A DNA stretch of 64,000 nt from Selaginella tamariscina (taxonomy: Eukaryota > Streptophyta > Lycopodiopsida > Selaginellales > Selaginellaceae). The stretch covers positions 110,017 through 174,016 of the forward strand of contig PUQB01000531.1 in assembly GCA_003024785.1 (NCBI GenBank). The letters run 5' to 3'. The position numbers and the translations under genes were made by a program. Below the pieces are notes generated by a model. The model worked only from the letters and a program-made list of their open reading frames with translations, had not been told where the DNA came from and searched no databases. Of the stretch, positions 1 through 64,000 are shown in pieces. Each line of letters opens with the position of its first letter. Position 1 is the first letter of the stretch.

Positions 1-420
1 GCGAAGGGCATGAGCGTGGCCGGATTAATCCCGCCGTTCATGTCCTGCGTGAATTCCCTGGGCGGCGGGATTAATCCCGCCGCCTTACGCGCAAACATGT
101 CATGCAGGCTCTTCGGTTAGCCTTCCGTGCAGGATCTTTCATGCATGCTCTTCAGTTAGCTTCATGAGCGGCGGGATTAATCCCGCCGCCCATCCCCTGT
201 AAATGCCCTGCGCGGAATCCAGCGGGATTAATTCCGCCCATTAGGGCCTTCACACAGGCCATTGCCGGCGAGATAAATCCCGCCGCATTCCGCGCAGGGC
301 ATGGGTGAGTGGCGGGATTAATCCCGCCGCCATGGCCCCAACCATATAGCGGCGGGATTAATCCCGCCGCCGAGGCCATAAACCTATAGCGGCGGGATTA
401 ATCCCGCCGCTCGAGGGGCT
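1..420. repeat. Cluster of GGCGGGATTAATCCCGCC palindromes
   Basis: About eight or nine copies of an 18-bp perfect palindrome, GGCGGGATTAATCCCGCC, and close variants occur between position 20 and 412. They are separated by short unrelated spacers, some with ATGC-rich words such as CATGCAGG. The last three copies are evenly spaced about 50 bp apart. No protein coding is credible; apparent frames are by-products of the repeat. A second cluster of the same palindrome lies at 3,835-4,165. Confidence 0.9.
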
Positions 421-1198
421 TAGCGTGTGTGCGAGAGATAAAATTAATAAATAAAAATTATACAGATAAAAACACACACATATATATATGTGTGTGTGTA
501 TATATATATATATGTGTGTGTGTGTATATATATATATATATGTATGTATGTATGTATGTATAGGAGTGTACGTGTGTGTGCAAGAGATAGATAAATAAAT
601 AAAATTATACAGTATTGGTACACATAATATATGTGTGTACATAGGTATATATATGTGTGTATATGTATATCGTGTGTATGCGTGTGAGCGAAACAAATAA
701 AATCATATAGATAAACAAACACACACACACACATATATATACACAGGAGTGTGCGTGTGTGTGCGAAAGATAAAACTAATAAATAAATAAAATTATACAG
801 ATAAACACACACATATATATGTGTGTGTATAGATATATAATCCATAGAGAAAGAGAGAGAGTCTGTGAATATATAAGCATATATATAACTAGTGTTGTAT
901 GTATGTATATATGTATATAGGTATATATATATTGTGTATATGTATATTGTGTGTATGCGTGTGTGAGCGAAACAAATAAAATCATACAGATAAACAAACA
1001 AACACACACACACACATATACATACACAGGAGTGTGCGTGTGTGTGCGAGAGATAAAACTAATAAATAAATAAAATTATACAGATAAACACACACACATA
1101 TATATGTGTGTATATAGATATATAACCCATATGAATATATAAGCATATATATAAACTAGTGTTGTATACTATTTGTTAATATGCATTGATTATATATA

Positions 1199-1230
<32 letters not shown>

Positions 1231-1501
1231 AAAGCAGTGTGCGTGTGTGTGGGAGAGATAGATCAATAAAAAAAATTTACAGATACTGGTACACATAATA
1301 TATGTATGTATATATGTATATAGGTATATATATATATGTGTATATGTATATCGTGTGTATGCGTGTGTGAGCGAAACAAATAAAATCATACAGATAAACA
1401 AACACACACCCACACACACATATACATACACAGGAGTGTGCGTGTGTGTGCGAGAGATAAAACTAATAAATAAATTTATACGCACACTCCTATACATATA
1501 T

Positions 1502-1536
<35 letters not shown>

Positions 1537-1540
1537 TCTC
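421..1540. repeat. TG/TA-rich compound microsatellite with higher-order repeats
   Basis: The stretch is built from (TG)n, (TA)n and (CA)n runs joined by recurring longer words such as GAGCGAAACAAATAAAATC (near 686, 967 and 1,368) and GTGCGAGAGATAAAACTAAT (near 760, 1,045 and 1,447). The long words recur every 280-400 bp, so this is a higher-order satellite rather than simple slippage alone. Long open frames here encode only Thr/His/Tyr/Ile repeats and are not genes. Confidence 0.85.
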
Positions 1541-2740
1541 ACCTGTGTGCACAGCCGCCGCCGCCAATTTCACAGCCGCCGCCTCTTGAAACCCTAAGAA
1601 TATACCTAAACCCTAAAGGAATTAAATATATATATTAACCCTAATAGAATATTCCTTCTGAGAATATACTTAAACCCTAAAAAGAATAAATATAGATTCG
1701 CCCTAAACGAATATTCTTTCATTATATTATTAGCGCGTGCGTGTGCGTGGGTGTATCACATACACCCCAAAATATATAAATCATGCAGGGATTTAACATG
1801 TGTGTCCATGAGAGTGTTAAAGTTTCATGTGTATCAATACATACATAACACATATATTAATACACATAATATATACATACACACGTTATACACACAGACA
1901 TACATACATATTACATGGGTTTAGGGTTTAGGGTTTAGGGTTTTGGATTTAGGATGGATCATGCATGGTGGTGTAAGAAAGAGAGAGTGTTGAAAAATTA
2001 TTTTTGTACACATTGCATATATTAGTACACATATATACTTACACATATTATACACAGATATACATACATAGTATATGAGAGAAGAGAGACAGTACATATT
2101 ATGGATCATGCATGGTGTGTATTATACACACAGACATACATACATATTAATACATAATATTAGAAAGACCGAGTACATATTATAGATCATGCATGGTGTG
2201 TATGTTTGAGAGAAGAGAGACAGTACATATTAACATGGATCAATGCATGGTGTGTATGTATGAGAGAAGACAGAAAGTACACATATATACATACAGAGTA
2301 CACATATATAATACACACGTGTATACACACAGACATACATACATATTACATGAGTAAATTCATTGTGTTACATATTAGGGTTTAGGGTTTAGGATGGATC
2401 ATGCATGGTGTGAAGAAAGAGTGTTGAAAAATTATTTTTGTACACACATGTATACATAGGGTTTAGGGTTTAGGGTTTAGGGTTTGCTCCCAACAAGCTT
2501 AATATAAATATTACACATGTAAATTCAATGTGTTACATACACACAGATTGAGTAACATATATCATACATGCGTTGAACATGATGTTTTCAATAAAGAAGC
2601 AACATATTTCTTCAGTTTGGTTTAGGGTTGTGCATGTGTGTGCATATGTGTTTTTGTAAGTTCTTGTAATGCGTGTGTAAATTTATGATTGTGTTTATAT
2701 TGTGTGCAAAACAACATCGAATAATTAAGAAAATAATATT
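1541..2740. repeat. Intergenic repeats with interstitial telomere motifs
   Basis: Short TTTAGGG-type runs occur at about 1,917-1,944 and 2,459-2,485, with single AAACCCTAAA words at 1,589-1,700 and near 2,378. Around them are repeated words such as GATCATGCATGGTG (near 1,955, 2,105, 2,188 and 2,399), TACATACATATTA and GAGAGAAGAGAGACAGTACA. No gene is seen. The telomere-like runs are short (three to four units), so they are interstitial remnants or telo-boxes rather than a chromosome end. Confidence 0.7.
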
Positions 2741-3640
2741 AATAAACACACTATGAACATATTTTAAATTATACATAATAATATATGATTTTATCTAATA
2801 TATAGCCATATATAGTTTTAATAATATATATTAATTTAATATTGATAAAAAGGTTTAACATTGAAATATTCTTGAAATAATAAGAAATTAATTGAGAAAA
2901 TCCCATTAATATATACAAATGTAAATTAAGTACTCAAATAATTAACTAAATAATTATCATAATCATATTTAATATTGGAATATTCTTGGAATAATAAGAA
3001 TATAATAAAGAATATCCATTAATATAAAGAAGATTAATTACTCAGTAATTAAGGAAATGATATATATATATATTATTAAAACTATATATGACTATATATT
3101 AGATAAAATGATGTATTATTATGTATAATTTAAAATATGTTCATAGTGTGTATTAATTTAATATTGATAATAAGGTTTAACACATGAATATTCTTGAAAT
3201 AATAAACAAATTAATTGAGAAAATCCCATTAATATATACAAATGTAGAATAATTACTACAATAATTAAGAACAAGACTAATTTAATTATGATAATCAGGT
3301 TTAATATTAAAATATTCTTCAAATATTAATAAAATATAAAGAATATCCCATTTATAAAAAAAACTAAATACTCGAGTAATTAAGAAATAATAATAATAAA
3401 CAGACTATGAATATATTTTAAATGATACATAATAATATATCAATTTATTTATTGTATAAGTATATATTATATATATATAATATATATAATATAAATATAC
3501 TGAATACTAAGAATGTAGATAGTCTAAAATTTCGTAATATTAACAGCTTGAATCACTTGAATAACATTAATGTAATTTTAAAATACTCATTGGAACTGGA
3601 GAGTATATATGTCAGAGTGTCGGATATTTGTGTCAACTCA
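2741..3640. repeat. AT-rich inverted and direct repeats
   Basis: A segment starting at about 2,749 (CACTATGAACATATTTTAAA) recurs in inverted orientation at about 3,067-3,148, giving arms of roughly 85-90 bp around a 230-bp spacer. A second segment starting near 2,831 (ATTAATTTAATATTGATAA) recurs directly at about 3,151 with roughly 100 bp of similarity, and more weakly near 3,280. The left arm is partly repeated again near 3,405. No gene is seen. Confidence 0.7.
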
Positions 3641-3834
3641 TCTTAAATTTTATTTTCTGTTCTTTTTAAAAGATTTGAATTTCTGACATATGTATTGTCG
3701 GTCTGACATGTAAATTTGAAAATGCATTTAATTTCCCACTCAAATTCAGATCTGGTTCTTTCTCCGGTAAAGGTTTCTTCATTTCTGTATTTTTCACTCT
3801 TTAGATCTTCTTTTTTCTTCATAGTGATCATCTC

Positions 3835-4165
3835 AGGAGCGAGATTAATCCCGCCGGCTCTTCCTTGTCGGAGGGAGTCCAAGGCGAGATTAATCCCGCC
3901 GACTCTCTCCGAAGGGGTTGAGTCGGTGGCGGGATTAATCCCGCCGACCGTTCCTCGTCGGAGAGAGTCGCGGATTAATCCGCCGGACTCCCCCCGAGGG
4001 GAAGAGGCGGCGGGATTAATCCCGCCGGCTCTTCCTTGTCGGAGGGAGTCCAAGGCGGGATTAATCCCGCCGACTCTCTCCGAAGGGGTTGAGTCGGCGG
4101 CGGGATTAATCCCGCCGACTGTTCCTCGTCGGAGGATTCGTGGGCGGATTAATCCCGCCCATCAG
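3835..4165. repeat. Second GGCGGGATTAATCCCGCC array with about 170-bp higher-order unit
   Basis: Eight or nine copies of the palindrome (some reduced to GCGGATTAATCCGC) are spaced about 40 bp apart by GC-rich linkers such as GACTCTCTCCGAAGGGG and GTTCCTCGTCGGAG. The block at 3,840-4,010 is repeated almost unchanged at 4,011-4,160. The array ends about 130 bp before the DUF7869-like gene. The tandem palindromes could act as protein-binding sites or as terminal repeats of an element; neither is shown. Confidence 0.9.
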
Positions 4166-4292
4166 TTGTATTAATCAAACATGAGATATTATCTCTAAAC
4201 ATAATTATGTATTATTGCATATGCAGTAACAGTAATTCAGATTTCTTAGAAATATTGCATAAACAGATATTATAAATAATACAATTATTTAT

Positions 4293-7200
4293 GTGCAGGA
4301 CAATATGTTTAATACTGGAGATAAAGTATGTCTTCTTCGGAACAACGAGATAGTTGGCACTGGAACTGTGGAAGTTCGAGATAATAATGCATCATGTCAC
4401 AATATTGCCCAAGGATCTTGTGTGTACGTATGGGTGAACACCATTTACAAGCATGTTGAGGTTCTGGGAATGGATTTGAGGAGGGTTCTCCTGTATTGTG
4501 GAATTTGGATGAAGTCAAGGCTGACACAGAATATGCAGAGTCACAAACAAATAGTAGCACGAGTTTACCAGATGATGGCTTGCCTGCTGTGATGGATGAG
4601 GTGATTCTCTTTCTTCGTGAGATTGAAGTCGGAAGAGCATCATCACAGCTATAAATCCAATGGAAGCAGTGTCAGAAGAGAAACTAGGGTCCGACTTCGT
4701 GGGTGTAGTTGTGACAGAGGTTTCACCTAATGGCACATTGTATCTTGGATCCCTCGTGAGGTGGCGAACATCTGAATTAAGACGGCAAGATGGTTCAACA
4801 TATTCTGGGTTGGATTTCAATAATAACAACCCGGAAGAACAACTCAATATTTGAAGAGGTTCCTTGCATTGGTCCTATTGTAAGAAAAAGGCGATTCATG
4901 GGTTGTAGATCTTCCCCTGTAAGTTTCAGCAAGAGGGTAAAGATGGATCCTACATCTTCCGAAAGTATTACGAGCATTTCCACGATTGACTGTTGCAAGA
5001 AGAAGTGTTATCAGATGGCAGACCGGAATGAAATTACCCAATGTAGACATGTCTTTCGTATGCCTCACCCAAAAGCAAAGGCATGAGTTTGTATATGCTG
5101 CACTAACTGGGTGTATTGATGGAATGGCCTCGGACACAGGTTATCAAAGTACATCCATGGTATTAATAAGGTGGCCATCTGCTTCAAAGCTTGGTACAGT
5201 ATATACGGGATCCCAAAGACCACGTCTACCGTCGGAGGGATGAGTGGCTAGATGGAGCGCGAACCTCAGTTCATGGGAACACTCGCTTGGTCAAAACCCA
5301 CTCTCACATCATGGCAGCCATAGAGATACTCAAGGCTTTTGTGGAAGCAAATGCAGACAGGATGCCTCACAAATGCCGAACCACAAATGCAGGGGTCAGG
5401 GAAAATCTCAAGGTTTTTGCCTTCAATCTACACTCAATTGAAACTGTGTGAACATGTGAACAAGTGCCTCAGTTTGATGGGGCTCCAAGCAATCTGCACT
5501 GGTACCTTCAACAACATATGGAATACTCATTTTAAGGATGTGGAGATTGCAAAACACTCTAGCTTTTCTAAGTGTGACACTTGTACATCATTGAAGGCTG
5601 CAGAGGCTTGTGCAGAACCTTGGTGGAGATCACTACCATTCAAAGGAAGATGGAGGCCCACATGATTGCACAACAAACTTGCCGGTCTCAGTACTATGCA
5701 CACCGCATGCTTTCTGTGTCACGCCCATCAGAGTACCTGTGCTTGATCCATGACAAGATGGATCATTCAAAGACCAGCATTCCAAAGCTCTTTGCAACAC
5801 CAAAGTGCCTTGGAAATGTCATGAAACTTCCGATTTCATTGACAGGTGTGCTAACACATGGACACGGTTGTGAGTCTAGCGACTCCAATTTCACTATTGG
5901 GTCGTTAGCCATGTGTTTCAGAAACCTTGAAGCCCACTCACAGACAAGTCCTATCAGTGATCTCAAAGTGAAGAAATAACACCTTCAACCTTTACATAAT
6001 GCTCTCATGAACACATCTGCACTTGAGGCTACTTGGGAATATGAGAGGCATTGTCAGCAACCTGCACAAAAAACAGATGGCCCTGTTGAGAGTTCTGGTT
6101 CAGTGGAGGGATCTAGCTCAAATAGTGTACATGTGTCCTCAACATCAAATAAGCTTCCTCGTCATTTGCTTTTACAGATGGATAATTGTGCAGGCGAGAA
6201 CAAAAATAGGTAAATCATTTTACTTAAGGGTTTCTCAAGCTCATACTTACTTTTATTTTCTAGATATGTGCTAGCATACTTGTCAATGCTTGTTGCCAAA
6301 GGTGTGTTTGAAACAATCACACTCAGTTTCCTTATGGTTGGTCACACTCATGAAGATATTGATGCGTTCTTCAGCAAGGTCTCCAACTCTACAAAAAGGA
6401 CAAGTGCACTTACCTTACCGCATATGATGAATCTTTTTGAAAATTGCATCTCCAAAAAAAGTTGTGCTTTGCTTGTGACTGAGGTGCTAGACTTCAAAAA
6501 ATTTCTCAAGGAGTAATATAAAAGAAGGGAGTGATTCTTTAGTTGGTCACCTTGTGCCGCTACAATTCTTTTTCTCCATACGAGATGGTATACCTATTAT
6601 GCAGTACAAGTTACGGCCATCAGAGCAGGAGTGGTTACCGAAAGAGGGCTTAATGCTCTTCAAAAGTGGAGAGAATGGAAAGCCACTTCTCCCAGAAGAA
6701 CAACCAGACCCTATTCCATTGAGTGCCCAGCTCAAGGAACAAGAGGTTATTATTGATGGCATTAAAAAATATGTGGCATGGGTTCAAAAATCGATGCCAA
6801 AGAATTCTGATAAGGCAACTGGTTACTCAGAACTATATAAGCATGTGGTCAACTATTGGGAGACTGTTGTTCGAGAGTTGGAAGGGCCTACTGTCACAAG
6901 TACAGAATTGCAACACCCTTTCTGGCCTAAAATAAGGTGGCGAGAGGAGATTGAAATGACATCACTGAGCATAGACGACATAAAAGCCAGTAGTGATGTG
7001 GAAGTGCAAACTCCACACTTTGTTGGACAAAGGAACCAAAAACCTAAAGCATACTTTGATTGCTGCAAGGATCTTCAAAAACTAATGATGGTTCTCATTA
7101 CTCCAGATGCGTCATATAATCAGCCTATTTGGATGGGTCAAATTATCGACACACCTGAAGTAATCACAAAAAATAGTATTGTTAAGGTTGCATGGTTCAA

Positions 7201-7393
7201 ACCACAAAAAAGGCGACACGAGAAGGAGAGCGAAAGATATAATGGATGCCTAGAGAAAACATGGTCTCCCAATCAAAAAGACCTAGCATGTTTTATAAAT
7301 GTTAAATCCATTCGATATGGGTGGATGTCAAGAAGCGTTGATAAAGTCACGATTAACAAAACTGCAAGGGAATGTATGCTTTCTGAAGCTTAA
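4293..7393 (+). pseudogene. DUF7869-like DDE/transposase-like gene, decayed
   Basis: Pieces in all three plus frames line up into one long protein. The N-terminal part (4,305-4,600) resembles the domain that precedes En/Spm-type transposases. A Cys-rich part follows (CCKKKC, near 4,990), then a conserved block around TFNNIWNTHFKDV (near 5,505) with a CDTC motif. The core has three acidic clusters typical of the family: LIHDKMDHSKTSIPKL (5,745), QMDNCAGENKNR (6,177) and GHTHEDIDAFFSKVS (6,340). A 53-bp intron (GT at 6,211, AG at 6,263) falls between ENKNR and YVLAYL. The C-terminal 279 residues (6,554-7,393) are open. Frame changes near 4,480, 4,860, 5,050, 5,440 and 5,660 show decay or unrecognised introns. 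The family assignment comes from memory of DUF7869 proteins in algae, non-seed plants and animals and is likely but not certain. Confidence 0.65.
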
Positions 7394-7885
7394 AGCAATT
7401 ACAAAATTATAAAAATCATATATTTAATATTCATAATTATTATAAACTCTTTAATAATAGTACCAAATTGTATACTTAACTATATAAATTTAAAAAATGA
7501 TATGGAAGATTGACTATATTATTATAGGATTTTATATATATATTATTACTACTACAAATTTTTAATTAATAATGTTATATTTAAATATTAATATTTTAAT
7601 AACAACATCAATATTTATATAATGTACCTCTTATGCTCTTCCTTAATTGTTATATTAGGCAATATATTATATAATTTAATACATTCTACTTTTATAATGT
7701 TATTAATTTTTGTTCAATGAATGCTATAATTTATTAAAGGGTAAATACAAAATAGAATATTCTAAAGAATATTCTCTTTTCAAACATATATTCTAAAGAA
7801 TATTCCTTTAATATTAGAAAATGCTAATTAAATAGCTAAAATTGTTAATTATTAGGAAATGGGACTATAGCCATGCCCATTTTAG
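7394..7885. other. AT-rich intergenic, no gene seen
   Basis: The sequence is very AT-rich, with three near-copies of GAATATTCTAAAGAATATTC-like words at 7,755-7,812. No open frame of note, RNA gene or element end was recognised. Confidence 0.6.
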
Positions 7886-8424
7886 TTACAACTTGCATAT
7901 TAAGAGAAGGTGTTTTAATATATACCTTATGGAGAGTTGATGTAAAGATTGGGTGTAACCGATTAAACAGGAAAAGGTGGGGTTCCAGTTTTCCTGTCTA
8001 ATAGCAGCCACGAATCCTTCAAAGTCTTCCATTAATGGGTCGTCACGCTCCAGCAAAGGGGCAACCCAAGCCTGTGGAGATCCAACTAGTAGGGATGCCA
8101 AAAGGCCAACCTTTTTGCATCCGTCGAGTAGCGGCATAGTTGCATGCGGATCAAAAGCCTGATTTGATTCAGGAAACCTTAAAAACGGCGCGATTGCCAC
8201 TGAACTTTTTTGGCATATTGATCTTCGGCTTTGAAAAAGAGTTCAATGGAGAGGAAATCATGGATGCTTAAGAGAGAGCATGCAGAGTAGCCTTGGAGGA
8301 TGCATCAACAGCTGCATGCGTCGCATTGGTAGAACCTTGCAGATTTGTGACCACTTGGCGCAAAGTGGCCAGTTCATGAAGCAAAATTTGGTGCTCACAT
8401 TGAAATTGCTCAGAATCGGCCATG
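7886..8424 (-). pseudogene. Gypsy gag relic
   Basis: Reading on the minus strand from an ATG at 8,424, the first frame gives a heptad-rich start (MADSEQFQCEHQILLHELA) typical of a gag coiled coil. After frame changes, the 8,200-7,886 frame gives a capsid-like block with KVGLLASLLVGSPQAWVAPL and RDDPLMEDFEGFVAAI, as in Ty3/gypsy gag (the position where family members have LLTG.A..W...L). There is no protease or RT next to it, so it is an isolated fragment. Confidence 0.6.
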
Positions 8425-9122
8425 ATCTATGAAAGAAAGAAAAAGGAGGAAAACGAAGGAAAAGAACCAAGAAAAAAAGTAACTGAAAATCGGAGAGTTA
8501 TGAAAGGAGTTATTATCAAACTATCAAGTCACAATCTAAGAACAAGGAGGCTTGACTCAGAAGCAAGACAAGAACTAGGAACAAGACATGAACCAGGAAC
8601 AAGACATGAACAGGACAAGAACTAGGAGTAAGATAAGGAAAGAACATGAAGCAAGGAACAAGACAAGAACAAGACAATTGATCGTAGAAAGATTGGTGTT
8701 AATAATAAATAATTGTACAATAATTAGGTCGGAGCTTTTATTTTAACAACTCCAAGAACTAATCTTGTCATAAGCCTAATCTAGTCATGTGCTAAAAATG
8801 GTGACCCTTATCTTGTAGGTATATCTTGTAGTATATTCCATAGGCATATCCTATAGGTATATTTATAGGCATATCCTATATTCTGTATCTGGAATCTTGC
8901 ATCCTGTATCGGATCGTGACAAGATCCACATATACAATTGCATGTGCACATATTATTATTATTAGCATAATGAATTTTAATACCTACCGAATTGATTTTA
9001 ATATGGACCACTGGAGGGTTGTATATAAGTTAAGATTTTTGGTTAATATAATATACACATTTCTATAATCCAAACTCTCACAACATTAAAATAAAAACAA
9101 ATGCACAAATTTATGTAGATTA
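8425..9122. other. Intergenic with short purine-rich and ATCC-type repeats
   Basis: From 8,560 to 8,680 a degenerate repeat of GGAACAAGACATGAACC-like words is seen. From 8,815 to 8,920 short words of the type ATAGGCATATCCTAT recur. No gene is seen. Confidence 0.55.
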
Positions 9123-10390
<1,268 letters not shown>

Positions 10391-10482
10391 CGATCTAATA
10401 CATTCACACATCACACATGAATTTAAGTTAAAAGTCCACTAAAACTGGTCAACGGTCAACCACAGTCAACAATTAATTAACA

Positions 10483-10688
10483 TGTATAGCTACATAAGTT
10501 AAACTATCTTATGCTTCTTTCACAGCTATTTCTACAAACTAATATATATATATATAATTTATTTATTTATTTATTTATTTATAATTTTTAAAGTAAATCA
10601 GAATAGAAATCATTATTAAAATGATATAACGATTCTGAAATCTAATACGGAGTTCTATATATATGATATATTAAGGAAAATAAATAGC
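10483..10688 (+). repeat. 206-bp direct repeat, left copy
   Basis: This segment, from TGTATAGCTACATAAG to GGAAAATAAATAGC, recurs at 11,748-11,948 with only small differences in TA and TTTA run lengths. The pair frames about 1.06 kb that includes a gypsy integrase relic. The copies start with TG but do not end in CA, and no flanking target duplication is seen, so an LTR identity is doubtful. Confidence 0.85.
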
Positions 10689-10848
10689 TTGCCTTAGCTG
10701 AATCTCACGATAACCGAGCAACTAGTGTAATCTGTCGATACACAAACAGAATGACGATACCTATCTAAAAAGTTAACAGTGTAAAATTAACAAAGGTCGG
10801 AGGCTCAAACCCTTTCTTTAGCGTTTATAATTTAAGTAAATAAGATGT

Positions 10849-10896
10849 AAGGTAACCTACGTATTTACCGTAGTTATAAATACGTAGGTTACCTTA
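10849..10896. repeat. Short perfect hairpin
   Basis: The 20-bp word TAAGGTAACCTACGTATTTA is followed after a few bases by its exact reverse complement, centred near 10,873. This is MITE-like or fold-back DNA with no associated gene. Confidence 0.75.
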
Positions 10897-11286
10897 CAAA
10901 GATATATGCGTTTAAATAACTATTCATTCTTTATTTGTGAGAGTTCGGAAAAAAGAATGAATATATTTGTGAAAGCTCGGAGTACAGTGTGTATAACTCT
11001 ATATTATATATAAAGTTAATGGTCCAAATTAAAACCAATCCTACCGTTATTAAATATATGCAATTGGACCTTACACCATCCTTCTCTATAGAAGAATAAA
11101 AGGTGGTTATCTACTATATGGACTTGAATATGGAGGAACATTAAGGGGATGCATGGGTGAATCCATATGCTGCACAACTTGTTTTTAAGTCCATTTGTAC
11201 GAAATGATTCAAGTGGTGCACATGCACAATCTCTTGAGGATCAGGTTGAATGTTGTATTGAACTTTATAAATTTGTGCTGCAACAC

Positions 11287-11640
11287 TTAATATGGTTCCT
11301 TCCATTGAGCAAAAAGACTGTTGGTCACATCACATATTGTAATCTTAGTAAAATGAATCAACACTAAATCATCCACATTGTATTTTATAAATGAATGATT
11401 ATAAGAGTTGTAGCGTTGTTGTTGTCCACTTGTATGTGGCCCAAGTGGTTTTGTAAACTCCATTTGGACCATGAAAGAATGCTCTTCAAATACCTATCCA
11501 GCAGCAGCTCATGGCAAGTACAAAGGTAGGCCCAACTTCATCAATAACACTGGGGTTATAACCATATAAGAGCTTATATGGTGAAGTAAAAATGGAACTA
11601 TGTACTTTAATGACATAAACATACTGGAGAGATGTCAAAT
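11287..11640 (-). pseudogene. Gypsy integrase C-terminal relic
   Basis: On the minus strand a frame near 11,560 gives SPYKLLYGYNPSVIDEVGP, the loop after the integrase core in Ty3/gypsy elements. After a frame change, YNSYNHSFIKYNVDDLVLIH matches the RRH...F..GDLVL block that follows it. Only this short fragment remains, inside the 206-bp direct repeats. Confidence 0.6.
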
Positions 11641-11747
11641 AACCATTCCAATTCAAATGTTAAAAGATTACGTACTTCACGATTAAAATTTCGATGAGTT
11701 GCACCAAATCATTTGTTTAAGGATGATAAGCACTTGTAAAAGTGTGA

Positions 11748-11948
11748 TGTATAGCTACATAAGTTAAACTATCTTATGCTTCTTTCACAGCTATTTCTAC
11801 AAACTAATATATATATATATATTTATTTATTTATTTATTTATAATTTTAAAGTAAATCAGAATAGAAATCATTATTAAAATGATATAACGATTCTGAAAT
11901 CTAATACGGAGTTCTATATATATGATATATATAAGGAAAATAAATAGC
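11748..11948 (+). repeat. 206-bp direct repeat, right copy
   Basis: This is the second copy of the segment at 10,483-10,688. It ends exactly where the minus-strand gypsy integrase sequence begins, so its right end marks a junction between two different repeats. Confidence 0.85.
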
Positions 11949-11949
11949 C

Positions 11950-13050
11950 AGAACTTGCCCTTTCGAATTTACGGCTTCTTGTACCACCAATACCACTAGC
12001 TTGTGTGCATAATCTTAAAGTTTCTTTTTCTTGTTCTTTGCTTGTTTGGTCTGCTATTGGCGGTTCTTTCTCGTCAGCTACGCCAAGAATTGCACCTCGT
12101 CCAGTTGTTCCAGTTGCTCCAGTCTTTTCCGTGTATCCATCAGTTCGTCCGTGATCATGTGGTCTAGGCTGTCTATAAAGCTGGGTATGGTGAACTCCCA
12201 TGGCATGCTAGCCTCTAAGCCATAGCTAGATGGAAGGGTGTTGCTCCTGTTGTGGTTTTGAATGTCGTCCGATATGCCCATAATACCGATGGTAGCATTT
12301 CCTCCCATTGCCTAGGCAGAGCTTCTTCAAGATGGTGACCAGTATCTTGTTTGTAGATTCGGCCTGTCGCGGGTAGTAGGTTGTTAACGTGCGATGCTTG
12401 ATGATGAATGTTTGACCAATTCCCAAATAGTCTCATTGATGAAGTGGCTCCCCTGGTCTAATACTAGCTCCAGTAGGCAGCTGAACCTTGTCAGGATGTT
12501 TGTATAGATAAACCTTGTTGTTTACCATGCCGTTGCCTCTCTAAGTGCCTTCGCCTCTACTCACTTTATGGCATAGTTCGTTGTCCATAGATGTACCTGA
12601 AGTGTGTCGTGTGGGCCCTTGGGTTGATTGGCCCCACAAAGTCCAGGCCCCACTTCTCAAACGCCACCATTCATGTTGAGGGGTGGTACTCTATGCCTTG
12701 GCCTACCATGGATTTGCCTATCCACTAACAGTCAATGCAGCTTCTTGCTACCTTGGTGGCATCTTGGAAGATCGTTGGCCACCAAAGGATTTTTCTGGCC
12801 GTTTTGTCCCCCTGAGGTATCATGTCCTTAGTCCTGCATGAGTTTTGTTGACAGTCTCGGGGATTTCCCATGCCAGGGGGCATTTCTGGAGTATGTCGAT
12901 TTTTCTGGCCGTTTTGTCCCCCTTGAGGTATCCTGTCATCAGTCCTGCATGAGTTTTGTTGACAGTCTCGAAGATTTCCCATGCCAGGGGGCATTTCTGG
13001 AGTATGTCGTCTCTTCCCCGCTTGTATAGCTGATCTCTCGATCATCTGGA
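11950..13050 (-). pseudogene. Older Ty3/gypsy element: integrase part
   Basis: Reading right to left, the minus strand shows the end of the integrase zinc module (RSCIDC, near 12,725), the core start FEKWGLDFVGPI (near 12,650), the late core block WEEMLPSVLWAYRTTFKTTTGATPF (near 12,270, quoted in part) and a coiled tail with RKRLEQLEQLDEVQ. Several frame changes and stops break it. The matching upstream part of the same strand (RT/RNase H) lies at 22,403-23,110, on the far side of a nested element. A roughly 120-bp segment at 12,780-12,900 is repeated at 12,901-13,020. Confidence 0.75.
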
Positions 13051-13054
13051 ATAG

Positions 13055-13680
13055 TAAGCACCTATGGGCGAGGCTTTGTCTATGTGTTGCTAATGTTCTT
13101 GGGGTCCGGGGCGAGGCTTTGTCTATGTGTTGCTAATGTTCTTGGGCATTTCTGGAGTATGTCGTCTCTTCCCCGCTTGTATAGCTAATCCTTGATCAGC
13201 TGGAATAGTAAGCACCTATGGGCGAGGCTTTATCTATGTGTTGCTAATGTTCTTGGGGCATTTCTAGAGTATGTCGTCTCTTCCCGCTTGTATAGCTGAT
13301 CCTTGATCAGCTGGAATAGTAGCACCTATGGCGAGGCTTTATCTATGTGTTGCTAATGTTCTTGGGGGTTCGCTTAACTCATCAATGAGGTAGTGTTGTA
13401 TTGGCTGCTACCATGTTGGGATGGGCGAGGCTTTATCTATGTGTTGCTAATGTTCTTGGGGGTCCGGCGAGGCTTTGTCTATGTGTTGCTAGTAAGCACC
13501 TATGGGCGAGGCTTTGTCTATGTGTTGCTAATGTTCTTGGGGGTCCGGGGCGAGGCTTTGTCTATGTGTTGCTAGTAAGCACCTATGGGCGAGGCTTTGT
13601 CTATGTGTTGCTAATGTTCTTGGGGGTCCGGGGCGAGGCTTTGTCTATGTGTTGCTAATGTTCTTGGGGTCCACTTAAAC
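13055..13680. repeat. Tandem array of GGCGAGGCTTTGTCTATGTG units
   Basis: A word of about 43 bp beginning GGCGAGGCTTT.TCTATGTG and ending TTCTTGGGG(G)TCCGG is repeated about ten times, interleaved with copies of AGTAAGCACCTATGG. It arose by local amplification inside the older gypsy element and has no coding role. Confidence 0.85.
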
Positions 13681-13932
13681 TCATCAATGTATTGGCTGCT
13701 ACCATGCTGGGATGTCTGCAACTCATCAATGTATTGGCTGCTACCATGCTGGGATGTCTGCAACTCATCAATGTATTGGCTGGCTGCTACCATGCTGGGA
13801 TGTCTGCAACTCATCAATGTATTGGCTGGCTGCTACCATGCTGGGATGTCTGCAACTCATCAATGTATTGGCTGGCTGCTACCATGCTGGGATGTCTGCA
13901 ACTCATCAATGTATTGGCTGGCTGCTAGGTAG
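13681..13932. repeat. Tandem array of 42-46-bp units
   Basis: Six near-identical copies of a unit AACTCATCAATGTATTGGCT followed by GCTACCATGCTGGGATGTCTGC. Two unit lengths, 42 and 46 bp, differ by one extra GGCT. The array lies immediately before the nested gypsy element; frames reading through it on both strands are not genes. Confidence 0.9.
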
Positions 13933-13990
13933 CAGCCGGTATGTCTGCACCGGCTACCGAGTGTAAGGATCATGGGTCATTTTTTGCCTT

Positions 13991-16880
13991 CACCGGAAAA
14001 TGTAAAAAAACAAAGCAAAAAAACTATGCCTAATTTTATAAATACTAGGGTAAAAATTTTTTACTAACATACTAAGGGAAGTACTAAGGGTCCAAGAACA
14101 AGGGTTGGTTTTTGGTTTGTAACATTATAAAATTATATTTAATTCGTTAAAATATAGTGAAAAACATTTTATTTATTTTCTCATTTAGATTATGTTTTTA
14201 TTTCACCATGGTAGTTTGATAATAAGTTAAATTAGGAATAATTTTCTACTTTGTAAATAAGGATAGAAAGAAAAATTATATTTAATTTAATATATCATAA
14301 TAAAATATATTTAGTTTTGAATTATATTAGAAATGCACACCTGTATATTATATTATACACACACATACATCCTCTATGTAAACTCGACAATTATGGCTTA
14401 ACAAAAGATATTTCATTTTGAATTATATAATGTTTAACCTATGTGGTATGTGTGTGAGAGAGACAAAAGAGGAGAGATGCATTATACATTCCACGATCGA
14501 TTGAAATGGTGTGCCTATGAATGTTTTAATTCTATATATGTGCGCGTGTGTGCTCATGGATGTGTATATGAGGTGCCCATGTTGGTTTTTGTCTCTGAGT
14601 TTTAATGTAGTTTAATGGTTTGACATGAGCATGTGTTGAAAGTATATAAGTATGTGTGCATGCATAAATTCATCTCTCTTTGTCCCTCTCACACACATAT
14701 ATAAATAATGTCTATAAGATGTATAGACTCACATATTTAAATTATAATAGATATAATAGATATTGTGAAACTCTTAATATATACATACATTATACTTATA
14801 TAAAAATTACATGTAATACACGTAAGCTAACCTAAACAGGGATCCTAGAATATGCTTTAGGGTTCTTCTGTGAAGCGGCGACGCTCCGTTGCTGTAGATT
14901 CATGGTCCGTGCACAGCGAATACGGCAGCGTCTCGGATGCGGATGAACTCGTTCGCCAGGCCGAGGCCATGATTGAGACCGCCTCTGTCCAGGATTTCAG
15001 GTATCTGGCTGTGTCAATCTGAGAGAGAGAGAGAGAAGGGAGGGAGGGAGAGAGAGAGAGAAGGGAGAGAAGGGAGAGAGAGAGGAAGGGAGAGAAGGGA
15101 GAGAGAGGGGAGAGAGAAGGAAGAGAGAGAGAGAGAAGGGAGGGAGAGAGAGAACACCATCCGTATCTTCTTGGTTTATGCCAGAATCTTTCTCGTCCAG
15201 ATCCTGCAAGGCAGGGTTTGCTAATGCTCCCTCTCTCTGCCATCTCTTTGCCATTTCTGGAGGTATACTGTCACCCGAGTGCTTCCCCATATATGTCAGC
15301 TACAATAAAGTAACATTTAATTAATACTACACAATAGAAGCATACAAAATGCGTTTACACACACACACACACACACATATTATATAATATGGAGGAGAGA
15401 GAGAAGTCAATCGTACATCATTTCTTTATAAATATATGCACATCCACACATATGTATGTATTTCTATGTAATTCAGTACACATGTATGTGTGAATCTGTG
15501 CGTTAATTCTACATAAAATGGTGAAAATGATTTAAATCAATGCGATAGTAATCTAATTTTGTATATAATTTCACATACCTTTATTGAAAATCGGAGAAGG
15601 AGGGAGAGAGAGAGAGAAGGAGAGGGAGAGTGAATACTACATAAAGTGAAATATTATATATTGACACAATCTTCTGAACGTAAATTGATAAACAATTAAC
15701 TCTTATCTAATGCTACCAATAAATGTTAAAAATATTTCTAGAAAGTTTATAAAATTAAATAGTAGTTTATTACTCATTTGAATATTATACATCTCTAGTT
15801 ATATCTGTTTATTACATATTAAACTGTTAATACAAAGTTGTTTTTACTTAACGCAAGAACTGTGTTATATATATACTTAATGATTAGTCGTGTACAGGGA
15901 TAATTGTTGTATACTATAGTTGCATACCCACTTAAATCGTTAAGCATGTGTATGTTGTCTTACATCAGAGTCTATGTACGCGTTTAATATCATACATATA
16001 GAATACATGTCAACATATATACATCCATATATACATGGACTTACGCAGTATGGGTGCATATTAAAAATGTGTGTGTTGGGTGCTTGCGTGCTATGACCAT
16101 TTAACTATGCATATGTTACATGTCATCTGCTGTATAAAAATCTAAGCTTATTTAATAGCATATATGTCTTTTGTTCTTATTTCATGTTCTGTGTCTTCAC
16201 AGATAATACAAAACTTGTTATATTCTGCTGTGTGAATACATTGCTGCTTGCACGTTTTGTTGTCCATGGATACACCTTGAGAACACGATGGTTGTCATAT
16301 GCAAGATGTGTGCAAACTAATGCCGAAGACAAAACCAGGTTTATTCATGTTTTCATGTGTACTCCTAGTCTCCTTAGTTAGTAATAGAATACATTCTCGT
16401 ATAGTTATGGTAGGATTATTGTTCCTTGCTATATATATTATATGTAATATATATAAAATATTACATATAAATATACTCATATAGTTATTGCAAGGATTAG
16501 AAAAATAAGTGAAAAAGGATTAGAAAAAAAATGAAAAAGCTTAGAAGAAAGAGACAAGTAGAGATTTAATGTTTATTGTTTTTAATTTAATTAATGAAAT
16601 TTAAAGAGTTTTATTAAGTACAATTAAAATCAATAAACAAACTTAAATTTAAATAAAATAAATTATATAGAAATAATAGAAATTATTACTGTATAAATAG
16701 GGTAAAAACAAGGGTAAAAACAAAAAATAACAAGATATTACTATAATATTACAATGTTAAAAAACAAACCAATGTTCGACCCCTAGTATGTTAACTACTT
16801 TTTACAAAAACAAAGTGCTTGTTTTCTAGAGATGTTTTTTACTTAAAAATGACAAAACTAGGGGTTTACATTTTCCGGTG
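13991..16880. mobile_element. Non-autonomous CACTA-like (En/Spm) DNA transposon, 2,890 bp
   Basis: The ends are perfect 16-bp inverted repeats (CACCGGAAAATGTAAA) flanked by a 3-bp duplication, CTT. The intact 3' LTR of the host retrotransposon supplies the empty site GCCTTTCAC, so the boundaries are exact. Subterminal regions are also similar in inverted orientation (AACATACTA.GGG and TTGGTTTGT words). The terminus reads CACCG rather than CACTA. No transposase is recognisable inside, so the element is non-autonomous. Internal content is AT-rich apart from 14,850-15,260. Confidence 0.88.
14857..15290 (-). other. Possible coding relic with GA microsatellite inside the CACTA-like element
   Basis: A GC-richer block inside the element is open on the minus strand for about 97-128 residues, but the centre of both frames (15,020-15,165) is a GAGAGG purine repeat. 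The flanking non-repeat parts give short peptides with no family I recognise. It may be captured host sequence or a remnant of the element's own gene. The rest of the element, 14,040-14,850 and 15,300-16,880, shows no gene. Confidence 0.35.
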
Positions 16881-16883
16881 CTT

Positions 16884-16945
16884 TCACAGGACTTGAACCC
16901 GAGACCTTTTGGCTAACACACACATGTATTAACCACTGGTCCGTA
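16884..16945 (-). other. tRNA-like sequence inside the Gypsy-1 LTR (antisense)
   Basis: On the minus strand the LTR reads GGACCAGTGGTTAA, then about 30 bases, then GGTCTCGGGTTCAAGTCC. These match the D-arm/A-box and T-arm/B-box of a tRNA in order. The copy in the 3' LTR (22,057-22,120) has an even better A-box, CCAGTTGGTTA. No anticodon arm folds properly, so it is not a tRNA gene but a tRNA- or SINE-derived piece. Confidence 0.55.
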
Positions 16946-17378
16946 TGATCTTGGATGCAGAACTACACCATCAACAGCAAGGCGTATATTCATACGCATG
17001 TTCAGACCAGTGTGGACCACACATTCCAGATCAGTTTGGACCATACAACCTCAGGACCTCAGATATATAAACAGGTTTTAGTTATAGTTTCTCAGAATCA
17101 TTCAACACCAGTCTTTGGCCTTGTGTTTCATTTTGTATTCATTCTTTCTTGAATACAATCTCCTTCTTTCAAGGTCCACCCTTTTCTAAAGGTTCACCCT
17201 TTGCACAAGGTCGTGACAGTTTAAATGATTCTGGGTAGTGACAAGCTTCTGTTTTCTGCTTGTCATCGATCCCATTTTCTTTCTTTCTCTCTTTTCAATT
17301 TTCTTTTCGATTTTTTCTTTTCTTTTTCTTTTCTGATTTTCTTCTCTTTTCTTTTTGATTCTTTCTTCTTCGACTCAT

Positions 17379-18240
17379 CATGTTGAGCATGCTCTACATG
17401 AGCAAGTTGCTGCCCTCCAGCAGCAGCTCAAACACTACATTTGGAGAATGATCAGCTTCGACAGCGTGCGAATTCTCCAGAGCCAAAGATCAGCATGCCC
17501 GAAAAGTTCGATGGTACCCGATCGAAGTTCCGAGTTTCTCAATCAAATTCGTTGCGGATTGTGATGCAGCTGAGGCGCTACAGCACAGACCCATTTAAGG
17601 TTGGATTGATCGGGTCGTTGCTTCTGGTTCTGCTCTTTCATGGTTCTCAACCTTGCTGGAGAACAATGATCCGATCCTTGGAAATTTTGACGAGTTTTGT
17701 GGAACGGTTCACAGCGATGTTCAGTGACGTGGATCGTGAGAGTGCTGCCATCACCAAACTCCGTCAGCTTCACCAGGGGGTATGTCGGTAATAGAGTACG
17801 CATCAAGTTTCAACTTCTTGCTTATGATGTCACATGGGGAGATCGTGCTCTCAAGGAAGGTTTTTTCGGTCGGGGTTGCAGGACGAGGTCAAAGACATGT
17901 TGCTGAACTTTGCGGTTCCGGAAACCCTCACCAGCATGATCGAGTTGTCAATTTCGTTGTGACAACCGGTTGACGAGCAAAAACAAGAACGTCGGCATCC
18001 CTTCTTTCTTCTTGGTGCCATCTTCTTCCATTTCTGCAGTCCCTGTTCCATCATTACTGATTCCATCATCTTCCTCAGTAGAACCATCCCCGATGAATTA
18101 GGGCGATCACGCCGAGGCAAGCTTTTTGCCAACCGAACGTCAAAAAGTGGATTCAGTACAAGCTTTGTTTTGTACTGTGGGGACCCGTACCACAAGTTGG
18201 AGAATTGTCATCGACGTCCAAAACAAGCTCGTGAAGTGGC
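17379..18240 (+). pseudogene. Gypsy-1 gag
   Basis: A frame from about 17,379 starts with a heptad-like segment (HVEHALHEQVAALQQQLKH). This is followed, across several frame changes, by a capsid-like region around FVERFTAMFSDVDRESAAITKLRQLHQG (quoted in parts, 17,700-17,790). A partial zinc knuckle, CGDPYHKLENC, lies near 18,176; its first Cys is missing. Stops and frameshifts make it non-functional. Confidence 0.6.
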
Positions 18241-18377
18241 CCTTGCTGTGCTGCCGGGAAACGAGAAGATCCAGCCCGAATAGGAGCCGTCCGGCTGGAT
18301 TGCCGTGGAACAACTCATGTTCCTCAAGGCTCTTCACTCATAACATCTTCCCTTCCTCATCTTGGATCCATTCCATC

Positions 18378-18560
18378 CACGAAGGTGTGCAAGCCGTTCC
18401 ATGTTCCGGTGCAGCTGAAGACACCAGAGGTGGAGTTCTCTGGTAAAGCTTTGGTGGATAGCGGAGCGAACGCAAATTTCATCGACAAGAATTTTGCTGT
18501 AGCACGGGATCCGTTTACATCCTTTGAAGACTCCTGGTTCTGTACGGGTCGTTGATGGAC
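18378..18560 (+). pseudogene. Gypsy-1 aspartic protease
   Basis: The frame around 18,380-18,500 reads KPFHVPVQLKTPEVEFSGK and then ALVDSGANANFID. DSGA is the active-site motif of retroviral-type proteases. The stretch is open for only about 50 codons before the frame changes. Confidence 0.65.
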
Positions 18561-18832
18561 GAGATATCAAATCTGGAGCGGTAAATGACACGGAGTTCGT
18601 TGAGGTCGTTGCTTGCGGTGCTGTGTGCAACATCTCCTTCAGTGTTGTTTCTATTCCAGACTCTGTTTTCCGTGGATCGAGTTGGTGGATCCTGGTTGGA
18701 GAGAACGTTTCATGAACAGTTTCCCAGCTGTTTCAACTCCAGCCACACTCTTTGATTCCGATCCTGTTCCAGTTCCTCCTCCACTTCGAGTCTCGCATAT
18801 CACCTTGAAGCAGTTCAAGAAAGATAGCCGAC

Positions 18833-19906
18833 ATGACCCAGCATCCGTTTGCGATCAAAGTCTATCCCTGCTCTGCTAAGGATTTCTGTTCCTCCTGCCT
18901 TACCAAAGCAGTATGCCGATTTGCAGACGTCTTCGACAAAAAGAAAGCTTCTGCCTTGCCACCGCACCGTGAGTACGACTGTCCTATCGATCTCGTTGAG
19001 GGTAAGCAGCCGTCCTCCGGTCCCATTTACGGTCTCTCACCAACAGAGTTGGAGACATTGAGGAAATACATTGAGGAGAATCTTGTCACCGGATTTATCC
19101 GTCATTCGCGATCACCGGCTGGTGCTCCAGTATTCTTTGTTTCCAAGAAGGATGGAAGTCTCCGGCTCGTGGTGGACTACCGAGATCTGAATAAGGTCAC
19201 CATTCCAAACAAGTATCCTCTCCCGCTCGTCTCCGACATGCTCGAACGTCTTTCTGGTGCCCGGTACTTCACAAAGATCGATTTAAGAGGAGCGTACAAT
19301 CTCATCCGAATTCGAGAAGGGGACGAGTGGAAAACAGCTTTCCGTACACGCTACGGACATTTCGAGTACGTAGTAATGCCGTTCGGCCTGACAAATGCAC
19401 CTGCTGTGTTCCAGCACATGGCTAACGATTTTTCGGGACTTCTTGGATTTGTTTGTCATCATGTACCTAGACGACATCCTGATATTTTCCAAGACTCGAG
19501 AAGAACACGAACGGCATGTACGGTTAGTCTTGAGAGGCTCCGGAAGCACCACTTGTTTGCCAAGTTGGAGAAGTGCTCTTTCAGTCAGTCTGTCGAGTTC
19601 CTGGGGTACATCATTTCAGCTGAAGGTGTTCACATGGATCCTGCAAAAGTCCGGACTGTATTGGAGTGGGAGAGACCATCAAATGTTCGTGATGTTCGAT
19701 GTTTCCTCGGGTTTGCGAACTTCTATCGACGTTTCGTTCGGGATTTCTCCAAGATTGCATTGCCATTGACGAAGTTGACTGGCAAGGATGTTCCATTTGT
19801 CTGGTCCTCTGAGGCTGAGGAGGCGTTCGAGTTCCTAAAGAAGGCGTTCACCTCGGCACCTGTTCTTATCCATCCTGACCCTGCGAAGCCATTTTGTGGA
19901 AGCTGA
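18833..19906 (+). pseudogene. Gypsy-1 reverse transcriptase (catalytic YLDD out of frame)
   Basis: A 357-codon frame covers most of a Ty3/gypsy RT: PIYGLSPTELETLRKYIEEN, FVSKKDGSLRLVVDYRDLNK, KIDLRGAYNLIRI and [15 protein letters not shown] (all quoted in part), then [21 protein letters not shown] and the connection domain. Between about 19,429 and 19,530 the correct protein is in another frame, which reads [17 protein letters not shown]. Two bases appear to be missing before it and one after it. The open frame therefore looks intact but lacks the two catalytic Asp residues. Confidence 0.85.
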
Positions 19907-20278
19907 TGCCTCTGACTTCGCCATTGGTGGAGTGTTGTCCCAGGAAGGTCCAGATCATCTTCTCCATCCCATTGCTTTCCATTCCCGCAAGTTCACTGCA
20001 CCTGAGATCAACTACGATGTCTACAACAAGGAGCTGCTGGCGATCGTCGATGCCTTTGAGGAGTGGCGCAGATTCCTTGAAGGTTCCCGCATGTGGTTAA
20101 GGTGTATTGTGATCACAAGAACCTCCAGTACTGGGCAACAGCACGAGTTCTCAATCGACGTCAGGCGCGATGGGCACAGTCTTTGTCCCGGTTCCGATAC
20201 AAGATTATTCATCGTCCCGGTCATCTAAATGGCAAAGCAGATGCCTTATCTCGTCGCAGTTACTAGCTCCAGTACCAG
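19896..20278 (+). pseudogene. Gypsy-1 RNase H
   Basis: One extra T in CCATTTTGTGG near 19,890 separates this frame from RT; the joined sense would be ...[14 protein letters not shown]. The frame then gives [20 protein letters not shown] and [20 protein letters not shown], typical of the gypsy RNase H. A second frame change follows near 20,100. The region ends with the usual [16 protein letters not shown] words near 20,220-20,250. Confidence 0.75.
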
Positions 20279-20378
20279 GTGAAATCCGATTTGATCAACA
20301 AGAACAAGTCATCCTGAGCTCCGACCAGTTGTTGGTAAACGCGCTTTCCGTTCTTCTGCTCCAGTTGACACTTCGTTT

Positions 20379-22020
20379 TTGGATCTAATCCGAGAAAATC
20401 TCCCTCAAGACGAGTTTGCTCGTGATGTCCTTGCACATGTTCGACGAGTTCAGCCATTGTCTTCAGGGTCACAACTACGAGATTATGCTGCTTTCCATCT
20501 TCATAATGGGTTGTTGTACCACCACATCCAAATCTATGTTCCGGACGGAGAACTGAGGTTGCGAGCTGTCCAACACTGCCATGACAACACAGCTGCAGGA
20601 CATTTTGCATTCGAAAGACGATTGAGCTGGTACAACGGGTGTTCTGGTGGCCTCGGCTTCGCATGTATGTTGAGATTTGTGCGATCTTGTGACACGTGCC
20701 AGCGTACAAAGCTTCCTCGTCATTCGACCGGTTGGACTACTATAGCCTCTTCCTATTGCTCAGCGGCCATGGTCATCCATCACCATGGATTTCCTCACGG
20801 ATTTACCGCTTCTAGAGGGTTTGATGCTGTCCTAGTCATTGTTGATCGGTTCTCTAAGATGGCGCACTTTGTTCCTGAACAAACATGTTCGGGTCTGATG
20901 CTGCAGATCTGGGTACCGGAAGGTGTTCCGTTTTCATGGTCTTCCTGATGAACTTGTCACTGATCGAGGTCCCCAGTTCACTTTGGCATTCTGGCGGAGA
21001 TTCCTAGATCGGCTACGTATACCGGAAGCTGTCTACTGCACATCATCCTGAAACAGATGGACAATCGGAGCACGATTCAGACTCTGGAACAATATCTCCG
21101 GTGTTTCATTTCTCATATCTCCGGTGTTTCATTTCTCTCTGCAATGATTGGGTCTCCTTCATGCTGCCGAGTTCGCGTACAACAACACGGCACACTCATC
21201 CATAGGTGTGTCACCTTTTTTTGCGTTCTCTGGTGTTCATCCTCGCTGGTCCTACAGCTTGCCTGTGGTTCCTGGCCTCACCACTGCTGCCGATGATCGT
21301 GTTGAGCATCTCCAACAGGTCCATGAAGAAGTGCAGCATCATCTTCAACGCGCTCGGATTTGCAACGACAAGCTGCTGATGTTCCCGTTCCTCTCCTCCA
21401 GCATTCACAATTGGTGACCAAGTGTGGCTCCTCCGACGTCATTGGCCGACCACACGTCCTGTGACAAGCTGGAGTGCAGCATCATCTTCAACGCGCTCGG
21501 GATTGCAACGACAAGCTGCTGATCGTTCCCGTTCCTCTCCTCCAGCATTCACAATTGGTGACCAAGTGTGGCTCCTCCGACGTCATTGGGACCGACACAC
21601 GTCCCTGTGACAAGTTGGAGTGCAGCATCATTCTTCAACGCGCTCGGGATTTGCAACGACAAGCTGCTGATCGTTCCCGTTCCTCTCCTCCAGCATTCAC
21701 AATTGGTGACCAAGTGTGGCTCCTCCGACGTCATTGGCCGACCACACGTCCTGTGACAAGCTGGACTATCAACGCTTGGGCCATTTCGCATCATCGATAA
21801 ACTCTCTAATGTTGCTAGTGAACCTGAGTTCGAGGTTGCTATAATTCTTAACTCCAAACTTGTTCGTGGTCAGCTTCATTAGGACTATCAACGCTTGGGG
21901 CCATTTCGCATCATCGAAACTCTCTAATGTTGCTAGTGAACCTGAGTTCGAGGTTGCTATAATTCTTAACTCCAAACTTGTTCGTGGTCAGCTTCATTAG
22001 TTCGTGCTCGTCATCGAAGG
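20379..22020 (+). pseudogene. Gypsy-1 integrase with tandemly copied C-terminal segment
   Basis: The zinc module (GHF...SCDTCQR, near 20,600-20,705) and core blocks are readable across frames: VIVDRFSKMAHFVPE (20,840), LPDELVTDRGPQFTLAFW (20,942) and the glutamate block HHPETDGQSE (21,040). Downstream, a segment of about 150 bp holding GDQVWLLRRHW is present three times (near 21,330, 21,470 and 21,620). The next segment, of about 115 bp, with GPFRII and SKLVRGQLH, is present twice (21,765-21,885 and 21,883-22,005). Confidence 0.75.
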
Positions 22021-22028
22021 GGAGATAG

Positions 22029-22402
22029 TGTAAGGATCATGGGTCATTTTTTGCCTTTCACAGGACTTGAACCCGAGACCTTTTGACTAACACACACATG
22101 TGTAACCAACTGGTCCGTATGATCCTGGATGCAGAATTACACCATCAACAGCAAGGCGTATATTCATATGCATATTCCAGACCAGTGTGGGACCACACAT
22201 TCCAGATCATTTGTGGACCATACAATCCTCAGGACCTCAGATATATAAACAGGGTTTCAGTTATAGGTTTCTCAGAATCATTCAACACCAGTCTTCGGCC
22301 TTGTGTTTCATTTTGTATTCATTTCTTTCTTAAATACAATCTCCTCCTTTCAAGGTTCCACCCTTGTTCTAAAGGTTTCGCCCTTTGCACAAGGTCGTGA
22401 CA
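22029..22402 (+). repeat. 3' LTR of Gypsy-1
   Basis: This is the uninterrupted 374-bp LTR, TGTAAGG...GTGACA. It contains a TATATAAACAGG word near 22,240 and the antisense tRNA-like piece near 22,057. It serves as the empty-site reference for the CACTA-like insertion in the 5' LTR. Confidence 0.92.
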
Positions 22403-23110
22403 CCGACTAGGTGGTTTGTGGTGAGGTGCCTTGTTCGACAGTTGCTTTGAAGAGGTCAGCGTCGAGTATGTTGAGCAAGGTCGCGACTTCGGGTGGTTGA
22501 CCGCTCGGTATCCGGAGAGGAGATCCAGTGATACATGCAGCTTACCTGCTTTATGGACCACAGTGAACTTGAAACCCTGTAGGAGAAGTATCCACCAAGC
22601 CAGCTGCCCAATGAGCTGTGGTTTCTTTACAAGGTAGAGTAATGCTGATGATCCACGATCAGTATGAAGTGGTTACTTAGGAGGTAGTGGCAGAACTTAG
22701 ATACTCCGTAGATGACCGCCAGGCATTCTTTGTCAGTCACCGAGAAGTTGCATTCGGCTGGCATCATGAGTCAGCTCCCGTATGCTATGGGTCAGAGCAT
22801 CTTCCTGTCGTCCTCATGGGACATGACTATACCTGCTGCCACGCTGGAGCCATCTATCTGCAAGTGGAACTGTTGATTCCAATTTAGTGGGATGAAGATA
22901 GGTGCTTCCACTAGTTGGCACTTGATGTCCTCGAATACTACATGTCAGTTGGTAGTCCATTCATATAGCGTTTCCTTACTAATTAATTTCGTCATTGGCT
23001 GGGCCCTATCGGCATATTGTCGGATGTGGTCGTTGGGGACTCCGCAGGTTAGATGTGGTGCTTCTTAGGAAGCCTCGGTGGTCACCTCCATGCTGTGGAT
23101 AGCATCCAAC
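22403..23110 (-). pseudogene. Older Ty3/gypsy element: RT C-terminus and RNase H
   Basis: Reading right to left, the minus strand gives DHIRQYADRAQPMTKLISKE (near 22,990), then HLQIDGSSVAAGIVMS (near 22,840), PAECNFSVTDKECLAVIYGV (near 22,750), HFILIVDHQ, and finally the end of RNase H near 22,540 (GKLHV..DLLS). Frames change several times and stops are present. This sequence runs straight into the integrase at 13,050-11,950 once the nested Gypsy-1 and the tandem arrays are removed. Confidence 0.75.
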
Positions 23111-23780
23111 TCCGGGGGTCCAAACTAGCAAGCCGATCTTACCTGGGGAGTACTAGAAGGTGCTGAATGGCCTTTACCCAGACGCCGCGAGGGTCCGTGT
23201 ACAAGGGTGGGGAAGTTCTCCTAGGGTCTCGCTGTGGTGGTTGGCAGAGTGCGTTGCTCAGCCTAGGAGCGGGCGGGGAATCACCGATAAGAAGGTGAAT
23301 AGAAGGAGTATGCATATATATATTTATAATGCTTGCCTGAGTACAAAACTATCTCCGACAGGGGAGCAAGATACAAGATGCAAACTTGACTCCAAAAAGG
23401 GCCCGACCCACTACCAGCCTTCCTACTTATATAGTGGGTCACCTAGCGCTAGACCCTAGGTACATTGGTGCTTTCTTACTGGTCTGCCACCCTGTGACAG
23501 AGTCATGTCTGTCGCATTTATGCGCCCCTCACGCGTGTTGTCCTGCGTACCCTAGTAATTGGTCTGGATAATCGGATCTACGCTCGATTACGGTGCTGCT
23601 TGACATCTGTCACCATCAGTCCGTACTTGCGGTACCTTCCTTATCCAATGCTTCGTCCATCGCTCGTCCGCACCGGCTGGCAATTTGACGGTGTCAGACC
23701 ACCGTCAAACCAAATGCCCGGACTTATTCGTTGGCACGTCCTCGGGCCATGTGTTCCCTCCCCCTAGGCTATACCTGAAT
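23024..23780 (-). repeat. Repeat also present at 62,704-63,390; LTR-like promoter region
   Basis: This segment matches 62,704-63,390 over most of its length. On the minus strand it holds a TATA word (CACTATATAAG, near 23,430), a GCTCCCCTGTCGGAGATAG word and a run into the RT relic. This suggests the promoter-bearing end of a gypsy derivative. Both copies join the same non-coding segment to the same RT fragment, so the fusion predates their separation. Confidence 0.6.
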
Positions 23781-26170
23781 ATTTACAGTAGGTAGCGGCT
23801 TCGTTTTCCATAGCGGCTAGCTTCTGCTTTAGGGCTGCAATCATTGCCTCCTGTAGCTTGGTAGCCTTCTGTAGCTCCCTCTGGAACCCCGCCTCCTGCT
23901 GTTCCTATGCATGTTTTACCTGAGCCTCCAGCCCTTGGACTCGCTCGTGTGAGTGCTTTAACTCTTGTTCCCTTACTGTGAGTAGTTGGGCTTGTTGTCA
24001 GGTGTGCTCCCTCAGCCCTGAGGCAGTGATTCATGGTGGGTCCGATTTCCTAGTTGAGCCATGCTCCTGTCTTGTACTTGACGGTACTACACCGCTCGCC
24101 TCTGGCTCCCCAAGTAAGGGTCTCGATTGGCTAGCCGTAGGTGTGGTAATGGCCTTTGCGAGTTGAGCCTTGTTCGCACAACTCCTTTATGACCGCCGTC
24201 AGTTCTGCTTGTGCTTCTACGAGCTCCCCACTCCCCCGCTCTAACTGGATCTAAGTTCGTGTATCTATTGTTCCTAATCTACTGTGGCCTGGCCGCGGGT
24301 GTGCCGGTCATCATTGAGTAGGCCTAGGAGGGTTTCGCACTCACTGTATAACTTCCAGAATTTTGCTGTCTCTCTTGCTCTAGAGTTCCCAGGCGTCCTT
24401 CTTCCTTTTTAATGTTATCATACACAGTCGGCCTCCTTGACACAGCAGTTCCTTAGCTTTTTGGGTATCCTCTCGTGCTTCCAGCTGTCGTTCCGTGAGC
24501 TCCGCCACTATGGCATCGTGTTCTTTCGCCACATCTGGGAGATATATACCGCCATTGATTCCTTTAGCTGGTCGAAGGCCTCCATGAGCTTGGTGTAGGC
24601 TGTGGAGGCCCATTGTCCGTCGGCCTAGAATTGTTGGTAGTTAGCCTTTGACTCATCCTCGGACTTGCCTCCCTTTTCTCCCTGGCTGGGTTCGGTTGAT
24701 TGCTCGGGTGTTCCTGACAGGGATTCCGGTGGTAGCGGGGGTCCTACAGCCAGGGAAATCACATATATGGGTTCTGACGACCCATGCTCTGGTGGTTCCT
24801 AGTTAGGAGGGGGGCTACCCTCCACTTGTTCCTCTGTCGACCCCGGGGGACTTGGCTGCTCCCTACGGTTGTACTGATATGTTCTTCATCCCTCGTTTGG
24901 AGTGGTGGTGGTGCTCTAACTATCGTCTGGCCAAACGAGCCTATGGTCATAATAGCGATGTGGCCGGCCGTGAAAAGCCTTTGCTCAGTCCCGGTCTGCA
25001 CTTCATGAATTCCATTGGTTAGCACTGGAACCAAGTATTGCTTAAGGCAGTCAGCCCAATTTACTGCGGCTCCTTCCCAGGCTCTGTAGAGACCGTTCGC
25101 TAACCGCCCAGGGATATGTCTTTTGTTCTTCCCGTAAGCATGAAGGTCATTAACGCTATGAACTCAGCTGCTTCCTCCTTTGCTTGTATGCCTTGTAGTC
25201 CTCAGGTCCCTGTGGTGGCGAGCTGTTGAATCTTCATGTTCGAACATTCCCCTAAGGCGAGGCCGTCCCCTGGTAGTTGGAAGACTATCGCTAGTTTGTC
25301 AAACATAATGCGGAAGATTGCGCTCCCATCCGTGCAGAACTGTATCCCCTCCACCCGATTTGACTAGCTACTAGTTTTGCTGATTGGATGAATGCTTGGC
25401 CTTCTTAGTGAATCCTAGGTCCTCTACTTCTCCCCACAAAAGGTCGAAGAATTCGTCCAACCGTAGCTATCTCCTGACTCGTCGAACGTCGGGTCGCCCG
25501 ATTAATTCTTTGAACCTGGAGTGCTTGGGCGACACCAGTTCCGCTGTTCATTCCTGGCCCTCAATAAACACACAAATCTCTTCTATTACCACTGGCCAAT
25601 TTCTCTCCGTCCACCCTATGGTCATGGCAATGGAAGTGTGGCACTGTACGCCTCCTATCCGAGTATAGGTGTTGTGGCAGTCCTTGTGCCATCCTCTGAG
25701 GTGACTGGTGTGGCTATCCTTGTGCCTAGATACGTAATGATGGTGTTGCCTGACCATCATTGTCTTCATAGTACCTGCCTCACGCATGCGGTCCAACCTC
25801 GTGAATCATGTGATCCTGTGAGCTGGCCACACGTGTGTTGGAGATCCTGCTTTCGACCGCTCTGTCTTCCCTATTGTGTTACCTCGCAGTCTGATTGCCC
25901 TGCCCCGGGATTCCTCGGCCTGTGCTCCGTCTGGATGGCCAAAGCGGCTACTGTTTGCTGCCCGTCGTGGTACTTGTCCATTATCGTCATCTGTTGTGGT
26001 CTTGATGGTGCTTGGTGGGGCCCATCCTGATTCTAACTGCAAAGCCTTACATGTTGATCCCCTTCCTGCTACTTCTTCCCCATATTGGCCCGCGCGTTGT
26101 CGAAGGAAAATATTTGGGGACTCAGATGTTCGGGACTTGATGGCTTTAGTGATAGCGCATCGTAGTAGTC
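23781..26170 (-). pseudogene. Decayed coiled-coil gag-like region of a gypsy derivative
   Basis: In broken minus-strand frames the 24,000-23,790 stretch gives a long heptad pattern (EQELKHSHERVQGLEAQVKH, then LQKATKLQEAMIAALKQKL). The 24,600-24,380 stretch gives a similar charged pattern (AKEHDAIVAELTERQLEARE). Between 24,700 and 26,100 are short frames with no family I recognise. A homologous start is present at 63,400-64,000. It is most likely the structural-protein region of a non-autonomous gypsy-like element. Confidence 0.45.
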
Positions 26171-26173
26171 CTT

Positions 26174-26805
26174 GCTAATGATCACACACATGAATAAAAG
26201 AATAAAAAAGAAAGGGAAAACATGAGATGAAACTCATGACACAAAAGATACACTAACTAATTTTTATATTTCATCATAAGAGCACACACGAAATAATGTC
26301 ATCACTCCTATTTACAAAGTAAGAAAAGAAAAGAAGAACTAGAGACTTCTTCTATATCTCTATATTTATTGTGTCCTATATGTGAGCCTTGGTTCCTTAT
26401 ATACTTAAAATAATATAAAGAATGCATGTAGGGTAAGGTAGGGGTGTAAGAGAGGGTGTAAGATGGGGGTTACATAAGAATAATGGTAGGGGGTTATGGA
26501 AGGTGGGCTTGACCCATAAATGATGGGGTGTTATGGAAGAAGGTGACTTGACTTTAACTTGGGAAGGTGATTAGGAAGGTGCATGGAAGAAAACAAAGAA
26601 AATGTGCATGGTCAAAGCAGGCACTAACCATATGGATTAACATAATAATGTTGACTAGTTTGACCATGCAAAAAAGACAAAGAAGGGGAATAGTAAAGTG
26701 AAATGGAGACGTATAATACAAGTAGAAGACTAGTCCACTACATGCATACAAGGGGCTACCAAGGTGATGGTCCAAATTTTTCCGTGACAGCGTCCCCCAC
26801 CTGGG
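26174..26805 (-). other. AT-rich segment, possible 3' LTR with polypurine tract
   Basis: On the minus strand a purine-rich tract (AGGTGGGGGACGC, near 26,790-26,803) is followed at 26,789 by TGTCACGG and about 600 bp of AT-rich DNA containing no gene. This is the layout of a polypurine tract and 3' LTR. The far end near 26,174-26,180 is ambiguous and no target duplication or second LTR copy was found. Confidence 0.35.
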
Positions 26806-27229
26806 ACTTCGCGTCCTACTTCTACCAGGGAGGGTCTATGCCAAAGCTTCTCCCCCCCCACCACTTCCAGGGCTGATCTCCGATCGTCCGTGGTAGGGTA
26901 CTTGCCGTTGAGGCTAGGGCCGATATAAGGTTGTCGGTCCATTCTGATACCGAGCTTGGGGGGGGCTCTGCTTGATTGGTGTGATCATCTGACTGGGGTG
27001 TGTCCAAATGGGCCCTCCGGAATCATCCTGGTGGTTGGTGAACCAATTTTTGTGCCCCACTGTGTCTGGATAGTTTCGGGCTTCGGTCGCCCTCCATGTG
27101 ATCCTTGGTTCGTTCACGCTGAGCTGCCTCTGATGATAGGCCTCCTGCCTAGCACGACCCGATCCTGGAGGTCGGCTTGCAGGGGTCGTCGTTGTGCCCT
27201 CATTCCATCCTCCGCGCCTGCATGGCTCC

Positions 27230-27900
27230 TGGTATTCCAGCACTCTGAATTTCTATGCGGGGGCCTGGTTTGGCATGTGGATACAGACCTTATCACCTAT
27301 CTGGTTCAGAATCTTATTTGTTGTTGCTCCCAGTCGTGCTGCACCTTCTCGCACCCTTGAGCCAGGGTCGACCAAGGAGTAGGTCGAATCCCTCTCTAGT
27401 GTGCATGTTTAGGACCACAACGTTTATCCAAATTTAACCGTTTGGACTTCAACTTCTACTACCCTCAAGATGCCCTTAGGTGCCACCTTGGCCTAATTTG
27501 CCATGTGTACCTGAAAGGGAAGGCTCCGGAGTTGGCATACGCAATTCCCTATGGAGCTCTACTGACATAATGTTGACTGCCAACCCTCCATTTATAATCA
27601 CCTCGCTGATTGTGTGGACCTGCCATGCGAACTGGAATGGTTGGTATGTCGTTTACGTAGTCCACTGTGGTTGCAGTGCCTCTTGGTGGGGGCCTTGCTG
27701 TTGGTTGTGCCCGATTCCCCCATCGTGTGGTGGGAATCAGTGGCGTTTCTTGCCCTGTCAATGTCTGGGCTTCTCCCCTTCTGAAGGCGCGGCTTCGCCG
27801 TCTCCTTACCTTTCTCAGTGATTCTTGGCCTTGGCTGGGCTCCATGGGTCTCGAGACGGTCGGTCCTTCGGTTTGCTTCCTTACCCACTGCTTTAACACT
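27230..27900 (-). pseudogene. Gypsy protease and linker relic
   Basis: The minus strand carries a basic linker (27,880-27,640) and then a protease-like block EVIINGGLAVNIMSVELHRE (near 27,600-27,540). Plant gypsy proteases have a D/N-G-G/S-A-x-VN-[IV]-[ML] signature here. The end of the domain, DLLLGRPWL, is near 27,370. Frames are broken. It follows the gag at 29.2-28.4 kb in the expected order. Confidence 0.55.
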
Positions 27901-28383
27901 AGGGGTTTTTATTACCTATTTCTTTTTTGCACGCCTTCGCGTTCCCCTAATTCTGCGCCCTTGCGATTTTCTTGTTTCATCCGCTAAGGGAGAATGCGGC
28001 ACTATGTTTATCCCAGCGTCCTGTCCTGGTAGTACGACTGTTACTTGGTTTACTTGCGGTGCGGGGTTGGCATTGGGCTGGCGGGGATCTGCCCATTACT
28101 CGCCCTGGTGACGCCGGCTGCTTGCGCCTCTAGCATTGGTTTAATTAATGATACCCATGAACATCGGTAAAGCGGGTGTGGGCCTCTGCAAAGTGCGCAC
28201 ATCATCTCCTTGCGTTCCGGTTGTCTCTCTCTATTGCCATACCTTGGTCGGTACGATTGCCGCTCACGGGAACGAGACCTACGATTCCGATCTCTCGAAC
28301 GGGACCTCCTACGAGGTTGATTATCCCCCTCTTCTTGCGGCCATAACTCCTTCGGCCATCTGCACCCCCTTCGGTCTTTTATT

Positions 28384-29200
28384 CTACGTCAGTGCGACCG
28401 CTTGTGGTAGATTGCTCAGAAGTTCGACCAACCGGTAGCAATCGTCCGTGTTGTGGGACTTGCGGATGTTACATACCTGACAGTACTTGTCCCGGTGTAT
28501 CCCATTTAAGCCAGTGTTGTGGTTAAGTCTTCCTTCCGTGTGGCCCCTCGTTGGGTCTCCCCTGCTGAGCTGCATGTGCCCCTTGGCTCCCAACTGTCTC
28601 TCCTTTTTGGCCGGCTTTGGAGCGTCCAAGAGGTCCTCCTCGTCCGTGGTGGTGTCATTGGCCCCCTTGACGTCTGATTTGTCCTGCGTTTTCCTCTCCT
28701 AGCGTCTTTCGACTTCCCGCTTCTCAGCCTTCTTGGCATACCAGAGTAGTTTGCCGAACGTTCGGTCGTCATATAAGCCAATCCACTTGCGAATCTCCGG
28801 CTGCAGTCCCTTTCGAGACCACATTTTCTTGGTTAAGTCGACTAGGGCATCCCTTAGCTAGGCAATGTACCCCAGCATGCGGACCGTGTATTCGTCGACC
28901 GACTTTCCCACTTTCTATTTCAAATTCGTTAGTTTATGGATTACCTCTTCCTCGCTCTTTTCCTTCAAAAAACCCTCCGTACGGTTTCTCAACGAGCTCC
29001 TTCATTAACCTCATGGAATCCCATCCACCATGCGTGTGCCTTTTTTCTAGAGTGCACACGAATGCACTCAACTTCTTGTGGTTTTCACTTACGCTCCTCA
29101 ATTCACATACATGTTCAAACTTGTGTACATGCTGGTTTGTGTCTTCACCCTTTGCTCTTCGGAATGCAGGTAAGGGCATTGTTACTGTGCTCTCCTACAT
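28384..29200 (-). pseudogene. Gypsy gag with zinc knuckle, relic
   Basis: The minus strand starts with LPAFRRAKGEDTNQHVHKFE (near 29,170), a common gag capsid start. It continues across frame changes through KMWSRKGLQPEIRKWIGLYD (near 28,800) to a nucleocapsid knuckle CQVCNIRKSHNTDDC (near 28,470), which fits C-x2-C-x4-H-x4-C with Asn replacing one spacer residue. Acidic and basic linkers flank it. No intact frame remains. Confidence 0.6.
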
Positions 29201-29494
29201 CCGATTGAGCACCCGGGTAGTAAGGTCACCGAATCAATTCCCATGGCATCCGTTAAGTTGTTCCGATCCTGACCCTTACTTCGGACGTACTATAGTCTAC
29301 GTCTCGGTATTCTGCAAGTACCTTTCTCCTCCCTCGCACCCCCACCCTCATGTTGAGGGTGGGTGACAAGGATGGGCTCCTCTTGGCTGTCCCTTGGGGG
29401 CCCCCTCCACGAGACTAACCTGACGGCTGGTGGCGTAGCATACCTTGGCTAGACAGTATTCCTTCATCCAGTTTAGTGCTGTGTAAGACCGTGC

Positions 29495-30090
29495 ACGAAA
29501 TCCCTCGCAGTGTTGAGACAGTCATGATTGACGGAATGAATCCTCCTCGCCCTGAGACGGTATCCCCTCGTCTTGTAATGATTATGGCTCTGCCGTGCAC
29601 CCTTGCGGATTTCTCTTGCTAAGTTGATACGGTCTTGGCTGCTTAGGTGGATTTCTCTCGCCCTTGGACGAAATCCTCTCGTCCCTTGCCCAAAGTGACC
29701 ACTATGTGGCCCCCTTACTGGTACCCTCCTCTCAGTCCATCAGTTCGTCAACATCCAATCGCCTTCACAAGTGGTCATCCCATGTGTGCCTCAGCCTTCC
29801 GTGGATTCTCCTTGCAGTGTCGAGATAGTCGTGGTTGACGGGGCGGACTATGAGACGGTATCCCCTCATCTCGTGGTGATTGTGGCTTTGCCGTGCACCC
29901 TTGCAAATTTATCTCGCAAGATCGATACGGTCTTAGTCACTCAGACGAATTTTCCTCGCCCTTGGACGGAATCCCCTCGTCTCTTGCTCAGAATGACCAT
30001 TATGTCTTACTAGTACCTCCTCCCAGTTCATCGATGTCTAATCGCCTTCACGCTGGTGGTTATCCCATGTGTACCCCGGCCTCATGAGCT
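29495..30090. repeat. Two-copy tandem duplication of about 300 bp
   Basis: The segment 29,500-29,790 (GTTGAGACAGTCATGATTGA ... TTCACAAGTGGTCATCCCATGTG) is repeated at 29,812-30,075 with about three quarters identity by eye. Words such as GAGACGGTATCCCCTC, TTGCCGTGCACCCTTGC and ATACGGTCTT appear at matching positions. It lies upstream of the minus-strand gag, where leader or LTR sequence would be expected. Confidence 0.65.
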
Positions 30091-30409
30091 TATTCGTGCG
30101 CGGGAATTTTGCAGCTTGGTCATCTGCTTCAGCTGCTGGGTACATCAATCGGAAGGCCCTGTGGAGGCTGCGCACGGCTTCGAAGCCTGCTACTGGATTT
30201 CCTCCAGCTTCAAAGCGCCTCTGAAAATCGCTTTCTGCGTCTCCTCGTATGTTTCCTTCTTTCTCTGCCGCAAGGTCACAAGCAGTGGGCGAGGGAAAGC
30301 TCTGGCGACAAGATCGCCCTGGGGCAGTTCGCGGAATTCCTGGATTCGCAGCACCATTTCGCTTGTGCTGCTGCTCACCTTCCTTTTCTTCTTGTTAGGG
30401 GATTAGGGT

Positions 30410-32145
30410 TTGGAAATGGAGGAGAGCTTGTTCGACGACGAGGAGCGTCCCATCAAGAAAAAGGTACGTTTCCATCCGGCAGGAGAAGAGAGAGTGAAGA
30501 GGCAGCAGCTGGAAGGTGCTGAGTTCTTTGTGGTTCCTGATGAGATTACCAGCGCGGGCAGATTGTGGCAATGGATCAAACAGATCAATCCGAATGTTCG
30601 GGCCCGTCTTACTGCCCAGGGTTGGATGGCGATGGTGGGGAGTGTGAGAGATGGGCCTCTTCCGCATGAATTCGACTTGCATTTTCGCGAGGCTCCCTCC
30701 AGTTGTGCGGCCAGGGAGCAGGAAGGAGTTGAATGGATGGACGATCTAGTCTCCCGGATAGATAACTGGAGCGATGCTGTTTTGACGCCAGACAATGTTA
30801 TCTGGCCGTTTGCGCCCGTGGATGATTCTACTGCTGCTGCTTTATCCTCCTCCGCTAGTGACTTCAAGTTGCGTGTCTTGGACTTGGGTGACAACGACAC
30901 GCTCCAGTCTATCTGGGGTAAAGAGAGCGCGGTGAAGATCCTGGAAAGGGAATGCTACAAAGAGCTTTGGGAGGGTGGAGTGAAACCGTTGTTTGAGCAG
31001 AGTCGTCGCAGAGTGGCCGTCTTGGTTATGGGAAATCCAGGCATTGGAAAGACAGGTTTCTTGCTCTACGTGCTCGTCACCTTGCTCAAAGAGAAGAGGA
31101 AAGTCTTGTTGCGAACAAAAGGTGGTTGTCTCTACTGCTTCAATCCAGATGCGGCTGGGAACTACCATACCTCCATGGCTGGGAGTTATAGTGAGGCGAG
31201 GCTGGACAGGGATCGAGACCTTGTCTTTCTGGCGGACGGAAAGCTATCGGACGTGCCCGTTTTTCTTGGAAAGGCGCTTCTTGCGTCTACACCTCTCCGG
31301 AGCAACTACAAGGACTACGAGAACGATGCTGCGTGCAGGAAGTTCTTTCTACCGGTTTGGTCTAGCAGGGAGCTTTCTTTCTGAGGCAAGTAGTATTTCC
31401 CGACAAGGATCTGCAAGCTACGAATGAGAGATACAAACAGTGGGGTGGAATCCCGAGATATGTTTTGGAGATCACCTCAGATAATTTGGCAGGCATCATT
31501 CAGAGAATGCCAGCCTTGGCAGACGTTGTGACAGCCGCGTCTTCTGGTGCTGCCGAGTCGGATCATCCACATAAAGCTCTCTATCTACGAGTCTGAGACA
31601 ATTATAAGACATGCAGTATGCTTCTGGAGGAGGACCGTGTATGAGAAGCTTCACAGGGATCAAGAGCCTTCGTATCTTTCAGGAGAACTGCACTGCAGGG
31701 ATTCGGTGCTTTGAAAGGAGGCATTTTACAAGAACTATCTCGCAGAACACCAAGCTGTGAGCTCTTTGAAGACATGGCTACTAAGTCGACAGACCTTTAA
31801 TGCAGGAGTTTGCTTTCGGCCAGCCTTTGGAGCGTTGATGACTTGACTTCACCGTACGTCTACGACTCTATAGTGTGGTCGGAGAACCCCATCGAGGAGA
31901 CCATTGACGCTCTTCTCCTAACCAAGACAAGATGTTTTGCAGCTCTTTCAAGTGACGGTGAGCTCTGGAAGACATTGCCACAGGCTTAAATACAACGAAC
32001 TCTTGAGAGTGATGGACAAGTTAAGGTTTCCTCCAGAGCGAGTTGAAGTTTACTTAGTTACTACGAACGAGCCTGCATCTGGCAGAATTGGAGCATCAAG
32101 AGGCTGACAAGTGTTCGGCAGTTTGCATTGGATTCTAACGCGTAG
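30410..32145 (+). pseudogene. Crinkler/RHS-type P-loop NTPase-like gene, frameshifted
   Basis: A 324-codon frame (30,410-31,384) starts with an acidic/basic leader (MEMEESLFDDEERPIKKKVR). It then gives a conserved Trp-rich N-part, RVLDLGDNDTLQSIWGKES, and a Walker A loop, VMGNPGIGKTGFLLYVLVTL (about residues 203-222). The protein goes on in another frame after about 31,375: LRQVVFPDKDLQ and YKQWGGIPRYVLE, the latter a hallmark of Crinkler/RHS proteins. The tail FPPERVEVYLVTTNEPASG and VRQFALDSNA (stop at 32,143-32,145) also fits. Several stops lie between 31,600 and 32,000, so this copy looks inactive or has introns I could not place. In the broader family such proteins act as secreted or intragenomic effectors; the role in plants is unknown. 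Confidence 0.7.
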
Positions 32146-33590
32146 GTTAAATGCTCTAAGTCCTTCCCAATTCTTTCTGCAATAGGTCGCTTAGTTCCGG
32201 TGTAAAAGTTGTAGAATTCCGGTGTAGAAGCATTGAAGTTAGAAAAAATTTTTGTTTTTTTTTACCTATTGTTTGTTGATATCAGAATACTAGGTAGCAC
32301 GACCAATATCTTGAATATTTTTTAAAAGATGGTTCATTTGAATTTGTATGGAAAATATTGTATAATCTAGAAGAGTCTGCTACAATACCATTGTGTTCAA
32401 TGCAATGGGTGGTTATTTATTTCTAGCTGACTTTGGAATGCCAGACGAATGCTCAGATCAGGGGACAAATGAGAAGCTAGCTCAGCAGAAACATGTGCAA
32501 TAGAAGAATGGAACGAAAGGGGTACGTAATAACCTGTAGTATTCTTGTTTTCCAGATTCAAACTCATAAATTGTGTTAGGTAAACTTTGAGTGGTCCTTT
32601 GTAAACTGGACCTCAGTGAAACTCGGTGGAGAAATCGACAAGTGCGGATTTCTACAACGAGAGGTGTTTCTTAGTTGGGAATCCAATCACGGGTGGAAGT
32701 CCCTCCAATTCAGATTTCACTTCTACTCTATATATTAAGTAGATGCTGATTCCATATGGTCGAATGTTCTTCAAGAAAAAGCGAATTCTTCAGTTCGCTT
32801 AGTTGGTTAAGCTAACCATGCGCTCCTATTTGTGGCCATTTCCAGGGACTCCTCGCATCACGGCTCTTGCCATTTCGAAGTGCAAATGTGCTTATGCTGT
32901 TCTCCATCCCTATCACACATTTCCATGAGGTCCACGGGAAGACAAGACAGAAAAAAACATTCGCTTTCGTCTGGACAGAAGCCGGCCACCGCTGCCTGTT
33001 TGAACAACTTGCCAAGGCGCACACGTCCCGCACCTAAACCAGAAAGAAACACACTACATATCTATAGATGAAACAGAAGCGATCTGGGAGGAAACAATTA
33101 CATCCTCAGACACATCTTCTAGCCTGCAAAATCTTCTATCGGAAACCATAGCCCCTGTTGGCCTCCTAGGGCGCGCTACTTATTCATCGTCCGAGGAAGA
33201 GAGCCGTTGGCACGAAAACTTCCCTGCTACATAATACATATATACACATGAACGTATATCCTCACTCTGACTATCCATTTACTTATACAATATATATCGG
33301 CACACACACACACACACATATATATATTTTTGTGTGGCAAGCTTGTAAAACTCAAAGGAACGGATTGAGGTTATATGTAAGTTTTTAGATTGTGTTTCCT
33401 TTCTTTCTTCGTGCAGAAGAGTGTGACATCTTCGGAAAGGATTTTTTGATCTGGGAGCCACAATCCACGATCGTTTTGTCGGATGTCGAAGTAGAACCTG
33501 TGGAACGGAAGCTCCTCAACGAGCTGGCCTGAAGATTCAACGAGAAAGCCAAGAGTAGTCAGCTAAGATCTGTTAAGACGAGATAAAATC
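32146..33590. other. Intergenic, no gene recognised
   Basis: Frames here are short. A (CA)n/(TA)n microsatellite is at 33,300-33,330. Frames of 60-80 codons at 32,812-33,071 occur on both strands without recognisable domains. Confidence 0.5.
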
Positions 33591-33769
33591 GATTGCTGCG
33601 AGCAGCTCCTTTTTGTAAGCTCCAGAAGCTCATCCTGGATGAATGGAGAGAATATGATCTTTACAGTAACTTTGGAAGATGTCTTCGATCGGTCTTGCTG
33701 CATTCACCTTATCATCACGAGGCCACAGGCGCTGATTTAGAACCGAGATTATCTTCTGATAAGAGCTCG

Positions 33770-33846
33770 ATTTCGTAATATTGAACAACCGGAAGCGTCT
33801 CCTCATGCATGAGGAGACGCTTCCGGTTGTTCAAATATTACGAAAT
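33770..33846. repeat. Long near-perfect palindrome A (38/39-bp arms)
   Basis: Arms of 38 and 39 bases meet at CCTCATG|CATGAGG with no spacer; the only difference is one extra A near 33,835. Such a zero-loop palindrome is rare in chromosomal DNA. Confidence 0.95.
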
Positions 33847-33934
33847 TATCTCAAGATTAGCTTGATCATTTTTAACTTGCGAGTTTTGCAGCAAAACTCG
33901 CAGTTAAAAAATGATCAAGCTAATCTTGAGATAA
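33846..33934. repeat. Long near-perfect palindrome B (about 43-bp arms)
   Basis: Arms of about 43 bases (starting TTATCTCAAGATTAGCTTG and ending with its complement) surround a loop of only a few bases at GCAGC. Two single-base indels separate the arms. It begins at the base where palindrome A ends. Confidence 0.95.
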
Positions 33935-34573
33935 GTGTCAAAAAAAAAACAGAAAAGCTTGTCACCCTTTGTAGAAGACGTCGCTGCAGTTCTTCGTCAG
34001 GCTGGAAAAGAACAAAACGAACTCGGGGTGATCCCAACCTGATAAATTTCAGTCTGGATGAACCCGATGACATTGAAATCTGTTCGAACGCTATGCGGTT
34101 CTCATCGATGCGAGGAAAACCATCTATCAGAAAATGATTCATGCTGCTGTTGTTCATGGTACTGAGAATCAGATCCACAGCAAGTTCCGAAGAAACAGTT
34201 TCCTTCTTTCAAATAGCGCTGAATGTCCTTCCTGCATGAGATTCCTAAGAAACATAAAAACAGGAGAGAGAGTAGATCTCCAACACTCAGATGAACAAAT
34301 CGGAAGTGCTTCACGATCAGCTGGCACTGACCGCCTGTATCGAATGCCATTTCAATGTCATCGGATCGCAGAATGCCAATGAGCTTATCTAGCACGAAGA
34401 CGATCTTAGGCTTTCTTGCGACGATCTGCGACATTTCCTGCCTGGAAGCTTTCAAGATGTGAGGATTCGCCTTGCTGTTGTTCGATGCAGACTAATGGTC
34501 TTCGTCCAGCGATAGGGTCACCGACTCGACTGTGGGCTCGAAAAAATGGTAAATTGGACGCATAGGATATTCC

Positions 34574-35459
34574 ATGTTCGGATTCTTTGAGTGCCTGTTC
34601 TCAATGACGAGATCACCAAATGCCCAGCAAAGGAGCGAAGACGGAGAATTTCGAAGCCGAATGTGTTCTCCTGGAATCTGCTGCTTCAGGCGTATACCCA
34701 GAATGGGCACCTGCACCGGGCGCAGGACGTACTCCGCAGCATTCAGTAGTTTCCTGGACGAGCATGAGCCCAATATGGAGGCCTCCAAGAAGCAAAGATC
34801 TTGTTCGAGAAAAATGGGCGAGCGTAGCCTGATTTCGTGGTCGGCCATGCTTGCAGCATTTGCCCAATCCAGGCATCTGCTTCAGGCAAAATCCATGTTC
34901 AAAAAAATGCCGGAAAGGAATGCTTTGGCTTGCAACGCTATGATGAAAGCCTACGCCGAGCATGGCTATCTCTCGTAGAGCTGTTCGCAGAACGCACTTG
35001 CAGCTCTTGGAACGCGATTATCGCTGGATATGCCCATCTCGGGCATCTGCAGAAAGCGCAGACCGGCTTCAACAGAATGCCTGAAAGGAATGTGGTGTCT
35101 TGGACAACTATGGTAACTGCGTTGGCTTCTGGAGAGTGTGTTGAGGAAGCCAGGGAATTGTTCCATAGAATGCCTGAACGGACATTGTATCGTGGAACGC
35201 TCTGATTCCCTGCTCTCGGGAGGACCAGGCTGAAGCTGCATTCAACCGGATGCCACAGCAAAATGTGGTATCTTGGAACGCTCTCATAGCAGCATACTCC
35301 AGAAGCAGGAACCCGGTTGAAGCAAGAAAAATCTTCGATCGAATGCCAGATACTCTCTTACCGATGATGTATAATGTGATTCCCAGCAAAGACGGTGATT
35401 CTTGACTCACGATGGTTACCTCTTATTGCCAATCTGGAATGCTACTGGAAGCAAGACAA
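34574..35459 (+). pseudogene. PPR protein gene, 5' portion
   Basis: The plus strand encodes a series of pentatricopeptide repeats across changing frames: LISWSAMLAAFAQSRHLLQA (about 34,832), MPERNALACNAMMKAYAEHG (34,909), SSWNAIIAGYAHLGHLQKA (35,002), MPERNVVSWTTMVTALASGE (35,077), NVVSWNALIAAYSRSRNPVE (35,260). The repeats alternate about 31-residue units, as in PLS-class plant PPR proteins, which bind organellar RNA. Frameshifts near 34,975, 35,200 and 35,360 and a stop before the end show that the gene had decayed. It is interrupted at 35,464 by a copia element and continues at 39,072. Confidence 0.8.
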
Positions 35460-35464
35460 CTGCT

Positions 35465-35608
35465 TGTAGGAGATGAACGTGAGAGAACTCTGAAAGTGTT
35501 CTATATAATTAAAGATGTACATGATCCCGCTAAAAGATAACTGGGCGGACACGACTTTATGTCTACGTGGTGGTAGTGACGTGGCATAGCGTGACTGGAC
35601 CTCCAACA
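35465..35608 (-). repeat. Copia 3' LTR (144 bp)
   Basis: TG...CA ended; differs from the other LTR by about two bases (AACTGGG versus AATGGG, and TTTATG versus TCTATG). At about 144 bp it is short for a copia LTR. Confidence 0.95.
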
Positions 35609-35689
35609 CTCCTCCTCAGGCACGCTGCTCGTGGATCCCCGGTTCAACAAAATGTAAAGGTCGAATACCTAGTTGTCCCGGTGTGCTTG

Positions 35690-36685
35690 GAAGAGTAACT
35701 TTGCCAGTGGCTTGGTCAGGAGATCCGCCGGCATTCTTGCTACTGGAGAGTAGGTCTCCGTGAAGTCGAGTCCCTCAATTTGCGAGAAGCCGCGAGCAAC
35801 TAAGCGAGCTCTATACCTGGGTTCAGGAGTGCCGGGTGTGTACTTGCGTTTGAAGATCTACTTCGTCGTCACCACCCGGCGACCCTCTGGTAGGTCTGTG
35901 AGCACCCATGCATGGTTCTTCATGAGGGTCTCATACTCCTCCTGCATGGCGGCTTGCCAGAGCTCAGCCTCCGGCCCGGCAAGTGCCTCACGAATAGTCC
36001 TCGGTTCCGGGAAGTCACGGAACCGATGTTCCACTCGGTAGTACGCATCCTGGTTTTTCCTAGATGCACGCCAGAATGCGGACTGCTCCCCAGCCTCCTT
36101 GGCCTTTTGCGAAGGCCGTGAAACCCGCCCAGATTTCGTCACAACTGGAGGGTCAGGCAGAAGCCGCAATGCGGCATTTGCAACCGGGCTTGGCGAAGTT
36201 CTAGGCGGTATCTGTTGTGCCGGTGGCGGGGTAACAATCGGCTGATCCCCTGTAGCTGTGAAGGAGGGACGTGGTGTTGAAGGCGCCGATCCAAACAGCT
36301 CCTCCTGAGCATCGTTAGGAGCGAGCCCTCCGGCACCGGGATTCCCAAACCCGGCATTTGCTGCAGGCTGTGCCGGCGGCGTGTTTGGTCGTGGTGCACC
36401 TAGCTGAGCCTGTGGCAATGGCCGGATTGGTCTCGGTGCAATCGTATCCTCCTCCTCAAGCAGGCGCACCCAGCCTGGAGCCTGGTCCGGATTAGAATTG
36501 CGCACGAGATGAAAGAGTCTCGTCTCGTCAAAGATCACATCGCGGCTAAAGAGAATAGCCTCGCGATTGAGGCTGTAGAGTCGATGTGCCTTTCGGGATT
36601 CGCTGTAGCCCACCAGGATTGAAACCTCACTGGTTGGATCAAGCTTTTTCCGGCGCGATTTGGAATTTGGGGATATGCCGCGCAT
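35690..36685 (-). pseudogene. Copia integrase tail fused to RT start and RNase H end
   Basis: The 36,685-35,858 frame holds the integrase C-terminal part (DPTSEVSILVGYSESRKAHR, then FDETRLFHL), a Pro-rich linker and the start of RT (WVLTDLPEGRRVVTTK). After a stop the minus strand continues with GTPEPRYRARLVARGFSQIE and TETYSPVAR, which is early RT. It then passes directly into MPADLLTKPLAKLLF, the far C-terminal end of RNase H. The YVDD region and almost all of RNase H are therefore removed by one internal deletion at about 35,735. Confidence 0.85.
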
Positions 36686-37954
36686 CCGAAAACCCTAAGG
36701 TGATCGATGTGCAGCTTGCGCCCACTCCACCTCTCCAGAGGTACACCGTGATCCAAGCTTCGGCTTGGGAGGCGATTACGTAGGTATGCGGCCGTGACCA
36801 CGGCCTCACCCCAGAAGTACACCGGCATCCCGGCATGGATCAACATACAACGGGCCATTTCAACGATGGTTCGATTCATCCGCTCCGCCACACCATTCTG
36901 CTGCGGGGTGTGTGGAGCGGTGAGTTGGCGCTGGATCCCTGCCTTGGCACAATAGCTCTCAAACGCATGCGAGACGTACTCCCCGCCTCCGTCCGATTGA
37001 AGGGTAAGCAGCCTCTCACCCGTCTCTGCCTCTGTAGCCTCCTTGTATTCACAAAGTTCCAGGGCCTCGGACTTTTGTGCCATTAGCTTCAACACCACAT
37101 TTCTCGAGAAGTCATCGATGAAGGTGATGAAGAAGCGCTTGCTCCTGGAGTCTCAATCTGCATAGGCCCACAAATGTCGGAATGAACAAGTTCTAGAACT
37201 TTTGAGCTACGAGTGGTGGAGGCCTGTGGGAAAGGTTTCCGTTGATGCTTTCCAAGAGTACAGGTCTCGCAGAACCCAAGTGAAGCTCCTGAAACTTTCA
37301 TCTTTGGCTGCTGCTGAGAGAGTTTTTGCAGGGCCTCGGCATGAACATGGCCATAGCGGTTATGCCATGTATGCAACGAGCCCGTCTCCGTCACCGCCAG
37401 AGCACTGTCTGGATAGAGCAGCTTCGCCTCGAGCCGATAGAGGTCGCCACTCCTGGAGCCTGTCGCAAGCACCCGGCCATCACTTTCCCGGATAAGCTCA
37501 CAGGTACCCTCTGCTTGAAAACCACAGTGTATCCTACATCTGTGATCTTACTGATTGAGAGCAGGGTTTGGGAGATGGCAGGAACATAGTAGACATTGTG
37601 GAGCTCTCGCCTTTCTCCTCCCGGCATCTCCACTTCCAGCGTTCCAACAGCAAGTATATTTAGCACGGCGTCATTTCCCACGACAACCGTGCGGCCTTCT
37701 GTCAAGCGTTCGAAATTACTGAAGGCTTCCCGCTGTGGAGACATATGAAGAGTGGCCCCAGAGTCCAACCAGATCGAGTGATCCGGAGCTGAAACCTCTC
37801 GGGCCATCAACAGTCGGGCTGGTTTCTGAAAGTCGCGTTTCTTAGATCGACAGTCTCGTTCGATGTGGCCAAGCTTGCCACAGTACGAGCACTTCGGTCT
37901 TTCCTTCCCTTCCCAGGTCTTGGCTAGAGCCTTTCCTTTTTTGGCGATCTCCAT
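36535..37954 (-). pseudogene. Copia zinc knuckle, protease and integrase core
   Basis: Reading right to left: zinc knuckle CSYCGKLGHIERDC (near 37,890), protease SIWLDSGATLHMS (near 37,770), GAG-pre-integrase WHNRYGHVHAEALQKLS (near 37,350) with ETCTLGKHQRKPF, then integrase catalytic blocks LVHSDICGPM (near 37,180), LQSDGGGEY (near 37,000) and PQQNGVAERMNRTIVEMAR (near 36,880). All three catalytic acids are visible. Frame changes occur near 37,840, 37,440 and 37,100. Confidence 0.85.
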
Positions 37955-38664
37955 CGCGGCGGCCTTCTTCCCGCCGGTTCTCAGATCTCGGCCTTCTCAA
38001 GCGGTTTTTGTTTGAGGAACCAGCATAGAAGACTGCTTCATCAGTGCCAATCTCCTCCTCCTCTGATGGCTTCTTGTCCGCCCGGAACAAAGCAGCACAG
38101 AGGGTTTGTAGTGTCAAGCCCGCCATGTTTGTGAGAGCAGCGTGGAGCATGGTGTGAGCCGGAACACGGCTGTGCTCGAGGGCGGACAGAAGAACTGCAA
38201 TCTGGTCGTCATCTGTCGGCTTTGAGGCTGGTGCCAGGGCTTCCAGCTGGGCCACCAGAGCTCTCATCCGTCCCACCAGGGTGGAACAGGCTTCACCGCG
38301 GCGGAATCGCAGGCCGAAGAATTGTTTTATACTCCACGCTAGTGGAGATCACATGAGCTTGGTTGCCGAGCGTTTTCTTGAGGAGATCCCAGTTCTCGGC
38401 CGCCGTTTTCTTCAGATCAAGGTGGTGCTGGAACAACTTCCCCAAGCCTATTCCCATTGAGGATATTGCTTTGTCATTCCGAAGGTTCCAGTTTTCCACC
38501 TTCTCCGCCAGGAGTTCAGGAGTGGCTGCAACCGTTGGCAATGCTTCAGTACCAAGGACGATTTTCATGCAGCCATCTCGTAAGAAAATGTAAGCCATTT
38601 CTTTTTCCCAAGTAAAAAAATCTCTGCCATTATACTGCGGGATATTGATCGTCCGAGTATTCAT
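37842..38664 (-). pseudogene. Copia gag
   Basis: The start MNTRTINIPQYNGRDFFTWE at 38,664 is a typical copia gag beginning, followed by ENWDLLKKTLGNQAHVIS. The second half, in another frame (38,276-37,842), has MRALVAQLEALAPASKPTDD and a basic tail. The frame change is near 38,285. The leader from 38,665 to 38,923 is non-coding. Confidence 0.8.
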
Positions 38665-38923
38665 GGCTCTGAGTTTTTCTTACTTTCTGTATGTGTTTTG
38701 GAAAGAAATTTTATTCAGAGGTTTCGTTCACAAGCATCACAACAGGGTGTGATGCGAACACAGATGGATTTCATTTTCGGCTTCTCTTTCTGTGCTCTTT
38801 GAGCTCGCCTCTTCTCGACTCGTGCAATGCTCTGAAATCTCCCGGCGTCTTGCTGCAGCAGCCTTCCGCTGTTTTCTACGTTTCCAGGTTCTCTTACTCA
38901 TGCTCCCAATTGCTCTGATACCA

Positions 38924-39066
38924 TGTAGGAGATGAACGTGAGAGAACTCTGAAAGTGTTCTATATAATTAAAGATGTACATGATCCCGCTAAAAGATAAT
39001 GGGCGGACACGACTCTATGTCTACGTGGTGGTAGTGACGTGGCATAGCGTGACTGGACCTCCAACA
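38924..39066 (-). repeat. Copia 5' LTR (143 bp)
   Basis: This is the upstream LTR relative to the element's minus-strand transcription. The initiator-tRNA-Met primer site lies immediately to its left on the plus map (38,905-38,923). Confidence 0.95.
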
Positions 39067-39300
39067 CTGCTTACACCAGCACCAGCACCTTCCTCAAAAC
39101 TCCAACTGGGTAGCTTGGAACGTACTTGTCATGGCATATGCCCAACCTGGGCATCTCCAGGAGGATCTGGAGCTCTTCAGGGTGTTGCAGGTGCATGGGT
39201 TTGAACCGGTCTACTCCTGAGCATTCTTACAGGATGCAGTCACAGCGGGCAGCTTGCCGAGGCGCGTGAGGTGTTTGTGTCGAGCATGTTGGATTATGGA
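39067..39300 (+). pseudogene. PPR protein gene, 3' portion after the copia insertion
   Basis: Directly after the target duplication the plus strand reads NWVAWNVLVMAYAQPGHLQE (near 39,105), another PPR unit, followed by a LFRVLQVHGFEP segment and, in another frame, HSGQLAEAREVF. This matches the end of a PPR protein. Removing the copia element restores continuity with the 5' portion. Confidence 0.75.
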
Positions 39301-41950
39301 CTGTTGGAGAGCTACTGCTGCTGGGAAGTTGATTTTAACTGTTACAAAGTTTATGTCCTGCATGAACAAAAAGTACGACTGTACTGAGTGGGTTTCAAAA
39401 GTACTATGGTACTTTGGAATTCAGTCAGACTAGATTTTAAAAACAGATAATTTTACTTTATATTGATTATAATGTATAGTTACTAGGAGGAACAATATGC
39501 TTATGATCAGGTGGAAGACCTTTTGATTTAGGGTTTTTTAAGTCATAAACTTACATCTAATGGAGGAAAACCTTTTTATTTAGGGTTTTCAAAGTCATAA
39601 ACTTACATTAATTCACACTAAGAGAGTGGACAATCTGTTAGTGAGGCATTATCATTTTATTAAATGTGAGAATCTCATTTCTTAAATAAAAAATAACAAG
39701 GATCCATTTCACAAATTCAACATTAAAAGTCGATCATAATTTTTTTTTTATATGGAATTATATAATCTGGAATTATAAAGTTACAGATATAAAACTTATT
39801 TCAAAAGAAGAATTTTGACACAAATCAATTTTGAGTACATAAGGGAATTTGGTTTATTATGTTCACAAATAATAAGAAAAAATGATGATTAATGAAGAAT
39901 ATTGTGATAGCATTAAGTAGGGGGAAGTGGTTTTATAACGAGGGTTTATGTAGTCTCCATTGGAAAGTAACGTATCCTTATAAGGATTATTTATAATTGA
40001 ATTTTTTTATTCATCTCTTTAAAGATTTTGTTAAACAAAAATTTGAATTTCGAGAGTTTAAGTGGGCTATAATTTGGAAGATTAGAAGAATCACTGTAGC
40101 AACAAAAAATTTAAAATTTTGAAACATATTTAATATTCCTTAATTATGTCAAAGCTGTAATCCATGCCTCATTCGCTCTAATGGAGTTTAAGAACATATC
40201 CTTGTACAAGAAAATATGAATGCTTATTAAGAAGAATATGTTTTCATACTTGAAAGCTCGACCAGGTAACACGAGATTTACAACCTTATTTTATTTCACT
40301 GTACTCTTTATTGAATTTATAATGGATCAAGGCCTAGTGAAATATGCTATTTGAATTAGGCATCTTGGTATTAAATATTATACGATGGCATTAAAAGACT
40401 TTAGAGTATTGAACATAACATCCCTTAGTAATAAAGGTTGTGCTTTTTCAAAAGTTATATGTAAGTGTGAAAGAGTTTGTGAACATATAGAATATTCACA
40501 CGGTGAAAATATTCAATCAAAGAAGTGTTTATCAGCCATCTTTTACTCATGTGATGGAGTTTTAATAAAGGAGAGGGAAGACATGTGAGTTTTATGTATG
40601 TGCTAATGACTTTTGTGTAGGAGAGTTCCTCTTCTTATTGGGAAACACATCGCAAATATTCTTTTTCAAACTTATGATGTCATCAAAAACACAAGGCTCC
40701 CAGAGGTGAGTGCTTTTAGCGGTTAACATGTAACTGATGCAATGCTTCTTTCTAGAATTTACAAAAATTTAGGAACATGACATGCTCTTTTCTCAATGAC
40801 ACTCCTCTTAATGAATGTTTCTATACTCATCTAGAGCTAAGTCTTCAATGTGGTGAATGATGATGAATGTGACGCCATTGCTTGAGCATGTTTAAGCAAC
40901 AAGCGTTGTTGGGGACGTAAGGCAAATTTGAACTTGCAACCTCTTTCATTTAACATCACATGCACTAGGAACTACCAGGACTAATATTTAAATCAGCCTT
41001 AATAATATAGATTGAAAAACATGTGGTGTGCTAGTTGGTCAACTAGAAGTTCCATCTCAAACATGTTGGTTACCATGTTGTTTGTGCCGACCTCATAGTT
41101 AGTTACAATCTTCTCAGTGGTTTAATCATGGACTCTTATTGAGAGAATGTGTTGGTCACTCTTTTATTTTTCGTTGGTCACCATCTCAGTCAGCACTATA
41201 TAATTTGTCATTGTGGAAATGCTATTGGTCAGGAAGAGACTACTCGCACCTCCATGTGTGATACGTTGGGAGGATGTGTTGGTCCTCATGTTAGTCATGT
41301 TGATTACCACCCTCTGTATTACTCATTTTTAGAATTTGGCTAGTTTAATTTTCTAAACTCAATAATGTGGTGTATGTATCACAATTGTAATTACAATAAA
41401 TTACATTTTCTTTTAAACAACCTTTCTGCTATAGATTCACAATATAAAAAATTTCGTTGTTGCAAGTTTTTAAGAGTTATTTTCTTCAAATCCTTGTTTG
41501 TAGGTGTTAGCCATGTTTTCCTCATGTGTTGTCTTTTACTCCATGTTATTCTAATGCTCCTTCTCGACTTCCTTGCATCCTTCAAGCTTATATGCCAACA
41601 CAATTAATGTGGAATTCAAACATGTATCTTGATGTTCTTCCTTGCCAATTACATTTCCCATTTCTTACTCTTGCTCATTACCTTTGTTATTCTTCATCGT
41701 GTGAATATATTATACATAAACAAGACATATAATATATAATCATATGCCACAGCCTACAACTTTATATATATTCCTTATTTTATTAAAACAAATTTTATAA
41801 AGGAAGTAGAGATTTAATATATTTTCTTATATAAAACAAATTTCTAAGTTCAAATAGTTTTCTAAAATTTGAAGTTAATTTGCTAATCTCACTAAGTAAG
41901 AATTCATAGCATATCTCTCATAGTTAAAAAAATATCTACATTTCCTTTTT
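39301..41950. other. AT-rich intergenic, no firm gene
   Basis: About 70% A+T by eye. A 50-bp word with GATTTAGGGTTTT and AGTCATAAACTTACAT is directly repeated at about 39,520 and 39,575. A 67-codon plus frame at 40,385-40,588 has ordinary composition but no recognisable family. The word GTTGGTCA recurs between 41,030 and 41,240. Confidence 0.5.
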
Positions 41951-41959
41951 GATACAGCT

Positions 41960-42280
41960 TTTGAATAACTCATTTGTAAGTTCAACCACATCTTAAGAGC
42001 TTTGGAAGCTACTTTCTTCAACAAAATAGCAAGTGCAGTGTTATGTTCTGCAACTTGCTCTCTTGGGGCAAGCTCCTTGAGGGCTTTAGCTTGCTTTTCT
42101 AAGTAACCTCCTCGACAATTCCTTGTACTTCACTAGAACATTCTTGTCATGGTGTTGTATGGTATACTTGAGATTTATACGACGACAGGTTGTTGAAGAT
42201 GAATCATAAACACCTTAATAGAGAATTTCATAGTCATCTTGCTTTTGTATAAATGCCATGTTTGTGTCATGGAAAGGAGT
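41960..42280 (-). other. Possible coding relic, unknown family
   Basis: On the minus strand, short frames give readable peptides such as KYTIQHHDKNVLVKYKELSR near 42,150 and LLKKVASKALKMWLNLQ near 42,000. Composition is more gene-like than the surroundings, but stops are frequent and I recognise no family. From 42,281 to 43,260 nothing further is seen, apart from similarity of 42,850-43,300 to the region downstream of the F-box gene (59,400-59,770). Confidence 0.3.
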
Positions 42281-43259
42281 GAGAGACAAGTACATAAAGA
42301 AGATATGATACTCTTACAAGAGGTGGGGTGTTTGAGGATTATTATTGTTTGATGAAATGTTTTAATATATGCGTTCTTTATTTTGAAATTGAGGGCCTTC
42401 GCTACTTCATTTTAAAATCTTAATCTTGCAATCTTTGTATTTCACTTAAAAATCTTAATGTTACAGTCTTTGTATTTCACATTATATGATATGTACTCCT
42501 TGTAATTAGGATTTAACTTCATTATTTATGTAAAGATGATCTTTACATATGTCGGTAAGATCTTGGTTTTTATAAAAATATATATATATTTAGTTTACTT
42601 TAGTTTCTTAAATATTTGTATACATATATACAAATACACACTTAAATACATGTGGTGTACACACTTGGCACATTTTTTTAATTATTCAAATTAATTTATT
42701 AAATTTAATGAATGAAAAATGAATAAGCATGATTATGAATATTCAATATTAAATAAATAAATTTATTAAAAATTATTTGATTTAAAAGCATTTTTAATTT
42801 TACCTTAATATAAAAAGTATATCTTATAAACCCAACAACTATGTGAAAAATAACAATTTAATTATCTGAGGACTAGAGTATACTAGGAATATTGAAGTCT
42901 TAGACTCAAGTATATGTATGCTAAAGATTTTTCATCATTCATATTATGATATTCCTAACTTTATTTCACTATCTATTTATTTGTGAAAGTACACGTTAGT
43001 TTAATATATCTAGAATTGAAACTTTTATGCATTTTGTAAACATATTTAGCATTGACATCATGAAGATCTTCTTTTACATGAATTTTATATTTTTTATGTA
43101 AAATTTTCATTGGTTTTCTTGTGTGAAATATTTGTAGGAATATTCCATGGCAACCAACAATTAAATAATAAAAAAGTACACTTTAAGTCTCACTATTAGT
43201 GAGTAAAATTTATAAGAAATATTAATTAATTAGGAAACAGAAAATGCTATTATCATTTA

Positions 43260-44035
43260 CTTTTAAGGCTTCAAATGAAAAATGCCACCCAATACTCCAT
43301 AAAAGTTACAAAGAGGTAATTCATTTTGAATGGATCTACATGCTCTTGGCAATTTCACTTCTCATAATGACATGTCTAGTCATGATGTATCTTCTATTAT
43401 AACTTAAAACACACCAATGAAGACGAGCATATAAACACCATGTGCTAAGTCTCTTATTATAAGTTATTAAAGTATGAACATATAAAAAACACACAAAGAT
43501 CAAATTTTTAGTTAAACATTTCCCATCAATTAGTATGAGAAGCATATAAAAGTAAATTTGAGAATATTTACACACCAACTTTGTAACCATTACAATTGGT
43601 TTTCATGAAGAAAGTGGTAACGGTTGAATACATTTGAGAGTGACACAAAATAAAAAAGTATTTCCAAAACAGAATTTCCACAACCAACTCAACTATATAT
43701 TGGCTTATCTTTAATAACTAAATACACACCAACTCATTGGACATTGGACGATGCTACAATTCCATACCCACAAAGAGTATATTCCATGGTTTTAGGTTAT
43801 TTTGATTTGTGTAGCACAATAAAAATCCCTTTTAAACTTCAACATCCCATATGTCTGTGTCTTTTACCTTTTTAAACTATGTTGATAGAATGATTCCTAC
43901 CACTCCTTACATTGCTCTAAATAGAGACTCAATATGGAGGAGACTAAGTATAACCATTGTACAAGCCCACAACGAGGGTTACCCTTCTTCCAATAAGGGT
44001 ATAATGTCTTTTGGGGAGCTACACACAATATAAAA
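43260..44035 (-). pseudogene. Truncated F-box gene copy
   Basis: This region is a decayed copy of the F-box gene at 59,771-60,828. The word TAGTCATGATGTATCTTC near 43,376 matches 60,063, and the GACTAAGTATAACCA word near 43,945 matches 60,743. The middle part is deleted (about 775 bp here against about 1,060 bp there). On the minus strand SYNRRYIMTRHVI corresponds to GYNGRYIMTRHII. The F-box helix itself is barely recognisable. Confidence 0.65.
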
Positions 44036-44513
44036 CATTTTTCGTTACCTATTTAACTCATAATCAATTATATTATCAAACCAAGTGTAAGTTATTTATT
44101 TATTTTAATACAGAAATAGCAATAAAATTATTTTTTTACTAATTATTATTTAGTTATTACAGAGACGCTGTAAGATTCTTTATGTCAGTATGCATTCTAA
44201 AGAACGACCGGCTTACTTGAGAGAAAGTCCTAGTTCAATCTATGTATATGTATATCTCCCTTCGCTTTGAGTACAATTTATTTGGAAGTCTTATTGGAAG
44301 CCATTGAACACCATATATATTGAATTAGAATTTAATATATTCTTATCATTTCCAATATGTTTAATCATAATTCAATGTACTTCTATATGATTTGTGTAGG
44401 CGGTCGAGCTTGAAAAAAAGTGAATCTTAACTTAGCAACCAGACAAGATTGCTGAATCAACAAGCCCATAGAAGCTGAACACATTTACTAGGGTGGAGGA
44501 AGTAAGGATGGTA
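44036..44513. other. AT-rich intergenic, no gene seen
   Basis: No open frame, repeat or RNA gene was recognised between the F-box relic and the target-site duplication of the MULE. Confidence 0.55.
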
Positions 44514-44522
44514 TTAAGGATA
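44514..44522 (+). other. 9-bp target-site duplication, left
   Basis: TTAAGGATA, identical to 52,890-52,898. The identity does not extend outwards or inwards, so the duplication is exactly 9 bp. Confidence 0.9.
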
Positions 44523-44640
44523 GGGTCTCGGCGAAAAGGAGGCTCCGGCTCAGGAGGCTTCATATTATTCTAGTATATTCGCGGATATTCTAGGGTTATT
44601 CTAGCATATTCTAGAATATATAAGTTTTTTAATATGCTGA
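44523..44640. repeat. MULE left terminal inverted repeat
   Basis: Begins GGGTCTCGGCGAAAAGGAGG. The first about 40 bases pair imperfectly with the right end, with solid matches at GGAGGCT and CAGGAGGC. An AT-rich subterminal block follows (44,568-44,616) in which TTC and G.A triplets alternate at five-base steps. Confidence 0.8.
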
Positions 44641-44696
44641 CTGGCTTAATATATGCCGACTGGCTTAATAAAGCATTAACCTAAACCCTAAACCAT

Positions 44697-47600
44697 TTAT
44701 CCTTGTAGCACCGGTGGGTCATGAACTCTGCTGCAATTCACCAGCAAACGGTGGACCTCCATCTCACTGAGCGATCGCCTTTGTAGAAAATATGTGACGT
44801 TCGGGTTCAAGCCAAGCACACGGCTATAGACGAAGTACATGTGTACACATGGGCTCCAACTTTTGCTCTTCTGAAATGTAGAACAACTGCATGAAGGATA
44901 AGTATTAATAGTCACCTTTGCAGAGTCATTTCCTGCCGACACAACGAAAGCCTCCTTCCGTCCTCTAGCTGTCACTTCAACATTTCGCACACAACCTAAA
45001 AACGTCTTGGCCTTGCGGAAATTCTTCTCTTGTTCCTTAGACATTTTTGTTGGAGTCCGACCATACGTCCTTCGAAAGGTGGAATTGTTGTAGATCCAGC
45101 TCCACGTGGTGGCGATGGTGTTTTGTCCTTCTGACCCTCATCTACTCTTCCTGCCATCCCCTGTAAACCTTCCAGAACAAAGCCTGCATCCTGTAGTTCT
45201 CTGACCTCCTCACTTGTCAGCTTCGTTTCCTTGAGCACAGGCCAAACCGTTGGTGGTGTTGGAATTCGTGACCGAAGAATTTTGCCGTTTGGCCGCGTGA
45301 AACACCCTGAATCTTTTGGGCAGAACCACATCATCTGTTGTACATACTCCTCATTCCCCAAGGCATCAATGTACATTCGTTTTCCATAGAATCCTGGTGC
45401 TGGCACTCTGCTTGGATAACCGATTGGTTTTCCACACAGAGCAGTTCCTTCCTGATTCATCCCCAAACACTTAACCTTACTGGATGCTCCGATTCGTCTG
45501 ATGGCCCACTCTGTTTGAGCAATCTCTCTCTCCGAAACCTCTTCGAACCTTAACCTCTTTCTCCTGTTGTTTTGGACCACCCGCTCTGTGTACTCTACAT
45601 CATGTCTGTGTGAACGTCGAGCATCAGACTGTTCTGTTCCTGTGACTGTTCTCCTAACAGTTTGCACTCGAACGTTAGTGGTACTCGTGAACTCCGGGCT
45701 GGTCAAGTGTTCCTCGCCTTCCACCAGATTGATAATTGTTGATGGAGATACACTTTTCCCCTCAGAGAGTTTGCGTTGCACTCGTTTCAACAGAGTTTCC
45801 TTCGAAGGCCCTGACCCTGTATACCTCCCTTCTATTGCCGCTTTCACCTTCGCACTCTGCATAACTGCATCGGTGAGGTCTAACATTGTCGCCTCCAGCA
45901 GTGGTACTCTTTTGGCCAATCTTGCTCTTCTTGCTCTCGCGTGAATCACTTCAGCATTGTTTGTAGTTGGAACGCTCGCGAGTCCTTCTTCTGTCATGTC
46001 TCCCAGTTCCGCCATGGAGATGTGGTCCTCATGCCTGATCCACCAAGACAGCCATGTCTTCAAAGCTCGAATGTTTGACGCTCGTCCTTCCCAAAAAGAC
46101 TCGAGAATTGCCAGTTGTTCTTTCTTAGATTGTTCATTCAGTGCTGCAGGCCAGGCACGAGCAAGCTTCATGTGTTCTTCGCGATGTTCTTCTGCGATCC
46201 ATTTCTTTGTCACCTGACGCACGGATTGCATAAAGTGAAACAGACAGCTTCTTTCCCTCCCTTTCATCTTTGCTCCGTTGTTGAATACTTGGCGCAAGGC
46301 TATCCATATCGCTCCAGCCTCATCCGACATGAAACCAGCAAAGTTGACATTCTCCAAACCCTGCTTCTTACAAACCTCTAGCATTGTGTTCAAGAACTTC
46401 AGCACTGCAACATTATCTTCGCGGCACATATCTGCGTAAGCTATAGTCACCATGGATCTGACACTGCAAGAGAGCGTTAGATAACGAAGATTAGAAAGTG
46501 TTATGAAGAGTTTTACAACTTACAATGGGTCATAAAGGTGTATTCCAATTGTCGCCCAGTCTGGTATGCGGTGCGTGTGGTCCAGAACAACCCATTGATC
46601 ATGAAGGTCTCCTCCACTTTGACACCTTCTGATGTACTCAACTCCTGAACCCGGTCCCTCAACTGTCATTTTGAAGATCAGAGGCTGCTCCTCAGCACCA
46701 TGCAGTTCCATCCCTGGAACATGTATGACGTGAATGAAAGGTATTGGCAGCTTTGTCTTCAGCTCCAGAAGACCCTCGTAACCCTCTCTAAAGTGTGTCT
46801 CCTTCTGTCTTGATTGTGTAATCCAGTCCCGAGTCCTAAAGAAAAGGTCACGTCAGTGTGTAGAGATCTAAAAAAATACCTTCGATGGTTTGTTAGAGGT
46901 TCAAGTTTTGAGAGTAAACCAGTGTACGAGACTTCTCCTTCTTCCTTGAAAAGTTCTTCAAAGATGAGCTCACGCGCGGCTTGAAACTCAATCACTCGTT
47001 GATTGGTTCGCGGACTGCTCTTTACCACGTTGCTGACACTAGATCTGGCTCGCTGAACGTTTGAAGCTGACACTGAGGGGCTGACTGGATGCTGATGAAC
47101 ACCTCTGTGAATGAACAACCTTGTAAAAGAAATGTCGTCTGGCAGAATGTAGTACACATAAGCCGGACAAGTGTGCACCAGCAATGGCTCCTCTCCACAA
47201 TGCTTACATTTTATGCCTATTACTTTGCCTGTCTCAGTTGTCTTTGCCTTCTCCACAGCACCCTTGAAGTGACATTCATTTGCTTTCTTCTCAAAAGCCA
47301 AGTAGGGGCAGGTAGGATTGATGCATTGGAGATGTCCGACACATGAACTTCGACTGACTCGCGCCGGAACATGCCAGTGTGTTGTGCTCGGGTGTGTCCA
47401 ATGGTAGCAGCCATCCTTGCGATTCATCCCCGAGTACTTCTCTGTGCTTTCTGTCTTAGGGGGAAGTTCGAAAATGACATTTCCATTGTATATCTGCGGT
47501 AGTTCAGAGACTCGTTTAACTTCAGACGAACCAATGAGATCCTTCCCTATCCTACATTTGTCTGCTCTTAGAAGACACACCAGCATGGATTCCTCACGCT

Positions 47601-47859
47601 CCTCTGTCCGCAACCTGAACAACGGGCCCTTTGCCGGGCACAATGTGTAAAAGACAAACTGGTTTGATGCATTGCCTTCTGGTAACAACTCCACATCTTC
47701 TCCAGAACTCGCAGAAACTGACATCAATTGAACCACATGTATACTGAACCAACAAGGAATGTTGAAAGCAATGTGAAGATCATGTTCAAACACAAAAGCA
47801 TTTCCATCTTCATCGACTGGGAAATCTTTGTCAATGCCTTCATAGGTAACTCTGGCCAT
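44697..47859 (-). CDS. MULE transposase with zinc module, DDE core and SWIM finger (one frameshift)
   Basis: Translation starts at the ATG at 47,859. Exon 1 (47,859-46,880) encodes about 326 residues. They include a WRKY/GCM-like zinc module with Cys173, Cys179, Cys184, Cys218 and Cys221 and the HQH pair at 255-257. GT-AG introns at 46,836-46,879 (44 bp) and 46,464-46,523 (60 bp) join it to the catalytic core: VVLDHTHRIPDW, GFMSDEAGAIW, CLFHFMQSVRQ and NNAEVIHARARRA, which supply D, D, the C/H pair and E of Mutator transposases. A second Cys cluster (CLGMNQEGTALC to WFCPKDSGCF) follows. The SWIM finger CSCSTFQKSKSWSPCVHMYF (44,890-44,830) lies in another frame. A one-base indel near 45,115-45,125, at a run of A, is the only break. 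It may be a mutation, an error or programmed frameshifting. Confidence 0.85.
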
Positions 47860-49511
47860 GACAACGCAAGGAGAAAGCTCGGTGGTTTAGGAAAGCAAAG
47901 CAAAAGATTAAACACACTTTCTCTTACCAAAAAAAAATTACAATCGTTAAAATAAACGTGAATACACGTTTGTATATAATTAATTCTATGCTGCCCAGCA
48001 CAGTGTTCTTAATGATGTCCTCTCTAGTATCACCGATTTAATTTAATTTCTACCTTTTATGATTTGAAATATCTTCACATTTACCAATTATTCACATATT
48101 TTAAAATAAACCCTAAATATTAATGTCACATTTATTCCGTAGGGTTCACTGTTTTCATTGCGGCTAGGGTTTTTTGGTAGATAGGGTTTACTGTTTCCAT
48201 TGCGGCTAGGGTTCTTTCAATCTCAGATCTGTTTCCACTGCGGCAGATCCAGAGGGTTTCTTCAATCTCAGATCTCAGAGTTACGGTTTCCACTGCGGCG
48301 CCATCCATTTCGACTCGATTCGTGCAGCGCCCAAGTATAACAATGGAGATTTCTGTGCCGATTTAGATTGTCGGCACCATCCTGCTCAGCCGGCGCCACA
48401 AGGTATGTGTAATTTCTGTATTTTATGATTTGCGCTCAAAGTATTTCTTTTTCCAGAGATATAGGGTCTTCTTATTTGTGCCGACTGAGAGCAACGGCAC
48501 CATCCTGGTTCAGTCGGCAAACACAAGGTATCGTCGATTTATTTATTTTTTCCTTGCGGCTCAAGTATACGTGTCACAATGTTTTTTTTTCAGAGTTAAT
48601 GGGTCTTTCCATTTGTGCCGACTGAGAGTGACGGCACCATCCTGGTTCAGTCGGCAAAAACAAGGTATTTTCGATTTGTTTTTTTTCTTTCTGGCTCAAG
48701 TATTCGTATCACAAGGTTTTTTTTTCAGAGTTAATGGGTCTTCCCATTTGTGCCGACTGAGAGTGACGGCACCATCCTAGTTCAGTCGGCAGCCACAAGG
48801 TATGTTCGATTTATTTTTTTGCTTTCTGGATCATGTATTCGTATCACATTGTTTTTTTTCAGAGTTAATGTGTCTTCTCATTTGTGCCGACTGAGTGACG
48901 GCACCATCCTTCTTCAGTCGGCAGCCACAAGGTATTTTGAATTTGTTTATATTTTGCTTTGCGGCTCAAGTAATACAATGTTTTTTTTTCAGAGTTAAGT
49001 GTCTTCCCATTTTGTGCCGACTGAGAGTGACGGCACCATCCTTCTTCAGTCGGCAGCCACAAGGTATTTTGAATTTGTTTATATTTTGCTCTGCGGCTCA
49101 AGTATCCGTATAACAATGTTTTTTTTCAGAGTTATAGTGTCTTCCCATTTGTGCCGACTGAGAGTGACGGCACCATCCTTCTTCAGTCGGCAGCCACAAG
49201 GTATTTTGAATTAGTTTTTTTTTCTTTGCGTCTCAAGTATTTCTTTTAAAACAGTTAATGGGTCTTCCCATTTGTGCCGTCTGAGAGGGACGGCACCATC
49301 CTATCTCAGTCGGCACCATTATCTCTTCTGTGCCGTCTGAGAGTCGGCACAACTATCTCAGTCGGCAGGTTTTTCTTCTACATCTCTCTGCCGACTGAGA
49401 GGGTCGGCATCTAGCTTGAGTCGGCAGCCACAAGGTTAGTCATCTTTGTTTGTTTTTTTATTTTGACTCCTCATCAATTGACTTGTGTGTTTACTTTCCA
49501 GAGTTCCCAAA
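47860..49511. promoter_or_regulatory. Divergent promoter region of the MULE
   Basis: This 1.65-kb stretch separates the two start codons. From 48,140 to 48,300 a word with CTAGGGTTT and GTTTCCATTGCGGC is repeated three or four times. Then follows the tandem exon-like array (48,350-49,440). Both genes must be transcribed outward from here. No clear TATA box stands out on either side. Confidence 0.6.
48350..49440 (+). repeat. Tandem array of exon-like units with flanking splice signals
   Basis: Seven or more units of 123-137 bp carry the word GTGCCGACTGAGAG or close variants at about 48,478, 48,615, 48,750, 48,884, 49,014, 49,151 and 49,274. A diverged first copy is near 48,359, and two or three shortened copies follow 49,320. 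Each unit has a poly-T tract ending in CAG, then about 75 bases, then AAG|GTAT. It thus looks like a small exon with its own acceptor and donor. Within each, TGCCGACTGA and TCAGTCGGCA can pair as a hairpin. The last unit ends in AAG|GTTAGT and is followed by an acceptor (TTTCCAG, 49,500) just before the start codon. Confidence 0.85.
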
Positions 49512-52500
49512 ATGGTGAGAGCTTCAAAACGTCTACTAGAGACTGCGCCTGATGAAGAGCCACGGGAAGAGAAGAGGATATCGAAGCAGAAGCGAGGCAA
49601 GAGAGGAGAACCATCTAATGTACCAAAGGAGGATCCTCCAGTGACTCAGTCTGGAGTAGTAGCAGTTGAGCAAGAACAGCCTCCACCAACAATCACAGAT
49701 TTCCCGGAGAGCTCGTCGCAGTTGCCTCCTTCATCCGCTGAGGTTGCAGTCCTGAACGAGCAAGTGCAGATGACAGAGGCAGCTGAAGCTAGCGAGGACG
49801 ACTTGGAGGAGGCAGTCAGCAAAAAGAGAGGCCGCGGGAAAGCTGATTCAAAAGGCAAGAAGGCGAAGAGCGATAAGGAGCCGAAGGAGTTATACAGCAT
49901 ACCGGCGAGCCTGCATTTGGAGAGCTCAGCAAACCTGCTCGACAAAATTACTATCAAGGGACTTGGTGATCCTCCTGATGTGCCCATCTGCAGAATACAT
50001 TCCAACGAGGTGGTTCGACGAGTGAACCCAGGGGACTTGGACAGGCTGGTGTCATCGTTGAAGAAGGCTGGTTATCTACGCAACACGGCCATGTTCATTC
50101 TGTCCATCGGAGATCGACTCACTGCTGAGGAGCTATCGGAGCTGTCGAAGGACACGATTCAGTACGAGCAGCACCGGTCTTTCGAGCAAGCTCTTACTCA
50201 GCCGGAGTACAAACAGTGGGCTTCAAGGCTCTCAAACAGGAAGTTTAGTTGCTGGGACGGGAACCATAGGCTACAGGCTTTGCAGAAGCTGTACCGAGAG
50301 GATGCAGAGGACAACCAGCGATGGGCTATTCGCGTTCGATCGAGTTTCATCTCCACGGAGAACCTCGACATTCTTCAACTGGTTTCGATGTTCCAATCGA
50401 TTAACATGTGAGTATTTTTTTCTTTTTGTTAAGAGTTTAGACTTACAGTTTCGTTGAACAGATCTTCAGCAACATCTGTGGAAACAACGCTACCACATAT
50501 TCTCCTGCTGTAAAGGCGGTCTGCACTAGTACAGGGAACTCAGAAAATCCTCGAGTCACTCACGGAGGTTGATCGTCTTGAGGTGCGGAAGTGGAAGGAG
50601 AGTTGCATCAGGAAAGACGGCTTGGCATCCTCTTCCGAACCTGATCTGCGCAAAGATCCTTTTCAAGGTAACCTCCGATTTAATTTATAGGAAAGAAATT
50701 TTTAACTTTGTTCTATGTGCAGAACGAGATCGACGATGATCTCGACAGAGCAGTCACCAGTGCTAAGGGCAATCCACAGGTTGAGGTGAACCTGAAGCAG
50801 CTAGTGTACAAGAAGCATGACAAGCGTATGCACAAGTTCCTCTCCATCATAGACCCAGACTTGGGGAGGAGTGGTTCCAGAAGGTGAAACATCTCTCATA
50901 AGCAGTGTCGCTGGATGGGCATTGAGAAGCTGTATGCGATGTCAAAGGGCGAAGATTCCAAACATGCTGCGACTCCGATTGAACAAGCTCACCCGTCTCG
51001 AATCCAAGGCAGAACAACAGACACTTGGGCTACCGGGCATGCAGGACAAAGAGTGGATCAAGTGGTTCACCTTGGACTTATATTGGAAGGCTGTGCGCGA
51101 GGAAGCCATTCAGATCCTTAAGGGGTTGCGAGAGGATGGTGAAGAAGTTGGAACGGATGTCGACTTCATGAGCTGGTTTGACGAGATGAGAATTCGGAGC
51201 AAGTGCCTGGTCTTTCAGCCCTTCCATGACTGCATCGGTTCACTTATTCGATGGAGCCGAATGAGTTTCTGGAGCGTGAGGATCTGCGCGTCGGATGATA
51301 TGGAGGTAAGCTTTCAATCCAGCATTGCTACTGTCTGACTTTGTGTTACAGGTTCATACTGGCGAAGCAAATGACACCGTCCCATACGATGAAGCTGTGG
51401 ACAGATCATACAAGCGAGCCTCACATGTGGTCGAAGAGCAGAGGAGCTCTAACACCGTTCGAACGGGAGCATGTTCCATTCTGGCTCGACTGTCCGTCGC
51501 AACAGCCACCAGCTTGGGAGAGCACACTATTCGACATGCACGCCAATGATCTACCAGCGATTGTTTGGGAGCCGGAGAAGTAGAGGCTATCAAGAAGAGC
51601 AGATGAAGAAGACGGTGCGGAAGACAACTACACCTGCAAAGGGATCGGGAGCGGGACCAAGCTCTTCTACAGCACCTCCACGGATTCGACTTTACAATCA
51701 ATGAGGTACAGCCACTTGTAGCTAGTTTGGACATCAAGGACGACCTGATGACCTTCATCCCGACCCTGGCTGCATCCCGTGGATCCTACGACCTAGCTGT
51801 GTGCGACATGGAGGAGATGAGCAGGTCTTTCTTCGAGGGTGCTTCCAGACAGAGGTGTACACCAAGCTCCGAGAACAGGTTGACAGACTACATACGGTGA
51901 GTCACAAACGTTGTTCCAGGAAGTGGTAGGTGAATACGGCTTCAACCTCATCATCCTCGACTTGCCCAATGAGCTTGTATATGGAGGTGCTAGCATCAAC
52001 AAGGACATTGTGCAGCTAGATCCGGTGAAGTTTGAGGAGGCCTTGCAGTTCAGTGGAATGCACTTGGCAGCGAGTGGTTTCATGGTCGTCTTCGCGAGTT
52101 TCCTTCTGTTTCGGCGGTGATTCAGGCGGCTGCAGTAATCAACTTGGAGGTTGCAGGGACTTACAGCGTCTACCGTGCAAGGCTGGGGATACCGTGACAA
52201 AATTAAGGTAAGCTAGCTATTCAAGTTCAAGTTTAACTTGGTCTATGTGGCAGGATAACTTGTTAGTTCTCTTTGGTGCTGCAAAGCTCTGAGAAGAAGT
52301 CGAAGAGGCCAAACCCTCTGGCGTTGACGAACACGATCTCGTCGCGACACTCGACCGTTATCAGGAGGCTTGGTAAGGAAGTACTTTGCTATGTTTATCC
52401 TAATGGAAGATTGTGCAGGATTATGATTCAACCGAAGAGTGTTTCGACTCATGCAGCTTTTGATCGAGCGTCTCAGTAGACCTGGCGACCTAGTCTGGGA

Positions 52501-52693
52501 TATTGGTTCCGGAACCGGGTCATCATTGTTAGCTGCCGTCGAGCTCGGAAGGAATATTATAGGCGAGAAGAGTTTCGAACTCTCTAGGTTGGCAACAAAC
52601 AAGCTTGCAGAGACATTAGACCAGAAGAGTTACCTACTCAAAACCTCCACGTCCAAGCGTAACTGGTGGTTCGAGAACTGCAGCTTTACTTGA
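49512..52693 (+). pseudogene. ParB-like domain plus beta-class DNA amino-methyltransferase, transposon cargo
   Basis: The start ATG at 49,512 follows a good acceptor at 49,500. The first exon (to 50,407, about 299 residues) has a basic nuclear-type leader with KKRGRGK. A ParB/Srx-like domain follows, with CRIHSNEVVRRVNPGDLDRL and WDGNHRLQALQKL (GNHR takes the place of the GxxR motif). An intron (50,408-50,461) leads to an exon with an in-frame TAA at 50,511-50,513. More GT-AG introns are seen near 50,668-50,722, 51,306-51,351 and 52,208-52,249. Downstream pieces include LIILDLPNELVYGG (motif IV position, near 51,950) and QPKSV (motif X). Then comes GDLVWDIGSGTGSSLLAA (motif I, near 52,485). 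Motif IV before motif I is the beta-class order of N6-adenine/N4-cytosine methyltransferases. At least three frame changes and the stop make this copy probably inactive. Confidence 0.75.
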
Positions 52694-52774
52694 TGAGAAG
52701 AAACTTTAGTATATATTGAGTAATAAATTAAGCTAATATAAAAAAAAATAAAAAAATAACAGTTTTAATAGAAT

Positions 52775-52889
52775 TTTTTTGCCGACTAAGGCCAATACTG
52801 CGCAGAAAGAATATTCCAAAATATTCTAGAATATTCTTGAATATTCGAGCAGGCCTCCTGGGCCCCAAGCCTCCAAAATGGCGGCACTC
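52775..52889. repeat. MULE right terminal inverted repeat
   Basis: Read inward (minus strand) it begins GAGTGCCGCCATTTTGGAGG and continues with GGCCCAGGAGGC. The subterminal part at 52,809-52,846 has eight triplets alternating GAA/TTC at exact five-base steps, with one mismatch (AAA). The word GCCGACTAAGG at its inner edge resembles the hairpin word of the internal array. Confidence 0.8.
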
Positions 52890-52898
52890 TTAAGGATA
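52890..52898 (+). other. 9-bp target-site duplication, right
   Basis: TTAAGGATA, identical to 44,514-44,522. Confidence 0.9.
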
Positions 52899-54280
52899 TT
52901 ACCAATGTGGTTTTCCACTCTCTAGTTTACAACAATCCCTTCTTAGAGTGCAACTTCTTTATGCATCAAGGAATGACTATGGACAATTGCATTGGGAACT
53001 TTAAAGTCCTGCCTGCATCCATGCTCAGCATGGTTGTGCTCTCCATGTTTATGATAAATTCATCGTCCATGCAGTCAGTAGTTTAATTATATTAATGAAA
53101 AAATTAGATGAATAATATTCTTGAAATTCACACATTCATGGTATATACACATGGATACATATCCATACATATGTCTCCTATGTATGTATATATGCTTGCT
53201 TAACTTCAACAATTCATGATGTACATATATTGTTGCAAAAAGCAATTCTCTCCCCTGCTAGCTCTCTCACACACTCTCTCAAGTTTAGACTTGGGTATCA
53301 CATGGAATTTTCTTTCTTACATATTTATACATACAAAGACGTGCATGGAATTTATATGTTATTCTTTATTAACAAGAACTAGAATTTGGATATTCATAAG
53401 TGTGATTGCTCTCCTGTTAGCAGCCATAGTCAAAATGAAGCACAAAGAACACACTGAAAAGAGTGATCATATTCTTGCTAGTCCTGCAATATGCACTTCT
53501 TGGCATGGCTAAGGAGTAGCAAACAAAGTATATTGGTTTTTTCATGAATAGACCCTTGACACATTCCATAACTTGGGGGTCGGTTTAGGACTAACTAACC
53601 TTGGTGCTAGGAGTTTCTTAAGCAGTGCACTAATCAAATGTGTTAACAAGGCTATCCCAACTTGGTTACAAAATAATGTTAACATGGGCACTATAATTAC
53701 TTTTATTGACTTCTAATGGGAAATATGGGTCTTAAAATATATAACTATATATATCTGGGGATTACCTAGATTGAGAAAATTTTATATCGGGACCATGTGT
53801 AATGGATCTTTAAAGATCACAAAAGTTCCTTATTAATACAGTTCACTATAAAAGTCGTGTTAAAGTCTCAAGAAAATGTATGTCATATTTAATGGGTATA
53901 ATTAAAATTAAGTGTGTATTACGTTATTAATAAATAAATCTCTAAGTGCAATAGTTAATTGTTTAATGTTCTATATAAATAAGAATTATTATATTAATCA
54001 TTTAAACATTTGGTTTTTACATACATGTTTGTTAATGCCAAGCAATGAATCAAAGTATTAAATCTTATTACCAAAAAAATTTAAAGAATAAAATTAAACA
54101 ATCACATACTTTTTGTCATAATAAAAATAATAATGATGTATGTATGTACAGTTAACATCAAGATATGTAATATTAATAATCTCAGTATTTATCACTTTAC
54201 TTTTTTATAATATTGTAGGTAGTTATGTTCACAACATTGACAAATTATAGAATACATTAATATAAATTCATGCACACACT
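52899..54280. other. AT-rich intergenic, no firm gene
   Basis: A 98-codon plus frame at 53,216-53,512 contains a hydrophobic stretch (WIFISVIALLLAAIVKM) but no family match and no convincing start context. The rest shows nothing. Confidence 0.5.
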
Positions 54281-54482
54281 TGTAAGATACTGTTATTAGG
54301 TAACGTACCGTATATACACATGTGTATATACACACATGTGTAGTGACACATGGGTGGTGATCTGGCCCCATGTCAGTGCCACGTGTCGCATGTGTGCCAC
54401 GTGGCAGGAGGCCTCCTGTATATAAGCAGGGTTTTTGTAAACTAATATATCAGACATTTCATTTAATATATCTGCTTTTTCA
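54281..54482 (+). repeat. Gypsy-2 5' LTR
   Basis: U3 contains a 20-bp palindrome TATATACACATGTGTATATA (near 54,310) and two ACGTG-core words, one of them the full palindromic G-box TGCCACGTGGCA (54,395-54,406). These precede a TATATAAG promoter word at about 54,419. The G-boxes suggest bZIP/bHLH-type regulation. Confidence 0.9.
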
Positions 54483-54544
54483 TTGGTGGAGAAGTTGGGT
54501 TCCTTTCTTCCGCATTTTCTTTTTTCTTGTTTCCATGACATGAT

Positions 54545-55610
54545 GACATGGAGACGGCTTTTAGCATTATTGCTACTGCTTTGATGCACAAACTAAGTTG
54601 TTGGAGCACTTCGTTGAGGGTCCGTCCTCCTCTTCCCTGTCTGAGCCTCATGCCGGGGGATCTGCTTCTAGTACTCCTTCATCTTCTTCACAAGGCCAAT
54701 TCGAGGTTCGACCCGATCTTTTTGTGGTGATCCGGGAGATGATGTATACCACTGGTTTGATCATTTCCAAGTCATGTTCGTTACCATGGTTGGGATGAGG
54801 CCCGTGCTCTCAGAGAATTCCCTACATGTTTGGAAGGCCCTGCGCTCAAGTGGTATAATGGATTGGCTGCGGAGATTCAAGCCAATAGTAGGTTAACGGA
54901 ATGTCTCAAAACGTACGTTTGGCAAAGTTGAGGATTCAGATGATGCTTTCAACAACTGCATGCGATACGACAACATCCTGGTGAGTCTGTATGCGGTTAG
55001 TATTAGGTTTTGGGGATTTAGTTCGGCGTGCATATCCTAACATGCCTGAGCCTATTAAGCTCGGTATGTTATGGCCAACTATGCGACCCGAACTTGTTCA
55101 ATTCGTTCGGGCTCTTCGTCCTACCACATTGGAGGAAGCTTTTGCACTAGCTCAATGTTTTGAGTTGGTGCCTGGTGAGGGCCGTGTTCCCTTGGGTTAC
55201 CTGCTCCTCTTGTTCAGCGTGCTGATCCAATGGAGGTTGATGCTGCTGCATATGTGCCCGCACGGCAAGCCTTTCGTGGTCGACCTCGGGGCCCACCCCG
55301 TGGACCACCTCCACGAAATCGTCCTGCACCTGCTCCAGTACCTGCCCGTGGTGGTCAAAATCCACGGATTCATGACAGGAGGAATCGGAACAATGCAAGT
55401 CGACCCAATCAAGTTCATTGTTGGGCCTGTTGGGCGCCTGGACATACTTGGCGGGCATGCGATGTGTATCCTGATTGGCGTCCACCACATCCAGGCTGGC
55501 GACCATATGTTCTGGATGGTGTGCCTGTGGCGGCCATTATGTCTGATGATGAGCTTCCAGATGATGAAGCCTCTCTTGCAGATGGATCTGTTGCGGAAAA
55601 CTAGTAATCG
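54545..55610 (+). pseudogene. Gypsy-2 gag
   Basis: The capsid part reads through frame changes, ending with YPNMPEPIKLGMLWPTMRPE and LRPTTLEEAFALAQCFE (55,035-55,165, quoted in part). In another frame (55,230-55,604) a Pro/Arg-rich linker leads to a zinc knuckle, CWACWAPGHTWRAC (near 55,435), and an acidic tail DDELPDDEASLADG. The frame change near 55,195 is the main lesion. Confidence 0.75.
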
Positions 55611-55689
55611 TACGGGCGACGGAGGGATCCCGTGCGATGGAGACTTCACCTCCATGCTTTTCCGCTATGCATATCAGGGTTTGCAAGTT

Positions 55690-55863
55690 CCACCAGATCA
55701 TCCAGTTTTCACATTTTCTGCACGAATGAATGATCTTTCAGTCACAGTGCTTGTGGATACAGGATCCAGTATGTCTTCCATAACTTCTTCTCTAGCGCGT
55801 CGGTGCTCGTTACCCTTAAGACGTGCAGATAAGGTCTTGCACATTTTATATGGTAATGGGTAG
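55690..55863 (+). pseudogene. Gypsy-2 protease
   Basis: In the 54,991-55,863 frame, FTFSARMNDLSVTVLVDTGS leads into SMSSITSSLARRCSLPL. VDTGSS is the active-site motif of retroviral-type aspartic proteases. The later part of the domain is in other frames up to about 56,000 (DIILGCELVEAVERY). Confidence 0.7.
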
Positions 55864-56199
55864 TCTCGTGCAGTATCACAGTACACCACTTCAACTACGG
55901 CTGGTTTTGGGTGACAATCGTAAGTTTCCCTAGGGTGTTCCTTTCCCAGGTCTTTGACATTATTCTGGGATGTGAACTGGTTGAAGCAGTCGAAAGGTAT
56001 GTGTGATTTTTCACTCTCTCCTCCTGTATTACGCTTGCAGTCTGTGTCTCTGCAATCTGTTCCTTTACGTCCAGAGAAGCTTGTTGTTGTTTGTATCACA
56101 CATACAGCTCCTTTGATTCCAGTCTTGGGATGGTGTTCATCTAACAGGTTCAAAATGTCGGATCCGTCACCGGAGTATTGAGCACAATGCATCGAACAA

Positions 56200-57590
56200 C
56201 TTAAGCAGCAGTAATGCAAGTTTGTTCAAATTTGATCTGTCCCAAGGTGCATGTGTGAAGACTCGACACTGTATACCCACAGGCAATGCAAAGCCTTTCA
56301 AAGTCCCCAGTTCGACGCAGGTCACCAAAAGAGTTATCAGCCATGCGAACAGCTGTTACAGATATGATCGGTAAGCGGGTGTGTCGTCCATCACGGAGTC
56401 CATGGGCATGTGAATCTCATTTGGTTTCCAAGCCTGATGGATCTTTACGATTTTGGTGTGGATTACCGACCTCTCACGATGTTACCATCAAAGATGTCTA
56501 TCCACTTCCGAACTCTGCCGATCTATTAAGATCGTTTGGGTCAGAGTCGTGGTTTACTAAGTTGGATTTGGCATCAGGATATTGGCAGGTTCCTATGGCT
56601 GAGGAGGATATTCCAAAAACGGCCTTCCGGACACCATTTTGGTCTTTACGAGTTTTTGGTCATGCCTTTTGGATTGACTTCAGCTTTTGCCACCTTTCAA
56701 CGCATGATGGATGAGCTTCTTTCCGATATGCCGATATCACTGCCGATTTTATCGACGATGTGCTCATTCATGGGTCTGGTTCTTGGGAGGATCACATTCG
56801 TGATGTACGGCGCGTTCTTGATCGATTTCGAGAAGTTGGCCTGAAGTTGAAACTTGAAAAGTGTGTGTTTGGTTCGACCGACACCACTTACTTGGGTTAC
56901 CGTATATCTCGAGAGGGTTTACAGGTGGATCCAATGAAGTTGCGAGCTGTTCGAGAGTTCCCTCGTCCCCGTACAGTACAGGAAGTCCAGCGTTTCTTGG
57001 GCACGGTGCAGTACTTGGGTCGATTCATCGATCATCTCACTGATCGAACTGCCCCTCTTCGGGAGTTAGTTCGTCCACAGGTATCTTTCAGGTGGACTCG
57101 CAGGTGTCAGCAGGCATTTGACCAGTTAAAAGAGTTCCTGACAACTCCACCATTGCTTCAATACCCAGATTTTACTCGTCCGTTCATTTTACGAGTAGAT
57201 GCCTCAGATGTTGGTATTGGTGGTGTATTGATGCAAACTGATGCTGTGGATTCTTCAATTCGACACCCGGTGGCTTACATTAGTCGAGTACTCACGCCGG
57301 CTGAGCGGAATTATTCCACTACTGAAAAAGAATGCCTTGCTGCTGTTTGGGGTTTTGAACGACTTCATGCCTACTTACATGGGAGTGAAACACTTTTGGA
57401 GTGTGATCATGCTGCTGTCACTTCCTTATTAAAACGGAAGAATTTAGTGGGTCGCGTAGCCAGATGGGCATTACGTCTCCAGGTATATAACTTTAAGGTG
57501 GTGCACAGGCCTGGGCGAACAATGGTGGATGCGGATGCACTTTCTCGAGCACCCCTCTCCGATTCCACTTTGCCTGCTCATGCAGTAGCT
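56200..57590 (+). pseudogene. Gypsy-2 reverse transcriptase and RNase H
   Basis: Early RT (56,400-56,690) shows SHLVSKPDGSLRF, WFTKLDLASGYWQVPM and KTAFRTPFW, then after a frame shift LYEFLVMPFGLTSAFATFQR. The catalytic block is ADFIDDVLIHGSG (near 56,748). After a further frame change a 395-codon frame (from 56,760) gives LKLEKCVFGSTDTTYLGYRI, the connection domain, and RNase H with FILRVDASDVGIGGVLM, RNYSTTEKECLAAVWGFERL and a final VDADALSRAP. Late RT and RNase H are fully open. Confidence 0.88.
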
Positions 57591-58993
57591 GCAGCATTCG
57601 GTTTGATACAAGCCCCTCAGGTATTCGATGCCGACTTACCATCCTTGGAACAGTGGCAGGATGCTCAAAAACATGAACCATGGACGAGGCAATTACGCGA
57701 TGCGTTTGCAATCCGTCTTCCGAACCTCGGTTTCGACAATATCATGCTCAGTTTCGACTTCAGGATGGTTTATTGTATTTTATTGGGACAAATCCAGAGG
57801 ACAGATGGCGTTTGGCTGTACCCTCTACATATGTTCCACACCTTCTTCGAGCATATCATGATTCACCTATTGTTGGAGGTCATCTTGGTCACCAACGAGT
57901 GTTGGAGAAGCTGCGCCGATCATTTTATTGGCCAGCATGCGTGGTGATGTGATCAGGTATATTCAAAGTTGTCCCACTTGTCAAACTCGGAATTCCTCTA
58001 CGACTCGGGCCATGGGTGTTGGAATCCATCAATGTCTCTCGCCCTTTTGAGTTAATTGCAGTGGATTTAATGGGACCTTTTCCACGTTCTTCTCAAGGTA
58101 ACCAGTACATCATTGTTGTATCCGATTATTTAACTCGATGGGTGGAGGTTGGTGCTCTTCCGGATGCAACTGCCATGTCAACAGCTTTGTTTCTGTTCGA
58201 TAATGTGGTTTTGCAGCATTCTTGTCCAGAGCGGATGTTATCAGACAATGGCCCCGCTTTCATTGCAGAGGTATTCCGAGTGTTGTGTGAGAGGTTAGGG
58301 GTAAAACATTCATTTGCCTCTCCGTATCATCCACAAACTGATGGTTTGGTGGAGCGATTGAATCGGACCTTCAAGGGTATGATCTCGAAGTATGTGAACT
58401 TCAATCACACGGACTGGGATTGGTATTTGCGATGTTTGAGATTTGCTTATGTAACAGGCATTCAGAGTTCGATTGGTATCTCTCCATTCAAGGCATTGTA
58501 TGGATATGATCCTAAGTTGCCTAGTGAATTGGGGTTATCATCGAATCTGCCACGTGCCGAGGATGCAAAGATGTGGGCTCGACATTTGGATGCTGTTTTG
58601 CCTCTTCTGCGTGCAGAGTCTGCTGAACATCTTGGTCGAGCTCAAATGCGGCAGCAATCTTCTTACAATGCACGACATCAAATTCCACCAGATTTTGCTG
58701 ACGGTGACTTAGTCCTGGTACGTTTTCCCAAGCTGACTGCACCTGGGCTTGCAACTGGTTTATTACATAAGTGGCTTGGTCCCTACCGAGTACTCCGAAA
58801 GGTTGGTCCTCAGGTATATCAAGTACAGTTGGTGGGATCTCATGAGGTTGAGATAGTTCACGTGGTTCGAATGAAACGGTTTGTCGTTCGAGACTCGTTG
58901 AGTACATTTGGTCATACCTTAGATGGCCCAGCTCACACGGATCCAGGACCATCAGATCCATCACCATCTACACAGCCGCAGAGGGGAGGATAA
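57590..58993 (+). CDS. Gypsy-2 integrase
   Basis: The zinc module starts in the 57,680-57,952 frame (HLGHQRVLEKLRRSFYWPAC) and is completed after a stop by SCPTCQTRN (57,970). The 58,016-58,993 frame of 325 codons contains the core: ELIAVDLMGPFPRSSQGNQY (first Asp), MLSDNGPAFIAEVF (second Asp), and SPYHPQTDGLVERLNRTFKG with the catalytic Glu. The C-terminal domain with HKWLGPYRVLRKVGPQVYQV follows. A Pro/Ser/Thr-rich tail ends just before the polypurine tract. Only one stop, near 57,948, separates the two parts. Confidence 0.88.
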
Positions 58994-59199
58994 TGTAAGA
59001 TACTGTATATTAGTAACGTACCGTATATACGCATGTGTATATACACACATGCGTAGTGACACATGGGTGGTGATCTGGCCCCCATGTGTCAGCGCCACGT
59101 GTCGCATGTGTGCCACGTGGCAGGAGACCTCCTGTATATAAGCAGGGTTTTTTGTAAACTAATATATCAGACATTTTTCATTTAATATATCCTCTTTCA
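58994..59199 (+). repeat. Gypsy-2 3' LTR
   Basis: Differs from the 5' LTR at roughly ten positions and small indels, so the insertion is not recent. The 20-bp palindrome of the other LTR has one substitution here; the full G-box at about 59,110-59,121 is unchanged. Confidence 0.92.
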
Positions 59200-59770
59200 A
59201 CATATATACATATTTGCACACAAAATATGTGTTATTGGGATTAGTTAATAATAATAAATTAATTAGTAAAATTAAAAGAAGATTAATAAAAAACGATTGT
59301 AAATGTTAAGACTAGTTAATAATTAAAATACTAATTAATTAAAAATACATTTTTTTGTTGTACTTAAGGCTCAAATCATATAATTATGTGTAAACAAGAA
59401 TATACTAGGAATATTAGGGTCCCTAGCTCATGTAATGTCATTGCACCATCTCCAGATGAAAATCTACATATTTATCATTGATTTCATGAAGGTTTTGTTT
59501 TTTACATGAATTTTTTGTATTTTAAGGTTAAAAATCTTTAGCAGCTTTTTGAAATTTGCATCTTTAGTTGGGGTTTCATGAAAATATCTTGTCTTCATCT
59601 GGAGAAATATTCACGACCATCAAGTTTAAGAATGTTTTAATATAAAGAAAAAATAAAAAAAAAACTTTAACTTTTCATTGTTACTTTTATTCTATTGAGT
59701 TCTATTTTTAAGAAATATTAATTAATTAAAAAATTGTTATTTTCATTTCACTATGACTTTTAGGGACAAA
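59200..59770. other. AT-rich, similar to 42,700-43,300
   Basis: Words such as ATACTAGGAATATT (59,403 and 42,880) and AGAAATATTAATTAATTA (59,710 and 43,215) occur in the same order as in the region beside the truncated F-box copy. The duplication therefore includes the 3' flank of the gene. No gene is seen. Confidence 0.6.
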
Positions 59771-60828
59771 TTAAACTCGGAGTGAAGAAATGCCACTCGA
59801 CATGTTTCCCTCTTGTAGTAAAGCTTTCAAAGTTATGGGAGGTGTTATCCATTTAGAATTGAGAATATCATAAGCTTTGGTATACTTCTTTCCTAATGCA
59901 AAAGACCAAAGTATATAATCCCCTACAAGTTGACTGCTTGATCTAAAATATGAAATTGAAAACCTGTCCTTAGCATCCTTGTGCAAACTCTTAGAAGATA
60001 CAAGTTCCAACATGTTTGTTTGCAAATCCATTTCCCATATTTGTAATGTACCAATGATATGCCTAGTCATGATGTATCTTCCATTATAGCCGAAAACAGC
60101 AAATTAGAACAATTTCACTAGTATAAGAAGTTCTGGTATAGGTATACCACACCATGCACGGAGTCCCTTGTATTTATCAAAACGTTGTTCTTGATGAACA
60201 CATAAGCGCTAGCAAGGGGCATATATAGATCAAACTTATAATTAGGGTGAGAGTTTAAGGGCGGACTCGTTTCCCATTTACCAGTTTGAGAATCATATAT
60301 ATGAAAGTACATTTGAGAATAATCACACACTGATTCACACAAGATACCAACCTTGTAACCATTATAATTAGCCTCATGAAGAAAGTGATAATAGTTGGAT
60401 ACGATTGAGACTGATGCAGAATAGGGAGGTGTTTCCAAATGTTTAGAACCGGATTTCCCACAACCAACTCAACTTTATAATGGTTTATCTTTAATAACTG
60501 AATGCACACCAAACCCATTGAACGATGTTACAAATCTAAATCTACTAAAGGGGCAATTAGGTATCCTCCAAGATTTTAAATTATCATGATCTATGTACCA
60601 TAATAAAGATCCCTTAGCCTCCACAGCCCATATCTCTTTGTGTCTTTGCCATACCTCTGTAAATTCTATTGACAGGATGACTGCATGCCACTCCTTACAA
60701 ACATGTCTTGCTCTAAATAAAGACTTAGGATCAAGGAGACTAAGTATAACCAAGACGAGATTTGTTCCATAGAGTGCATCAAATGTCCCACAACAACCTG
60801 GGCCATTCCCTAGTGAATCCATTCGCAA
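59771..60828 (-). pseudogene. F-box protein gene, frameshifted
   Basis: The ATG at 60,828 opens a 117-codon frame with an F-box, LVLVILSLLDPKSLFRARHV followed by CKEWHAVILSIEF (about residues 25-58). This is the domain that binds SKP1 in SCF ubiquitin ligases. The downstream part continues in other frames: LETPPYSASVSIVSNYYHFL (near 60,440), a kelch-like YDSQTGKWETSPPL (near 60,290), then FGYNGRYIMTRHIIGTLQIW (near 60,090) to a stop at 59,771. This is the size and layout of a single-exon plant F-box/kelch-type protein of about 350 residues. Frame changes near 60,480 and 60,100 suggest a pseudogene. Confidence 0.72.
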
Positions 60829-62700
60829 TAAGAAATCAAAATACTAAAGAAGGGAAATGAAATGAAAGTAGGATAGTTTAGGTTTTTAAGGTTAACATGT
60901 GGCTCTACGTTCTCACGTGGTACGTGTGACATTGCGTGAATCCTCTCATGTATTGTTCACAATCTAAGGTATCTCTTGTAGGTTTTATGCTTAGCTCTAT
61001 TTATTCTAGTTTGATTAAATAGATTCCCATAGCAAAATGTTATGATCAATAATGAACATATGTAGCAGCATAATTATTCTATTCCTGTGCCTTATAATTG
61101 CTATGTGGTGGAACATGGTTACAGCTTTTGCCTTAGGTATGCAAGCTAGAATGGGAAAATGACAATGCCAGAGCTAACTGGGCAAGAAATGTTATGGTCA
61201 ACTACTAGGGCAATTTCAAGTACCCATAATACCTAATTGTGACAAAAGCTTATATCCATGGGATATGTGTGTGTTTGTGTGATACAATCATTCAAACGTG
61301 TGCATGTGTTGTGTGTTTGTATAGACAAGAGCTACAACCATGCTCATGCCTCAACTAAAGCTTCGATATTATTCACTCAAATGGATAACACTTTCTATAA
61401 GTCTGAAAATCTTAGTACAAGAGAAATGTGTCACCAAAAGATATTAGGTTTTTTTGTGATTAATAATATTTCTTAAGAAAATTAACTCAATCCACATTTA
61501 CAAATCATGTTTCTTTGCTCTAAGTTTTAAAAGTTTCATTGTTTTTTTAATTATGATTGGTTAATTTATTAAGTGCTTAATTTATTCCATGCATATGTGC
61601 AAATTGACAACTTAGATTTAACATTTTTGACATGGTTGCACAGTTTGATTAGTCATTAATATTCTTAATGCACATCTTTACTTTAGACTATTGATTCAAA
61701 AATCAAATCAAAACATTCTTATTTTAATTTTATTTTACTTACCATTTTTTAAGTAAATGTTCATCCTCACATGGAATATCATGCATTAGAAATTCCTTAT
61801 TTGAGTTTTGAGCTACTTTCCATATAAATACGGCAATCTTTTAACAAGGTTTATAAAAGAATATTTATATATTTTAATAGATCTTGAAACTATCTTGCTT
61901 ACAGGTGTTATGGTGGTTTAAAATATAATACTTAATATAACATGGTTATTAAAAGAATATTTACATATTTTAACAGAATCTTGAGACTCTCCTGCTTATT
62001 AATGATGTGGTGGTTTAAAAATATATATATTATATTAATGAAAAAAAGAATTAGAGTTAAAGAAAGATATCAATAAAGACACAAATACATTCATATTTAA
62101 ATTTAAGTGCAATTGAATTTAAGTGAGATTAAATGCAATTGTAAGTTTATTAATTTAATTTTGTTAATTTTAAAAATATTAATTTGTACTTTAATTTGCT
62201 TGTGTGTAATTTTTTATAAATGCTTTTGAATTTATTGAATATCAAATTATTTTATTTAAATTTACAACAACTTGTTTGTGTGAGTTCTTAATGTTTTTTT
62301 TTAATTAAACATAAATAATAATGAGGGACTATATGAAATGGTCCAAAATTAATTATATATCACAATATTCTTAAAATATATTTTAAAGAACAAGATTTAG
62401 TTTGCAATTTCAAAATCTTAATATATTGATGTATATTTACATGTAAATATGCCACTATTAGCTAATTGAAACTTAAGTTATTTCTCACACATCAAATAAT
62501 CTATATATTGTTGATATTGTACTATAGCATATCAAGATTTTAAAACTATCTAATGGGCGTATTAGTTGGGAGTGGAGTAGAAATGTAAAGTTTTCACGTT
62601 TGATCATGGGTCATGGCTTATTAGTTGGGAGTGGAATAAAACTTTCTACTCAAACGTGAAGGTTTTCATGTTCGATCTTGAATACTTTACCAACTATTTG
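60829..62700. other. AT-rich intergenic, no gene seen
   Basis: A 72-codon frame at 61,258-61,476 is not convincing. Words TATATTTTAATAGATCTTG (61,867) and TATTTTAACAGAATCTTG (61,966) show a degenerate 100-bp tandem duplication, and TATTAGTTGGGAGTGGA is repeated at 62,559 and 62,619. Nothing else is recognised. Confidence 0.55.
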
Positions 62701-62703
62701 ATA

Positions 62704-64000
62704 GGTGGTCGTTGGGGACTTTGCAGGCCAGATGTGGTCCTTCTCAGGAAGCTGCAGTGGTCACCAGGACGCTGTTGAGGGCGTACAAACCCTGGGTTCA
62801 GCTGGCAAGCCGGGCCTTACCTCAGGAGTTCATCTCAGTAGAACTCCCCCTTACCTGTACACGGACCCTCGTGGCGTCCGGGTAGAGGCCATCCAATACC
62901 TTCCATTATTGGGCAGAGAGTGTTGCGGGACCAAGAGTCGGCAAGTGGGGAATTGGATATATATTGCCTGTCTGAGTACAAACTATTTTCGACAGGGGAG
63001 CAAGATATAAGACGCAGACTGATTCCTAAAGATCCCGACCCACTACCCGCCTTTCGCTTATATATGGGTATCTACCGCTAACAGGTGGCACTCTCCCACT
63101 AGTCCCCATGTGATAGAGTCCTGCCTGTCACATTTATGTGCCTCCCACGCGTGCTGTCCTTCGTACCTTGGGTAGTTGGTTCGGACGATCGATCTTCGCC
63201 CGGTTATGCCGCCGCCCTGACATCGGTCGCCATCAGTCCATACCTGAAGTACCTCCCTTATCCGGCGCTTCATCCAGTTGCTCGTCCGCGCAGGTGGGCG
63301 TCCCACCGGCTGGCCGCAATGATGGGCCACCATCAACTAGATGCCCGGACTTATTCGTTGGCACATCCTTGGGCCATGTGCCCTAGTTATTTGCCCCTTG
63401 GAGCTCTCGGTACATGGCGATCTCGCTCTCTGTTGCTGCTAGCGTGGTCTTTAATGTGTGATGGTCGCCTCTCGAAGCGCGATCACCCTTCGGAGCTTTG
63501 CCTCGACCCTGTCTGTTGCTCGGGCCCTCCCCTGCTGGAGCTGATCCTCCAGGTCCTACATCCTTTTTTGGGAGTATTGTAATTATTGTTCCTTTGCCGC
63601 AAGGAGTTGGGCCTGTAACTGGGTGTGTACCTCTAGCTCCCTGATGGTCGGGCCAAGTCCCGTCCCGGGCCGACTGGCCTGGTGGCGCTCGCTTCTGGTT
63701 TCCTGAGTAGGGGTCCCATTTGGCTGGCTATAGGTGTGGTCATGGTTTTGGAGAGTTGAGTCTTGTCAGTAATTCCCCTTCTGATCGCCGTCATTCTACT
63801 TGTGCCTCATCGACTCCCCACACCTTTGTTCTAATCGAGCTTGCATTCCTGTATTTGTTGTTCCCTTCTGGTTATGACCCGGCTGCGGGCGTGCTGTCAT
63901 CATTGAGTAGCCCTAGGAGAGTTTCGCACTCACTGTACAACCACTGGAAGCCGCTCTCTTTTCGCTCCAGCTTTCCCAGCGTCCTTCATTCTCTTCATTG
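62704..64000 (-). repeat. Second copy of the gypsy-derivative repeat, cut by the window end
   Basis: From GTGGTCGTTGGGGACT the sequence follows 23,024 onwards in the same order: RT relic, GACAGGGGAGCAAGATA word, TATA region (CATATATAAG on the minus strand, near 63,060), CGGACTTATTCGTTGGCAC near 63,345, then the coiled-coil coding relic to the end of the window (compare 23,780-24,400). Its left end is sharp at about 62,704. Confidence 0.75.

Follow-up and report, generated by a model that had tools for sequence, protein, structure and literature searches.

A Mutator-like DNA transposon of Selaginella tamariscina that carries a methyltransferase-like gene opposite its transposase

The element and its two genes

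The window analyzed here, a stretch of 64,000 nucleotides from the Selaginella tamariscina assembly, contains an element of 8,367 bp (44523..52889, no strand) bounded by the target-site duplication TTAAGGATA on the left (44514..44522) and on the right (52890..52898; neither with a strand), both located from the sequence with scripts. Scanning of the 300.7-Mb assembly gave 18 scored copies of this unit in its own genome, 0.1–2.0% apart, and the other copies with both ends measure 7,855–8,615 bp. The 9-bp duplication that an earlier note had described around the window element is exact there, and it is exact in 10 of the 16 copies in which both flanks could be read (C626 and C522 are without a right flank); for any one copy, nine matching bases would arise by chance with a probability of 3.8e-6. 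Two further copies (C753 and C793) have an exact duplication once one end is shifted by one base, two (C336 and C630) match at eight of nine bases, and two (C344, with three mismatches, and C582, with seven) have no clear duplication. A size of about 9 bp (8–11 bp) is the one used to define Mutator-like elements (MULEs).

The left terminal region (44523..44563, plus strand) has GGAGGC..CAGGAGGC in common with the right one (52850..52889, minus strand), the two forming an imperfect inverted repeat. For the 60-bp ends of copy C630, the best local alignment scored 14 against a shuffled mean of 7.1, and one of 2,000 shuffles did as well; the imperfect inverted ends named in the earlier note are thus present, but their similarity is weak. 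As MULEs are described in one account, their ends range from terminal inverted repeats to none or degenerate ones in non-TIR MULEs (PMC6446971), a loose definition that takes in a weak imperfect repeat of this kind. An Rfam scan of positions 40000–56000 at the gathering threshold returned no match.

The transposase gene lies on the minus strand (44697..47859) in three exons, with introns at 46836-46879 and 46464-46523, and its full frame of 1,019 aa is open in 6 of the 18 copies; in the window copy, a stop cuts it short after 919 aa. The motifs LDHT..., MSDEAGAI, CLFH, and TTNNAEVIHAR were recognized by eye, and we take them to fit the D/D/C-H/E pattern of MULE-type DDE transposases. These motifs are consistent with the DDE/SWIM transposase proposed earlier; the SWIM profile stayed below the Pfam cut-off (E 0.0036 for an exon piece and 0.04 for the protein as a whole), and the Pfam MULE profile matched neither the protein nor its pieces. 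A SWIM or other zinc finger is common in MULEs, not universal.

Divergently, on the plus strand, lies the cargo gene (49512..52709), whose six exons are separated by five introns (50408-50461, 50668-50722, 51306-51351, 52208-52253, and 52373-52418), all GT..AG. Its product of 992 aa is open in 3 of the 18 copies, which answers the question raised in the earlier note whether some copies have an intact gene of this type; in the window copy an intact gene is ruled out by a first stop after 315 aa together with frameshifts. Among approximately 5.8 billion proteins, no homologue was found at E≤0.001 for the 1,019-aa transposase, the 992-aa cargo, or cargo residues 640–992; because the search depended on shared five-residue words, and scoring for the cargo stopped at the 8,000 best candidates, this empty result does not show absence. 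Searched for the cargo, viral_contigs gave 39 and genome_contigs 133 pattern matches, none of which was confirmed.

The methyltransferase-like and ParB-like regions of the cargo

When the exons of intact copies were joined, the Pfam profile N6_N4_Mtase matched the cargo with E 1.1e-8 (35.8 bits against a cut-off of 26.7), with the SAM-binding motif I after motif X as in beta-class amino-methyltransferases. The SAM-binding part of this match (52490..52580, plus strand) contains motif I, DIGSGTG, which is the same in 25 of the 27 loci that have sequence there (C344 has one replacement and C529 a gap), and a search of solved structures matched the motif I part of the domain with E 0.002. When the cargo was aligned globally, by profile, with six enzymes of phages, motif IV preceded motif I, which is the beta-class order, and the motif IV position of the cargo (51959..51970, plus strand) aligned with their DLPY, DIPY, DVPY, or DPPY. 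There the cargo reads DLPN in all 28 loci examined, whereas the catalytic motif is [DNS]PP[YFW]; the aromatic residue of DPPY or DLPY is absent. The beta-class amino-methyltransferase motifs reported earlier accordingly hold for the profile match, motif I, and the motif order, but not for motif IV, and because of this departure the domain is best called methyltransferase-like rather than a proven methyltransferase.

The rotifer enzyme N4CMT is described as losing activity when SPPY is changed to APPA, a change of two residues (PMC8885841), so the DLPN protein may have lost methylation; the firm conclusion of a dead enzyme is not drawn, since phage relatives show DLPY and the last residue alone differs. 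The choice between active methylation (of N6-adenine or N4-cytosine) and binding only appears nearly evenly poised, with a slight tilt away from activity. It is possible, if somewhat doubtful, that the protein works as an active amino-methyltransferase and puts 6mA or 4mC on the element's own new copies for identity or protection. The near-constant DIGSGTG favors this, as do the annotation as adenine methyltransferases of two relatives from phages in which motif IV reads DLPY and the same proposal made for algal proteins in a published account (PMC12477816), whereas the uniform lack of the motif IV aromatic residue speaks against it.

The ParB-superfamily-like region in exon 1 (49914..50407, plus strand) was recognized by eye from the box WDGNHRLQAL at 50253-50282. 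With an internal stretch cut out, it gave profile matches to DndB (E 0.058), ddrB-ParB (E 0.19), and PADLOC PDC-M38A (2.2e-5); uncut, it had no Pfam match, and the ParB_N profile had none over the genome. Comparison with phages and with plasmids gave one chance-level match each, neither annotated as ParB, comparison with solved structures gave nothing useful, and an AlphaFold model from the single sequence without an alignment was uninformative, with a pLDDT of 32. The box and the marginal matches of the edited piece are consistent with the ParB-like domain claimed in the earlier note, but the assignment is weak, and weaker than was claimed.

The repeated motif, the copies, and selection

Upstream of the cargo gene lies a tandem array (48351..49437, plus strand) of units of approximately 135 bp, an inverted pair TGCCGACTGA..TCAGTCGGCA being present in most of them; the units resemble mini exon/intron modules (TTTTCAG/AGTT ... 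CACAAG/GTAT) and lead towards the cargo start codon, and their number varies between copies. The element contains 19 occurrences of the motif TGCCGACT and the remaining 55.6 kb of the window two, and the window count of 21 was reached by none of 100 window shuffles. Of the 19 sites in the window copy, 17 fall in the array that immediately precedes the cargo gene, and subterminal sites lie on the left (44654..44661) and on the right (52780..52787), both on the plus strand. All of the 18 copies but C942 have the core GCCGACT close to the left end, and all but C522, which is cut off before that point, have it close to the right end; C529, which is 7–10% diverged, retains the motif both in its array and close to the right end.

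With an arrangement resembling VANDAL/VANC arrays, TGCCGACT is a candidate self-recognition site; alternatively, it could bind the transposase or act within the transcript. In other DNA transposons, subterminal repeats bound by the transposase lie near the ends, and the sites shared near both ends would suit such repeats here, subterminal and internal, with the cargo acting elsewhere, e.g., in replication or on the chromatin of any DNA; the concentration of window-copy sites in the array, away from the ends, makes this reading unlikely.

Both divergent genes are present in 18 of 18 scored copies and both ends in 16 of 18, which the earlier note had asked to be checked, and the genome-wide case is stronger than that from the window alone. 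The cargo also adjoins the transposase in two further copies beyond the 18, and in four of six sampled loci that had the transposase but were not on the cargo list; the remaining two probes still fell within the array. Among the best-scored places listed by two protein searches (46 and 45), no copy without the cargo was found, and neither of the outcomes that the earlier note had named as refuting appeared. Divergence among the 18 copies averages 0.62% in the cargo half and 0.34% in the transposase half, a difference of approximately twofold, and the distances of the two halves correlate only moderately (r 0.51). In four more diverged copies tested, dN/dS of the cargo was 0.25–0.34 (P from 4.8e-4 to 1.2e-9), and the cargo gene is therefore under purifying selection. 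The element belongs to a two-gene family of Mutator-like DNA transposons that was active recently and has many near-identical copies, with copies in which the frames of both genes are open, and the methyltransferase-like gene is true cargo of the MULE, as had been proposed.

Selection of this kind makes it very improbable that the cargo has lost catalysis and persists as a remnant or passenger without function for the element, as its few open copies and the broken window copy might suggest; the frames of the remaining copies are few substitutions away from open ones, and part of the frameshifts may be errors of the PacBio/Falcon assembly. That the two genes are chance neighbors with one side alone mobile is refuted for these copies, because 18 of them share both genes and the same unit with the same ends sits between different 9-bp duplications at different sites.

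Known systems and a possible role of the cargo

The closest arrangement is that of the Sola1 transposon Sola1-1_Ec32 of Ectocarpus, in which a gene with ParB and 4mC/6mA methyltransferase parts is described opposite the transposase, with green and red algal examples cited as well (PMC12477816). As there, the cargo studied here lies on the strand opposite the transposase of a DNA transposon, has approximately 1,000 aa (992, against 1,104 in Sola1), and has an N4C/N6A-type methyltransferase part; the ParB-like part that would complete the likeness is marginal. The Sola1 element belongs to another superfamily, comes from a brown alga, and measures 21.5 kb, whereas ours is a MULE of 8.3 kb in a land plant and has a motif array. 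Since ParB-methyltransferase accessory genes have been published for algal DNA transposons (PMC12477816), the kind is known, and the present element extends the theme to a land plant and another transposon family; the novelty claimed in the earlier note narrows to this, no such gene having been found in the literature for any MULE or land plant.

A different parallel is offered by the VANDAL elements of Arabidopsis, MULEs with weak ends and an extra element-encoded protein, VANC, which causes loss of methylation and counters silencing. The short motifs to which VANC proteins bind are dense in tandem repeats that are noncoding (PMC5735166). Here, too, a short motif is dense in noncoding tandem repeats of varying number, and the array suggests that the two systems may work alike. 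The motifs of VANC21 have one orientation, whereas ours form inverted pairs, and the available text of that source (PMC5735166) does not call VANC a methyltransferase. Transposons encoding DNA methyltransferases have also been described as DNMT-carrying retrotransposons of dinoflagellates and Klebsormidium and as Dam-like DIRS elements (PMC5890265); these are retrotransposons, unlike the present element, and the DNMTs are C5-cytosine enzymes of eukaryotic origin. The bdelloid rotifer N4CMT is likewise a bacterial-type amino-methyltransferase in a eukaryote, but its gene belongs to the host, and the protein has a chromodomain and SPPY as its motif and helps to silence transposons (PMC8885841). 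Phage amino-methyltransferases correspond to the cargo at the motif IV position and in the motif I region, but come from prokaryotic viruses and measure 229–269 aa in the six compared.

By analogy with VANC, we lean slightly towards the cargo being an accessory protein that recognizes the very element encoding it by way of the repeated motif TGCCGACT and either counters silencing or improves the substrates of the transposase; its function would thus be self-binding and probably anti-silencing. The ParB-like region, the middle region, or both would recognize the inverted pairs of the central array and the single sites near both ends, and would bring the SAM-binding methyltransferase-like domain to them. 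The most likely gain would be that the shared promoter region and the ends are kept open against host silencing, as VANC does for VANDAL; alternatively, they might become better substrates for the transposase. More tentatively, the element could be a land-plant MULE with its own sequence-specific epigenetic system, in which a ParB/methyltransferase-type protein acts on an element-specific inverted motif array, either writing the non-host marks 6mA or 4mC or, as a retuned DLPN enzyme, using SAM-bound DNA binding against silencing.

Few cases are known of transposon accessory proteins that mark or protect their own DNA, and the ParB-methyltransferase type has been found in the literature for algal elements alone. 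With a young multi-copy family, open genes, purifying selection, and a candidate recognition site, self-binding or self-modification by a bacterial-type enzyme becomes directly testable.

A recent two-gene transposon family

The transposon family is real, recent and built of two genes, a minus-strand transposase and a divergent, methyltransferase-like cargo gene. In the window, the element occupies 44523-52889 with TTAAGGATA on either flank; the span 44514-52898 delimited in the earlier note corresponds to the element plus both duplications. A DNA search of the genome (300,702,823 bases, 1,391 contigs) located the unit at at least 18 places (18 of 1,409 first-look candidates were scored), and these copies, read after joining retrieved loci lying on one contig and named here by contig, differ pairwise by 0.1-2.0%. 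Among the 16 copies with both flanks (C626 and C522, which lack the right flank, were left out), 10 carry exact 9-bp duplications, two more do so once one end is moved by a single base, and two match at 8 of 9 bases; no clear 9-bp duplication was seen in C344 and C582. The right-side sequence ATTCTGTTA is common to C344 and C996, which may represent one insertion in two haplotypes, so that independent insertions may number slightly fewer than the copies. Two pairs of places, C572/C632 and C894/C113, have equal cargo-search scores and are possibly haplotypes assembled apart.

Transposase and cargo were located together in 18/18 scored copies (in C804 and C486 the cargo by alignment only), as expected if the two genes are more than neighbours. 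Protein searches of the genome matched the cargo at at least 46 places (the best 46 of 3,247 candidates) and scored the best 45 of 3,362 candidates for the transposase; both lists hold best-scored candidates only, so absence from either carries no meaning. When six transposase loci outside the cargo list were sampled for a transposase without cargo, cargo exon 1 lay at the expected spot in four, and the other two probes, still within the tandem array, were uninformative. Two further copies, C529 and C1293, contain transposase, array and cargo as far as the right end. C529 is 7-10% diverged, and in the sequence retrieved for it we did not find the element's leftmost 1,720 bases, which include the transposase's C-terminal half; the left end of C1293 lies outside the retrieved sequence, and its cargo is ~1% diverged and frameshifted.

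Elsewhere in the window, Ty3-type LTR retrotransposon genes (aspartyl protease, reverse transcriptase, RNase H and integrase; 54985-58993, plus strand) sit ~2 kb right of the element. A reverse transcriptase fragment of another LTR element (18809-19906, plus) and integrase parts of an apparently copia-type element (35858-37152, minus) were typed by eye. Two plus-strand open frames lack a Pfam match at 0.01: one of 300 aa (6491-7393), and one of 325 aa (30407-31384) with a P-loop, GNPGIGKT, which we take to be reminiscent of crinkler/CRN-type proteins.

Open frames, domains and constraint

The transposase (1,019 aa, three exons) is open in 6/18 copies, and C1063, C626, C753, C344, C996 and C630 show no substitutions relative to C466 at the compared codons. 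The cargo (992 aa, six exons, five GT-AG introns) is broken in the window copy by a stop after 315 aa and also by frameshifts; the possibility that other copies keep an intact, methyltransferase-like gene was confirmed in C466, C336 and C630 (3/18; C804 and C486 were not readable with exact junction strings), and C466 combines two open genes with an exact 9-bp duplication. In the open copies as well as the window copy, introns are short (44-60 bp), in keeping with Selaginella. Part of the frameshifts may be assembly errors; the assembly is tabulated as PacBio/Falcon (PMC8558194).

The amino-methyltransferase-type domain previously read from motifs is recovered by Pfam as an N6_N4_Mtase match at cargo residues 898-953 (E 1.1e-8). 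In a global profile alignment, cargo motif IV, DLPN, aligns to DPPY/DLPY/DIPY/DVPY of six phage methyltransferases and DIGSGTG to their motif I, in a mode that forces end-to-end alignment on a thin six-sequence profile, the local alignment spanning the motif I part alone. DLPN is invariant at 28/28 loci and DIGSGTG at 25/27 loci with sequence there. Position two of motif IV varies among the compared phage proteins and, judged from sequence, the unusual change is the missing aromatic residue. The case for the proposed ParB-like domain is marginal: the box WDGNHRLQAL is present, and DndB, ddrB-ParB and PADLOC models match the same region marginally once an internal stretch is removed, but ParB_N has no match in the genome, in a search positive in 11/14 control genomes. 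DndB is classed as a ParB superfamily protein (PMC10853773).

Nei-Gojobori counts against C630 gave cargo dN/dS ratios of 0.34 for C529 (dS 0.104, dN 0.036), 0.28 for C486, 0.30 for C656 and 0.25 for C804, with replacement changes depleted (P 1.2e-9, 1.5e-5, 7.8e-5 and 4.8e-4, respectively). The close copy C922 counts against constraint (ratio 1.16), though with five changes the number is too small to judge. Transposase ratios were 0.38 for C529 (508 codons; P 0.004 with approximate site numbers) and 0.47 for C1293 (16 changes). True constraint is probably stronger than these ratios, because broken copies include changes postdating loss of function. Pairwise distances of the element's two halves correlate moderately (r 0.51), and mean divergence is about twice as high in the cargo half (0.62% vs 0.34%); the cargo thus travels with the transposase, yet is less conserved.

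A candidate recognition array

The candidate recognition motif TGCCGACT occurs 21 times in the window against 1.07 expected, a number reached in 0/100 shuffles; 19 sites fall inside the element (bounds 44514-52880 for this count) versus 2 in the other 55,653 bases. One lies near each element end and 17 in the array (48351-49437), mostly as inverted pairs TGCCGACTGA...TCAGTCGGCA. The shorter word GCCGACT appears 5-11 times per strand across the 18 copies, so array length varies between them; 17/18 copies have it near the left end (all but C942) and 17/18 near the right (C522 ends before that point). C529 retains the motif, in lower number, both within the array and close to the right end. Lying upstream of the cargo, the array is made up of recurring modules bordered by sequences like 3' and 5' splice sites, which give the impression of an amplified 5' UTR mini-exon. 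When folded singly, five units form RNA hairpins (z from -2.0 to -2.9). Because of these hairpins and borders, the array may act in the transcript.

Relation to known systems

The central claim of the earlier note, a transposon with methyltransferase-like cargo, holds: the two-gene family is real, and its cargo is real, selected and of bacterial type. The reading that fits best is a MULE whose second gene would encode a self-recognising accessory protein. In layout the element is close to the Arabidopsis VANDAL elements, whose VANC proteins are described as binding short motifs; in the noncoding parts of the elements these motifs make up variable tandem repeats (PMC5735166). A methylating or anti-silencing function is a candidate role for the cargo.

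The novelty first proposed needs narrowing, since ParB-methyltransferase accessory genes of DNA transposons are already known from algae (PMC12477816); superfamily and host are new as far as the literature was searched. Within the open-licence PMC texts covered, no MULE or land-plant ParB-methyltransferase case was found; by term count, the main text of a MULE survey across eukaryotes contains no word starting "methyl" (PMC6446971), and "methyltransferase" is absent from the searched text of a 2026 review on genes captured by plant transposons (PMC13317346). Beside the superfamily and the host, what is new here is the candidate recognition array.
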